From Tachypleus tridentatus (lineage: Eukaryota > Arthropoda > Merostomata > Xiphosura > Limulidae): a stretch of DNA of 64,000 nt. The stretch is from the NCBI RefSeq assembly GCF_004210375.1, contig NC_134830.1, forward strand, positions 10,478,001-10,542,000. The letters run 5' to 3'. Positions 1-64,000 of the stretch are shown here, piece by piece (position 1 is the stretch's first letter; every line of letters begins with the position of its first letter). The notes beneath the pieces are model-generated. The model made no database searches. It worked only from the letters and a program-made list of their open reading frames with translations, and had not been told where the DNA came from. The position numbers and the translations under genes were made by a program.

Positions 1-757
1 TAATTCAAAATGGTTAGAGAGCCGATCACTGTTTCATCTAAGGATGATTGTATTGTTGAAGAGAATTAGGACTTGTTTCCCTCACATGCTGTGACTCAAG
101 CCTAGGCTACGAAATTAAGCCAAAGACAAATGATAAACATGTATTCAGAGGACGATATTACAGATTTTTCTCAGACATCTTATGTATCTGACAGGGATCT
201 TGTGAATAATTGTTCTACTGACAAATGATTGGTGAGTGACAATGATGAACGTGAGTGATCCTGTTCATCTGGTAAAGTCCCACTTGCTAGAAGTAAAATG
301 ATCACCGACAAAGAAAAGTATCTTCAGATCTCTTTACTATTTAAACATGCACTCTCGAAAGATGAACTGGAGAAAGTTCGAAATGGTTATTTTTTTTTTT
401 TAATGACGTGCTTATAAGAAAATTGAGACGACTAAATGTACCAGATTCTGAGAGCTTGGCTGTGGTTTATCAAATGGTTGTTCTGAAAGCATATCATTCA
501 GAAATATTGAAAGCATTCCATGAGTTCCCCACGGAAGGTCATTCAGGTGTCAACAAGAAATGTGACAAAATTATGAGACTTTTTTTACAAGAAATTAGGC
601 AAGATATTTCTTAGTTTTGGAAAACTTGTCATACATGTCAACTGGTTGGAAAACTTAACCAGAATATTGCTGTTGCACTTTTGAAACCTATCTCAGATTT
701 CAAAGAACATCTGAGCCGTGCGATTAATGATTGTGTTAAGCCTTTACCAAAAAGATA
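1..757 (+). pseudogene. Ty3/gypsy pol fragment (integrase zinc-binding region)
   Basis: This is a broken piece of an LTR-retrotransposon polyprotein. The longest open stretch, 408-614, reads through the HHCC-type zinc-binding domain that precedes the integrase core: a pair of H residues in AFHEFPTEGHSGV, then CHTCQLVGK at about 627-653, just past a stop at 612-614. Upstream bases to about 130 still show gypsy-like linker peptide (ITDKEKYLQISLL) in the same general direction, with stops. Downstream, residues resembling the start of the catalytic core (INDCVKPLP) are visible to about 757, where similarity ends. The DDE core, RNase H and LTRs are not seen. The family call comes from motif order; the element is non-functional. 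Confidence 0.72.
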
Positions 758-1301
758 ACATTTGTAGGGGAGCAATTTGATTTGAATTGCTGTGTAATTT
801 TAAGATAATCAGGTTACTGCATGGGTTGTGTTATATATATATATATATACTGTCACGATTTCTGAAATTGTATAATTCTTCGATAATGTATATTATTTAA
901 TGTATTGCTGCTAAGACTCAGCGTTGTTTGTAAGTTTGTATAACGTTTGTATATAGATCATTATTTGTAAAAACAATTTTAATAATTGTTATGATAAATT
1001 GCATTGTATTTTGTGTATTTGTGTTAAGATAGAAAATGTGTGTATAAAACTTGTTAGTAAATATCATAAATATGATACATGTCGACATTTATTTAACTTC
1101 TAAATCCAAATTATAATAAGTAACAATTTTGATTCAAACACATGATCATTGAGTGTGTGAATGTGTCTAAGATGCCACTAGTTATTGTGACAATTGCTGA
1201 CATTTGCTAACATAAATTTGTTAAACGTGGTAGTTATGAAAGACATTGGTCAAAATTTTCTCCCAAAATTTTAATGAGAAGCTTAAAAAACATTTGATGT
1301 T
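758..1301. other. AT-rich gap with a TA microsatellite
   Basis: No gene is visible. A (TA)n tract lies at about 831-850. The segment directly abuts the gypsy fragment and could include LTR sequence, but no matching second LTR was found in the window. Confidence 0.4.
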
Positions 1302-1563
1302 TGAATTTCGCGCAAAGTTACACGAGAGCTATCTGTGTTAACCATCCCTAATTTAGTAGTGTAATGCTAGAAGAAAGGCAGCTAGTAATCACCACCTACC
1401 TCCAACTCTTGGACTACTCTTTACCAGCGAATAGTGGTATTGTCCGTCACATTATAACGCCTCCACGGCTGAAATGGGCGAGCATGTTTTGTGTGATAGG
1501 GATTCGAACCCGCGACCCTCAGTTTACGAGTCGAGCGCCTTAATTACCTAGCCATGCCGGACC
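1302..1563 (-). repeat. SINE-A copy, near full length, tRNA-Thr-like head
   Basis: Read on the - strand this is the commonest repeat of the window. It has a tRNA-like head with B-box (GGTTCGAATC type) and an anticodon-loop equivalent CTCGTAA that would read CGT. A conserved core (ATTCGTTGG..AGAGTAGCCCAAGAGTTGG) follows, then the tail CAGATAGCC..AGCTTTGTGCGAAATT. This copy is moderately diverged. Confidence 0.9.
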
Positions 1564-2763
1564 ATTTGAATATTAAACACCTTTATCAATTGATTATTGA
1601 CCAAAAAGTGCTTGCCAGTATAATTAACGAACAAAATTGTGTTAATTACACATAGTTATAACTAACGGGTTGATAAGTATCATTTAGTATAACATTTTTT
1701 CTGATAAAAGTGTAGACGCTGAAAATTAAGTTTGTTACGTAACTCACCTCAACGACCTTACATTTTCTTTTAGAATTTTAGTTTTGTAATTGTAAAGGTT
1801 TGTACAAATTGTGTTGAATTACAGGCAAGAAGAAAGAACTAAACCTGGAAAAGATATATATTTAAAATTATGTCTGAAAATCTATAACTGATAACAAAGA
1901 GAACAAAATAGCTATTTTAGCGTGTCAAACTCACCTCGCTGAACGTTGTCGAACTTAATGTCAACTTTAAGAAGTCTTGAGAATGTCCTTGCAATCGAAA
2001 AATGCCCAGAGAAACGAAAGCGAGTAAAATTCAACTCCACGTAAACAGTATACCGTGTGACATTATGGATTATTTGCACGCACGATCTTATATCTCCTTT
2101 TAAAATTCAATCGTTTAAGCACGTGCTCTCTGCGCATGTTGTTATTGATCCCTCCATCCAGTCGCAAGCGTAAGTTTATAGCTGCATAAATGTGTTTATA
2201 TATATATATATACTTATATATATTCGTACGTGCATAAAGTCATATATTAATGAATTTTAAATCAGTTCTTATTCCATCCCAATATTCAGAAAAAACAAAG
2301 AGTTCATATGAAGTACAACATTGACCAGATTCTTACTTTAGCCTAGTTAACCAACTAAGAGAATTTAACTGCAGCAAAAAATTACCAGTTTGTTTTCCTA
2401 GAGGAATACTTCATGTTAGACAGCCTGCAGTTTAGGAAGCTTAATCAATAAAAATCTTTATTTATATATAAGCATGCTTTTCTAACTTCGGTTTTGCTAA
2501 AAATTGATTCTATTTTCTGATAAGATCGAGATGCTTTCTTAGATCAAAACTAGAAACCAACCTTGCAATATGTATAGATTCTTAAACATACTTTTTAAGC
2601 CTTACCTAGAAAAAAATTAGACTGCACTGTTTCTTCAGTTGGGTGTCTTCCAGGCTAACAATATTGCAGGCGTAAACCCAATAGTATTTTCACGAAGTTC
2701 GGTCAACGAAGGAAATTTAGGTTAGTCTTAACTGTTTATAATCACCAAAAGTACAAAACACAA
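1564..2763. other. Intergenic AT-rich DNA, no gene seen
   Basis: No open frame with recognisable similarity is present. A short TA-rich tract is at about 2199-2222. I found no splice-flanked exon candidates here. Confidence 0.4.
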
Positions 2764-3034
2764 GGGACCTGGCATGGCCAAACGCGTAAGGCGTGCGACT
2801 CGTAATCCGAGGGTCGCGGGTTCGCGCCCGCGTCGCGCTAAACATGCTCGCCCTCCCAGCCGTATAATGTGACGGTCAATCCCCACTATTCGTTGGTAAA
2901 AGAGTAGCCCAAGAGTTGGCGGTGGGTGGTGATGACTAGCTGTCTTCCCTCTAGTCTTACACTGCTAAATTAGGGACGGCTAGCACAGATAGCCCTCGAG
3001 TAGCTTTGTGCGAAATTAAAAACAAAACAAAACA
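2764..3034 (+). repeat. SINE-A copy, full length
   Basis: The head begins at the GGCATGGCC motif, followed by the CTCGTAA anticodon-loop equivalent, B-box, core and tail, and ends in an A-rich AAAACA-type stretch. A few bases are missing around the GTGGGGGCGTT segment relative to other copies. Confidence 0.92.
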
Positions 3035-3640
3035 CAACCTTTATAATAAAAATATAACAATAACAGATTAATATTAATATAATGAGATATATTAAAATCT
3101 CTATTAAATACTGTTAAAAATCGACATTAATAAAGTGTAGAAAGGCTTTATATATATATAACGAATCTGCAAAGGTTCGTGACACTAGGTGGTTCTAACT
3201 GCAGATATTTAAGGTTGAATAATTCGATATTGTTAATGAGATGTGTGCCCTAATCAATCTCTTTCTAGAAACTGCTTGAACAACATCTGGTAAACACCCA
3301 CTGTCACATGAGCCGAAATATTTTAAAACACAATGCTTCAAAAACTCTGTTTTCATGCCTTTCAGGTATGTATGTGTGTAGAGTTTATTTTGCTTTGTTG
3401 TGACTGATTGTGTTATTAAATTTCCATTCCAGTCTTTAGCTAACATGTAATATTAAATCAGTTTCGTTATTAATTTCTGAAGATACAATATTAAATTGTG
3501 TTTGCTTTTAAAATTGATATGACGAAGTTATCATCGATTTTTCTAGATAACATATATGAAAATGTGAAACAAAAAGAGTATTGAAAAAATCAACTTTGTT
3601 TAATTATTATACTGAAAAAATAGAGTTTTATTATGTTTGT

Positions 3641-3910
3641 TTTCGTTTTGGATTTCGCACAAAGCTACATGAGGGCTGTCTGCGCTAGGCGTACCTAATT
3701 TAGCAGTGTGAGAATGGAGGTAATGCAGCTAATCATCACCGCTTATAGCCAACTCTTGAGCTACTCTTTCATCAACGAGTAATTGGATTGACTGTTACAT
3801 TATAACGCCCCTGCGACTAAAAGGGTAAGCATGTTGGGTGTGACGAGGATTTGAACCCACGACCGTCGGATTACGAGTCGAATGTCTTTACCACCAGGCA
3901 ATGCCGGGCC
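3641..3910 (-). repeat. SINE-A copy, full length
   Basis: Reverse-oriented copy running from the tail motif (GATTTCGCACAAAGCTAC on the + strand) to the head GGCATTGCC equivalent. All three modules (tail, core, tRNA head) are recognisable, with scattered substitutions. Confidence 0.9.
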
Positions 3911-3964
3911 GTTTTGTTAGGTAACTTAAAATGTTCAACCTTTTGAGAAAGTTTGTATTTTGTA

Positions 3965-4057
3965 GTTAAGCACAAAACGGGCTAGTTGGGATCTGTAAAG
4001 CATAGATATCGGAAACCAACTTCTAGGGTTATAAGTCCACAGACTTGCCACTAGGGA
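3965..4057 (-). repeat. SINE-C fragment (third tRNA-derived family)
   Basis: Degenerate - strand copy with AGTCCACAGACTTGCC and AAGCACAAA modules, matching the better copy at 12941-13069. It lies directly beside a SINE-A copy. Confidence 0.6.
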
Positions 4058-5155
4058 GAGGAGTTCAAATACTAAAATTAACAACCATCTTTACTTCTCC
4101 CGTCAAAACTATTAGTAAAAATCTTTAACAAACAAATTAACAACAAAGTCTGTGCATTTATGCTATTTTTCTGTTGTAAATAGATAAAAGTTCCTTCGAG
4201 ATTAAAATAGTTTATTGAAAAGTAATATTGCCATGGTGGAAGATGGTGACTAGTTTGAGATAATTACTTCAAGTAACTTTTCTAATAGCAATCATAAAAT
4301 CTTAAACTACGCATTTGTATTATTTCCCAGTATCTAATTTTATTCGAAGTTCGAATAATCTTATTTGAATATGTTTTTTTATCAAATAAGATGATTATGC
4401 TAGAGGTTGTCTTAAGCGTCTTAAATAGCGCTGACCAATAAAAAACTAAATTTTTGCAGTGTTTGCACTGAAAGATAATCTGTTGTTTTATTCAAAATTG
4501 AGCTTATATGTTATATTGTACCAGTAATTGTAGACTGTTTTTAATTTAGACGTTTCTGGTGTACTGAGTACAGGAAATTCTTAATGTCACATGAAGAACG
4601 CATAGTTTGACTAGAATTAAACTAAAAGTTTAAAAAAAAAACTGCCAATCATATAAAACAAGCTATACGAAACTCAAGTACATTCTTGGTTAATGCAGTG
4701 AATTATTTTTACGTTATCAGCAGATGGACTGTAGTTTGCATTATTCTTTCATCGAATAAAACTTAAGAACCCGTACAATAATATAAAACGTTATAGTACA
4801 AATCTCTGGATTAGCTTATGTTAGTAAAAAGAAAATAAAAGTCCCAGACAGAACTTCAAGATGAAGACATATGCTTGAAGCGAGATTGAAAGTTGACTGC
4901 CATTGGGAAAAACAACAACAAAAAACGACCAAGAAGTAATAGACAGGAAATAAGAAAATACTGAAAAGAAAGAAGTAGATAAATAAAATATCTTGAAGAA
5001 AGAGGTAATATTTTAATAAAAAAAATTACAAGAACATCACATGAAATTTACAAAACACTTACTGTAAAAATTAATTTGGTAAAGAACAAAACAAAGAAGC
5101 CAGAGGAAATGTACAAAAGAACGTAAACAGAAGAATATCAAACTGATATCAATTT
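4058..5155. other. Intergenic AT-rich DNA
   Basis: No gene-like frame is visible. The sequence is A/T-dominated with A-rich runs around 4900-5050. Nothing further could be supported. Confidence 0.4.
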
Positions 5156-5415
5156 GAATTTCGCTCAAAGCTACACGAAGGCTATCTGTGTTGGCCGTCC
5201 CTAGTTTAGCAGTGTAAGTCTAGAAGAAAGGCAATTCATCATACCACCCACCGCCTACTCTTGGGCTACTCTTAAACTAACGAATAGTGGGATTGACCAT
5301 CACTTTATAATGCCACCTCGGCTGAAAGAGCGATCATGTTTGGTGTGACAAAGATTTGAATCCGTGACCTTCGGATTACGTGTCAAGTGCCTTAACCACC
5401 TGGCCATGCCGCGCC
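5156..5415 (-). repeat. SINE-A copy, near full length
   Basis: The order of tail, core and head is recognisable in reverse. The head ends with CTGGCCATGCCGCGCC on the + strand. The T-stem region is altered but still alignable by eye. Confidence 0.88.
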
Positions 5416-6564
5416 GTACCAATGAAGTAAACATCGGTGTAAAAACGATTTATTTACTCTCAGCTGTTATCACAAAAAGACCGTGACTGCGTTTTGCTAG
5501 TTCTGTTAGTTAGAGGGAGGTGTACGACTGCCCCGTTTATTGTCTGATTTGCCAATGAAAATGGTTTAACTTGTTTTAATTAAATGTTACTCCATTTTTT
5601 AAGAGAAACAAACACACTGTTGTTTACACGCAAAACCCTTCTTGGTAATTTGAAAAAGTTTAAATCAACATCCTTTGGTGACATATTTTGTCTCAAAATG
5701 AAACTACAAAAATACTTAATTTTTAACTAAAGGTTAAAAATATTTTGTACGTCCCACCTACTGCGTGACATTAAAATATATTACTGAATGATTTAGCGGT
5801 GTTACAATTTTTCACTGATCATTGAGTTTGCAATTTTTAGTAAGTCGTCTGTTGCTTCACTTTTGTGAATATTGATTTCGTGTTTCAATGAGGTACAAAA
5901 CGGCATGAGAAATTGTTATAAATTTAGCATCTACTGTGAACTTGGATCTATCAATAAAAGTTATTTAAGCCAAAGTTTAGATATTGTGATCGAAAAAGTA
6001 AAATGTTTTGTTATCATTAAATGTGCTGAACTTCGAATCATTTTATACGATTAAAAAAAGCAAACAACAACACGCCTAACAAGATTTAACGTCATGCATC
6101 TAAAATAATTTTGAATTTTACGTTATTAACATTTTAATTCCTTTTGCATTGTATTTCTCGTGATCTAGTTATTTTCATTGTATAAGATAATTTGAAAACA
6201 CATTCATGAGTAACTTAATAAGTCGTAAAAAACAATAAGCTTTGTTCCTTGAAATTTTAAGAACGCAAGCAATAGCTCAAATTACTTCCAAGAAGTTTTA
6301 TTGAACTCGACATAATAATGCAATCAGTAAAAATGTTGTTTCATTTATGTTATTTATGTAAATATTTCAGGCTCATAAATCAAATTTTATTTTGACTTAT
6401 TTTTAAGTTACGTGTTTGCTTTTCCAAGACAAAAAACTATTATCGTGAGTTATCAAATATCACGGAAAATATATTATAGTTTTACGATACTTATGACAAA
6501 GCCATCACAAAGACCTTTATTTGGTTTAGCTGAAGTTTAGTGACGTGGTTTGTACAATACTATT
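5416..6564. other. Intergenic AT-rich DNA, no supported gene
   Basis: A 60-codon open stretch at 5872-6054 has no recognisable motif or splice context and is probably chance. Confidence 0.4.
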
Positions 6565-6892
6565 ACCGTGTTTCTCCGATAATAAGATAGGGCTTATATT
6601 AATTTTCACTCCAAAATATAACACTAGGGCTTATTTTCGGGGGATGTCTTATTTTGATATTTTAAAAAAATGAAGTTATAAAGTAAAACTATTAAACTAA
6701 CTGATTAATACTTAAACAAACTAATTAACTAACTATTAAACTAATTAATAAATTATTATTTTTTATTTCTTTCCTCTTCCTGCCACTCTTAACTAGGGCT
6801 TATTTTAAGGGTAGGGCTTATATTAAAACTATCCCCAAAAATCACACTAGGTCTTATTTTATGGGTAGGTCTTATTATCGGAGAAACACGGT
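6565..6892. mobile_element. MITE-like non-autonomous DNA transposon with perfect 22-bp TIRs
   Basis: The left end (6565-6586, beginning ACCGTGTTTCTCCGATAATA) is exactly repeated in inverse orientation at 6871-6892. The roughly 330-bp interior has no ORF. It carries several subterminal copies of GGGCTTAT and its inverse, plus an AT-rich centre with TTAACTAA-like repeats. Terminal repeats plus a short non-coding interior define a MITE. The flanks (TATT on the left, ATGA on the right) do not show a clear target duplication, so the superfamily is not assigned. Confidence 0.82.
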
Positions 6893-7025
6893 ATGAGTTT
6901 AGAGTAAGAGTTTAGACCTTTAGGTATGGTAGGTTTATTGACATCCTAATTTGTTATACTGTATACGCCTTTTATCAGCCGACGAAGGATGATTACAAGT
7001 ATACCTGTCACAAAACGTTGGTAAA

Positions 7026-7180
7026 ATCCCACTTTTCGTTGGTAAAAGAGTAGCCCAAGAGTTGGCGGTGGGTGGTGATGACTAGCTGCCTTCCCTCTAG
7101 TCTTACACTGCTAAATTAGGGACGGCTAGCACAGATAGCCCTCGAGTAGCTTTGTGCGAAATTCCAAAAAAAAAAAAAAA
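7026..7180 (+). repeat. SINE-A copy, 5'-truncated
   Basis: Only the core and tail modules are present, starting at CCCACTTTTCGTTGG and ending in an A15-like tract after CGAAATTCC. The tRNA head is missing. 5' truncation is usual for target-primed reverse transcription. Confidence 0.9.
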
Positions 7181-8017
7181 TCGTCTGCTTGTGAGAAACG
7201 AACATACCATTACAAATTTGTTGTATAAAATAGCTTATATAAATAGTTGTTTATTGTATCCTAGCTGGCTTGAAGAGGTTTAGTTTGCGGGAAGCGCGTC
7301 GTAGGCAACAGTTTTGGTAACTATAAGGAATACTGTTATTATATATTATTCTAATTCTTGAAAATCCTAAGAGACGGGATAATATGGTAGTTAAAAGTGT
7401 AATAGGTTTAGTACTTGTTTCATAACGATTATAATTGTAAACATCCTGATTTGTTATAATGTATGAATTTATATTAAAGCAAAAACAAAGTATCTTCACA
7501 AATAACGTAAGCCTATACTTTTTCGTTTTATTCTTAATTGCTTTTCACACGTTTTAAAAGTAGTTTATTTTACTTAAATCACGTTTCAGAATCACGAAAA
7601 ACTCCATGAAAAATATACAATTGTCTGAAACTAAAGATACAAGCATCTTAAGATGCGAAGTTCAGCTTAAAATAATGTTTATTTATAATATGCCAGTACA
7701 AGTAGAATGTGGAAGTGATTAGATTTGTTCTACTTGAGAGGCTAATGAATTTAATATAAATCTTTTATTTTAACACTGATGAAAATTGTGCTATACATTA
7801 ACAGTCCAAAATAAGGTACATTTTTTATTTTGTTGTTAATTTATTTTTTATGTTTTACATCAACGTATATTAAATATCAGATGTGGATTTATAGATAAAA
7901 GTTTGACTGTGATATTTTAAATAAGGCGTAAATGAAAAAAAAAGTGTTAGTCTAGTAGAAACATATAATAGCAGTAGAAAACGTCACGAAAATCCGGATT
8001 TCCTTGATATAATATAA
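7181..8017. other. Intergenic AT-rich DNA
   Basis: No recognisable coding sequence is present up to the point where the F54H12.2-like similarity stops near 8018. Confidence 0.35.
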
Positions 8018-8712
8018 TATATATAATACTTCATATAATGCAAAACACATCTCTTCGTAGGAAACAAGTTTTACACTTACACCCTTGGGCAAAAACTTGT
8101 TTTGCTAAATGCAGACTTCCGATGATGTCGACAATTTGGCTTCCGTATCTATCCAAATTTCAGTCTTTGCTCTCATTAATCTCATCATCATTAAAGTAGA
8201 AATGGTCAGAATTATCCATCTTGTTTGTGTGTGTTTTCTTATAGCAAAGCCACATCTGGCTATCTGCTGAGCCCACCGAGGGGAATCGAATCCCTGATTT
8301 TAGCGTTATAAATCCGTAGACTTACCGCTGTACTAGCGGGGGTTACCCATCTTGTTCTTTGATGATGTCAAATGATTCCTCTTAGCTTCTTCACTGTAAC
8401 TCAGCAGAATTGATATGTATGTTGTGAGATGATATTATTCAGATGTGAGAATCAATTAGAAAAAAATAAAGCAAGAAAGAACAGAGTGCCAGGTGCAGAC
8501 TTATCTCCATCTTTGCTATATCAATTTCATCATATTTGACAATCTTTGCCTTAATAATAAGATTTGATTGTACCAGATCTAGGTATTCATCTTCCAAACC
8601 TGATACAGAAAATTCGATACGTCCTTTGCCAGTTTATGATGATAGAGGATAACATTTTGTCCTTTGGCTTTCCTTGAATCACTTTTTACATGGGGAGGAA
8701 AGAAAATAAGTC
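8018..8712 (-). pseudogene. F54H12.2-like protein, decayed and SINE-interrupted
   Basis: Read on the - strand, several short collinear peptides match my memory of the F54H12.2 family of transposon- or virus-derived proteins: DLFSFPP near 8690-8712, IEFSVSGLEDEYLDL followed by IKAKIV near 8530-8620, LLSYSEEAKRNHLTSS near 8350-8400, VDIIGSLHL near 8110-8140, and VKLVSYEEMCFALYE to about 8022. The frame changes at least three times and stops are present, so no product is made. A SINE-B copy (8225-8344) splits it. Only the N-terminal part of the family is present. The neighbour on the coding-strand upstream side is the VTLPSN-type protein, consistent with a single mobile element. Function in the family is not established; a virion-like structural role is inference. 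Confidence 0.68.
8225..8344 (-). repeat. SINE-B copy inserted in the F54H12.2-like pseudogene
   Basis: This reverse copy of the short tRNA-derived SINE-B shows the tail (TTTTCTTATAGCAAAGCC), CTGCTGAGCCCACCGAGGGG, the B-box equivalent GAATCGAATCCC and the head CCGCTGTACTAGCGGG. The sequence CCATCTTGTT occurs on both sides (about 8216 and 8348), a likely target-site duplication. The pseudogene reads on either side of it. Confidence 0.88.
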
Positions 8713-9171
8713 TATCTAGAATTTAGTAAACCGACAAGAATTTTATGTTGTTTTAGGGACATGAGTACTTGTGCAAAAAATTCGAGTCAGTATTATTCAT
8801 CTCTTGATTTTAGTTCATTTGAATACGTGTTTGTCCAGCTTTTTTATTAGGTAGAGCCTAATGATTAACATGTTAAGCCAAGTTCCAAGCTCCTTGTATT
8901 ACTCATCAGCTTTCCAGTATCAACAAGAGATTTTCATTGTATGATATCTGATGATAAATGTATGCCTGACTGAACAGTTTCTTTTCCTAAGGCGAATGCA
9001 CCTTTCTTCAGAAAAGGTAAAACTGAACAAAACAAATAACTCTCCTAATCATGACCCCCTGGCCATTGATTTCTAGCTAATTTAGGTAACCGATTTCCCA
9101 ATTATTAATCATAATATGTGTGACAGATAACTGGTTTATGATAATAAGGCACTCTTATGATGTCACAGATG

Positions 9172-9902
9172 ACAAAAATGAAGTGTTGTGATATCTTTCC
9201 CTTGTTCAAATGAAATAGGCCACATCAGTCATCCTTTATATTATCTTTAATATCCTTTATCTGAGTAGTCTGAAACCTTTGTTTAGAAATAGGTCTGTAA
9301 TGAGGATTTATAAATGTTTCAGTGATGATGTCTTCATTATGACTTTTAATTTGAATGATTCGCAATAGTGGTACGTGTTCATCCCCACAATACCAAGTTC
9401 AACAATATCTTTCTAAACACAGAATGAATAAAATCTACCAAGAATGTTAACGGTACTTGGAACTATAGTGGGGTCAATATCATATGAGTAATATCATATC
9501 TAAGTAATACTGATAATGCAGGATCAAATAATATAGAGACTTCACCATTCACATTCATACTTACCTTTTGAGGGAATAAATCATAAGTAAACACAGGTTC
9601 TTTGTTAGATGTATGAAGTGATGCTTCTATTTGGTTTGAGATTCTAAATACATCTTCAGACTCTTTTTAGTGTCCTAAATATGAATGACTTTGTCGAGAA
9701 CTTAAGTGCCAGGTTGGTAGGATATCCATAGTATGCCTTTAGGTACATTACGCCAGCTATGTTTTGTGAAGTTTAGCTGAGGTCACTTCCTACAAAACGT
9801 CGAGGTTGGTAGATTTAAGAACATGAGTGTAATAGTTTATCACAATGATGTTAGGAGAATAGTTCATAGAATTATTACTAGGTAACGTCACATACACTTG
9901 GC
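9172..9902 (-). pseudogene. VTLPSN-type protein of the Polinton-like element, decayed
   Basis: On the - strand the frame opens with QVYVTLPSNN at about 9873-9902. It continues through recognisable coding blocks, with stops and frame changes between them: KHSWRNVPKG near 9735, NQIEASLHTSNK then FTYDLFPQKVS near 9560-9640, ILFDPALSVLL near 9500-9535, a clean block HNEDIITETFINPHYRPISK near 9280-9350, then a terminal FEQGKDITTLHF near 9175-9210. I remember this family as a companion of F54H12.2-like proteins in arthropod and cnidarian genomes. No established biochemical function is claimed. It lies about 460 bp upstream, in coding sense, of the F54H12.2-like fragment. Confidence 0.66.
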
Positions 9903-9920
9903 CTTACCAAATAACGAATA

Positions 9921-9980
9921 CAGGGATGGCTTTTGGGTAAGGCAAGCGAGGTAGGTGCCTTGGGACTCGCGCCTTTTTGT
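9921..9980 (+). mobile_element. Possible hAT terminal fragment
   Basis: A short GC-richer stretch begins CAGGGATGGC and contains GGTAAGGCAAGCGAGGTAGG. It resembles the outer end of hAT-type elements, which start with CAGGG. No transposase or matching opposite end was found close by, so this is a solo end at best. Confidence 0.35.
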
Positions 9981-10445
9981 TTCTTAATTTTATATTTTGT
10001 TAGAGAGTATTAGTAGCTCATAGTTACATTAGTTACCAAAGGATTCACTCACGATTATGTTTACATGCTACTCATTAGTCAATTTATTATATTCAACTGA
10101 AATAAATATTATTTATAATTTCTGTTTTGGCCTGACCTTCAACTGGGCCTCGCACTTGCTAAATTTTTATTGTATTGAATAAATACTTCAATACTATTTT
10201 ATTAAAAATCAACCTATTTAGATACTGAATATCAGTGTCATTTAACAGATGCATTATGGTCTTTATGTTCCATTAACATCCATTCCAACAGCTTCTTGTG
10301 GATTATTCATATATGATAATCATTCTGCAAATTGTTTCCATCTTGTAAAATTAAATTTTTTCATTTTCATAGTATATCATTGATTACGTCGATTAGTTTA
10401 CTTTTCAGAATGTATCTTCCACTGACCGCTAACTCTCCTCAATCG

Positions 10446-10725
10446 GGGCCTGGCATGGCCAGGTGGGTTAAGGCGTGAGACTCGTAAACCGAGGGTCGCG
10501 GGTTCGCGACCGAGTCGCGCCAAACATGCTCGCCCTCCCAGCCGTGGGGGCGTTATAATGTTACGGTCAATCCCACTATTCGTTGGTAAAAGAGTAGCCC
10601 AAGAGTTGGCGGTGGGTGGTGATGACTAGCTGCCTTCCCTCTAGTCTTACACTGCTAAATTAGGGACGGCTAGCACAGATATCCCTCGAGTTGCTTTGTG
10701 CGAAATTCCAAAACAAACAAACAAA
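10446..10725 (+). repeat. SINE-A copy, full length
   Basis: A well-preserved copy: head GGCATGGCCAGGTGGGTTAA, CTCGTAAA at the anticodon-loop equivalent, B-box GGTTCGCGACC, intact core and tail, then (AAAC)n. It lies between two pieces of the Polinton-like element and so is younger than it. Confidence 0.95.
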
Positions 10726-10784
10726 CTCTCCTCAATCATTCCTCCGTTAGATCCCCTTTAGAACATATCAAGTTTAATATGATT

Positions 10785-11066
10785 TCAGTTTCTCTTATAT
10801 ATTTTTGAAGAATGTTGTCGGTAATCTCTAAATGTTCTTAAGTTAGTGATTCTAACTTTAATTTGTTCCATTGTTTGCGAATGAAAGTTCTTATGAAATT
10901 GTTGAAACTGATTTACTATTTTTACTTTATCAGCTGAGAGTAATGTATGATTTTGTACGACACAATTTATATCTTTAGCTATAAAGTTTAATACTTTATG
11001 TACTGGTTCTTCATGAACTTTAGGTTGATAAAGTGCGTGTAACAGTTTTTCAGAAACGAAAATCAA
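10785..11066 (-). CDS. Unrecognised 93-codon ORF in the Polinton-like block
   Basis: This is the longest uninterrupted - strand frame of the block. The product would be polar and basic, with a repetitive Q/H/K composition (FQQFHKNFHSQTMEQ) and a C-terminal SSKIYKRN. No domain, signal peptide or membrane segment is recognisable. It sits between the small hydrophobic-tailed protein relic (11.1-11.36 kb) and the VTLPSN-type relic, on the same strand. It may be a remnant of another gene of the element or a chance ORF. Confidence 0.3.
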   Translation of the reverse strand: MIFVSEKLLHALYQPKVHEEPVHKVLNFIAKDINCVVQNHTLLSADKVKIVNQFQQFHKNFHSQTMEQIKVRITNLRTFRDYRQHSSKIYKRN

Positions 11067-11109
11067 TAGTCTTGTGTTCTATCTTTTTATAGTTCCAACA
11101 GTTCTACCA

Positions 11110-11360
11110 ATAGGCCAAACCACCAATTATTAAAGTATTGGTGCCACGAGTAATGGCAGAAACTTTTCTTTCTGCGTTATTAAATTTATTTTCTGTTTAA
11201 CTGATGTTTTCTTGACAACCAACTCTCTCAATAATGACTAGTATCATTAAAGTTTCTTTTGCATGTTTTTGTGATAGTAATGTTATCCTTTAATACATAT
11301 AAGTGCATTCACAAATGCACAAGATAATATAATTTTTCATTCCAACAATTATATCTTTAA
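11110..11360 (-). pseudogene. Small basic protein with hydrophobic C-terminus, decayed
   Basis: On the - strand there are two conserved-looking blocks. LCICEC near 11300-11335 is followed, after a frame change, by the basic stretch LVVKKTSVKQKINLI and then KFLPLLVAPIL, ending near 11120. I recall short proteins of this plan (ICEC box, Lys/Arg-rich middle, hydrophobic LLP..L tail) beside F54H12.2-like genes in other invertebrates. The frame is broken, so this is a relic. Function unknown; the match is from memory, not a search. Confidence 0.5.
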
Positions 11361-12689
11361 TCTGTTTACATACAGTTTTACTTAATGCACAGAGCAAATA
11401 TTGATGCTGTTTAATTCTGTGTGTCATGATGAATAGATAAAAAATATTGTAATTACAAAATATGAAAAACTATTTATTTACACAAACATTAATTTATATA
11501 TAAAACTTATTATTTACAAACAACTCTGGCAAAACACTGACTTTCTGACACTATAATGATAATAGTTTTATTATGAAATGAACAAGGTTGCATACATTTA
11601 AGTAACTGATTAACTCTGGGGTATCCAAGCAATTACAGGTTATAGCAGAGAATTTAGAAAATACTTCTAACAGCTGTTTCATTTCTTTCCTTTGAAGAAA
11701 AAAAATGGTAAAGTTCTGAAATGGTAAAGTTCTGCCTTAGCAAACTAACTACATTCTATTGATGTCATACTTATTACACTGATCCGTATCTGAAGGATAT
11801 CGCTCGAAAACAGTGATTTAAACAAAGACACTCCTGTATATCCAATGGTTAAACATGTGAATACTAATACTTTAATAACATAAGATCTGCTCTTCAGATA
11901 AAATTCTTCTAGATCTATCATGGCTGTTGTCAAGTCTGTTAATAAGTATTTATATAAAACACAGACTTGTTTTACTTTGTGAACTATTTAACTACTATTA
12001 TACATTCCTATACCTGAGATAGATTCTACACAACATAAAACACTGATAAACTGAAACAGTGAATTCCACATATAAACGCTTGAGATAGTTATTTATTTTC
12101 TCCACTTTCACCCGTAAGATTATGAATAATAAAAATGTTTGCTTTAGGAGGTTGTAAATATTCACAACTATTTCCAGGTACAAATGACTAAATAAAGTTT
12201 GGACTATTTTGCATTAAACTAGTATACGATGGTTGATATTTACCATAAACCCACACTATATTTTCAGACATAGATTTCACAATATAACAATAAATTAATA
12301 ATACAATGCTAACAAATGAATATTTACCTTTTCACGTTGGACCTGACATTAAGCAAATAAAAGAATGTTGTTATCAATAATTCATCTTAAATTATAATGG
12401 AGCTAAGAAACATTTTATGATATCAATTACATGAGACCGACTCCTCACGATGGAAAATAAAAGAAATATAAATAAATATAGATAAGTAAATTACTTAATA
12501 ACTATATGGAAGGGTATCAAAATTAGATAAAATGAATCTTTTCATATATAGTGTATGATAAATTTTAGTTTCGAATTTGTCAAACATTGCGTTTTCAAAT
12601 CCTGACAAATTTTCCTATCGCGAGATATTGTGATAGTTTGCTGAAAAGGATTAAAAATGTGAAATAAAGCTTTTTATTGTAGAAAAGTT
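11361..12689. other. Interior of the Polinton-like block with no recognised gene
   Basis: AT-rich, with two short - strand ORFs (11745-11933 and 11998-12183) lacking recognisable motifs. Decayed genes of the element could be hidden here. I could not support any call. Confidence 0.35.
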
Positions 12690-12940
12690 TACTTTAAGAT
12701 AAAATTTAGAGTAAGCTCCCTAATGTTGCAACAGGACTTTCCATTATTTTATAAGTATCCACAATTCTTAGGAACTTACAGACTCAGGATATGATGCAAT
12801 GTTCAGTTTGTAGGTAAATTCTCCGAGATAATCACCTGGAGAAAGATCATTAGTTTTATGTGAAATGTACACAGTACCATGTCATATGACAAAACAGACA
12901 AATCCAACGTCTCTATTGTACGCTACAATCTAAGATGATT

Positions 12941-13069
12941 GTTTTTGTTTGTTTGAAGTTAAGCACAAAGCTAAACAATAAGCTATCTGTACTCTGATCA
13001 CCATGGATATCGAAATCCAGATTTTAGCGTTGTAAGTCCGCAGACATACCGTTGTGAATACCAGCAGAG
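12941..13069 (-). repeat. SINE-C copy inside the DNA polymerase pseudogene
   Basis: This reverse copy of the third tRNA-derived SINE shows AAGCACAAAGCTAAACAATA, AGCTATCTGT, GATATCGAAATCC, GCGTTGTAAGTCCGCAGAC and CATACCG. It interrupts the polymerase between motif B and the GDYLGEF block. Confidence 0.78.
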
Positions 13070-13483
13070 AAATGACTGATACTCGTGCTTGTGTCTCCAG
13101 TAAAAATAACTTTATCATTAACTTATGCAACATTTGTTACAATACTGATGTTGTACTTCATTAAAAGACCAATACCCTTCAACAGATACCACAATGTTAA
13201 ATTGTGGTCTATCCTCGAATGTACCTCAACGGCCCCAGAAAGAGTTAAGATAAAGCTATGTGACAGACCTTTTACCTGGATTAAAATCTATGCTTTCAGA
13301 GATCAGTCTCGTTACTTTCTTTTCAGCGTAATGTACAATAAATTCCTGTTTCGTTTCTGACGTAACACAGAGAGAGGACCATTCTGAACATTTCTGTTTT
13401 TAAAAGTGTGCCTATGCAGTGTTTAGAAAGTTGGATCTTTCTGGGAAATGGTAAACCTCATATTTTTAAAACATGGTCGCGAC

Positions 13484-13571
13484 GATAAACTGTTTTGGGC
13501 ACCTCTTAAGAAAGCTCTCTCATTATTGATAAACTGTTTTGGGCACCTCTTAAGAAAGCTCTCTCATTATT
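13484..13571. repeat. 44-bp tandem duplication within the polymerase relic
   Basis: The segment starting GATAAACTGTTTTGGGCACC occurs twice head to tail (13484-13527 and 13528-13571) with no differences. On the - strand it duplicates the NNERAFLRGAQNS peptide, with a frame shift because 44 is not a multiple of 3. Confidence 0.93.
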
Positions 13572-14015
13572 GAAATGATGATGTGGAGGTGGTAATCATG
13601 AATCAACACATTTGTTACAGAGAAGGAAAGTTCATCTACTGTTACTCTTTTTACAATGGATCTAGGATTTTTCACTTAATGGAACTGAAATACTTATGTA
13701 GATCTGACACATTTGTTATTATGATTATTAAACGACCAATTAGATGTTACGTTTTGTCAGTGGATGTAGAAATTCAAGGTCAAGATACTTGATCTTTTAA
13801 TCCGTCTTCACATCACATTGAAGTACTGACTCTTCCGCTGTGTAAACTGTATATCTATGTGAGGAACTAATGTATGGGCCTTAATAAATCTAATTAAATT
13901 TGTATTGGTGGAATTCATGCACTTAAAACTCGTCTTTCCCAAAATGAAATTATTCTATTTGCTAAAACTTCTAGTTTATGTTACCTGTATAATGTATAAT
14001 TTCTAATAAATCACA

Positions 14016-14900
14016 GGGGTAGACTTAGAACAATGTCCTTTGTGTCAGGGTCAAGCCCGCAGAGGAGATTTCTCAACTGGAGGATCAGTACCCTGACCCG
14101 TCCGAAATATTTATTACGAATCAAAAAACGTAAACATAAAATTTCAGTACCCTGATTCTTCCGAAAAAATAACAACATATATTTACTGTCAAGAAGTAAA
14201 AACCGTAAACATAAATTTTTCGTTGCAGCTAGCGTTTTTACTTTCACACATATAACATAAAATCAAATAAAATTCAAATAAACAATAAGTTTTCACGATT
14301 CTTCTGATGAGCAAAAGCGTTGATCATCTCTTACATTTTATTTTCCATCATAAAATGTGTTATTTCCATTTCAATATTCAAAATGGCAACGTGAGACAGT
14401 CTTTCTTGTTCAATAGTACAACGTAAGTAAGTTTTGATTCTACTTGAAGCAGAGAATGATCTTTCAACAGAACAGGATGTGACTGGAACAGTGCTAAATA
14501 TTTGCACCAACTGAGGCTAAGTTGGAAGGAGTTGAGAGATGCCATTATCATAAATCCATTTTGAAAAATTATATCTAGAAGATAAATGTGGATTTTGTTT
14601 TTCTTGATCGAGAAGACCAACCATAATCTTTCTTTCTGAAAATAACTGATTCTAATTCAGTCCATAAAGGTTACAAAGTAATGAAACATCATCTGTAACA
14701 TCTTCTTCTTCTGGTTGCATTATGACAGATGAGAGACCGAAAAGAATATTTTGATCATTTTCATCGAAACGAGACTGAATTTGCTCTTTAAAAGTTTGAA
14801 CAGTGAGAAAGAAGATGGCGTATCTTGTACAACAGGTTGGGCTTTCAAAATCTGCAGTAACAGATGCAAATCCAGCTTCTAAGGCACGTTCTGTGAGTAT
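14016..14900 (-). pseudogene. hAT transposase C-terminal relic
   Basis: On the - strand the C-terminal dimerisation domain of a hAT transposase is readable at about 14350-14510: VPVTSCSVERSFSASSRIK, then TYLRCTIEQERLSHVAILNI. The preceding 14520-14890 carries acidic linker sequence (FDENDQNILFGLSS, MQPEEEDVTDDVSLLCNLYG). At least one frame change separates the blocks. At 14016 the + strand reads CAGGGGTAGAC, compatible with the outer end of a hAT element, so the element probably runs rightwards from there. Its other end was not found and may be lost at the SINE-A/Tc1 junction near 15070. Two diverged copies of a roughly 60-bp sequence with GTACCCTGA lie at about 14087-14213. Confidence 0.72.
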
Positions 14901-15070
14901 TCAGCCGCGAAGAATGATTAATTTTTAATCTGATATCTTTTTTTTCCATAATTATTTCTTTTATGTCTTTCGTCAAATTTATGGCTTGTCAAACTGATTT
15001 ATTGAGAGTTTGAATCAGTCTCCACTTCTACTTTCATTAGTTTTGATTTCCGTCAATAATGATGTGGATA

Positions 15071-15126
15071 GTTTTTGTTTGTTTTGAACTTCGCGCAAAA
15101 TTACACGAGGGCTATCTGCGCTAGCT
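15071..15126 (-). repeat. SINE-A tail fragment at the edge of the Tc1-like element
   Basis: Only the 3'-tail portion remains (+ strand GAACTTCGCGCAAAATTACA through GGGCTATCTGCGCTAGC). The SINE stops exactly where the Tc1-like element starts. No convincing remainder of the core is seen after that element's right end. Confidence 0.75.
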
Positions 15127-16509
15127 AGTCAAAAGATTAAGACCATACTGAAACGAAGCGTTAATCGGAAAACACGTAACGAAATTTACTCATTTGTGTT
15201 CAAGCATTAGCGTTGTCAACATCTCCTGTGTTACATTGGGTAAAAACATGGCAAAGGCTAAAATGTTGACAGAGTTTGAACGTCAGAGAATTGTCGAGCT
15301 GCAAAAGCTAGGTCTCTCTCAAAGTGCCATCTCTGGTGAGATTGGACGTAGTAAAACTGCTGTTGCAAATTTCTTATATGACCCTGAGGGATACGAAACA
15401 GAATTTCAAGTGGCCCGCCCAAGAAAATTTCGCCGGCGTTGAGCAGGAGGATTCGACATGTTGTCCAGCAAGGCACCAGTCGATTGTCGAACCAGATTAA
15501 GGCCCTTACGGACACAGAATGCAGCTCAAGAACAATAAGACAGCATTTACGAGAGAAAGGCTTTAAAAACCGTAAACGTCTTCAAAGGCCACGCCTCCTT
15601 CCACATCACGAAACACCTCGTTTAAACTTTGTTGAGAAGCACCAAACATGGGACGTAGAAAAGTGGACGAAGGTTTTGTTCTCTGATGAGAAAAAACATT
15701 AGCCTGGATGGTCCAAATGGCTTCCAACGTTACTGGCACGATAAGGATGTCCCACTGGAGACATTTTCTACACAACACAGTGGAGGAGATTCTATCATGA
15801 TCTGGGTGCTTTCTCCTTCCATAGAACAATGGAGCTTCAGGTTATACAGGGGCGTCAAACAGCGGCTAGCTACATTGGCATGCTGGAGAGAGCATCTTTA
15901 TCGACTAAAGGCCCTCGCTTGTAATGGAAATGACTGGATCTTTCAGCAGGACAACGCTACAATCCACAATGCCCGCAGGACAAAGGACTTTTTCATGGCG
16001 AATAACGTGATTCTTTTGGACCATCCAGTGTGTTCGCCCGAACTGAACCCCATTGAAAATGTTTGGGGATTGGTGGCAAGGAAAGTCTATAGAAATGGAC
16101 GTCAATTCCAAACAGTGCATGATCTTCGTGAAGCCATCTTCACCACTTGGAATAACATTCCAGCCAGCCTTCTGCAAACGCTTATATCGACCATGCCAAA
16201 GCGAATGTTTGAAGTTATTCTCAATGACGGCTGTGCAACTCACTACTGAGACATCTTGTTGGGCATTTCCTACCCTGTTTAGGACTTTTTTTGGTATGGT
16301 CTTAAACGTTTGACCAGCTCGTATTAAGGCGAATTTTATAGTGTTTACATTTACCCTATTAAATGCTAAACAAGTTTTTTAATTTTATTTTCTCTTTTCC
16401 TATTTTCATCTTTCGAAGTTCCACTCAAATAAGTGGTTGAGTCTGACAACGCAAAATGCATATTTTTTCTTTATGTTCATTGGCCTTAAGATTTTGATCA
16501 GCAGTGTAT
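15125..16509 (+). mobile_element. Tc1-like DNA transposon, degraded
   Basis: Element of about 1.38 kb. The right end, read inward on the - strand, begins TACACTGCTGATCAAAATCT. The left end has the related but diverged GTCAAAAGATTAAGACC at 15128-15144. These are Tc1-type terminal inverted repeats; a TA target is expected. Between them lies a DD34E transposase gene with two frameshifts. The right end is better preserved than the left, so the element is unlikely to be mobile. Confidence 0.85.
15249..16248 (+). pseudogene. Tc1/Tc3-type DD34E transposase with two frameshifts
   Basis: It starts at the ATG at 15249 (MAKAKMLTEFERQ). An N-terminal helix-turn-helix follows (residues about 8-45, RIVELQKLGLSQSAISGEIG), then a second HTH-like region to about residue 110. 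A frame change near 15436 moves the reading to 15439-15702, and another near 15693 moves it back. The first catalytic Asp lies in VLFSDEKK (about 15674-15697). The second is in FQQDNA (codon 15950-15952) and the Glu is in LNPIEN (codon 16055-16057), exactly 34 residues apart. The stop is at 16246-16248. Length and motifs fit Tc1-family transposases that cut and paste DNA at TA sites. The frameshifts make it inactive. Confidence 0.9.
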
Positions 16510-16570
16510 TTTATTTAGACTACCAGCATCACTCTGAAATGGATGATATATAACAAGCTCTTAATAGTAG

Positions 16571-16688
16571 GCCCTCCGCTAGTACAGCTGTAAGTCTACG
16601 GATTTACAACGCTAAAATCAGGGATTCGATTCCCATTCGGTGGGCTTAGCAGGTAGCCCGATGTGGCTTTACTATGAGAAACACACAT
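16571..16688 (+). repeat. SINE-B copy, full length
   Basis: Head CCGCTAGTACAGCTGTAAGT, B-box GGATTCGATTCCC, GGTGGGC acceptor-like end, and the tail CAGGTAGCCCGATGTGGCTT ending ACACACA. Confidence 0.9.
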
Positions 16689-17322
16689 TTAATAGTGGTG
16701 AAATTACATTACTATAGTGTTATCAGCTTCTGTAAGGAGCATGGCACTAGATATTAATTTATGGTTGTTTGTATCGTGGATATAATATATACTATAATCC
16801 TCACCATGCTCGCAGGGCATGGGAGATCCGGGGAAGGGTCATTGACCCTCCGCTTCGAAGATAACCATACGCTCTCGGAGGAAGACTGAATAAAAAATAA
16901 ATCAGAATCACAAAAGAAGATATCAAATTTTTTTGTACTGCTTTATCTAAAAGAAAAAAGGAAAGAAAATATGGAAGGAACAGGGAAGATAGGATACAGA
17001 GATATCACCGTAAGAATACCAAGATTACAGTTTGACTTTTGTTTTTTCTTCAATTAATTTCTTACCGTCGGAGCGCGAGCGCATGCATGTCAGTAAACAA
17101 TTGTACACTGGATCAAGTGAGATGAGGCAATTTTGTATCAGTTTTTTTTTCGTTTTACTTTTCGGTGTGGTTGAATAATGAATATATAGAATCAATATTT
17201 GTTATGTTTTTTAATTAATATTTATATCGTGATAGTTTTTTTGGAAGAAAAATAATTCTTTTTTTAGATTTGAGTATTTTAATTGTGTTATTAAATGTTT
17301 ATTTTGACCTAATATACATATA
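16689..17322. other. Intergenic, contains one copy of a duplicated ~50-bp segment
   Basis: 16903-16953 (from CAGAATCACAAAAGAAGATA) is repeated with few changes at 17999-18049. There is also a local GC-rich patch at about 16803-16880. No gene was recognised. Confidence 0.5.
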
Positions 17323-17600
17323 GGTCCGGCATGGCCAAGCGTGTTAAGGTGTGCTACTCGTAATCTGAGGGTCGCGGGTTCGCATCCCCGTCGCGCCAAA
17401 CATGCTCGCCCTTTCAGCCGTGGGGTTATAATGTGACGGTCAATCCCACTATTCGTTGGTAAAAGAGTAGCCCAAGAGTTGGTGGTGGGTGGTGATGACT
17501 AGCTGCCTTCCCTCTAGTCTTACACTTAAAAATTAATTTTAGCTAGCACAGATAGCCCTCGAGTAGCTTTGTGTGAAATTTAGAAAACAAACAAACAAAA
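17323..17600 (+). repeat. SINE-A copy, full length
   Basis: Head GTCCGGCATGGCCAAGCGTG, CTCGTAATC, B-box GGGTTCGCATCCCC, core, tail and (AAAC)n. The GCTAAATTAGGGACGG part of the tail is replaced by AAAAATTAATTTT. Confidence 0.93.
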
Positions 17601-17845
17601 AGACCTAATTTATATTTTGTGAATACTTTTACAAAATTTAAAACATTAATTTTTAGCCATTGTTTTTCTGTATTTTAGCCTGACCAGGGTATATGGGTCC
17701 AGGGAGGTCATTTGAATAATGGATATATAGATTTTTTTTTAAGATTACACTTGTCATTTTTCATTTCATTTATTTTTTCTCCATTTTTGGACTAATCAGT
17801 TTTCACCTTTTTCTATTCTAGGCCTTTTTTGTAAGAAGTACAAAG

Positions 17846-18112
17846 ATGTTGAGAAAAAGACATGCAAGTGATCGTCACAAAATCAAATCCTTGGAATGTG
17901 AAAGAGTCATGGACAATGACTATAGAAACAGACATATTCAAAGCTGCCACAGTGATATGTTGAAGACTGGTAGAAATTCAAAGTTCTCTGAAATCGTATC
18001 AGAATCGCAAAAGAAGATATCAAAGTTCTTTTGTACTGCTTTATCTACATCAGGGCCCGGCATGGCCAGGAGGTTAAGGCACTCGACTCCTATTCTAAGG
18101 ATCACGAGTTAG
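17846..18112 (+). CDS. Unrecognised basic ORF, 3' end in a SINE
   Basis: The first about 65 codons are rich in K/R/H/S (start MLRKRHASDRHKIKSLE, then RHIQSCHSDMLKTGRNSKF and SESQKKISKFF) and look like real coding sequence of low divergence. After codon 69 the frame runs into a SINE-A head and ends there. The ATG follows a CTATTCTAG-GCC stretch that resembles a splice acceptor. The SESQKKISKFF part is duplicated, broken, at 16903-16953, which points to a repeat-borne gene. It may be an N-terminal segment of a transposase. I cannot name it. Confidence 0.35.
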   Translation: MLRKRHASDRHKIKSLECERVMDNDYRNRHIQSCHSDMLKTGRNSKFSEIVSESQKKISKFFCTALSTSGPGMARRLRHSTPILRITS

Positions 18113-18150
18113 AATCCCCTTCACACCAAACATGCTCACCCTTTCAGTCG
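18053..18150 (+). repeat. SINE-A tRNA-like head, truncated
   Basis: GCCCGGCATGGCCAGGAGGT, ACTCCTATT in place of the usual anticodon-loop equivalent, then ACCAAACATGCTCACCC and part of the core. It is cut off before the core and followed by an inverted head at 18157-18220. Confidence 0.85.
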
Positions 18151-18156
18151 TGTGGA

Positions 18157-18220
18157 GGTTCGAACTCGCAACCCTCCGATTACGAATCGAACACCTTTAC
18201 CCATCTGGTCATACCGGGCC
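18157..18220 (-). repeat. SINE-A tRNA-like head, inverted partner
   Basis: On the - strand this is GGCCCGGTATGACCAGATGG to the B-box. Together with the + strand head just before it, it forms a foldback. Confidence 0.85.
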
Positions 18221-19540
18221 AAGAGCAATAGAAATACAAAGTATTACTGTCAACAAATGAATTAGAATAATAAACAGTCAGGAAATATTTTACAGTTTTC
18301 CTGATCAAACATAAGATTTCTGTATTTTTCTCTTTGATCTCATGGATAAATAATAAATTTATGTTGATTTGGTTCCATTTTTATATTAAGCTGGTGATTT
18401 GTGACTCGGTCAGAAATAAGTATAGATATAACAATTCTTGGAAAATTTAAATGCGCATGTGCTTTTTCGAAAATTGTGCAATATGTACATACAGTGTATA
18501 TACATGTACATATACATTAAAATCTTTAATATTTTAGAATAATTTATAGTATTATAGTGTTTTATAGTTGTTTACATAAACCATAAATGAACAAGGTTTA
18601 CGAATTTGCTTTCTTTTAAATTGGAAGCACATTTAAGTAAAGTTATTTTGTTGATGAAATCCAAGTGAGAACTGGGATTTCACAGTTCTGATATATTTAC
18701 ATAGATCATATTAATTTAATTTGGGTTATTTCATTTTGCTCAGTTTAACATACAAGAGTGAGTTCAAGGATCTAACAGCAGTGTTTTTCTGTTAAATGTT
18801 TCATTAACTCTTGCTGGTTCTAAAATTTCCATTCAAAGATTTAAAGTGTACAGGATCGCTTTCCCATTGTACTCTACTGTTGTACATTGTGTTACTAAAA
18901 CGCTGTTAAATGCAAGTCATTATACATTAGTTTTGTATAGATTTGTAGTTTGTCTCCATTCTTGTGATCCAACTGTTGCAACTCACTGTGAAATATACAC
19001 CAAAGCCCACGATACGAGAATCTCAAATGGGCCAGATGATCTCATGGTTGTAGGTGTAAAGTACAGAAAGGAAAAGTGAAAAAAAAAAAAACACACCATT
19101 TGGCACATACAGAATACCATCAATACTCATTGTTTTGGGTGCATTTACTGTTGGAATATAAGCCAGGAAATGAGGGAAAGTAGTTAGTTTTTAAGAGATG
19201 CATTTTCTTGTATTTGATATTTTCACTGTTGCTGCAAAATATCCTACAGATATCTCTATAACATCGCTTCATGATACTGAGAAACAAGAATCATCTGGGA
19301 AACCACCAAACCTTACAAAGTTCTCCTTCTGTGAATAAATCTCAGCAGTGAATGAAGCCTGTGTGACAGAGGTCACATATCAGAGTCTCTCTATCACAAG
19401 CTGTTTTGCCATCATGCAAGATGACAAGAATTTATTGTTGCTGAGAATGGTGCCTGTTGAGCTAGAGATCCACTCCAAGAATAGAAGAACTCAGCTGTCC
19501 CATCAGTGAGAACCTGGAGTATATACAGTTCCACCTCTGG
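18221..19540. other. Intergenic AT-rich DNA
   Basis: A 77-codon open stretch at 18846-19079 has no motif and no splice context. Nothing else was recognised. Confidence 0.4.
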
Positions 19541-19647
19541 CCCCCTGATAGTACAGCTTACAATGCTAAAATCAGGGGTTCGATTCCCCTCAATGAGCTC
19601 AGCAGATAGCCTGATGTGGCTTTGCTATAAGAAAACACGCACACACA
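19541..19647 (+). repeat. SINE-B copy with internal deletion
   Basis: CCCCCTGATAGTACAGC, then a gap of about 18 bp where the anticodon-arm equivalent should be, then AATGCTAAAATCAGGGGTTC, B-box, CAGCAGATAGCCTGATGTGG and the ACGCACACAC end. Confidence 0.88.
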
Positions 19648-22313
19648 TTCCACCTCAGTAATATGTATTACTATTAGACAACACAGAATATGCCCCTCTT
19701 CCCTGTGAAGTGTTATATAAGAGACAAATGGTTGATAGGAGCCCCTTTACCTTCTGGTAAAACAAAAACTTTCATTTGAAGCACAAGCTGTTCCAAGATA
19801 AGAGATGAGTTGCTTCTAAAACTCCAAGTTTTATAGAGCTTAAAATCTCAAAATGTTTCCCATTAAGTCAGACTGTCCAGGCTCAGGTGGACCTCGAATT
19901 CACTGAAGGAATTAATGGAACTTGTGAGTCTATGGTGGAGGCAAAGCTAATCTTTCTCCTAGTGGTTGAGAGAAAACCTTTTGGTTGCTAGGTTGCACTC
20001 TATAAGTATCCAGCTAGGTCATGGTTTAGAATGAGCAGATCTTCTAATTGGTTGCAGAAACTGGGTGTGTAGAGCTATTTACTTATTTTGACCAAGTGGT
20101 TGATGGAACAGATTTTTGGCTGATGTGATTGGTTCTGATTAGTAGGATGAAGTAACAAACCAGCCTTTATGGTCATTGGGTAAAAACAAAACAAAAAACA
20201 ATTGATAGGGTGTCATGAGCCCTTGATTTCCAAATGCCTTGCAATTTTCTGTGTATATATTACAACCCTTGTCAGAGTACCAACAGTTGATCAGAACAAA
20301 TATTATGGTTCTCTAGAGAGAAGTCTGTACTGTTGGTGTAATGCTTTCATCTTAAGGCACAGCTTGTGTTTCCGTCGAATGTGTTGATATGCAAGATAAG
20401 GCAGTATGAATACATTTAGTATTGGCTCTCAAATGGTAGCACAGATAAACTCTGCCAGAAAGTGTTTCTACAAGCCAGAAAATTCTGTTGGTCTCATTAC
20501 TCACAGATGGCAGCACATTACCAGACTATAACTGACATAATAAAACTTAAGAAAATAGCCCAAATTATTGTTGTGGTAATATTGTACATGCCTGAAGTGA
20601 TCTGTCAGAAGCTACTGAACTACACGGTTATGTGTTTTAGTAAAATTCTTGCATGTATGAAAAGATGCATTTACAATTACGTACATTTGAAATATGGTAC
20701 ACATGCATCATTTATAACTGATGTCCAACAGAAAACTAATGATAGAGGTCAATCTATGCTGTATAATATGAGAGTTTGATCGAAAATGATGTATGAAGTT
20801 AATTGTGAATACTGATCTAATATGCATTAATCAAAGAAGCAGGGAGACAGTTAGTTTTGTTAGTGTAAGGAAGAAATAGTTGAGCTGTGACACTGAAATA
20901 CCCTGAAGGTGTTGAATTATGCTGAAAGGGATGAAACTGATATACTTACCTGATACACGTATACGTAACCATATTCTGAGCCGTATTTCGCAATTCTTGG
21001 TGGGTTGTATTTTTAGTTTTAAGGTCTAAACATGAATTGTAAAATGAAATTTTCTGTGAAGAATAAAACTTTAAGAGTGTGTGTCTTGGTATGATGAATT
21101 TAAACTTAGAGAAATCCAATGTTTTATTCGTTATGTGAAAACATTTTCATCAGCAGATATTTGTTACAGTTTATACATGTATCCTTAGTGCAATTATTTT
21201 TTTAAAGTTGTCATGAACTGGTGCCCACTGAGAATGAAGACCTTTCTGAGAAAGATTATTATAAATTCATAAATCCATAACCACTGTGAGAGCAGGTGGT
21301 TTACAGTCAATGAATGTTTCCTGGTCTGATCGACCCAAATACAAATTACTTGTTCGTTGTTCTTTTTCTAGTAAGCCGGGTTTCAATTTGAAATTGACTT
21401 GTAGCTACAGTTGTTTTGTTTAAAATATTACTGCATTTTCATCATGTCTCAAGTTTTTCAGGTTTAAAGGGTTCAGTTTCTTGCCGTTGAGTTGTAGTTC
21501 TTTTTTTAAGGGTTGCGTCGTCCATGTTATATGTAATTATTCTTAGGAACATATCACAATTTAACCTTACAACACAGGTGTAAAACTTAATGCAATATAA
21601 TCTCGTGCACAGTGATACTATCTGCTAGAAAGAATAAAAATATCAAGGTATATAAAATGAAACAGCTTTGGTTCTAGGCCAAGTGTTTATGCCACATTTC
21701 ATAGAAACAAATCAAATAATTTTTTTTTATATTAATAAAGGTGGTGAAAAAAAAGGCATGGCAGGCTTATATGTCATACTTTTTACCTCATCTCTCATTC
21801 AGGCTTGACGTCAAACCACCAATTGAAAATAAACTTCAAACCACTATTCTTTTAGAAATGACGTTAGAAACGTAATGACAAATCCTTTAGTAATAAAGTG
21901 AAATATTATCAATTTTAAGCTCATGATATACAAGCAACAATATCCATTCACAACGACAGGAAAAGTTAAAGTTAGTTTATCAATTTATATTATTTCATGG
22001 ACTTTAAAAAGGTTAATTGTGTTGCTCCCTTGGTTTCTCTCAGAACGGAAGCTTTGAGCTACTTAAGCCACCTACTGCAAAAAGTAATTGTTGAGCATTT
22101 CAGTCATGCTAAGAACCATTCAACAATAACATAAGCTAATTTCATGTGTTTTTTTCTTGAAGTTACGTCACATTTTGCCACGTGAAGGATAGTGTGATTA
22201 ATTCATAAAAATTTTAGTGTACAATATTCTACTTACAAAATACAATTAGATATCACCATTATTCCTTGTTGTTCTCCTGTCATTTCAAAAATGAATGTTG
22301 AGGTTTGCTTGCA
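19648..22313. other. Long intergenic stretch without a supported gene
   Basis: A 105-codon + strand ORF at 20462-20779 has no recognisable domain, ordinary composition, and no flanking exons I can support. Part of 19200-20200 is less AT-rich and could be old repeat DNA. No repeat family was identified. Confidence 0.4.
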
Positions 22314-22771
22314 TGTGCATCTTTTCAAACACAGCACAGGAAGTAGCTGCTGTAATTGATGTGCATCTTTTCAAACACAGCACAGGAAGTAGCTGCTGTA
22401 ATTGATGTGCATCTTTTCAAACACAGCACAGGAAGTAGCTGCTGTAATTGATGTGCATCTTTTCAAACACAGCACAGGAAGTAGCTGCTGTAATTGATGT
22501 GCATCTTTTCAAACACAGCACAGGAAGTAGCTGCTGTAATTGATGTGCATTTTCAAACACAGCACAGGAAGTAGCTGCTGTAATTGATGTGCATCTTTTC
22601 AAACACAGCACAGGAAGTAGCTGCTGTAATTGATGTGCATCTTTTCAAACACAGCACAGGAAGTAGCTGCTGTAATTGATGTGCATCTTTTCAAACACAG
22701 CACAGGAAGTAGCTGCTGTAATTGATGTGCATCTTTTCAAACACAGCACAGGAAGTAGCTGCTGTAATTGA
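22314..22771. repeat. Minisatellite, 10 copies of a 46-bp unit
   Basis: The unit begins TGTGCATCTTTTCAAACACA and ends in GCTGTAATTGA. Ten head-to-tail copies span 458 bp. The only difference is a 2-bp deletion in one copy near 22540. The short - strand ORFs through it are products of the repeat. Confidence 0.97.
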
Positions 22772-22954
22772 AGACAGACGAATGCTTGGACAGATATTAT
22801 GGTTTGCAATATACGTGAATGAGATAAAATGAAAGATTCATACAACGAAACCAAAATAAAGAAGGAACTGACCACTTCTTGCTCTAAAGGCACTTGCAGT
22901 TTGCAGTGGCAAGCAGGCAAAGGCACACTATACATTTAAAACAGATATAGTATA

Positions 22955-23200
22955 GCCCGGCATGGCCAGGTGGGTTAAGGCGTTCGAATCGTACTCCGAG
23001 GGTCGAGGGTTCGCATCCTCATCGCACCAAACATTCTCGCCCTTTCAGCCGTGGGTGCGTTATAATGTTACGGTCAATCCACTATTTGTTGGTAAAAGAG
23101 TAGCCCAAGAGTGTGGGGTGGGTGGTGATGAACAGCTGCCTTCCCTCTAGTCTTACACTGTTAAATTAGGGATGACTAGCGCGAAATTAAAAAACAAACA
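22955..23200 (+). repeat. SINE-A copy, tail shortened
   Basis: Head GCCCGGCATGGCCAGGTGGG, ATCGTACTC variant of the anticodon loop, B-box, full core. The tail jumps from GACTAGC directly to GCGAAATT, lacking the CAGATAGCC..GCTTTG segment. Confidence 0.93.
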
Positions 23201-23617
23201 TACATACAGTATAAAGAAAAAAATACGTATATAGAGAATATTAATACTCAACAGTGAAGTAAAACAATCAAAAAGAAGGACTGAGTTAAAAAACAGCAAA
23301 TTCAAACCTTCCATAATGACAATTCGTTATAAAAAAAACAAGTCCAAATAAAAGTAAAAACCCTGCACTAATCGAAAAGATAGTCAGAGTACAGACTATA
23401 ATGTGGGATATAAAATGTACTCTAGGTTTTGGAGGTGACTACGGGAGCAAGAGCCGCATTGCGGTGGAAATACACTTTTATCAACCTCAGCGTTAGTTCT
23501 CCAGTCTTACATAAAAAATAAAGAAATAGAAATAAGGATAGCGAGATGTGAGTGCTCAAGCACTCTTCACTGCCTTGCATACAATTGTTGGAAGGTGACT
23601 GTTTTCTTATGTAAATG
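23201..23617. other. Intergenic
   Basis: AT-rich. No gene or repeat was recognised beyond the flanking SINEs. Confidence 0.35.
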
Positions 23618-23738
23618 TTCCGCGTTAGTACAGCGATAAGTCTACGGATTTAAAACGTTAAAATCTAGGTTGTGGTTTCGCTCCGTAGACTCAGCAGATA
23701 GTCCAGTGTGGCTTTGCTATAAGAAAACACAAACACAC
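23618..23738 (+). repeat. SINE-B copy, full length, diverged
   Basis: CGCGTTAGTACAGCGATAAG, an altered B-box, CTCAGCAGATAGTCCAGTGT, GGCTTTGCTATAAGAAAACA and the ACAAACACAC end. Confidence 0.88.
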
Positions 23739-24332
23739 TACAAAGTAAATAGAGAAAAATAATAAGGTATTACCACTTTAGAGTAAGTAAGTAATATAAA
23801 TTTACCTTCATTACGGTGATAAAGCATTAATTAGTAGCCCAGTACACAAATTATACTAATATCAAGTGTCCCAACCAGTCATCTAAACTAACTAGTATAA
23901 CTCCTAACCACCACCCAAATTTTCAAACTTTAAATAAACATATATATGCGATAAGGTGTTCATCCGCATAAAACAATTACGTTGTTTAACTTATCATTTT
24001 ACACCTAAAAATAGTTATTGGTTATCAGTTAAATTTCCTTAATTTTTACTTCTTTATATTTATTTAATACACTCTTATGTTTATCACAGAATATGTTAAT
24101 AATTTTATATAAAGCTATATTTATTAAATTCATTAAATATTAATTTTTGCATCGATATTTCAAGATTACTAATAAAATACTGTAATATTTTACAAATTTT
24201 ACAAAATCTGAATAACTGTGAAGTTATAATACTTATATCAAAAGAGTATGGTACATTATTAACAAAAAAGAGTAAACCATATATTGGAAAAGTAATTTTT
24301 TTATCACAAATATTTAAATTGATATCATAATT

Positions 24333-24595
24333 GGCCCGGCATGGCCTAGCGCGTAAGGCGTTCGACTCGTATTTCGAGGGTTCGCGCCCGCGTCGCGCTA
24401 AACATGCTCGCCCTCGCAGCCGTGGGGGTGTATAATGTGACGGTCAATCCCACTATTCGTTGGTAAAGAGTAGCCCAAGAGTTGGTGGTGGGTGGTGATG
24501 ACTAGCTGCCTTCCCTTTAGTCTTACACTGCTAAATTAGGGACGGCTAGCACAGATAGCCCTCGAGTAGCTTTGTGCGAAATTCCAAAACAAAGA
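24333..24595 (+). repeat. SINE-A copy, full length
   Basis: Head GGCCCGGCATGGCCTAGCGC, shortened around the anticodon arm (TATTTCGAGGG), core and tail intact. Confidence 0.93.
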
Positions 24596-24938
24596 TATCA
24601 TTATCAGTTATTTTAATGTTTAAATGTAAATAATGTGCCTCTACATTATATATTAAAGTATTTTCAATTTATACTTGTACCGGATAAATAGTGTTAATTA
24701 CATTATTTATTTCAGGTTTATTTATGATATATTAATTAAATCATCTCTGTAAGTTAAATATCTGTAAGTTAAAGCAAATCTATCTGGGTTTATGCAATGT
24801 TCAATAAATCTATTTTCATATATAAAATTGCAAAACAAGTGGAATAGTTAGTTTCCGTTGGAAGTATTAATACTTGTTTAAAATTCTAGTTATTGAAACG
24901 TATAAAATTATTATAAATGCAAAAACTTAATATATATA

Positions 24939-25215
24939 GAGGTTCAGCATGGCCAGGTGGGTTGAGGCGTTCGACTCATTATCTGAGGGTCGCGAATTCG
25001 AATTCCTGTCGCACCAAGCGTGTTCGCCCTTTCAGTCGTGGGTGCGTTATAATGTGATGGTTTAATCCCACTATTCGTGGCTAAAAGAGTAGCTCAAGAG
25101 TTGGCGGTGGGTGATGATGACTAGCCGACTTCCCTCTAGTCTCACACTTCTAAGTTAGGGACGGTTAATGCAAATAGCTCTCGAGTAGCTGTGCGCGAAA
25201 TTCAAAACAAACAAA
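24939..25215 (+). repeat. SINE-A copy, full length, diverged
   Basis: GGTTCAGCATGGCCAGGTGG head, CGAATTCGAATTCC at the B-box, core, tail with GCGCGAAATTC and (AAAC)n. Confidence 0.9.
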
Positions 25216-27769
25216 TTTAATATATATTTTATGTTTTTGAAGCTAAACTTTGCTTCTTCCCGTATAATGAAAAGATTACCGAATTGTTTAATTAATGAGT
25301 TTATTAAAAAAATAAATATTTTAATGGAATTGTTGTAAAATCAAATGCTTGAATATTCTTTACTTGTTTACAATTTCTTAGATATTCTGAAATGGGTTGA
25401 TTATTTTTATTATCCAAAACGTATGTTTCTAATTATTAAGACTCATATTTTTAATTTTATCAAATTAAATATTAAGCAATTTATTTAATAGAATGGCTAG
25501 TTGTTTACTAATTGTTTTTATTGAACTAGAAATAATTCTAAATTTTATCATAGATTTATGGAGTTTGGGAATACCATATAGAAAAGGTAATTCTAAATAA
25601 GAGTTTGGTTCAGGATACATTTTTTTACAAGCTTTAATGAAAGTATTAATTACTGTATCTTTAGAATGGTTAATAAGTTTAAATGTTTGTGTATTATTGA
25701 TTTATTCTGTTATAATTAATGCATAAAACCTTTTACAAAAATACAGTTAACTTTATCAATGAAAATTAAAACCTTTCTCTCGTAATTTTTGAAACATATT
25801 TTTTAACTGATGAAACTATAAATCTATATGGTATTTCTTGATAAATGTGATAAAGTACAGAGGATAATCTTAAGTAAAAATTATATCATTTAAATTATAA
25901 TTAATTAACCAATATTCAAAATATACAACTCAACCAAAGCCAGTCTAAGTTTTGTCCTTTAATACCTTATACCTGCTAGCAAAGTTTACATAGCTGTTAT
26001 TGTTTTCAATTGGTTCACAGGGGCTCTCTTGATGTTAATTAGCTTGATACACAGATGTCACACTTCTTCCTAATATCTTGTTGGAGCAGTACTCCTTCAA
26101 TCCAGCTGATACTCTTCTCGGTTCTACAAGACCCGTTCTTTTATCAATTAAGTGAACATCTCCTGACAGTGCCTTTTCAGCACTGGAATCTGCTAAAGCA
26201 GTGGATATTTGTAATAACCTTAGATGTTTTTTCAGAGTTCGAATCTGAGCATCATGTGGGCCTGGTTGATTGGCTGGTGCTGTGAAGTTGACACATCTTC
26301 ATTCTTGGTTGTCTTTCTTTAGGGATGGTAATTGCAGAAGAGTTGGTCCACGAGCTGATTTGAATGGCCACTGACGAAGTTGCTGTCAGTTACTCTCTGG
26401 GACTTGGTTAGCACTCTGTATGAAGCAAGTGCTGTAAGACTATTATTGGGTTTGGGGATAAATAAGCCCCATTGGAGGTGACAGTACATCTTGAATTGTG
26501 TTTGGCTGCTGACAGCACATATTCTGATGGAATATGACACCAGGACCTGGTTCTTCTCTTCTTTGGGTATTGTAAACAGCAGTAACGATACTAGCCTGTT
26601 GGTAGACTTCGTTCCTCAGTAGTCATGATAGCGATCATTCCTGAACTTTTGCCGCTTCATAAGACTACCTGATTTCAAAGAGAGACCTTAAAGACAGCAG
26701 GAAAATCCGATGACAAATGCGACTGGTTTTCTCTGTCTGTCTACAAGCAGTGTATCTACATCCATGAGTTCAGTCATGATGAATATCCAGCCACACCAAG
26801 ACATTTCAATTTTGGCATCTTTAATGGTTCCCCACTTAAAACATCTGCGTACCTTGCAGAAACATGGTGGCTTCACAGGATGATGATGAGGTAAAAAGTT
26901 TATTCCATAGTGGAGAAGAAAAAGAATGAAGAATACTGAAATAATACTAAAAGACCATGGCTAAAGCTCAATCTTAAATATTGAAGGTCCAGGTTCAAAT
27001 GCAGAATTAGGTAAATTCTGATTGTTTAAAAATTCATCTGAGAGCACATAATAATGGGAGTCGTAACATGAAGTTACACCCTTGACTTTCCACTACAGTT
27101 ACAAGCCAAATGACGCATTTATGAACTTCACGTACACTCTCACATTTTTGTATCCTGAAATTCTGAGAATTTCTCAATCTTTAGGTTTCTGAAAATCTCC
27201 ATTTTATCAATAAGCTCCAGTTGTACAGCCCTTTACTGGCCCCAGATGATGAAAACATATAACATACCCTTCAACGCAGACTCATTCTTCCTCCTAACAT
27301 CTGGTTTTAATGTAGACAGTGTCAGTAAGATGGAATAATAGTTGACACCGTACAGCTTTTAAATGTGGTATGCATTTACAGAAAAGCAGAAAAAGCAATT
27401 TCAACAGCCTGAAGCCTCTACTCTAATTGTATTGCTAGTTTTTGTTTAGGTTTTTATTTAATAGACGTGCTTATAGATATTATATCACAACGTGTTTGAT
27501 GAACTTTAACAGGAATATAATATATGTTTAAGTATTTTTCGAGAAACTTGTAATTACTTGTGTTGTAACTAGCACACATTATTGTTCCAACGATGCCCAG
27601 GCGGTCAGTCGGCTCGGTAGTCACTGTGAAGTTCGCGCGTTCGACTTAAATAAATTGTACAGTTCAGTCCTACTTCAATTCTGTTCTATTTTCGTTCGTT
27701 GTACGTTAGAGTTTTTCAATAAAGACTGTATTTTAGCCTTTTGAGTCATCTGGAAAACAGATTCCAATT
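25216..27769. other. AT-rich DNA, then a mixed-composition stretch of unknown origin
   Basis: 25216-25990 is strongly AT-rich with no gene. 26000-26950 is less AT-rich and contains overlapping open stretches: - strand 26319-26540 (with RVTDSNFVSGHSNQLVD) and + strand sequence near 26700-26880 (with DKCDWFSLSVYKQCIYIHEF). These look like decayed coding DNA, but I recognise no family. 27590-27769 leads into the hAT-type pseudogene and may be its 5' leader. Confidence 0.35.
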
Positions 27770-30045
27770 ATGACAAGCAAGCGTCTGAAACTTTCCGATA
27801 TTAGACAGTTCTACAAGCCAGTTACTGATACTACAAGTGACAATACAGATGTAGATAATCCAACAACATCAAGCAAAGGAATAGAAACTTGTTATACAGA
27901 GGAAATACCATGTTCATCAGAGGACGAGTCTGAAAATGCTTGTGTAACTATTGCACATCATGAACCACCAGATAGTTGTGAAACAAGTTTGTGCAGTAAT
28001 GAAAAATCTGACACTCCACAGATACAGTGTGGAAAGTCATATCATCCAGATGCACAACTAATACTACGACAGAAAGCAAAATCTCAAAATATCAACTTCC
28101 AGGGCAAGTGGTTTGGTGAGTTCCCATGGCTGCACTTCGACAATCAGACTTAAAAAGACATATGCTTTCATTGTGCCAAGGCGGAAAATAGAGGCCTTTT
28201 TACAGGGAAATTGGAGAGGCCAATGGAGTATATCTTCATATCTACCGGTTTTTGCAACTGGAAAAAGGCAAAACAGAAATTCAACGAACACCAATCCTCT
28301 TCTCAGCACAGATTCGCTATATTTCCAGAAGGTTCACTTGATGTAACTCCAGTGACTGTCCAACTACATGGTGGAAAAAAGAAGCAGCAGGAAGAATGCA
28401 AAAGAAGTCCAGCCAAAATATTAAGAAGTTTACGTTTCTTATTGCGTCAAGGTTTAGCATTACGTGGACATACTGATACGGAGGGGAACTTCCTGCAGTT
28501 AATGAAGCTCCTGGAAGAGGAAGATCCTGAGTTGACGGCCTACTTGTTAAAGGAAACCACATTCACATCACCCCAGGCTCAGAATGAAATAATGGAGATG
28601 TTCAGCCATCAAATATTGAGGAGCATAGCACACGAAGTGCAGCAAAGTAAAATCTTTGCATTAATGGTTGATGGCACTCAAGATGTTACAGGTGCCGAAC
28701 AGGAAGCAATATGTGTACGATACATAGATGAGAACCTTGACATCCATGAGACATTTCTTGGTTTGTACAGTGTTTCCAACTGGTGAAACAATATCCTCGA
28801 CTATACTTGATGTGCTGACTAGACTCAATTTACCACTGTCAGGATTAAGAGCACAAACTTATGATGGAGCCGCTAACATGAGTGGTGCGTACAGAGGATG
28901 TCAGGCAAAAAAAGAGAATCAACCGTCAGCTTTGTTTTGTCACCGCGGAGCACACAAAGCTAATTTAATAATGCAACATCCAGTTGAAACTTTTAAATGT
29001 GTTCGAGATTCTATCCAGTGGGTACATGAACTTGGTGTCTTGCTTCAGAGGTCAGGCAAATACAAGACAATCTTTGAAAATATTGTATCATCAGACAGTC
29101 ACAATGGTCCAGTTACATACATCCGCCCACTGTGTCCAACACGCTGGTTGTGCCGCCTATTTGCAATTACATGTGCTAATGATCACTACAGTGACGTTGT
29201 TGATTCTTTGTCTGAATTAGCAAATGAAAAATCAGATGTAGCAGTGAAAGCACGAGGTCTGCTGGACAGATTTAACAAAGGAAAGACAGTTTTAGGATTA
29301 TTACTGGCTCAGCATCCATTAGCTGCATCAGAGGAACTAAACCGTACATTCCAAGCAAAATCAGCGACAGTATCTGGCATGATTGAGGCATCTGAAATGA
29401 CAGTTGAGCAATTGCGGGTATTGCGAACAGAGGAAAATTACAACAAGATATTTGATGAAGCTGAGAGAAAGGTGACTTCCCTAGATCTGGTGCCTATTGA
29501 ACTATCACGCATTCGCAGACCCCCCAGAAGGATCACAGGTGATGGCTCAGCACACATTCTGCAACAGCTAGAGATTACTACAGAAGCCAATATTTTGAAT
29601 TTGTGGACACAGTCATGGAAAATCTGACCACTGGATTCAATGCAGACATGCTGACGACAATAGCTTGAGGCAATATCTGGCACTTGAGAACATGATCACA
29701 TCTAGCAAGATTGACAACTCGGTTATAAACTTCTATCCAGAAATCTCTGCACAACGGCTCGAGTTTCAGTCGCCCATGTTCAAAAGAACAACAAAAGCAG
29801 TATCTCTGAAAGGTGCAAAGGATGCTTACTGTAAAATGCATGAAACAAGCCAGCAGATGTTTAGTAAAGTGTTTCTTCTCATGAAAATTTTGCTTGTACA
29901 TCCAGTATCCAGCTGCGAATGTGAACGCAGTTTTTCTGCATTAAGACGGTTGAAGACGTTTTTAAGGTCAACTATGTATCAGTGCCGCCTCAACCATGTG
30001 GCAGTTTGTCACACTCACAAAGATGAGTGCAATGAAAGTTATTAG
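27770..30045 (+). pseudogene. ZMYM1/TTF-type hAT transposase-like gene, near full length, broken
   Basis: This is a transposase-derived gene of the DUF4371/hATC type, annotated in animals as zinc finger MYM-type protein 1-like. The start is ATG 27770 (MTSKRLKLSDIRQFYKP). It has an acidic Ser-rich linker, then a TTF-type zinc-finger region (FPWLHFDNQT, CFHCAK, GFCNWKKA..FNEH). DUF4371 follows (GLALRGHTD, FALMVDGTQD), then the YDGAANMSG block, CPTRWLCR, and the C-terminal hATC domain with HPVSSCECERSFSALRRLK. It is interrupted by an in-frame TAA (28151-28153), a frameshift near 28775, another near 29565, and a stop plus frame change near 29663. Stretches between lesions are long and clean, so decay is recent. 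A hAT-like 3' end lies at about 30321-30353. Confidence 0.9.
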
Positions 30046-30320
30046 TAACCTTGTCAAGTATAATGGCCATCTTTTATACTGTGCAGTGCGCAGGAATAAA
30101 TTCATGTGGCAGTTAATTTGTGACACATTTGTCTTTATTCTGTTAACATTTTGAAAACTGTTCACAACACCTCACTTATACAAACCTACATGGAAACCTT
30201 GAAGTATCGTGGCAACAAGATTACTCTGTGACTGCATGTTTACAGCTTTCAGGTTCACGTAATCAGAGATAACCAATTTGAAAATTGAACAGTCCACGTA
30301 AGTGGTTACAAAAATCATTA

Positions 30321-30353
30321 CCCCCCATCGGGTGTAAAAAATCTACGCTCCTG
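30321..30353 (+). mobile_element. Probable 3' terminal end of the ZMYM1-type hAT element
   Basis: CCCCCCATCGGGTGTAAAAA followed by ATCTACGCTCCTG. Its reverse complement begins CAGGAGCGTAGAT, the typical outer end of this hAT group. The matching 5' end was not found upstream of 27770, so the left boundary is unknown. Confidence 0.55.
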
Positions 30354-30489
30354 TTCATTCGCATTGCAAAACACTCGTGAATGAATATGTATAATATTTT
30401 AAAATGTGTGTGAAACCAAACAAGTCTATTTATTTATATATATATTGTTCTTAGCTATATTTTTCATGTCGTAACTTATATAAAGACTT

Positions 30490-30769
30490 TGTTTGTTTGT
30501 TTGTTTTGGAATTTCGCACAAAGCTACTCGAGGGCTATCTGTGCTAGCCGTCCCTAATTTAGCAGTGTAAGACTAGAGGGAAGGCAGCTAGTCATCACCA
30601 CCCACCGCCAACTCTTGGGCTACTCTTTTACCAACGAATAGTGGGATTGACCGTCACATTATACACCCCCACGGCTGACAGGGCGAGCATGTTTAGCGCG
30701 ACGCGGGCGCGAACCCGCGACCCTCGGATTACGAGTCGCACGCCTTACGCGCTTGGCCATGCCAGGCCT
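30490..30769 (-). repeat. SINE-A copy, full length
   Basis: Reverse copy with a (GTTT)n start, well-conserved tail and core, and head ending GCTTGGCCATGCCAGGCC on the + strand. Confidence 0.95.
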
Positions 30770-31375
30770 ATATAAAGACAAGAGAGAGCTACAAATTAAA
30801 TACATTAGATTGGCTGACTTTTGCATATTTTAACAAAAATTACACACCAGTGCTTTCATGGGCACAACAGTTTATATTTATTTGTATAATGTTAAAAAAG
30901 AAAACATGCTGTACATGTTTCAGTGGTCAATATGATCCACCATCTTCAGGGTACAAAGAAGAACGTATGAGGTTCGTTTATGTACTAGAGAAAATGTACA
31001 TGCATGATTAATATATTGTATATAGGCGCTATTTACAAAGTAGAATTCCAGGAGTTCACTGTTGTGGCACCTGAACCTAAATCTTTATCTGAACACATCA
31101 TTTTGTTTCAACGTTTTTAATGAATCTCTATATATTTAATAAATTTATTGAATTCACCTTTTGAGGCATTTTACATTTTCGCAGTTAACAATATGTGAAG
31201 AGTTAGGCACACATTCAGCCAAGGCCACAACACTAGTTTTATATTTTATTAATAGCATTTTTATGTTATTTTAAATTTCACCACGTTTGCCTAATATCCT
31301 TTAAGCCACAACTCTGTGAAATATTATATATACTCTTAGTTCACTCTTATTTTTCAATCTGTTGACTGCTTCTTT
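30770..31375. other. Intergenic
   Basis: No gene or named repeat is recognisable in this stretch between two SINE-A copies. Confidence 0.35.
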
Positions 31376-31615
31376 GAATTTCACGCAAAGCTACACGAGA
31401 GCTATTTGCGCTAGCTATCCTTAATTTAGCAGTGTAAGATTACAGGGAAAGCAACTAGTTATCACCAACGCTTTTACCAACGAATAGTAGAATTGATCTT
31501 TACATTATAACGCCTCTACAGCTGAAAGGATGAGCATGTTTAGTGTGACGAGGATTCAAAGCCACTACCCTCAGATTACGAGTTTAGCGCTTATAACCAC
31601 CTGGCCATGTCGCCC
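31376..31615 (-). repeat. SINE-A copy, diverged, core deletion
   Basis: Reverse copy. The CCCACCGCCAACTCTTGG part of the core is shortened, while the head B-box and CTGGCCATG end are still visible. Confidence 0.87.
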
Positions 31616-31669
31616 TATATTTCAACCTCTGAAATAATTAATACAAAATATTTAATTGTTATTTGTGTG

Positions 31670-31875
31670 GGTGGGTGTTTTTTTTCTTATAGCAAAGCCT
31701 CATCGATCTATCTGTTGAGTCCACCGACGGGGTACCCGGCTGGTACAGGGGTAAGTTTACTGATTTACAACACTAAAATCAAGGTTCGTTTCCCCTCGGT
31801 GGTCTCAGCAGATAGCCCGATATGGTTTTGCTATGAGAAAACACACACTCCACCGAGGAAATTGAACCCATAATG
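31670..31875. repeat. SINE-B copies in opposite orientations (partial foldback)
   Basis: A - strand tail piece (31670-31730) is followed by a + strand copy (31736-31849), then by another short - strand piece (CCACCGAGGAAATTGAACCC). Confidence 0.8.
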
Positions 31876-31891
31876 GGTGTGTAATTAATTA

Positions 31892-32112
31892 TTACAGAAC
31901 TATTTAGGCACCTGCTAGTACAGCGGTAAGTCTAGGGATTTACATCGCTAAAATCAAGGGTTCGATTCCCCTCGATAGACTCAGCAGATAGCCCGATGTG
32001 GCTTTGCTATAAGAAAACACACACTCCAACCAGGGGAATTAAACCCTTGATTTTAGCGATGTAAATCCCTAGACTTACCGCTGTACTAGCAGGTGCCTAA
32101 ATAGTTCCGTAA
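31892..32112. repeat. SINE-B foldback with 81-bp inverted arms
   Basis: The left arm 31892-31972 and right arm 32032-32112 are inverse copies with about three mismatches, separated by a 59-nt loop containing the SINE-B tail. Both arms include the tRNA-like head and about 20 bp of flanking DNA (CTATTTAGGCACCTGCTAGT), so the inversion includes the insertion site. RNA from either strand would form a long hairpin. The right arm ends 319 bp upstream of the USP5-like start codon. Confidence 0.93.
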
Positions 32113-32431
32113 AAATTAAATACACACCCATACACACATAATAATATCATTCAATTACTATGTAAGAGGAAAGAGGATTTGCTTACAAAGTCGGCAAATT
32201 GAAAATCAGTTTGTTATCATGATTTACAATTTAATCTGTTATGTAATTAAAAATAAGCAAACCTTGAGCTTTTTTATTTATTTTTATTTATCCATTTCAA
32301 TTTTTTAACTCGTTGTTTCTGTTGGTTTACTCTCGTGATTTGTTTTGGGTTACCCTGTATAATTCGGTATTCCGATGCATGACAATCAGAATATTTTTGA
32401 GTTAGGAGCTTTGGTGTACTGTTGTAGTAAG

Positions 32432-32527
32432 ATGGAAATATTAAATCAGCACTTATCAAAAATCCGCACACCTCTTGGAGGTGAACAGGTGTATAAAGAA
32501 GAATGTGTGTTTTCATTTGAAACACCG
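32432..32527 (+). CDS. USP5: USP5-like coding exon 1
   Basis: 32 codons from ATG 32432 (context TAAGATGG, G at +4) to the donor GTTTGT. The peptide has [19 protein letters not shown], which aligns with the vertebrate IRVP..HKDECAFSFDTP segment. It ends in phase 0. Upstream in-frame codons do not extend the similarity, which supports this ATG. Confidence 0.88.
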
Positions 32528-35500
32528 GTTTGTATAATTACTTTATCTCATTAAAATAATATATAGCAATTTGAGTTTATTCTGTAAATTTTAATTTATA
32601 GATGTACAGCACAGTATTAGTACTGTTGATACTAAGCCTACTTATCACTAGTAATACCAATAGTAATAGTACTGTACACAACTAATGCTAACATCATTGT
32701 GGTTACTCAGCACAGTGTATTTAGTTTTATACTAAATAAACGTTATTGTGGTATGAATCGAAGGTACAACGTTAAAAGCTTCAGATTTTAATTAGCGATA
32801 TAAATTTAAATATCTAAATAAAATGGTTAACAACCGTTTTTAGGTTTGTTGGTACTGCACTCCAAATTATTAAAATCTAATTTTATATGAATAGTGAATA
32901 TATGGTCTACAAGTTACAATTCATGGACATTGCCAGGATTTTCTTTAGGGAAATTCGTTTTAGGTCCAGCTGCTTCTTCATTGTAATTATACGTATTTAC
33001 GTAGCACGTTTGAATCACTTAATAATTATTGTATAAGATAGAAATTATGTAATTTGAATTTTTCAGTTTAAGTTTTAACCACTGCATCAAATTGGCTAGA
33101 ACAGTGGGTGTATAGTGGTGTCACTAATAGGGCTAGGAGTATGTAATTATTAGGTGTGAACAGACAGCCACAACTTTATAAAGTGTATTTAATTGCCCGA
33201 ATATAAATAAAAGTGATTGATTTATCTTGTGAAGAATGTAATTTTACTGTATGGTGCTTGCCTGGATAGTACAGTGTAAAAATGGTACTGGCACTTGTTC
33301 CTTTACTTTGTACTGAGAAATGAGACTACTGCAGTACTGAGCATTCTTCATATTTGAAAACATAGTTGTGCTAATAATACTTGTTTTGGTGTTAAATTGC
33401 ATGGAATGTACAAGTCACAAGCATGTATGCTTGGAGAATTAATGTTTATGTTCCAACATAGGTATCTGTTCACACATCCCTAAACCCATTTTCTTCAACT
33501 CTTCTGCAGCTATATTTTTATGATATTGTAACAGATAACAGGGGAACTGTCTGATCCTTCAAGACTATATTTATCAACCATGTCTTGAGTGATAATTAAA
33601 ATTTGATTTTTTTTTTTGGAAATAATGTATTAACCTCTTTAAATTCCTATTTAGTGCTGGCATCTAATACTGCCAGAAAAGAAAAATCTTAAAGCCAGCT
33701 CTTATCATTCACATAGTTATCAGGCTTTCTCTCAGAATTGTTTGAATTCACTGTCTCCACAATATCAGGAGGCAACTCTTTGCAGGAGCCAAACACCCTT
33801 TTATAAAAATAAAACTGGCTAAGCTGTAAATGATTCCTACTTTGCCAAAATGTATATTTGCATCTCCTTACCTTGCTAATATTGCTACTAAGTGATGCAT
33901 CAACACTAATTTCTCTTTTAAAATCTTAAATCTCAATCAGATTGTATCTATCTCTTCATTTTTCAAGTGAAAACAATTTCTGAGATCTTAACACTTTTAT
34001 CTCAGATGCCATTTTAATTTCCTTCTTTTGAACCCCTTCTAACAATTCAGTAGCCTTTAAGGTAAGGAGCCCAAGACTGAACACAATATTCTAAATGTGG
34101 TTCAACACACTTGCCAACGTGTAATGATGCTGTTTATACCCCTGCTGTAGAAATCAGTTTCTGTGGTCAGTGAACTTTCTGAAAGCTTCTTCTGCAGCTG
34201 TTTGGTTTTGGAAACATTTATTGTTCAAAAAGTTGTCAAAGTGTTTGAGAAAATGAAAATCTGTAGGAGAAAGGTCTGGGGAATAAGGTGGATGAGGCAG
34301 AACCTCGATTCCCAGTTCATTCAATTTTTGGAGCGTCATCCTTGACAGGTCTCATAACACCGATTTTGTTGAGCTTCAGTCAACTTGTGCAGAACCTACT
34401 TATTAAACTTTTTTTCTTTCCAATTGCACTTGTGGTTGGCAATGTTTGATTTGCTTGTGCCTAGCTTTTCTGCAAGCTCATGTACTGTTGTATGAGGATC
34501 TGTCTCAACTGCTTCCCTTAATGTGTTCTTATCTAAGAATGGCTTCCTTTCACAACCTTCATGGTCTTTAAGACTTTTATCTCCATGTTGAAACCTTTGG
34601 AAAGAAAGATGGACTGTAGATTCAGTAATAGATCCATGGCCAAATGCCTGCTAGATGTCCTGTGTAGTTTTGGGAGCTTTTTGTCCAAGTTTGAAGTCAG
34701 AGGAAAATCAGACAAAAAGTCTTTCTTGTTCATGCAAAACTTACTATGAGTAGAGTTGAAATAGCAGACAATTAAGACACCTTGTAAGTAACAAACATTG
34801 ATTAAACCAACCACCAAAGGATAAGTTACTCAGCATTTAGCTTTTAAATGTCATCATGAGAATTCCAACATTTATTTCTGGACAACCTTGTAAATAAAAA
34901 CAGAACAAAAGTTCTAAGATTGAGCCCTGAGATACTCTACTTGTGACATTAATCTAGTATGACTAAACTCCATTTATAATAACCCTTTGCTTTTCTTTCA
35001 ATGAGGCACTCTTCTGTTTTATTAGATAACTTGTTCCCTACACCTATATTCTTTTTCTTTATAAACCTTATATTTGGTATCCTGTAAAGTGTTTTCTGAT
35101 AATACAGATACACAAATTCTACACACTCATGTACTTAAGTAGTAACCTATTCAAAGAACGATAAAAGATTTGTAAGCCACGATTTTCCTTTAACCCTTTT
35201 GTGGTGAGCTCTTCATAATATCCACAAGTTTGTCTGCACACTTGTAAACATTAAGTATTTGTAACCTTTTCATACAGCATGTGTATCTTCACAAAATTTG
35301 TTAGACATTTAGTAAAGAGTACAAGTACTTTGTATACAAAAAACCATATTTTTTAATGAAATATTCTAAATATTTGTTTGTGAAAACAATGTTTTATTAC
35401 TAGTCCAAGTGTAAAGTTATTTCATGTTATGATTGAAAAAATATTCTTCATCCTAAAAATCTCAAATATTAATTGTGTAATCTCTAAAACCTCCCAAATA

Positions 35501-38500
35501 CATTTCAAATGTTTGTTTTTAGTAAGACTATATATTTTAAGTTCTTTTCTATACTCTAACTATGTTGGGTCTGTCACTTAACCAACCTTGTAACCATCAT
35601 AAAGAAAGCAGGAATCAAATATAAATTCTTTTTTTTGTTCTAGAATGACTACATATTATAACATGAAAATACAAATGTAATGTCTCAGAAACTAAAGTCT
35701 CATAGTGCTATATATTTATATATATATATTTAGTATTTTTTATTATACTGACCTTCCAGCCATGTCTAGCTAACACTACATAACTTGTATTTACATGGTG
35801 CATGTGCACTTATGTTAGATGTCTAATATAAAACTAACCGTTATTCTTTACAGTGACGTTTTAGTGGACTAGTATTTTGTAATATGTATCACATTTCAAT
35901 TATTATACACTATATATGTATATAGATTATTCCTAATGAGAAATAACTTAAGTAACTTGTTTTTCTTAAAATACAGAACAACAAATGAAGAAGTAAAGGA
36001 AACTGTTGTCTCTTCTAGCTACAACCTTTGAACTTGGTTGTTGCTGGACATGGGTTGCTAAGCCCTTTAAAATTTCACACATGGAAAATGTCACATTTTT
36101 TTTTTTATATATATACAGTTGATTGAATAACAAAAAATCATAAATAACTACACTGATACTATAAAATTTTACTGTAATTTTTTAAGCTTAATAACTAAGA
36201 TTCATTTAGATTTAAAAATGCATGAAACATTGAGCATACTAAACACAATCTACATTAAATGAATGAAAGAAGGTTGTAGCTTTTTTGCAGATTAAAATTG
36301 CTGAGAAAACCACTAGGGGGACATTTTAAGAAGTTGATTGGTTATTCACATGTCATGTATTGAAGTAATACATGACATGGTTTTAGAGAAAACCACTAGG
36401 GGACATTTTAAGAAGTTGATTGGCTATTCTCATGTCATGTATTGAAGTAAGTGTATATAAGGGACCATTTTCAAAAAAGTAGAAAGGTGAACTGGGATTG
36501 TATTGGATTCAGTACATAAACTATCTCAACAAAGTAAAAAATAAATCTTATATTCTAGCTTGATAATATTAGTAATTTGAGTTCCTAATTTGTATGAAAC
36601 TATAGGTTTAGTATTTTGACATCATGAATATGTAATTTTAAACAGTGCTGCATTCAACATATCACATGATTCACTAAAATCTATATTTAGATGCATTCTT
36701 TTAATATTTATTTTTAAATTAAGAGCTTAACTCATACATAATATTAAAGTTTGAATTGTAACCTACTATTTGATTTCAGATTTAACTGACATAAATTCAT
36801 AAGATAGTAGTTCAATAAAATTTTGAATGTAAGTGCACAAATGCAGTGATAAGGCCTTTGACTGCTGACCTGTCATTAAAGTGTTATTGAAACCATATCA
36901 ACTATACAATAAAATTCTAAACTTTGCTAACAGACTTTGTAGAGCATGTTTTGTGAGATGTAAGACTAATAGGCATATAATTACTGGAACAGTTTTTTTA
37001 CCTCATATGAAAATAACAGTGACACGAGCTAACTTCCAGCCCTTTTAAACCTGCCCACTATTCAAGGATTTGCAAAAAATAGTGACAAGTGGCTTATATA
37101 TCCAATTCTTAACCACCTTCAAAACTATTGGGAAATGTTATTTGACACGGAAGCCTTATCATCCTTTAAACTTGTAATAACAGACAAATGGATGATTTCT
37201 TCAAGTATAAAGGGTGAATTTAAATTTTTCATAGTTTTGTTTAGGTATGGGTGTACACAAACAACCTTGAAGGAACAGCTAGTCCCTTGTTGTTCAGTAT
37301 GGTATAGTGTTTTATATGGATCTACATGTGTGTGCTTGTTTAACACAAAGGAATCAGGAAAATATCTAGTTCACAAACTTATCCATCTTTTATACAAGTA
37401 TATTATTATCAAACTCAACCTTTCTAACTAATAATTTATATTTGTTATGTACAGTTATATTTTAATTTACCAATACAACTATTGAAACTTATTTTTTTGA
37501 TTATTTTGATGCTTTTTTTTTAGTTAAAGTAAAAATAAAAACACCTGTGATTCCTTAAACACACATGCAAAAAGGTGACAGAAGGCTTATCTGGCTTATT
37601 GAGGTCAGAGAATAAGTTCAACTTCAAAATATGGATTTAGTAGGAGCAAAGGAAAATTCAGTTTGTGTTGTGCATATTACAGCGATTAATGTAGTTACAA
37701 ATCAGAGGAATTAACCCAAAGAATGGATAGTTGCAGTAAAGTTAGAAGAACAAAACTGCCAAGGTGTTACAATCTGTTGTTGAGAAAAGTGACACTTATG
37801 TAATGATTCAATAAATATGTTTACTTGCCAGACCAAATTTTTGATAGGGTTTTTTTTTATTGTTTTAGATAAGGGCTTTTAGAAATCACTTGATTCTAAT
37901 AAAATATTGTCATGTGAGAAAGCTAAGAAGGAAACATAAAACTGGTATGGCAGTGATAATGGACATTTTTTCAAAGTAGGAGAATGTGTGACTGTGGGTT
38001 TATAAGATCTTTATTGTATAGACCACATGTCATTCCTTGTGTTAATTATTTAGACAGCTTCTTTAACAATAATATTTTGAATATTTGTGATGATGCATGA
38101 ATGTTGGGAATTATTGATTTTTGTTGGAATGCCTCTTATCCAAAATTAATATAAAAGTCTTACTGAATGAGCTAGAAAACTTAAAATGAGTTTTAGTATT
38201 CTTCAGTTCAAAATTATGTACTTAGGTCATGGAAACTTGATGTTGTATAAAAGAGGGATAACAAATTTGTTTTAGAATCATAGATTCAGAGTTGTTTTTA
38301 GATATATGTATTTTTAAAGACAAACTTGTGGAATGGTTTTCATGATATTTTGGTTTGTGTGGTAATATGTAATTTAAATTTTAAACGTTTGTTGTATGAA
38401 GTCTGTGTGTATGAAGAACTGTGGTTAAGTTAGGTTCAGAAATGAAATAAAGCAAGATTTTTTTCAGTTTTGTAGTTTCTTATTCTTTAAAAGATGACCT

Positions 38501-41500
38501 TCTGCATTCTTGACTTGTGTTTGTATATGCAGTACTTGAATAAACTAAGAAGGGTCATAAGTGAGTGAAAAAAAGGTTGGAATGCATTGTGGGAAATTTT
38601 AACAGATACAAAATATTATTAACCAAAATAATCTTTCTTTTTATACTTAGGATTCTGAAAATGGTTTATTTATCTGCTTAAATACATTCTTGGGCTTTGG
38701 ACGTAATCATGTAGAAAGGCACTATAAGAAAACAGGGAATGCTGTTTATTTGCATATAAAAAGAATCAAGAAGGAGGTGAGTTATTTGAATTACAGTTAG
38801 TAATAAAATATCCATCATGAAACTAAAGAAACAGGTTGTTTTCTGCAGAATACCAGCTTTGAATGGATACTTTTAAACCCAACCACTAGTTCACTTGTAG
38901 AAAGTATCATTACTTAAATGAAAGAAGTTAATGATTGGTAATATCAGCTCTTTAATATTAGAGAAATTTTATTATATTGTTGTTGTTTTTTGGTTTAGTG
39001 TATTTGCTTCTCAGTGTTACATTATTTTTTTTTGTAACTTACAATTGCTCTCTTGTTTTTTTCTTAAGTTGAAACAAGACAAAGGTTGTTGTGATGAAAC
39101 TAAAAAACCAACAAGATTAGCCATTGGTAAGTAATTTCCAAAATGAGTTATCTGAGTGAAATAAAACATTACTTGGGAGAAAAACTGCCTACATATTATC
39201 ATAAAATGCATATATCCACTACAGTTGTCGAAAACCAAGGGAATGTGGGACAAACATTACGACTTTTTTTAAAGTGAATACCTACAGTAGAAATAATAGT
39301 GTTAGCTGCAGTGTACATGTAGGAAGAATTGCAAAAGTAAGTAACTTTACCTGTGGTTGGTTCAGTTGCTGGATGGAAAATTGTAAAGTTTGTCTTTAAG
39401 TAAATACATTGATAATCAGTAATGTGGTTCACTACCTATTGCAGTGCTTGTTTTCCTAGTAAATACATTGATAATCAGTAATGTGGTTCACTACCTATTG
39501 CAGTGCTTGTTTTCCTAGTAAATACATTGATAATCAGTAATGTGGTTCACTACCTATTGCAGTGCTTGTTTTCCTAGTAAATACATTGATAATCAGTAAT
39601 GTGGTTCACTACCTATTGCAGTGCTTGTTTTCCTAGTAAATACATTGATAATCAGTAATGTGGTTCACTACCTATTGCAGTGCTTGTTTTCCTAGTAAAT
39701 ACATTGATAATCAGTAATGTGGTTCACTACCTATTGCAGTGCTTGTTTTCCTAGTAAATACATTGATAATCAGTAATGTGGTTCACTACCTATTGCAGTG
39801 CTTGTTTTCCTAGTAAATACATTGATAATCAGTAATGTGGTTCACTACCTATTGCAGTGCTTGTTTTCCTAGTAAATACATTGATAATCAGTAATGTGGT
39901 TCACTACCTATTGCAGTGCTTGTTTTCCTAGTAAATACATTGATAATCAGTAATGTGGTTCACTACCTATTGCAGTGCTTGTTTTCCTAGTAAATACATT
40001 GATAATCAGTAATGTGGTTCACTACCTATTGCAGTGCTTGTTTTCCTAGTAAATACATTGATAATCAGTAATGTGGTTCACTACCTATTGCAGTGCTTGT
40101 TTTCCTAGTAAATACATTGATAATCAGTAATGTGGTTCACTACCTATTGCAGTGCTTGTTTTCCTAGTAAATACATTGATAATCAGTAATGTGGTTCACT
40201 ACCTATTGCAGTGCTTGTTTTCCTAGTAAATACATTGATAATCAGTAATGTGGTTCACTACCTATTGCAGTGCTTGTTTTCCTAGTAAATACATTGATAA
40301 TCAGTAATGTGGTTCACTACCTATTGCAGTGCTTGTTTTCCTAGTAAATACATTGATAATCAGTAATGTGGTTCACTACCTATTGCAGTGCTTGTTTTCC
40401 TAGTAAATACATTGATAATCAGTAATGTGGTTCACTACCTATTGCAGTGCTTGTTTTCCTAGTAAATACATTGATAATCAGTAATGTGGTTCACTACCTA
40501 TTGCAGTGCTTGTTTTCCTAGTAAATACATTGATAATCAGTAATGTGGTTCACTACCTATTGCAGTGCTTGTTTTCCTAGTAAATACATTGATAATCAGT
40601 AATGTGGTTCACTACCTATTGCAGTGCTTGTTTTCCTAGTAAATACATTGATAATCAGTAATGTGGTTCACTACCTATTGCAGTGCTTGTTTTCCTAGTA
40701 AATACATTGATAATCAGTAATGTGGTTCACTACCTATTGCAGTGCTTGTTTTCCCATTGATAGTAAATACTACCATTGATAATCAGTAATGTGGTTCACT
40801 ACCTATTGCAGTGCTTGTTTTCCTAGTAAATACATTGATAATCAGTAATGTGGTTCACTACCCTATTGCAGTGCTTGTTTTCCTAGTAAATACATTGATA
40901 ATCAGTAATGTGGTTCACTACCTATTGCAGTGCTTGTTTTCCTAGTAAATACATTGATAATCAGTAATGTGGTTCACTACCTATTGCAGTGCTTGTTTTC
41001 CTAGTAAATACATTGATAATCAGTAATGTGGTTCACTACCTATTGCAGTGCTTGTTTTCCTAGTAAATACATTGATAATCAGTAATGTGGTTCACTACCT
41101 ATTGCAGTGCTTGTTTTCCTAGTAAATACATTGATAATCAGTAATGTGGTTCACTACCTATTGCAGTGCTTGTTTTCCTAGTAAATACATTGATAATCAG
41201 TAATGTGGTTCACTACCTATTGCAGTGCTTGTTTTCCTAGTAAATACATTGATAATCAGTAATGTGGTTCACTACCTATTGCAGTGCTTGTTTTCCTAGT
41301 AAATACATTGATAATCAGTAATGTGGTTCACTACCTATTGCAGTGCTTGTTTTCCTAGTAAATACATTGATAATCAGTAATGTGGTTCACTACCTATTGC
41401 AGTGCTTGTTTTCCTAGTAAATACATTGATAATCAGTAATGTGGTTCACTACCTATTGCAGTGCTTGTTTTCCTAGTAAATACATTGATAATCAGTAATG

Positions 41501-44500
41501 TGGTTCACTACCTATTGCAGTGCTTGTTTTCCTAGTAAATACATTGATAATCAGTAATGTGGTTCACTACCTATTGCAGTGCTTGTTTTCCTAGTAAATA
41601 CATTGATAATCAGTAATGTGGTTCACTACCTATTGCAGTGCTTGTTTTCCTAGTAAATACATTGATAATCAGTAATGTGGTTCACTACCTATTGCAGTGC
41701 TTGTTTTCCTAGTAAATACATTGATAATCAGTAATGTGGTTCACTACCTATTGCAGTGCTTGTTTTCCTAGTAAATACATTGATAATCAGTAATGTGGTT
41801 CACTACCTATTGCAGTGCTTGTTTTCCTAGTAAATACATTGATAATCAGTAATGTGGTTCACTACCTATTGCAGTGCTTGTTTTCCTAGTAAATACATTG
41901 ATAATCAGTAATGTGGTTCACTACCTATTGCAGTGCTTGTTTTCCTAATGTTGTTTTCATGGTGGATTATAGGCTTTGTGAGACACGTTTTTTGTAAGGA
42001 TAGTTAAATGTTCATTTGTATAATAGATGTAATTAGAATTTCATTTAATGCTGTATTCTGGGTTTACTTTATCGAATTAAGTATGTAGGAGAACAGATAG
42101 AGTACAAATTAATTGTACATTAAGTAAAATGGTAGGGCATACAAAAAAAACTGCCTCATTGGACACAGAGCAGAAAAGGTGACGTGTTCACATGACCTCA
42201 TACAAAATGGATGACAGTGCATTACACATTGATACAAGAATGTTTTCTGCTATGAAATTAACAATTTACCTGTGTCTGAGAGTGGACATATTTGATAGAT
42301 ACCTTTCTTTATGTTCAGAATGATATTTGGATATGCTCACTTATCTCCTTACACATAAAATCTTTTCCTTCTTGAAATTGCATTAATCTTTCTAAGTGAC
42401 TTGCATGTCACCAGCCTTGTGAAAATTCCTGCTTAATATTCATTTGAATTATGTGAAATTCAGCTACTGTGTGATGACATATTTAGCAAAACCTTCTACC
42501 AATAGGAGTGTGACACACCTCCTTGCATTACCACACCTTGTACATTCACAAGCGAAACTCTTTACACAACTGTACTTGGATTTGTACACACTTGCTGAGA
42601 CTTGTTCAACTACTTTGTCAAATTTTCTATGTATTTTCAACCTTTCAATCTGATTTTAAAGACTTTTTTTTTTTTCTGTTGATATGAGTTAAAATATCAC
42701 CTGCTGTTATCCAAATATTTATTAAGTTCTTTCCTGCTGAGATGGTGAGAGCCATCGTGTATTACAAAGGGTTCTGCTGTTCAGGTTAAACATACAGAAA
42801 GAAGAAAGTAATGTCACATTGTGGAGAGTTCCATTGTTGCCATCTGGTGGTTAAGACACTTGACTTGTCTTAACAAAGGGTTCTGCTGTTCAGGTTAAAC
42901 ATACAGAAAGAAGAAAGTAATGTCACATTGTGGAGAGTTCCATTGTTGCCATCTGGTGGTTAAGACACTTGACTTGTAATCTGAGGGTCACAGGTTCGAA
43001 TTGCTGTCACACCAAACATGCTCACCCTTTCAGTTGTGGGGACATTATAATGTGATGGTCAATCCCACTATTCGTTGGTAAAAGAGTAGCCCAAGAGTTG
43101 GCAATGGGTGGTTATGACCAGCTACCTTCCCTCTAGTCTTACACTGCTAAATTAGGGATGGCTAGCACAGATAGCCCTCATTTAGCTATGCATGAAATTC
43201 AAACCAAACCATCTGGCCCTTCTCTTTTCTATCCCAGTCAGACACTTCTCTTTGCAGATTTTGAAACTGAAATTGAGAAGGATGAACTGGATAGACTTTC
43301 CACCCAATATTTCTCTTCCTGTTATTTTCATTTTTCTCTCCTGTTAATGCTGCCTCAACATTTTCTTTGGGGTTCAATGCACTGCTGCTGTTTTAGGCTT
43401 CATCCTGTATTACTAGATAATGCACAGATGATGATAATGTTTATTTAACATGATACTCATAAAATTTAATGTTTTGACTTTGTTTACTACTCCTCAAAAT
43501 GTCCACATGTGATATCTCATTTTGAACTAGTTCATTACTCCATAACCTTGTGACTACTGGCTCACTCTCAATTTCTTTCTGCACATGTTATAAAGTGTTA
43601 CTAAGTTACATTCAAAATTCAATTAAAGCACTAGACTATCAGTGTAGTTTAATGAACTTAACATTATAATTTATGTCATGATTCAATGTTTTATATTAAA
43701 GTTTTACTTTATTTAAAAATAAACACCTGAAATGATAATTAAATCTTCAGTTTTCTTGTTATGCAACACACTCGTGGTTATTTTATTATTTCAACTGTGT
43801 TGTATCTTAATACAAGATGGTCAGAGTACCCATGTATTATGCATGGTTACCTCTAACTAGGTTGATTTCTAAGAGCTCAGTTCCAAGATTGACATTGTTA
43901 AAGTTTTCACCAACCAATAGGAGCCACACTCGCACAAAGTAAGAGCTGTTGCTTAGCAATAAATTAGATTTGAATGGTATACATATGACTAGTAGAGCAG
44001 ATTTCAAAATATATATTTCCTTTATTTTTTGTGACCTTGCACAGTGTAAAAGTTGACTACTAAAGGAGTACACTTGCTTAGTGCATTCTTGGTGGTTGTT
44101 ATCCTGAGGACATGACAATTTTCTCTCATACATATTAGTTTGACAGACAGTTAAGTTGCACCTAGGTTTTACTTTAATATTTTACTTATATATTATGTGT
44201 GTTTACAAGGATTAATTATTTTTAAAATTTATTGTATGCTGTGCCTCATTCAACACGTGTTTTATAAATAAGCGAGTGGAAACACTTTTGCTGCATGTTA
44301 AACCATCCCTGCCAAAGGTAATGTTACATTGCCCACAAGGCATCCATTGATGTATGTTTTATATAAATAATGAACAAAACAGATAGTAGAGGAAAATAAG
44401 ACATTTCAAATAAACTGTAAGTGAAAGACAAAGACATGAATTACAATTCTGACCTAAAGAAGATATTCTAAAATTATTAAAAGAAACGTTAAAGGGTATG

Positions 44501-47500
44501 CACGTTTCTATTTCTTAGTTTTAAAATATTTTTTACACTTTACACTGATGGTAATAGTTAGAATTAATGACAGAGTAGACAAAATAGAAAATAAAATTAA
44601 AAATTTGCATTAAAAACTGATATTCATCTAGGAGGATCTAGAAATTATGCAAGTGAAATATGAAAAGTGTAAGATGATGAACAGCATTTTTCTACTCATG
44701 TAAATCACCTAATGAATCAACTGTTGAGTGTCTGAGATAACAAGTTTCATGAGAAAATTTAAAAAAATAATTGTTTTACTCTTTCAAACTCCATACTTTT
44801 AGGAAAGTTCTTGTTAAATTTCAAACAATTTCATCCACTGGTTTTTATTTTTGGAATAAAATATAACAAGAGGAAAATTTCCTGTTAACAACACTTAAAG
44901 CTGGTGGTCACATAATTAATGTATACGACTTACACTATAATATTTAATCATAGTTACTTACTCCTTACTGTACATCACTTAGTATATTATGTTTAACTAT
45001 AGCTTGTCTCTTTTTCACACGTATACAGACTTTGCTGATTGGTCATATGGTTATACAAACATAAACATTAATTATTAGTTACAGTTAGTTTTACTTTCCC
45101 ATGTAACGCAGTCTTAGATATTTCATTCTCATTTATTACTTCATATCTCCAAACTGAAGGTAATGTTACTTCTTGTTTGTTATTTCTTCACAGACAGATA
45201 TTGCTGATTCTAAATTGATTATACCATATCATGTATACATAGTTATTAATATTTCTCTTCTTTAACACGAAAGATAATGCTTTGTTTTGATTACGTATTT
45301 CTTATCAGTTCGGTCCCTGGCAGGCACATTTTTAGCCCCCTGCTAGTACAGCGGTATGTCTTCGGATTTGCAACAATAAAATCAGGGGTTCGAGTCCCCT
45401 CGGTGGGCTCAGCAGATATCCCGATGTGGCTTTGCTATAAGAAAAAAAAATTTCTTACCATTAATCTTTAGTTTAAGTTCTTAAATTTTTAACCTTTCCA
45501 CTTTCACAATAATAGATGTTGGTTTGATACAGTTCATTACTCTTTGCATGTACACATTCTCATTAATGTTTAGTTCTGGTTCTTGTTCCTAACATTTACA
45601 CATAGAATATATTGTTTTTACATTGTTCATTACTCCTTAAAATATAGCCCATTATGGTTAATGTTATGCCATAGTTCATTACTCCTTTACTTGTACTCAT
45701 AGGAAATAATGTTCAGATGTGGTTAGTTCCTCCTTCCCATGTCTCACTGAAACTTTTGATTCATCACAGCTTATTGATACTTTCCATAAACACAACAGTT
45801 AGTGCTTAGAAGAAGTTGCTTATTCTTAATATGTATAGTTAAATGTTAATGTTTAATTAGAGTTAATTACTTCACATGTATAGAACATAATATATATAAA
45901 AGAGGACATGTTTAATCTTGGTACATTACTTCTTATGTTACTTAGAAGGTAATAGTTCATTACACCTTAGCATGCACACTTAGTAGGTAATGTGTAGTAA
46001 CAGTTAATTGTGCTATAATATGTAGACATGATGTAGAGTGCTTCAGTTTATTTACTTTTTGGTATGTATACTTGAACATTCTCTGTAGTTCTTTCATTAT
46101 CCCTTAACATGTCCATAAAGGATATAATATTTTCAACACTTTAATGATGATGTATAGGCTTATTACTCCTTGATATGTCCACTTCATAGTTAATGTTTTT
46201 TTCATAGATTTTTTCTTCATAATTTTTACCCATGGATGGTAGTGTTTATTTCTCATCCATTATTCCTTGGTATGTCATATCCAGACAATATTATTTTGTT
46301 ACAGTTCATTACTTCTTAGTACTTATACATAGTGGATAATGTTTCATCCTTAACAATTCCCCATCATCTATAAAGTTCTGGTTAATTACTAATCCATTTA
46401 TCTGTTGTATACAGTGTCAACTATTGTCAGTGTTTAGGTGGGGCTACTTACTGAACATCTTTCGAACAATCTTTCCATTCCAATTTATACGGACGGTTCC
46501 AAATCAGGTGACTCTGTGGGCTCTGCCATGGTTTGTTGCAGTTTGGTGGTTGCATACTGAATCCCCTCTACAGCTTCTGTGTTCACTGCTGAACTGTATG
46601 CCATTTCTCTTGCCCTGGATCATATTGAAGCTAAGCAGTACTCCAACTGTATTATTTATACTGACTCATTTAGTTCTCTACTGGCTCTGGAATTGCTTCA
46701 TGTCGGTTCACACCCTGTTTTTGCTGATATTCAAAACCAACTGGCTCATTTCTCATTAACATCTGCTTCTATCCAGTTTTTCTGGATACCAGGCCACGTT
46801 GGTATTTGTGGGAATGAGCTTGCAGACACAGCAGCTAAATCTGTCTGCAGTGCCTATTCCATACATGGTCCTGTATCCAAGGCTTGGCTCTGTGGCAGCT
46901 GGCAGTTGACTTGGAGTGAGCAGTGCAAAAACAAGCTTTTCCAAATAAAACCCTATATTGGACTTTGACCGTCTTGCTTTTGTAAGGATCGGAAGGAGGA
47001 AGTTGTTCTAACAAGACTATGCATTGGTCACAGTTGTTTAACTCATCATTTTCTTTTATCTGGAACTGTTGCACCAGTGTGTAGTTTGTGTAACACTCAA
47101 ATCACTATAAGCCACATTTTACTTTCTTGCCATCATTACGACTCTCAATGACAGCACCATTTTAAACACACTTTGTCCCAAGGTTTGTCCATAACATTAT
47201 ACAGTGTTATTGGTGACGGTGACACTGTCCACCTTGATAAAGTTTTTCGTTTTTTTAATGCCATTAATCTCTTTAATGTGATTTAAGTGTTTTATATTTA
47301 TTCATTAAACCTCTTTTATTGTGGTTCCCTTTTAAGAATCACAATCTCTCTAGTTCTATTGTAAATTAGATAATGGCCATAACATTAAATAACTCGACAC
47401 CAGGACAGGATAGGCCAACTTCAGGTGACTAATGCTGCTGTTTAAACTATCCGTTTGAACTACCTGTTAGTCATCCTGGGAAGTTATTTACAATTTTGCT

Positions 47501-50500
47501 ACATGTCTTTTATAACTTTTATTACTTTACCCTTTGACAATGGCTGTAATATCACATAACCCGGAACCAGGACTAGAAAGGCCAACTTCAGGTGTCTGAT
47601 GGTGGTTCTTGTACTTACCTGTTAGTCTTCCTGGCAGGTTATGATAATTACCCTTATGCTACAGAAAGTCCTTGACAACGTCTCTTGCTGTGTTTTCTCA
47701 CTTAAAATTGTAGACTAGATGTCAACATTGATTTTATGCTATTTGTTTTTAAATGCTGTTTTATTTTACCTTCATCTCTTTTTATGAATTTTACTACATT
47801 TACTTTATTTTTACCTTTTTACAGGATGTTTGATGCAGATAGCCTAGCTGCTTTGTGTCATAAGATCCTAAATCAACCAACTAACCAACCCTTCTGATGC
47901 ACTTTCACACACTGCTCTTTCCTTGGTGTATGACATCCTTTATCATCATGTGAGGGATTGTCCAGTCCATCTTCTTGATCATCTAACTACACCCATTGTA
48001 CCATTCCCATCACCCTTCTCCCTCCATATGTCATTGTACAGGACATACTTATGACCTTGGTCTCTTTTTCACAATTTCCTTTTAACTTTATTACTTTCCC
48101 ATACAATCCTCCTCTTTCATGGGCTCATCCTTGACCATAAGCTGATCTTTATTCCACACATCAAGCAGCTGAGTATCAAGTGTACAAGGGCACTGAACAT
48201 TCTCCATGCCCTCTCTTATACCTCTTGGAGAGTGAATCGATGTTCTTTGCTAAAAATCTATCTTGCCCTCATTTGACCAAAACTTGATCATGGGTTTCTG
48301 GTCTGTGGCTCTGCCATGACCTCAGCCTTGAAGATGTTGGACCATTTCCACCATCAGGGACTTTGGCTCTGCACAGGGGCTATCTGCACTTCTTTAGCCC
48401 AGAATTTGTACACTGAGTCTCATGAACCTCCTCTATACCTCTGCCATTTGCAACTATCTTTACTGTATGCTGCAAAACTTCAATCCTTACAACAGCATCT
48501 CACCTGGAGTTGTGTTTTCCTTCCTCAGTGGGTCATGCTTTTCAGAATAGATGGTCTGCCATTGTTTTGTTTAGCTTTTGTATCCAGGTGCGGTTGGCTG
48601 AATAAAGTCTCCCCTTTGATGACATTGCTGTCTCCACTGATCAGCTCATCACACCATTGTTTATTACCATCCCCAAATGTGACCTTTCTTTAAGTCATCT
48701 GAGAAAAGTGAATACTCCCAATTGGAAATACCATCTTTTATTTGTTGAACATATTTTGAACCATCCTTCCATTCCCATTTATATGGATGATTTGAAATTA
48801 GTTGACTCTATGGGGTCTGCCATGGTTTGTTGTGGTTCAGTGGTTGCACACAGAATCCCCTATACAGTTTCTGTGCTATTTCTCTAACTATGGATCGTAT
48901 AGGAGCTAAACAGTACTTAATTCATACTATTCGTACCAACTGGCTTAGTTCTCTACTGGCCCTGGAATTGTTTTACAGTAGTTCTCATCTTGTTCTTGCT
49001 GATGTTAAAAACTGACTGGCCCATTTCTCTTTAACATCTACGTCTATCCTGTTCATTTGGTATTCACAGGAACAAGCTTGCTGATACTGCATCTAAGTCT
49101 GTCTGCTTAGACACTGTCATTGTGGTGCCTATTCCATACATGGACTATGGTTCTGTATTCAAGGCTCAGCTCTGTGCCAGTTGGCAGTCAACTTGGAGTG
49201 AGCAACATAAAAACAAGCTTTTCCAGATAAAACCCTCTATTGAACTTTGGCCGTATTGTTTCCATGAGGATCAGAAAGAAGATAGTCCTAACTAGATAGA
49301 CTATACATTGGTCACAGTTTTTAACTCGTCTTTTTTTTTTTTTTAATCTGGGACTGATACACCAATGTGTTGTCTGTGTGACACTCGGGCCACAATAAGT
49401 CACATTTTACTGTCTTGAAATCATTATGACTCAATAGCAGCACTGTTTTAGACATGTTTTGTCCCAAGGTTTATCCCTGATACTGGACAGTGCCATTGGC
49501 AACACTGATACTGTCCACCTTACAAATGCTTTTAGTTTTTTAAAGACCATTGGCCTTTTTAATACTATTTAAGTTTTTAATTCATAAATTAGACTTTGTT
49601 TTGTTTTAATGTGATTCATTTTTATGAATTAAAGTAAGATTAGTTTGATACAAAATTAGAAAATTTCCGTGATGTGAAATAACTCGAGAACCAGGACTAG
49701 AAAGGCCAACCTTGGGTGACTAATTCTGATGCTTGAACTTTCCCATTCGTCATCCTGACGAATTATAATAATTAAAATTATGCTACAAATAGTCCTTTAT
49801 AACTTGTATTACTGTATTTTCTCTCTTACTGCTGTAAACTAGATATAGAAATTGGATTTAATGTTATTTATGTTTTTAATTCAAAAATTAAAGTTTTTGT
49901 TTTACCTTAATTTACTTTTATGAATTTTAATAATTTTACTTTAATTTTAATGTTTGGAACAGATAGCCTAGTTGCTTTGTGCTGTAAAATGCCAAACAAC
50001 CAACCCATCAATTCACCATCAGGAATGATCCATACCTTTTTTCCCCATATGTATACTCCTACTCAGTTTCTGTCTTGTGTTTTCCCTCATTTCAGATAGT
50101 CTATGTTGAATCCTGCTAAATATCCTCTTAGTGGTCAGCTCAGCTCAGCTTTAGTTTTTTCTGTTGCACCTTTTCCTGTCCTCTTCATCTGCCACTGCTG
50201 CTCTCTATATTCCTTCCACCTCACTTCTTCCTTTCCCATCCTGCAGTGTAATCACTTTGACTTCATGTATGGGATTTGTCCAGTCCCTTGCAATATGTTT
50301 CAGACTCTCTCTACATGTGGCCTTCCTTCTTTGTTGTTCTGTTCATTTGTCCTCCCTTGTTGTCTACCCAAGTCAAGGGTACACATTCCATAGTTGGTCT
50401 CTTTGCCACATTTTTTGCATTCTCTTCCTTTTATTCCCCATTGGCTGTTCAAATGAGGCTTATTACTTTTGACTGTGACTGGTTACTAGGCAGGTGTAAT

Positions 50501-53500
50501 TAATACTTTTTGGTTTTCTTATTATTGTTATTTATTCTTCACTCTTGCCTTTTCTATATTTTTTATTCATGTTGCCACCAGAACCAGCATGGCGAGGTGG
50601 TTAAGGCACTTGACTCGTAATATGAGGGTCATGGGGTCGAATCCCCATCACGCCAAACATGCTCACCCTTTCAGCCGTGGGGGCATTATAATGTTACCAA
50701 TATTCGTTGGTAAAAGAGTAGCCCAAGAGTTGACAGTGGGTGGTGATGACTAGCTGCCTTCCTACAGCTGGTATCAGCTCAGGTGTCTGATGATAGATTT
50801 GAGATAAACATGCACTAACTATTTTTGTGCCCTTCTCTGACCACAAGTGTTGGTCCAATAAGTCTGGTTGATTTGAGTCGAGTGCCAAGTGGAGTCTGAA
50901 TGATCCCCAATCACACTACAGATAATGGCTCTCCATTTCTTGTATAGAAGATTTTGGACTGCAGTATTTTTATTTTCCCCATACTTGTATTTCTGGACAA
51001 ACTTCCCACCCTTCCTCTACATTTTTGATACAACCGAGTATTCTTTGCCTTGTCACAAAATGAAGATCACGAGTGCAAAATCATAGAGAAAGATAGTGTG
51101 CAGGGAGGCTTTGCCCAGCCTCCTATAAGTGGATGGCTTTTGCCACATAGTAATGTTATTATGCAATAGCACAATTCACAAGAAATCTTGAGTTTAGATG
51201 GGAGTTGCTTGAAGGGTGGTGGTATGCAAATTACCAAGACACCTTTTTTTTTACTGCACAAGTTGTTCGTGCATGCCTTGTGAGTAAATGTTTTTCATTA
51301 TCTTACCAAATCTAACATTGTTTAGCCTAATAAATTTCTAATTTTTTACATTTTAGTTTATTCTATGCTGATAAAGAATGCACATGAAAAACAAATGTTT
51401 TACTTCCCTGGGTCTCTTCTTTTCCTTTTTTTACTTTTAATGAAATTTAAGCCTACTTTTTATACTAATGTTACAGCTGCACTAAACAACTTTTCTTTCA
51501 TTAAATACTGTATCTCAGAATGCAATAATATTTGTACAAAACAGACAATATCCTATAACTAATAAATTTTCTCGCTTTCTAACAGTGTGATACATTTCAT
51601 TAAAAATTTACCTTATCATGTTGATGTGTTTCCTGTAGGAATAAAGCTTAAACTGGAAAGGAAATAGAATCTTATCCATATAGAAAACAACATCATATGT
51701 CTTGTGATAGAATGAGAAAGAACTATTGGTAATCTGTGACAGAGAATGTGACAAGTGAGCCTAACAAGTAATTTTCTAGTTTATGCTTCTGCAGAGATGT
51801 CAACCATTACGATTTGAGCGTAATCATTATGATTTTGGTATATACATTATGACTATATGCTCATACAGACAAATATTACGACTTGTTGCAACTCCCAAAT
51901 TATTATATATTATATAGGCCTATACAGTAAAGTGATAAATTGTTCCCCCAGGGCTTGAAAGGGGTGAAAAGAAAATTTCTAGTGAGATACAAATAAATTT
52001 TGATAATAAATAAGAGACGTAGTCCAAATGGCTACTTGCAATAATCATGTTTGTGCTTGAAATAATAAAAAATATTTGTATCTCTGACATCTGCCAATAG
52101 TTTGAGTGCGGTGCTTCTCCATACTGGGTACATGGGGGAATCCATAGTTACATCATCAGTGCTTGTCAGCCAATCAGCACTCGCGTAGATGGGTATTTCT
52201 TGTTTTCTGAGCGGCATAGAAACACCAATGCAATCGTTCACAAGATGGAAAAAAAGAGGCCTCTTTCACCGGATTGTCTTGTTTCTGGCAAATCTAAAAG
52301 GCCTAAAACTGTGAAAGGGCTCTGTCTACAACCATTATGCTCAGTTGTTTGAAATAGTTGGCATCTCTGCTTCTGTAAATAAATAAGATTAGAAGCTATA
52401 AACATTTTGCTTTGCATGAGTAATATGTATATTAGAATAAGTAACTTACATTAAGTTCCATACTGCCCAGAGGAATGCTAACCAAATTAGAGAAAAGGTC
52501 AGAGATTGAGGATTTTTATATAAATCACCTTTAACAGTAGTTTATTAAATGGTTATTGAAACTGGAATCTGATAATAGAATGAATTTTGCTTGAAAGTCA
52601 GTAGTTTGTTATGCTAAAACATATGCACTGTAAAGCATAAATAGGTTAACACAGAGAAGTATGCTGTCAAATACTTTTGACTACACTTTACCTGTATTTG
52701 ATGTTGAATTCTAAAATAACTATCTGTCAACCCTTTGAGAGCAGTTTCTTCAAATGCATGCTGAACTTTCCTCACTGTATACTGCAGACTTGCATTAAAC
52801 TGTCGAAGGTGGATTGTACCCTATATAACAAATCAGCAGTCAATGTGTTAAAAGTGAACAAAGAAAAATGTTGAAATTTTTTTTTATTTAGTTGAATCAG
52901 ATTTTCATTTGCCTTAGACATTTGGCAGACCCTAAAATGAAACCCTGATTTTGATTTTAAAATGTATGAAACTTGCCTTTGAAAGTTTTATGTAGTAAAC
53001 CTTCTACTATTTAGATTTCTGATTTTTTTCTCTCTTGACGTGTTCAAAGTATAATAACCAACAAATTATATAGAAGGAAAATTTCCTGTGGTAAAAATTC
53101 TAATATTCCTTAGCTGAGATATCTGTGTTTTTATTAGTATGAACAGTGCTCTTTTGACATTATTTATTTCCAAAGATAAAAGTAGTTATGTTATTCTTTA
53201 TATTTGTAAAAATTGGGTGGAAAAATGTGTCAGTGTAATAATAATAATATTTAAATACAAGAAAAAGGTGAACAGTTTTTAATGCATATATTCATAAACT
53301 GTAACACTGAAATGCATTCTTAGGTTCTTATACACAGTGTTTATTGTTAAATGTCTGTGCTGTTTGTTTGCAGGAGTTGAGGGGGGCTTTATTCCGGAAG
53401 AAGGTAATAAGTATGAAATATTGGACTTCACTTCTATTGCAGTGTTACCAGATTTCATTGAGATCCCTCTTCCCAATCTTGATCTTCCAGAACTGGTATG

Positions 53501-56500
53501 TTTATTTATTTATTTTTCCCAAAGTTGGATAACAAGTTAAAGTTGTGGGTGCTTGGTTATTATATGAATAATTTCTGGCAATATAAAGCTGCTATGTTTC
53601 ATTTGTAAATGAATGTTTTTGTGTTAATTTTTGACAGTTCTTTACATAATCTATCAGTATAACTTAAAACTAAGAAATTAAATTACATTTTGAATTTTTG
53701 AAATATTGGAAAAAGGTTTCTTTGAATCGTTTTGATAATAATTTGTAATCTTTCTGTGCAGAAGCATTACTTACGTATTTTTGAAGTTGAAAATATCAAA
53801 AAGAATTAAAGTATAATTTTAAACATATAAGATAAATACATAATCATAAAATACCATACAATTAAAATATTTTGGAGGATCATAAGAAACGTTTAAAACC
53901 AACATAGAAATATTCAGAAAACTTGAATGTTCCAAGGGTCAAGAGTTCGAATCCATGTTACACCAAACCTGCTCGCCCTTTCAGCCGTGGGGGCGTTATA
54001 ATGTGATGGTCAATCTGACTGTTCGTTGGTGAAAGAGTAGCCCAAGAGTTGGTGGTGGGTGGTGATGACTAGCTGCCTTCCCTCTATAAAGTCTTACACT
54101 GCTAAATTAGGGAAGACTAGTTATAACTCATTTATTATTAAAATGAATATTTCCAAAAAGTAAAGATTAGAATAACATTGACTTGTTTTGAAAAATAAAT
54201 CTTTTGATAGTTGCAGCTTTATGTTACAAAGTTTGAAAACCATTATGGAATGAATGCAAATAAAATGGAAATTATTCAGATAATACAATATTATTGTGTT
54301 AATAATAGTATTGTTTCATTTTTGCAATGATAGTATGATAGCAGTTAACATTTTAAAAGTTAGATGTGTAACATTGTAACCAAATTTTTAGTATTTTTTT
54401 TAAATCATAGATTTTGGATTAATCATTGTCAGCGATATAGTTCTGAAGTAATTTAAATAAACTGTATGGTTAATTTAATCGTAATATATTTTGCAAATGA
54501 TTAGCTTAGTCAGGTTATAAGCCAATGATATTCAGAGTTTATACTTTATTTCTAGTAATGCAATTTATATTGAAAATAATTAAAAACAAACATTTCAAGT
54601 TTGTAAATTAGAATTAAATAGATCATGTTTTAAATTAGTAATTATATCATTGGTAATTAGGATGCTTGTTTTCATTTTTTTAAAGTTTTTACTTGCACAG
54701 TTATACCACTTTTATTTATATTCAACATCAAAAATACGTAAAGTATATTACTCATGGAAGTTTTAGCTTGAAAACAATAAAAATTTATTCTGTAACAAGC
54801 CTGTATTATGAGCAGAAGGAGTTCTTAAGAATAATAACATTGAGAAAATAAATTTCAAAAGTTTAGATATGTTGTTTGAGTGTCCGGAAAAAAATAAAAA
54901 GTTACCAGAGTGATTTTTAATTGATGTTCAAATTGTTTTATTAGTTTAGAAATAATTGGATATTGGATGAGTACTTAAATTGGTTGCTGTAGACACTAAC
55001 AGTATTGAGTTCAGAAAATCCAGAAATGTTATCAAGGTAATTAATACCCCAGTCAAATAAGAACACTGACTTTTGATGTATCTTTGTGGTATTGTATGGT
55101 AGTTGAAGAATGTCTGGCTATTTTTTTTATTCATCTTTAAAACAAATAGAGGTGGGACATTGGGTTCAGATACCACTGTGTCTCCCTGTACGACATTAAA
55201 TACTAGTTATTAACCATTGAGAAAAACTGAACGATCCTCACTCCTCACCCCCCCCCTCTAATCCTTATCTGCCTATACAGCATTAAATAATACATTTATT
55301 AATTTCTGAAGGAGCAGAAGGGGTTTTATCCTTCTTGGACCCTTCTCTTATATTCAGTCTTGATTATGCAATGTAAAGAGTAAAATTATTGATTTCTGAA
55401 AATATTTGTAGGAAGTAACAAGATTTACACTTGGTATTTCTGACGTGGCTAGGTGGTTAGGATGCTTGACTTAGTCTGCAGGACACAGGTACAAATACCT
55501 GTCCCACTAAATATGTTCATCTTTTAAGCCATGGGGTATTATAATGTGATGTTCAATCCCACTATTTTTTGGTAAAATATTAGCCCAGGAGTTGGCAGTG
55601 GGTGGTGATGACAAGTTACTTTCTCTCTAGTTTTTCCTTGCTAAATTAGGGATGGCTAGTGCACACAGGCCTCATGTTACTTTGCCTAAAATTCAAAACA
55701 AGCTAAACCAAGTGGTACTTGCTTATTAAACATCAAAGAACACAGTGACTCAATAATAAATTAGAAAAACAGTACAATGTACACAAAATAAATTTACACT
55801 ATTTAACACTAAAGTAAAGTACTGCTGATACGTACTGTCAACCAGTTGTCATTCCTTTAGTGACAGTTGTGTATAGCCTTAATAACTTTTAAATAACAGA
55901 CAGAATCACTTTAATGTGAATAGGAATTGAATTTGAGTTCATCAAATTGTGAGGCACCCCTTCCTCCATTTTGTAGTTTTGTTCTTAAAAACAAGGAAAC
56001 ATACTCATATTTAAATATTGTAATTATATGTTTAAATGGAATAATCAGAAATCCTAATTTTGATTAATTGATTATATTTCCTGATGTTAGATATAATTGT
56101 AATTTTGGTTAATCAGTTGTTGGAATAATCAGAAATGGTGATGACCAGAACAACTAGTTTTGGTGACATTATTTGATTACTTTGAGACACTGCAGGTAAA
56201 TCACCAGATTTTATTACTTTATTTTTCTCATAGTTTATTTATATTTCCATAAAAATGCACATCAGAATTCTTCCAGTTTCAAACATGTGTCTTTAGTTGG
56301 CTTAACTTTTATCCTTAACAGTAAATTGTAATCAATAACCAAGATATACTTGTGTGTAGATGGTTCTGACTCTTTCACATCCTAGGTTTGCTAATATTCA
56401 GCACAGCTGCCAAATTAGTAAATGATATCCATTTAATATCCTTGGACATAAAACTAATAATGGTTAGGTCAAAGTCTAAAATATGTCTTTGTTTTTTTTT

Positions 56501-59500
56501 AACCACTTTACTATACACACAAAACTTTGTCGTAAGCCTCATTATGCAATTTTTTGTACAAAGTAATTCTAATGTAAGTTTTTTTTTTAAATAAATGTTC
56601 AGATCTGTCCATTAAAATAAAACTTAGAGATGCTGTTAAAAGGTAAATGCACAAGTTTGTTTTAAGAGACCAGGATGGTGTGTTAGGATGTGGTTATGAT
56701 TGTCGGGTACAGAGTTGTAGACATGATGTCACTGAACATGCTCCACATTTTCTTGCTGTGAGTGCGTTACAAATGTGAAAGTTAGTGTTGTTATTTGATG
56801 TAGTCCATATGTTTTTAAGATGCTCTTCATATTGGAAATTCCAATATTTTAAAAACCTTTACCAAAGTCATAAACCATTGGTTTTGTATAGCAATACATG
56901 TTATAAACATCATAAAATAAATTAGGTAAGTTAATACCAATGATATAAAATATATTAATAAAATGGAAAATCATATACTTACATATTTCTGTTACTGAAA
57001 TAGATGTAAAACAAGAACAGTAATAGAAATTTCCATGATTTAAGATATCTTGTAATGCATCTTGAGTTATCACTATCAAGGACCATGTAAATTCTGATTA
57101 AGAAGTTGTCACATGTAAAAGTTGTAATGGTTTTCTGAATAAGAATAGTGAAGTATTTGAAAGATCTTAGTTATGGATCTTGTTTAGAAATGATTACAAT
57201 GGCAAGAAAATGTTAACCGAGTGTTAAATTTCACAGTTTTATTAGAAATAAGTGTTGGTGTATTAGCAAATTAAATAATTTCTTCATGATGTATCATTCC
57301 AAATGAATAATATATTTATAATGAAACACCCCATTACATCGAACATGGTCACTGTTTCAGCTATGGGGACATTATAATGTAATTGTCAATTCCACTATTC
57401 ACTGGTAAAAGAGTAACCAAAGAGTTGGTAGTAGGTGGTGGTAACTAGCTGCCTTCCCTCTAGTCTTACACTGCTAAATTAGGGATGGCTAGCACAAATT
57501 GCTATCAAGTAACTTTGCACGAAATTAAAAAAAACAAACAAAGAAATTATTGTAACACAAAGCACTATGTATACTGGACATGATCAAAAGTTATTCTTCC
57601 CTCAATATATATTTTTGCTGACCAATTTATTTTAGATACTGTTTAGAACTCAGCACTCCTTACTCAACATATGCTTTTTTTAATGAAGGGCACAATTTCA
57701 TTTGGATAAAATGTATACACCATTTGAGTACAATAAAACTATGTATTTTGAAGTATCCAACAGCATAGTAATATAGTCAATAATAATCTAAGGTGTAATG
57801 CTTAACTTTGAATAACTTGCAACAAATTGTTTCAAGTTTTGATTAAGTAAACTACATTAACATGTTAAACTTTGAGTTGAAGCTCTTGTGTCTTAGCTTT
57901 TATCATGAAAGTAAGTAGGTGTTTTTTTTGTTGTGTTTTGTCTCTTAACTAGGACTTTCTTTACTTCTCTTGTGTGAGAAACTAATAAAATGGACATAAC
58001 AAATGGTTGTCAATACTTTTAATTTATTCTTATACACCATACATTTTAAGGAATAAAAGTAAGCCAAGATTTAAAGGTTTTTTACTGTTCTAAAACTTAA
58101 ATAATATGAAAATAAGTGTTTTCTGTTCAACTTTTCTCTTAATGACAGATGGATTACTAACAGTATGGTTAGAGTCAAACCTAACCAAGTTTTATCATTT
58201 TAGAATGTTTTTCAGATAATTCTTGATGTATATACTGAATGATGATCAAATTATTCCACTAATGTTCATATTCAGTTAACACCTGTTGTCAAGCAGTTAT
58301 AAGAATGAAGATTCAGCAGAATGGGTTTACTCTTAGCACTTCTGTCAGTTATGCTCACATACATTTAGTGTTTCAGTATTGGATTCAGTTACACCAGAAA
58401 ACCTCCAAATTCCAATGATTTCTTGGTCTGCATACAAGAGGCCATGGGAGTCAACTCTACTTTCTGTTTAAATGCATCTTGGTACCCATACCAGTCATTC
58501 TGAGATACATTTTTACTTCAAGTGAGTTTCTCGTCATCACAAAGTTACTGTTGTTTGTTCAGTGGGGCACTACTCTTTACATGTAGTATATTGTAAAATT
58601 TCAGAATTTGATATTTAATTTTGTGAATTTCATCAATATATTTCATTTCATTTAAAGGTGCAGTTATCTGTGGCTAGCATATTGGCAGCACAGTCTCCAA
58701 CAAGAGCTGGGGAGGCCAGTGCCTTAGAAAGGACTTGGGATGGGGAGAAAAGAAAGGTTTCAAAGTAGGATTAATATATTTAACATTAAGTAAACATGTA
58801 TGTTTGGTTTACTACTGCCAATATTTCTGTCTTTTATAGTATATAGAAAAAAATATTAATTTCTACACTTTAACAACAAAATAACCTTCCAAGTTTCACA
58901 GTACTTATGTTACTGACAACATTTTGAAGTTAGTTACTTGTGTAGGTTATTGTATGTGTTGTGATAGCCAGATGAGTTTTTATGTAAAGCATAGATAGGT
59001 ATTTAAAAGTTTAAAAAGGATTTTACACAATAGGCTTTCATTTACTACTATATGAAATAATTTTTCTTCACAAAGTGTCTCAAATAATTTATATAATATT
59101 ATTGAATTTGTCTGTGTAGTGATAAATTGTATATGAACTTGATATCGTTGTTTTTTTTAGTATTTTTATAGTATATAGTTACTTTGTGTGACTCAGCAAT
59201 AAATTTGAGATTCTCAACACTAAAATATGGGGTTTAACCTAAGTGATGGGCACAGTATACATAGCCCATTGTGCAGCTGATTCTTTAATAACAAATAAAC
59301 TGAAATATGTCTTGTATATTTTTGTTTATTCTTAGTAAAATCATATCAGAAAGATACAGCATTTTTTTCATTGAAAAGAATATATTGTCCATATTAAAAA
59401 AAAAAAAAGCCAAACTTTCTTAATGTTATCAGAAGAAAGGGTTTTTAATTATTTTTCAACTTTAGAGCACAAAAGGTGTTTTGAGCACAATGGTTTTTCC

Positions 59501-62500
59501 AACTGTTTTAGGTATATTTGAAAACAACTATAGATTTTTCAAAATCTTTTAAATAAAATTTCTATTAGTATAATAAAATAAAAAAGGTAAATAAAGCATA
59601 AAATATTTAAATTTTTAAACCATATTTTTCAAAGATATTAAAATTGGCAATTTAGAAAGAAGAGTTCAGGTCCAAACAAAGTTTTCAAGTGAAGGGCAAG
59701 AAATTGAACATTCTGATGCTACATCTTTCCTCCTCTCACAAAATACTATTTCTTTATTAGTACTGCCCTCTGTTGGTACAGAATGTTGGTGCTTGTCACT
59801 AGCCTTTCACTTGCAACTTCTGCATTACAACATGTAAATTATTACGAAGCACTTTTCAACCAAGAGGAGCACAACACAACCCCTATTGTAATCAGTGCCC
59901 AATTTAGTAGACATTTGTGTTTTTTAATCAATCACTTTGAGTACAGACTTTATTTTTTACATTTTTGAATTTGAAATGTTGCTTTTTCCAACTTGTATTC
60001 CCCCTCCACCCCAAATACTCTTCTTTAGTCACATGTGATATCAGGAGATTTAACCCCACATCCTTTATCTTTTCTGGAATTAATCAGGTTTGTGCTGCCT
60101 TATTCTTCTCTTGCTTGTTATAATTCTAAACTTTCTTTCCTTGGTGAAGAACATATGGGCCAATATTTATTGTTTCCTTCCTCTTCTGATGTTGGAGTTC
60201 ATGTCCAGAGTTTTGAACATCAACTTCATCTGCCTCATACATCTGAAAATCATACTTGTGTATCTAATAGACCTTCCCTTATCTTCATTCCTAACATTTG
60301 GAAACTCTCATTGCTTTGTGGGGTTTGAACCCTAATGCATTGGTAAATGTCTCACAACCTCAATTTTCGTGCATAAAACTGATATATCGTCTACAATTCT
60401 GCATGCATTATTGACTTATGCATTTGCTGGCTCAGGCAATTCACTTGTCTTTTTCATGTTTTTTGTATTATGTTCATGATCTTTTCTTCACTACAGTGGT
60501 AAGTGTTCTATTTGTGGACCTGGTTCTTCAGATGTGGCTGATATGTTGTTGGAACTTTCTGGGTCACAATGCCATTCTTTCTTGAGTATGTTTATGTGCT
60601 GCTTCCCTACATGACTTGCATGTGACAATTTTTTTTACATGAAGGGGTGTTTGGGGATTTTCTGTGTTTTTACTCTTTCAGTCCTGCCTTCTTGTTCTTC
60701 ATCTATTTGAAGTCAAATTTTTACTTGAAAATGTTTTAGAGGATTAAGACATAAATGACTTGGCTTCAGAGTCAGAATTAGTGGGGGCCATGCTCTACCA
60801 TTTTGCCATGGGTTCTTCAGGTTCTTTTAGAGAGGGTCTGGTTCTTCACTTCCTTTTCACTTCCCTGTTGTCTCCTTGTCTCATTTCACTCCCCCATCAG
60901 AAATCCTGTTTCTTGCTAGCATCTTCAAAAGGTAGTTGGGAACTTGCTTTGGAATGGGGCCATAAAACTTGGTGAACCTCCTCAATTATACATTGTACCC
61001 AAATAGATGGATGATTAGTAACTGGTTATAGATTTATCATTCCTATACCATTTTCATGTCTTACCCAAATTTACAATAAAGACTAACTTAAACTTTCAGC
61101 AGGTTTTCACTTTTGGTTTATGGATGAAAAAGATAAGCATGTTGGATGCTCATCTACACATTTCTATCTCCCAGACATCCCAACATCTCCTATGTTTTGT
61201 TTATCAAGGACATGTTTATCAGTTTTAAGTTCTGCCATTTAGCTTTGGCTCCACTCCTTATGCCTTTTGACAAGTAGTCAGGTTGGTTGCTAAACTGTTT
61301 CATGCCAGGGCCCTCAGTTTTTGCCATTACATGAATAACTAGCTACTTTTGGCTTTCTCTCAGGTGAAATCTGTTGTTCACACTCAGTTTTTCATTGAAA
61401 GTCTGCCAGAGTGGGTAAGCTTATCAAGGTGAAGTTGTTTCTCACACCCATAGAATATCTGATGTATCTAGGTGTGCATTTCAATTCCATCATCAGTTGA
61501 ACCCAGCCTTCTTTTCTTCATTTATAGGACATGAAATGTCACCTTTTGAAATATATTGGCCTCTCCCTTTCCCACTGCATGAGACACCCTATCTCATTTA
61601 GCGATGTGGTTCTCCCTCAAAACCCTCATTTCTCTTGATCTTGCCCACACATCACCTTCATTCGGGATCACTTAAATACTCCTATTATCCTGCCTCTCAA
61701 CTGAGATGGACTTCACTTGGTAGTTGGATTGGACCAATACTACTATCAGTGTTTATTTTCCACCTCCTCTACTGGATTATTTTTTTACAGTTTCTTCCCT
61801 TTTGAGTTATGGTGCATATCACAACGTTCAAGAGGTTTGGGGTCATTGGAAAATGACCAAATCATTTTCACATATCAATCTCTTTGAGTTGCTGGTAGTT
61901 CATCTTGCTTTGCTTCACTTCTTGTTGGATGATTAGGAATATCATACCAAGTAAAGGAATATCTTGTCACACTCTGTCATGTGTTCAAAATGGTTCCATT
62001 TTATCCTGCTTGGAATGTGGTTTTCACTTGTGTGCAAGCTTTCAGTGTTACCTCCCTACCTTTCCTCTGGTTTACCACACTACTTCATCCATTCCTTCTC
62101 AGACAGTCTGGATTTTCTAGGTGTGTTACCTCATTAATTGCTCATATTGTATGCACTTCTTCCTTGGTAGTTTATCAACATGAATGGTAGAAACTGACAG
62201 CCATTGAGGTGCTTTATCATTCAAATTCAGAGTTTGCCTTTGTCTTCCGATCTCCAGGTTTGTTTTCCCAACCCTCATTTTTTTTGCTTGTTTAGTATTT
62301 TGTTGCTGTATGCACTTTATTTTTTAGAGTTTTTATTTTGTATTCACTTGTGTATCATTAATTTAAAAGTTAATGGATTTTCACTTTGATTGTTATAAAT
62401 TTTGGTAATGTTTGTACACTGTAAACCAGTGTTAGAGTTACATCTTGTATTGTAGTTAGTTTTAGCTCATTATTAAAAGGTTTGTCCTGTGTGTGTTTTT

Positions 62501-63789
62501 AGGAATAAATTAATCTGCTCCTTGACTGTGTTGAGAGTTTAAAGGTTATTGGTTTCAATTTTAATTGTTGACTTAAGGAAAGAAATGGAGTGAAAGTGTG
62601 GTATGCAGGCATTTTCTACCAACTTCAGTTTATAGTAATTCTTAAAATGTTTCATTTGAGTAATATGAAGTTTTAATATAAATACATGGTCCAGCAAGTT
62701 GTTGAAATTACTTTGTTTCTTTGTTCCTTATGGTCAGTAACATGTTTTCTATCTAAGAAGATATTGCAGTAACATATAACATTCAGGTTGAAAGGGTTAA
62801 CTCTGTAATATTCTTTGCTGGTGGAGTTAGCATTCTATAAATGTATTACCTGTCCCTTGTTGTGACAGAAGAAAGGTCACAAGGTTATGCTTTTAACTAA
62901 ACAAAGAAATGAAGCTTACCTCTTCAGGCACAATTTCTTGATTTGATTTTTCTAGATCATTACTTTGAGATTGTTTTATTTTGGTGCAAGTTGGTCTTGA
63001 GAAAAAGAAAGCTTTGGACCTAGACACATACAAGCAACTGTAGTTTCATGTGTGTAAATACATATAATACATATGCTGCATTTTTTGTTTTTTTTTATGA
63101 TAAAGAGTGTATTCATTTCTGTCAGAATTATAGTCTTGTTATTTCATGCAATATAAGAAAACTGATTTATCAGATGTATAATTACTCCTTATATCCTGAA
63201 TGAATCTTCCATTTTAATGGATCTGTCTTTTTATTTTTGTTGTGAAATAAACTTTTTATTTGAAAATACCAGAAAACAACAGTTGTGCTATAATGATTAC
63301 AAAGTTTAAAAGGTAAAAAAGTAAAAACAAAACCCATACAGTTTTAAAAATTACTCTGTTTTATTTAGCAGTAAAAAAAATTGAAAAATCACATATAAAT
63401 ATTGACATTTCACTGAGAAAACTTTGTTCTCTTTGGAGATGAAGGATAATATTATGTCCACTTTAAAGATGAAAAATTTACTAAGGTTATAAAAGCTTTG
63501 AAATGTGTAAAGAACTTGAAGCATGGAACTATTAATATGATTACTTTTTCTAGACATGCAGATAGCCTAGTCCAGTTAGATAATGACCTCAGGATTCCAC
63601 CTAAAGGCTGGAAATGTGAGAGATGTGACAAGACTGATAATTTGTGGCTCAACCTTACAGATGGCAAAATACTTTGTGGTAGGAGATTTTTTGATGGAAG
63701 TGGTGGTAATAATCATGCTGTTGATCATTTCAAAGAAACAGGTTATCCTCTGGCAGTAAAACTTGGAACTATTACACCATCAGGTGGAG
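32432..63789 (+). CDS. USP5: Ubiquitin carboxyl-terminal hydrolase 5/13-like, N-terminal six coding exons
   Basis: USP5 (isopeptidase T) disassembles unanchored polyubiquitin chains from the free end. Six exons join in compatible phase: 32432-32527, 38651-38776, 39069-39126, 53374-53495, 58658-58764 and 63554-63789. They give 745 nt, about 248 residues. Landmarks are [12 protein letters not shown], the cryptic N-terminal ZnF-UBP ([20 protein letters not shown]), [23 protein letters not shown], and the ubiquitin-tail-binding ZnF-UBP ([31 protein letters not shown]). C-x2-C, the later C and H are zinc ligands; W of LWLNL and R of CGRR match tail-contact residues in human USP5. Exon order and residue spacing follow the vertebrate protein closely. 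The catalytic Cys/His boxes and UBA domains must lie beyond 64000. USP5 and USP13 cannot be told apart from this part alone. Confidence 0.93.
32528..33650. other. USP5-like intron 1, 5' part
   Basis: AT-rich intron DNA without a recognised repeat or coding segment. Confidence 0.45.
33651..34112 (-). pseudogene. CR1-like LINE reverse transcriptase, C-terminal fragment
   Basis: On the - strand it reads [16 protein letters not shown] near 34065-34112, [28 protein letters not shown] with a stop inside, then [20 protein letters not shown] near 33760. These are the end of the RT and the C-terminal tail typical of CR1-type non-LTR elements. The part joining it to the RT block at 34905-35180 is missing. 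Confidence 0.75.
34113..34891 (-). pseudogene. Mariner transposon relic lacking its catalytic core
   Basis: It begins at 34891 with a terminal-repeat-like sequence (on the - strand ACAAGGTTGTCCAGAAATAA) next to a TA. The N-terminal DNA-binding part is readable with frame changes: GDKSLKDHE near 34560, [20 protein letters not shown] near 34430-34490, LTEAQQNR near 34360. The frame then jumps to the C-terminal [30 protein letters not shown] near 34230-34340, ending at [10 protein letters not shown] near 34130. The region carrying the first two catalytic Asp residues is deleted. The D of [11 protein letters not shown] is retained. It is non-autonomous. Confidence 0.85.
34905..35200 (-). pseudogene. 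CR1-like LINE reverse transcriptase, palm fragment
   Basis: On the - strand there is a block [23 protein letters not shown] at about 34910-34990. It matches the RT motif normally reading NVTSGVPQGSVLGPLLF. Degraded upstream coding sequence extends to about 35200. The mariner relic begins where the next RT motif would follow, so the mariner inserted into this LINE. Confidence 0.72.
35201..38650. other. USP5-like intron 1, 3' part
   Basis: AT-rich, with TA tracts (about 35709-35730 and 36108-36117), a duplicated hairpin segment at 36303-36450, and several chance ORFs. No coding exon was found. Confidence 0.45.
36303..36450. repeat. 65-bp direct duplication containing a perfect hairpin
   Basis: A segment starting GAGAAAACCACTAGGGG occurs at 36303-36368 and again at 36386-36450 with four small differences. 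Between the copies, CATGTCATGTATT (36349-36361) and its exact inverse (36367-36379) flank a 5-nt loop. Confidence 0.93.
38651..38776 (+). CDS. USP5: USP5-like coding exon 2
   Basis: 126 nt, phase 0 at both ends. The acceptor follows TTTATACTTAG and the donor is GTGAGT. It encodes the core of the cryptic ZnF-UBP ([20 protein letters not shown], then [14 protein letters not shown]), the best-conserved part of the N-terminus. Confidence 0.95.
39069..39126 (+). CDS. USP5: USP5-like coding exon 3
   Basis: 58 nt between TTTTTTCTTAAG and the strong donor GTAAGT. It encodes a short linker ending KKPTRLAI plus the first base of the next Gly codon (phase 1). The preceding intron is only 292 bp. Confidence 0.93.
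39400..41947. repeat. Minisatellite, 43 copies of a 59-bp unit, in USP5-like intron 3
   Basis: The unit contains TAGTAAATACATTGATAATC, AGTAATGTGGTTCACTACCT and ATTGCAGTGCTTGTTTTCC. The array is 2548 bp. Removing one 10-bp insertion (near 40755-40785) and one extra C (near 40861) leaves 2537, exactly 43 x 59. All other copies look identical, implying very recent expansion or strong homogenisation. It starts 273 bp after the exon 3 donor. Confidence 0.97.
41948..42763. other. USP5-like intron 3, no feature
   Basis: AT-rich. A 69-codon ORF at 42444-42653 has no motif. No repeat was recognised. Confidence 0.4.
42764..42981 (+). repeat. 109-bp tandem duplication including a SINE-A 5' head
   Basis: The unit from ACAAAGGGTTCTGCTGTTCA to GACACTTGACTTGTCTTA is at 42764-42872 and repeats from 42873. 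The second copy continues into a full SINE-A. Confidence 0.93.
42946..43207 (+). repeat. SINE-A copy
   Basis: Head TTGCCATCTGGTGGTTAAGA, CTTGTAATC, B-box GGTTCGAATTGC, core and tail recognisable, ending GCATGAAATTCAAACC. Confidence 0.92.
43208..44899. other. USP5-like intron 3, no supported feature
   Basis: Short ORFs on both strands (for example 43158-43448 and 43837-44133) overlap repeats or lack motifs. No gene was recognised. Confidence 0.4.
44900..46417. repeat. Highly diverged tandem repeat (roughly 60-80 bp period)
   Basis: A phrase like GTTCATTACTCCTTA, followed about 10-20 bp later by a CATGTACAC-like phrase and then TAATGTTT, recurs many times (for example near 45530, 45630, 45680, 45960, 46150, 46310). 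Spacing is irregular. It looks like an old, eroded satellite, interrupted by a SINE-B at 45335-45450. Period and copy number were not computed. Confidence 0.55.
45335..45450 (+). repeat. SINE-B copy, full length
   Basis: GCCCCCTGCTAGTACAGCGG head, B-box GGGGTTCGAGTCCCC, CTCAGCAGATATCCCGATGT, GGCTTTGCTATAAG and a final A-tract. Confidence 0.93.
46445..47892 (+). pseudogene. Jockey-like LINE, copy 1: RNase H domain, C-terminus and 3' UTR
   Basis: A 5'-truncated non-LTR retrotransposon. The first RNase H Asp is in [12 protein letters not shown] (about 46471-46506). The Glu is in [16 protein letters not shown] (frame 46579), the next Asp in [16 protein letters not shown], and the last in [18 protein letters not shown]. 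The C-terminal zinc-knuckle-like [17 protein letters not shown] is near 47080-47140. Stops and frame changes break it. The 3' UTR (47340-47892) holds two diverged copies of a roughly 170-bp module and ends with CAGATAGCC..GCTTTGTG followed by AACC-type repeats. The RT domain is missing here. Confidence 0.85.
47893..50010 (+). pseudogene. Jockey-like LINE, copy 2: RT C-terminus, RNase H and 3' UTR
   Basis: A second 5'-truncated copy begins where copy 1 ends. It is longer upstream: [17 protein letters not shown] near 48120-48170 and [13 protein letters not shown] near 48190-48230 from the end of the RT, then [14 protein letters not shown] near 48330, [15 protein letters not shown] near 48760-48800 (the first RNase H motif, altered) and SSLLALELF near 48950. 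It is more decayed than copy 1. The tail 49957-50010 again has CAGATAGCC..GCTTTGTGC and AACC-type repeats. Confidence 0.82.
50011..50580. other. Pyrimidine-rich stretch, no gene
   Basis: C/T-rich on the + strand (TTCCTTTCCC and similar), so all + frames are open for about 100 codons with no motif. It could be the decayed gag or leader of a retroelement. No call. Confidence 0.35.
50581..50762 (+). repeat. SINE-A copy, 3'-truncated
   Basis: Head AACCAGCATGGCGAGGTGGT, CTCGTAATA, B-box GGTCGAATCCCC and core to CTAGCTGCCTTCC. The tail is absent. Confidence 0.92.
50763..51791. other. USP5-like intron 3, no supported feature
   Basis: No recognisable gene or repeat was found. Confidence 0.35.
51792..52369. 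mobile_element. Non-autonomous hAT-like element
   Basis: The left end CAGAGATGTCAACCATTACG is matched by the inverse of the right end (CAGAGATGCCAACTATTTCA). The octamer TGCTTCTG lies immediately before the left end and overlaps the right end at 52368-52375, consistent with an 8-bp hAT target duplication if the right end is set 2 bp inward. The interior is mostly non-coding. A 35-codon ORF from 52244 ([20 protein letters not shown]) may be the remnant of a transposase N-terminus. Confidence 0.7.
52370..53373. other. USP5-like intron 3, 3' end
   Basis: AT-rich. The only supported element is the acceptor of exon 4 at its right end. Confidence 0.4.
53374..53495 (+). CDS. USP5: USP5-like coding exon 4
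   Basis: 122 nt after TGTTTGTTTGCAG, donor GTATGT. It completes the split Gly codon and encodes [16 protein letters not shown], then [18 protein letters not shown]. It is separated from exon 3 by a 14247-bp intron loaded with repeats. Confidence 0.93.
53934..54120 (+). repeat. SINE-A copy, 5'- and 3'-truncated
   Basis: It starts in the anticodon-stem equivalent (CCAAGGGTCAAGAGTTCGAA), keeps the core, and ends at TAGGGAAGACTAG. Confidence 0.9.
54121..55437. other. USP5-like intron 4, no feature
   Basis: AT-rich intron DNA. A C-tract lies at about 55248-55256. No repeat or gene was recognised. Confidence 0.4.
55438..55702 (+). repeat. SINE-A copy, diverged
   Basis: TGACGTGGCTAGGTGGTTAG head, a degraded B-box, core with AGTTGGCAGTGGGTGGTGAT, a tail ending CCTAAAATTCAAAACA. 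Confidence 0.87.
55703..57327. other. USP5-like intron 4, no feature
   Basis: AT-rich. ORFs at 56388-56594 and 56849-57079 are composed of common AT-rich codons without motifs. Confidence 0.4.
57328..57545 (+). repeat. SINE-A copy, 5'-truncated
   Basis: It starts within the head-core junction (CATCGAACATGGTCACTG), with core and tail intact and ending in an A-rich (AAAC)n. Confidence 0.9.
57546..58657. other. USP5-like intron 4, 3' end
   Basis: AT-rich with no feature other than the exon 5 acceptor. Confidence 0.4.
58658..58764 (+). CDS. USP5: USP5-like coding exon 5
   Basis: 107 nt after CATTTCATTTAAAG, donor GTAGGA. It encodes [20 protein letters not shown] and then [12 protein letters not shown], with the Lys codon split (phase 2). 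The WDGE..VSK block matches human USP5 just before its ZnF-UBP. Confidence 0.9.
58765..59190. other. USP5-like intron 5, 5' end
   Basis: AT-rich with no feature recognised. Confidence 0.35.
59191..59300 (+). repeat. SINE-C copy, diverged
   Basis: + strand copy: CAGCAATAAATTTGAGATTC, CAACACTAAAATATGGGGTT, GATGGGCACAGTATACATAG, CCCATTGTGCAGCT. It matches the inverse of the copies at 3965 and 12941. Confidence 0.55.
59301..60739. other. USP5-like intron 5; 60000-60740 may be the 5' part of the DIRS-like relic
   Basis: 59301-59990 is AT-rich without features. From about 60030 the composition becomes C/T-richer, with open + frames (60035-60328) but no motif I recognise. It continues into the DIRS-like pol region, so it may be that element's first ORF. 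Confidence 0.35.
60740..62190 (+). pseudogene. DIRS-like (tyrosine-recombinase) retrotransposon pol relic
   Basis: RT and RNase H blocks of a DIRS-type polyprotein are readable with many stops. A Pro/Ser/Leu-rich entry is near 60835-60900. The RT palm has [13 protein letters not shown], then [11 protein letters not shown] and [12 protein letters not shown], at 61141-61275. A catalytic-box equivalent YMNN (normally Y-L/M-DD) is near 61330, and LGVHF..SII near 61470-61500. The RNase H-like block [20 protein letters not shown] is near 61877-61934, followed by degraded sequence to about 62190. The catalytic Asp pair is lost. No tyrosine recombinase or terminal repeats were seen. It lies in the sense orientation in intron 5. 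Confidence 0.75.
62191..63553. other. USP5-like intron 5, 3' end
   Basis: AT-rich with no recognised repeat or coding segment. It ends at the exon 6 acceptor. Confidence 0.4.
63554..63789 (+). CDS. USP5: USP5-like coding exon 6 (ZnF-UBP domain)
   Basis: It starts after ACTTTTTCTAG and completes the split Lys codon before HADSLVQL. It encodes nearly the whole ubiquitin C-terminus-binding zinc finger: [40 protein letters not shown], then [16 protein letters not shown]. The donor could be GTATGA after 63789 or GTGGAG after 63783. Both leave phase 1, so the protein would differ by two residues. The rest of the gene lies outside the window. Confidence 0.95.
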
Positions 63790-64000
63790 GTATGATTAAA
63801 ATAATTGAATTTCTTTTATTTATAGTTCTCTAAAATGTCATGAAATTGTGAAAGGAAAAACTGTAAAATTCATGAATATTTCATTATGTGTATGATTAAA
63901 AATTGATTTGTAATAATTTAAAATCTTCATTAAAATGTCTCTAGAAAAGTAAACAATTGTGTATATTTTATTTATATTGTTTTTTGACATTGTAAATGTT
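63790..64000. other. USP5-like intron 6, 5' end
   Basis: AT-rich intron start running off the right edge of the window. No feature seen. Confidence 0.5.

Follow-up and report, generated by a model that had tools for sequence, protein, structure and literature searches.

The window, a stretch of 64,000 nucleotides from the horseshoe crab Tachypleus tridentatus, carries between about 8028 and 13996 the remains of a set of protein-coding genes, all on the minus strand and broken up by younger repeats. The pieces are listed here, where L numbers denote sequences compared with the window and L105 (G000:C2:73758001-73768000) is a sister copy in the same genome.

8028..8211, minus strand: later part of the F54H12.2-type protein relic and low end of the recognisable element, by nucleotide alignments to L101, L103 and L093
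8222..8342, no strand assigned: SINE of a different type interrupting the F54-type relic, 84-91% identical to other window copies
8361..8780, minus strand: first part of the F54H12.2-type protein relic, with an open piece at 8442-8633, by nucleotide alignments
8920..9041, minus strand: relic of an intermediate gene (PW position), which separates VTLPSN from the F54-type gene
9228..9398, minus strand: later part of the VTLPSN protein (penton position), with 94 genome matches, its own included
9466..9917, minus strand: first parts of the VTLPSN protein relic, with VTLPSN at 9874-9891 and an open piece at 9466-9666
10176..10444, minus strand: conserved relic resuming past a SINE, by nucleotide alignment to L104 (70%), L059 and L064
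10447..10726, plus strand: inserted SINE, sharing up to 94% identity with other window copies, e.g. 30491-30768
10729..11255, minus strand: further conserved coding relic, with an open piece at 10788-11078
11120..11490, minus strand: small ICEC protein relic, by tblastn with L105 and nucleotide alignments to L105 and L073
11987..12160, minus strand: conserved stretch behind the polymerase blocks, by alignments to L105
12755..12952, minus strand: part of the polymerase relic with the GDYLGEFT and PKNCGY blocks, matched by L105:3461-3679
12940..13080, no strand assigned: SINE-like stretch within the polymerase relic, seen by eye only, its translation resembling the SINE at 8222-8342
13169..13996, minus strand: middle part of a protein-primed family B polymerase relic, containing the LNSFWGR block at 13229-13249
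13484..13573, no strand assigned: exact 44-base tandem duplication in two copies within the polymerase relic (Tandem Repeats Finder, 100% match)

The initial annotation had recognised this cluster from short peptides, and the six named ones (LNSFWGR, KYEVYHFPE, GDYLGEFT, PKNCGY, ICEC and VTLPSN) were all located on the minus strand, in a relic interrupted by stops and frame changes. The cluster itself stands, its first limits do not, as the recognisable element is longer and richer in pieces than first described and the conserved stretches at 11987-12160, 10729-11255, 10176-10444 and 8920-9041 had been missed. Besides the stops and frame changes, its decay shows in losses and SINE insertions, and the copy is broken and truncated at both ends. 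Sequence above 14.0 kb was considered as part of the element and rejected because of a hAT relic at 14382-14510, which matches the window's own hAT frame at 29599-30042 (E 3e-10). Scans of the window with Rfam and for tRNAs gave no match, and the SINE-like stretch at 12940-13080 is absent from the computed list of repeat copies in the window.

The polymerase was reached indirectly, via an IMG/VR record (L030), the frames of L105 and nucleotide alignments. The profile PF03175 has five matches in the genome, which do not include the window itself, so that the profile match looked for in the polymerase segment was obtained in L105 (E 2.3e-9) and at one remove through L030, and not in the window. 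L030 is the only record in which IMG/VR scans with the relic pieces and motif patterns gave a true polB piece; this piece matches PF03175 at E 6.3e-9 and is placed best by tblastn at 13184-13282 of the window (E 0.003, the next being 1.8), with an ungapped 20-residue score of 58 against 24 for the next best. Frames of L105 match the window at 13169-13249 and 13311-13388, and L105:3461-3679 matches 12801-12875 and 12881-12952 (E 0.003), around GDYLGEFT at 12813-12836 and PKNCGY at 12755-12772, both on the minus strand. KYEVYHFPE lies at 13439-13465 on the same strand, and 13237-13455 and 13662-13996 align by nucleotide to L070, a PF03175 locus, polB thus extending to about 13996, beyond the limit first given to it; no start of polB could be recognised there. 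Past the polymerase blocks, the conserved stretch at 11987-12160 has 68% nucleotide identity to L105:3841-4007 and is matched by L105:3773-4072 in tblastn (E 3.7e-6); it either closes polB or is a small gene of its own.

Next in order is the ICEC protein, with the peptide itself at 11305-11316 on the minus strand and matches of the relic to L105:4982-5143 (E 4.6e-10) and L105:5204-5293 (E 3.7e-6). It may have been a virion core protein. The conserved relic at 10729-11255 matches L105:5457-5543 (E 2.6e-6) and contains nucleotide alignments to L106, L060, L100 and L104.

The lower part of the relic holds the genes that by their order may have encoded virion proteins, the VTLPSN protein occupying the penton position and the F54-type protein that of the major capsid protein (MCP). 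The intermediate relic between them matches L105:8425-8496 (E 3.5e-5), and the F54-type piece has 33 matches in the genome, its own included. The likeness of the F54-type protein to C. elegans F54H12.2 is putative, and so are the virion roles of the two companions, which rest on gene order because both structure predictions were too poor for a fold search: the F54-type model (a 116-residue natural frame) is helical and of low confidence (pLDDT 63.7, pTM 0.33), and the penton-position model has four strands, again at low confidence (pLDDT 53.7, pTM 0.39).

That these pieces are chance peptides in AT-rich noncoding DNA might be thought from their shortness and from the searches of curated collections, in which the window pieces alone gave no relevant match in Pfam, PHROGs or PDB for any piece submitted. 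The genome of 2.17 Gb, however, holds homologues of the capsid-position pieces in 93 penton-position and 32 F54-type places elsewhere. Order was examined with 20 open relic pieces, run by tblastn against 63 further 3-kb loci from this genome, each chosen by a match to PF03175 or to the penton-position or F54-type piece; matches to these three are there by construction since the loci were chosen on them, which does not apply to the other pieces, the order or the strand. At E <= 1e-3 there were 152 piece-locus pairs against none in 20 shuffled rounds, and at E <= 0.05 there were 192 against 2.1 per shuffled round. Matches were found in 60 of the 63 loci, with 47 collinear, nine having a single piece and four not fitting the order or strand. 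At the latter threshold VTLPSN homologues were found in 16 of the 63 loci for the piece 9793-9903 and in 25 for 9466-9666, the intermediate piece 8937-9044 was matched in 21 and the F54-type piece 8034-8159 in six. Chance was rejected on the shuffled-piece comparison and the conserved order, and can be given virtually no credence.

It could also be that two unrelated insertions adjoin here, one a polB-bearing element and the other a separate element or gene family of the VTLPSN and F54 type. Most capsid-position copies are known from 3-kb loci only and PF03175 has so few matches, and the shared element is therefore seen directly in few places. Where it is seen, L105 carries on one strand and in the window's order polB, ICEC, the conserved piece, a chromodomain, the VTLPSN or penton-position gene, the intermediate gene and the F54-type gene, so that the intervening genes keep their order in both copies. 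The window's own F54 piece had no match in L105 at E <= 1, and the F54-type frames of other copies were therefore tried there, and matched (E 3e-14). Sequence of the polB and F54 types also shares a strand in L106, L083 and L103. Two separate elements were rejected on these grounds and are highly improbable. The proposal of a single element for the polymerase and the F54H12.2-type proteins is borne out, the check for co-occurrence elsewhere in the genome, set beforehand as the refuting test, having found that they do share elements. The search for full-length copies gave the collinear sister L105 and dozens of further decayed stretches that keep this gene order, and no intact copy was seen among the genome copies examined.

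Possible remains of further genes expected of such an element are visible in its relatives. The chromodomain of L105 lies just before VTLPSN (PF00385, E 5.9e-8) and has relatives in 22 of 66 further loci (L043/L099 and L045/L095 overlap), no integrase or chromodomain relic having been found in the window. Integrase-like pieces were seen by eye in L105, L109 and others and have relatives in many loci, they have no Pfam or PDB match, and no integrase core was matched by Pfam in the open frames scanned. A protease-like piece, also seen by eye and without a Pfam match, follows the F54 type at L108:1002-1166, in the adjoining stretch, and has relatives in 11 of the 63 loci at E <= 0.01; in the window no protease relic was convincing (best E 0.018, at 18346-18423). 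The open frames scanned with Pfam gave no match to an FtsK-like packaging ATPase. Among phage records no useful match to the relic was found, and the GTDB contigs gave no relative.

The stretch is thus almost certainly what is left of a Polinton/Maverick-type, adintovirus-like element, a truncated copy that died long ago. As a relic it is ordinary of its kind, the element type is known and its biology is not new. From the families named, the living element would have used a protein-primed polymerase of its own to copy its linear DNA and inserted through an integrase ending in a chromodomain, it would have carried capsid-type genes (penton, intermediate gene and major capsid protein) and a protease, and may have formed virions. 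Whether it lived as an integrated virion-forming virus or as a purely intracellular transposon keeping degenerate capsid-like genes bears on the last point. A transposon would be expected to leave dozens of copies scattered over a genome, as here, against which stand the many copies of the capsid-position genes and the strong purifying selection on core genes of cyprinid fish Mavericks reported in the consulted excerpts of PMC8097293; the transposon reading is possible, if somewhat doubtful.

One dead Polinton copy lies in a unit, at least 7.5 kb long, that has recently been amplified. L109, L110 and L111 share 7.5-7.8 kb at 99.5-99.7% identity, collinear Polinton relics included, and 13 of the 94 penton-position matches resemble this amplified unit, nine of them on contig C19; five of the 13 were compared by sequence and are 97.6-99.7% identical. 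It is unlikely that the copy was re-amplified as cargo of a larger unit moved in trans by an element's enzymes; were this so, and segmental duplication not the cause, dead Polintons would still be spreading here.

The analysis adds to this animal genome a family of degraded Polinton/adintovirus-like sequences, matched in dozens of places, and ties orphan-type proteins (the ICEC, VTLPSN and F54H12.2 types) through collinear copies to a polB-bearing element, which gives a context to annotators who meet any of them alone. In the papers searched, nothing was found that pairs Polinton with horseshoe crab or Limulus, and nothing on F54H12.2; 'horseshoe crab' and 'Maverick' do co-occur in three of them.

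According to extracts of PMC4028283 and PMC6431247, polB is accompanied in Polintons by a major capsid protein and penton, and the present family likewise combines, in a single element, a protein-primed polB with genes in the penton and MCP positions. The order of penton, one gene and MCP is also that of Polintons/Mavericks in the relevant passages of PMC4028283 and PMC8097293. In vertebrate Mavericks, as described in part of PMC8097293, polB lies on the strand opposite the capsid module, whereas every piece recognised in L105 and in the window is on one strand. Adintoviruses are marked by a polB with an N-terminal OTU-like domain and a Hexon recognisable by BLASTp; the integrase chromodomain, described for them in a section of PMC11071296, has its likeness in the PF00385 match of L105, near the integrase position, but is missing in the window. 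Many integrations of one virus group, the adintovirus-like elements, in an arthropod genome are also found in Ixodes ticks, going by the available text of PMC10675110, in which all 453 tick elements derive from integrase sequences, whereas here it is polB and the capsid-position genes that are found, in order.

All six named peptides of the relic (polymerase blocks, ICEC and VTLPSN) are encoded by the window's minus strand, in the order described in the initial annotation. The recognisable relic extends from about 8028 to about 13996 and, read from stop to stop, holds only short open pieces; it is also broken by stops, frame changes and a 44-base duplication, with further sequence of SINE type as follows:

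8222-8342, SINE, interrupting the relic
10447-10726, SINE, interrupting the relic
near 12940-13080, SINE-like stretch, recognised by eye only

None of the open pieces that were searched singly matched anything relevant in Pfam, PHROG or PDB, and the window showed neither an integrase-like nor a chromodomain relic. The mean identity of the relic to other copies is 66.4% (range 63-72%, from 53 alignments, each 300 bases or longer, at 48 loci), thus the family is old. Nothing in the window copy is functional any more, and whether its polymerase and F54H12.2-type proteins form part of one DNA-virus-like element, as had been proposed, is not decidable from the window sequence by itself.

Other features in and near the window are:

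14382-14510, minus strand, hAT transposon relic, a relative of the 29599-30042 frame (E 3e-10)
15152-16246, plus strand, frames probably of a Tc1-like transposase (Pfam HTH_Tnp_Tc3_2 and DDE_3), placed by eye
22313-22771, 46-base unit repeated in tandem, 10 copies that match at 99%
28154-30042, plus strand, hAT transposon relic with Dimer_Tnp_hAT in 29599-30042
63450-63830, plus strand, ubiquitin-hydrolase zinc-finger frame (zf-UBP, E 1.1e-15), probably a host-gene exon
L038 (a neighbouring stretch) 5169-5889, minus strand, two frames with immunoglobulin domains, some 4-5 kb ahead of the window, probably host-gene exons

The immunoglobulin-domain and zf-UBP frames mark the surroundings as animal DNA.

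The genome searched comprises 2,167,478,450 bases in 205 contigs, with the window at C6:10478001-10542000. The penton-position piece 9228-9398 has at least 94 matches, its own included (scored for 150 of 158 candidates). For the F54-type piece 8442-8633 there are 33, again with its own, and for PF03175 five, the window not among them. The longest open frames at the matches listed are 179, 152 and 145 aa respectively and the best PF03175 match listed has an E of 8.8e-7, so that no intact copy is seen among these matches. When 20 open pieces of the relic were compared with 63 loci of 3 kb (one SINE-derived piece excluded beforehand; L043/L099, L045/L095, L048/L081 and L051/L080 overlap), 152 piece-locus pairs reached E <= 1e-3, against none in 20 rounds with shuffled pieces. 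At E <= 0.05, 60 loci were matched, 47 of them by at least two pieces in collinear order on the same strand and nine by a single piece; the other four (L054, L086, L098, L100) fall outside the pattern of order and strand. In L086 and L098 the ICEC-type pieces come after the F54-type piece and in L100 they are on the opposite strand, unlike in the window; these three may be rearranged copies or another lineage with a different gene order.

Two of the sister copies, each compared over 10 kb, are:

C2:73758001-73768000 (L105), one strand, copy with the window's gene order
C2:33070001-33080000 (L106), one strand, polB, VTLPSN, penton-position piece and F54 type

L105 has polB (PF03175, E 2.3e-9) with an LNSFWG-type block and a stretch of the GDYLGEFT block, a conserved piece behind polB (E 3.7e-4), the ICEC protein (E 4.6e-10 and 3.7e-6), a counterpart of window piece 10788-11078 (E 2.6e-6), VTLPSN (E 0.001), the penton-position piece (E 4.2e-10) and the intermediate gene (E 3.5e-5). 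A chromodomain (PF00385, E 5.9e-8) and an integrase-like piece, the latter recognised by eye and without a Pfam match, lie in L105 after the 10788 piece and ahead of VTLPSN. In reverse, the matches of its open pieces to the window, SINE matches set aside, keep a consistent order that starts at 13388 and descends to 9237. The window's own F54 piece gave no match to L105 at E <= 1; F54-type frames from other copies match both L105 and L106, with a best E of 3e-14 at L105:8594-9171 and an E of 6.8e-15 at L106:9611-9811. In L106 polB precedes the penton-position piece by about 7.7 kb. A long insertion at L106:4556-6256 (plus strand), with frames hAT-transposase-like by eye, separates polB from the capsid-position genes. 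PolB-type and F54-type sequence also share a strand in L083 and L103, and these four copies contradict the notion that polB and F54-type genes never occur in one element. The earlier interpretation is correct in its core, and the relic belongs to an already known kind of element.

The polymerase region of L105 aligns with the window in order, and window 13237-13455 and 13662-13996 align at the nucleotide level to L070, a PF03175 locus, whilst the first part of PF03175, present in L070-L074, is not recognised in the window. The polB piece (PF03175, E 6.3e-9) of the IMG/VR record L030 matches the window best at 13184-13282 (E 0.003). This 38,252-base virus record (IMGVR_UViG_3300049043_000152, polB piece at 2035-2145) shows by eye recurring linker-like peptides and mixed content in the part inspected, as if chimeric. 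Going by the family, polB would replicate the element by protein priming, an integrase ending in a chromodomain would insert it and capsid-type genes would provide for possible virions.

One dead copy lies in a recently amplified unit:

C19:6079001-6087000 (L109), carrying the amplified unit

L109, L110 and L111 (on C19 and C13) have 7.5-7.8 kb in common at 99.5-99.7% identity, a lower bound as the similarity runs to the ends of the compared stretches, and collinear remnants of the same Polinton-type element lie inside this unit. Thirteen matches to 9228-9398, nine of them on C19, resemble it in score, range and one common in-frame TAA (five of the 13 compared by sequence). A recent amplification, by duplication or transposition, carried the old dead copy along. 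L068, with an inverted 0.3-kb part, and L069 also belong with this observation.

A literature search for 'F54H12.2' found no paper. Low-confidence structure models of natural open frames gave four strands for the penton-position protein (pLDDT 53.7, pTM 0.39) and a helical F54-type protein (pLDDT 63.7, pTM 0.33), the latter if anything speaking against a jelly roll, but too poor to count. A passage of PMC8097293 gives, for one module of vertebrate Mavericks, integrase, minor capsid protein, PW, major capsid protein and protease. Here integrase-like/chromodomain sequence is followed by the VTLPSN protein, one further gene, the F54 type and a protease-like piece (L108:1002-1166, by eye and with no Pfam match; relatives in 11 of the 63 loci at E <= 0.01). 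Judged by this order, the VTLPSN protein would correspond to PX, the gene after it to PW and the F54 type to PY. A passage of PMC11071296 states a chromodomain as a mark of the adintovirus integrase. Vertebrate Mavericks differ from the element described here, in which the polB pieces lie on the same strand as the capsid-position genes.
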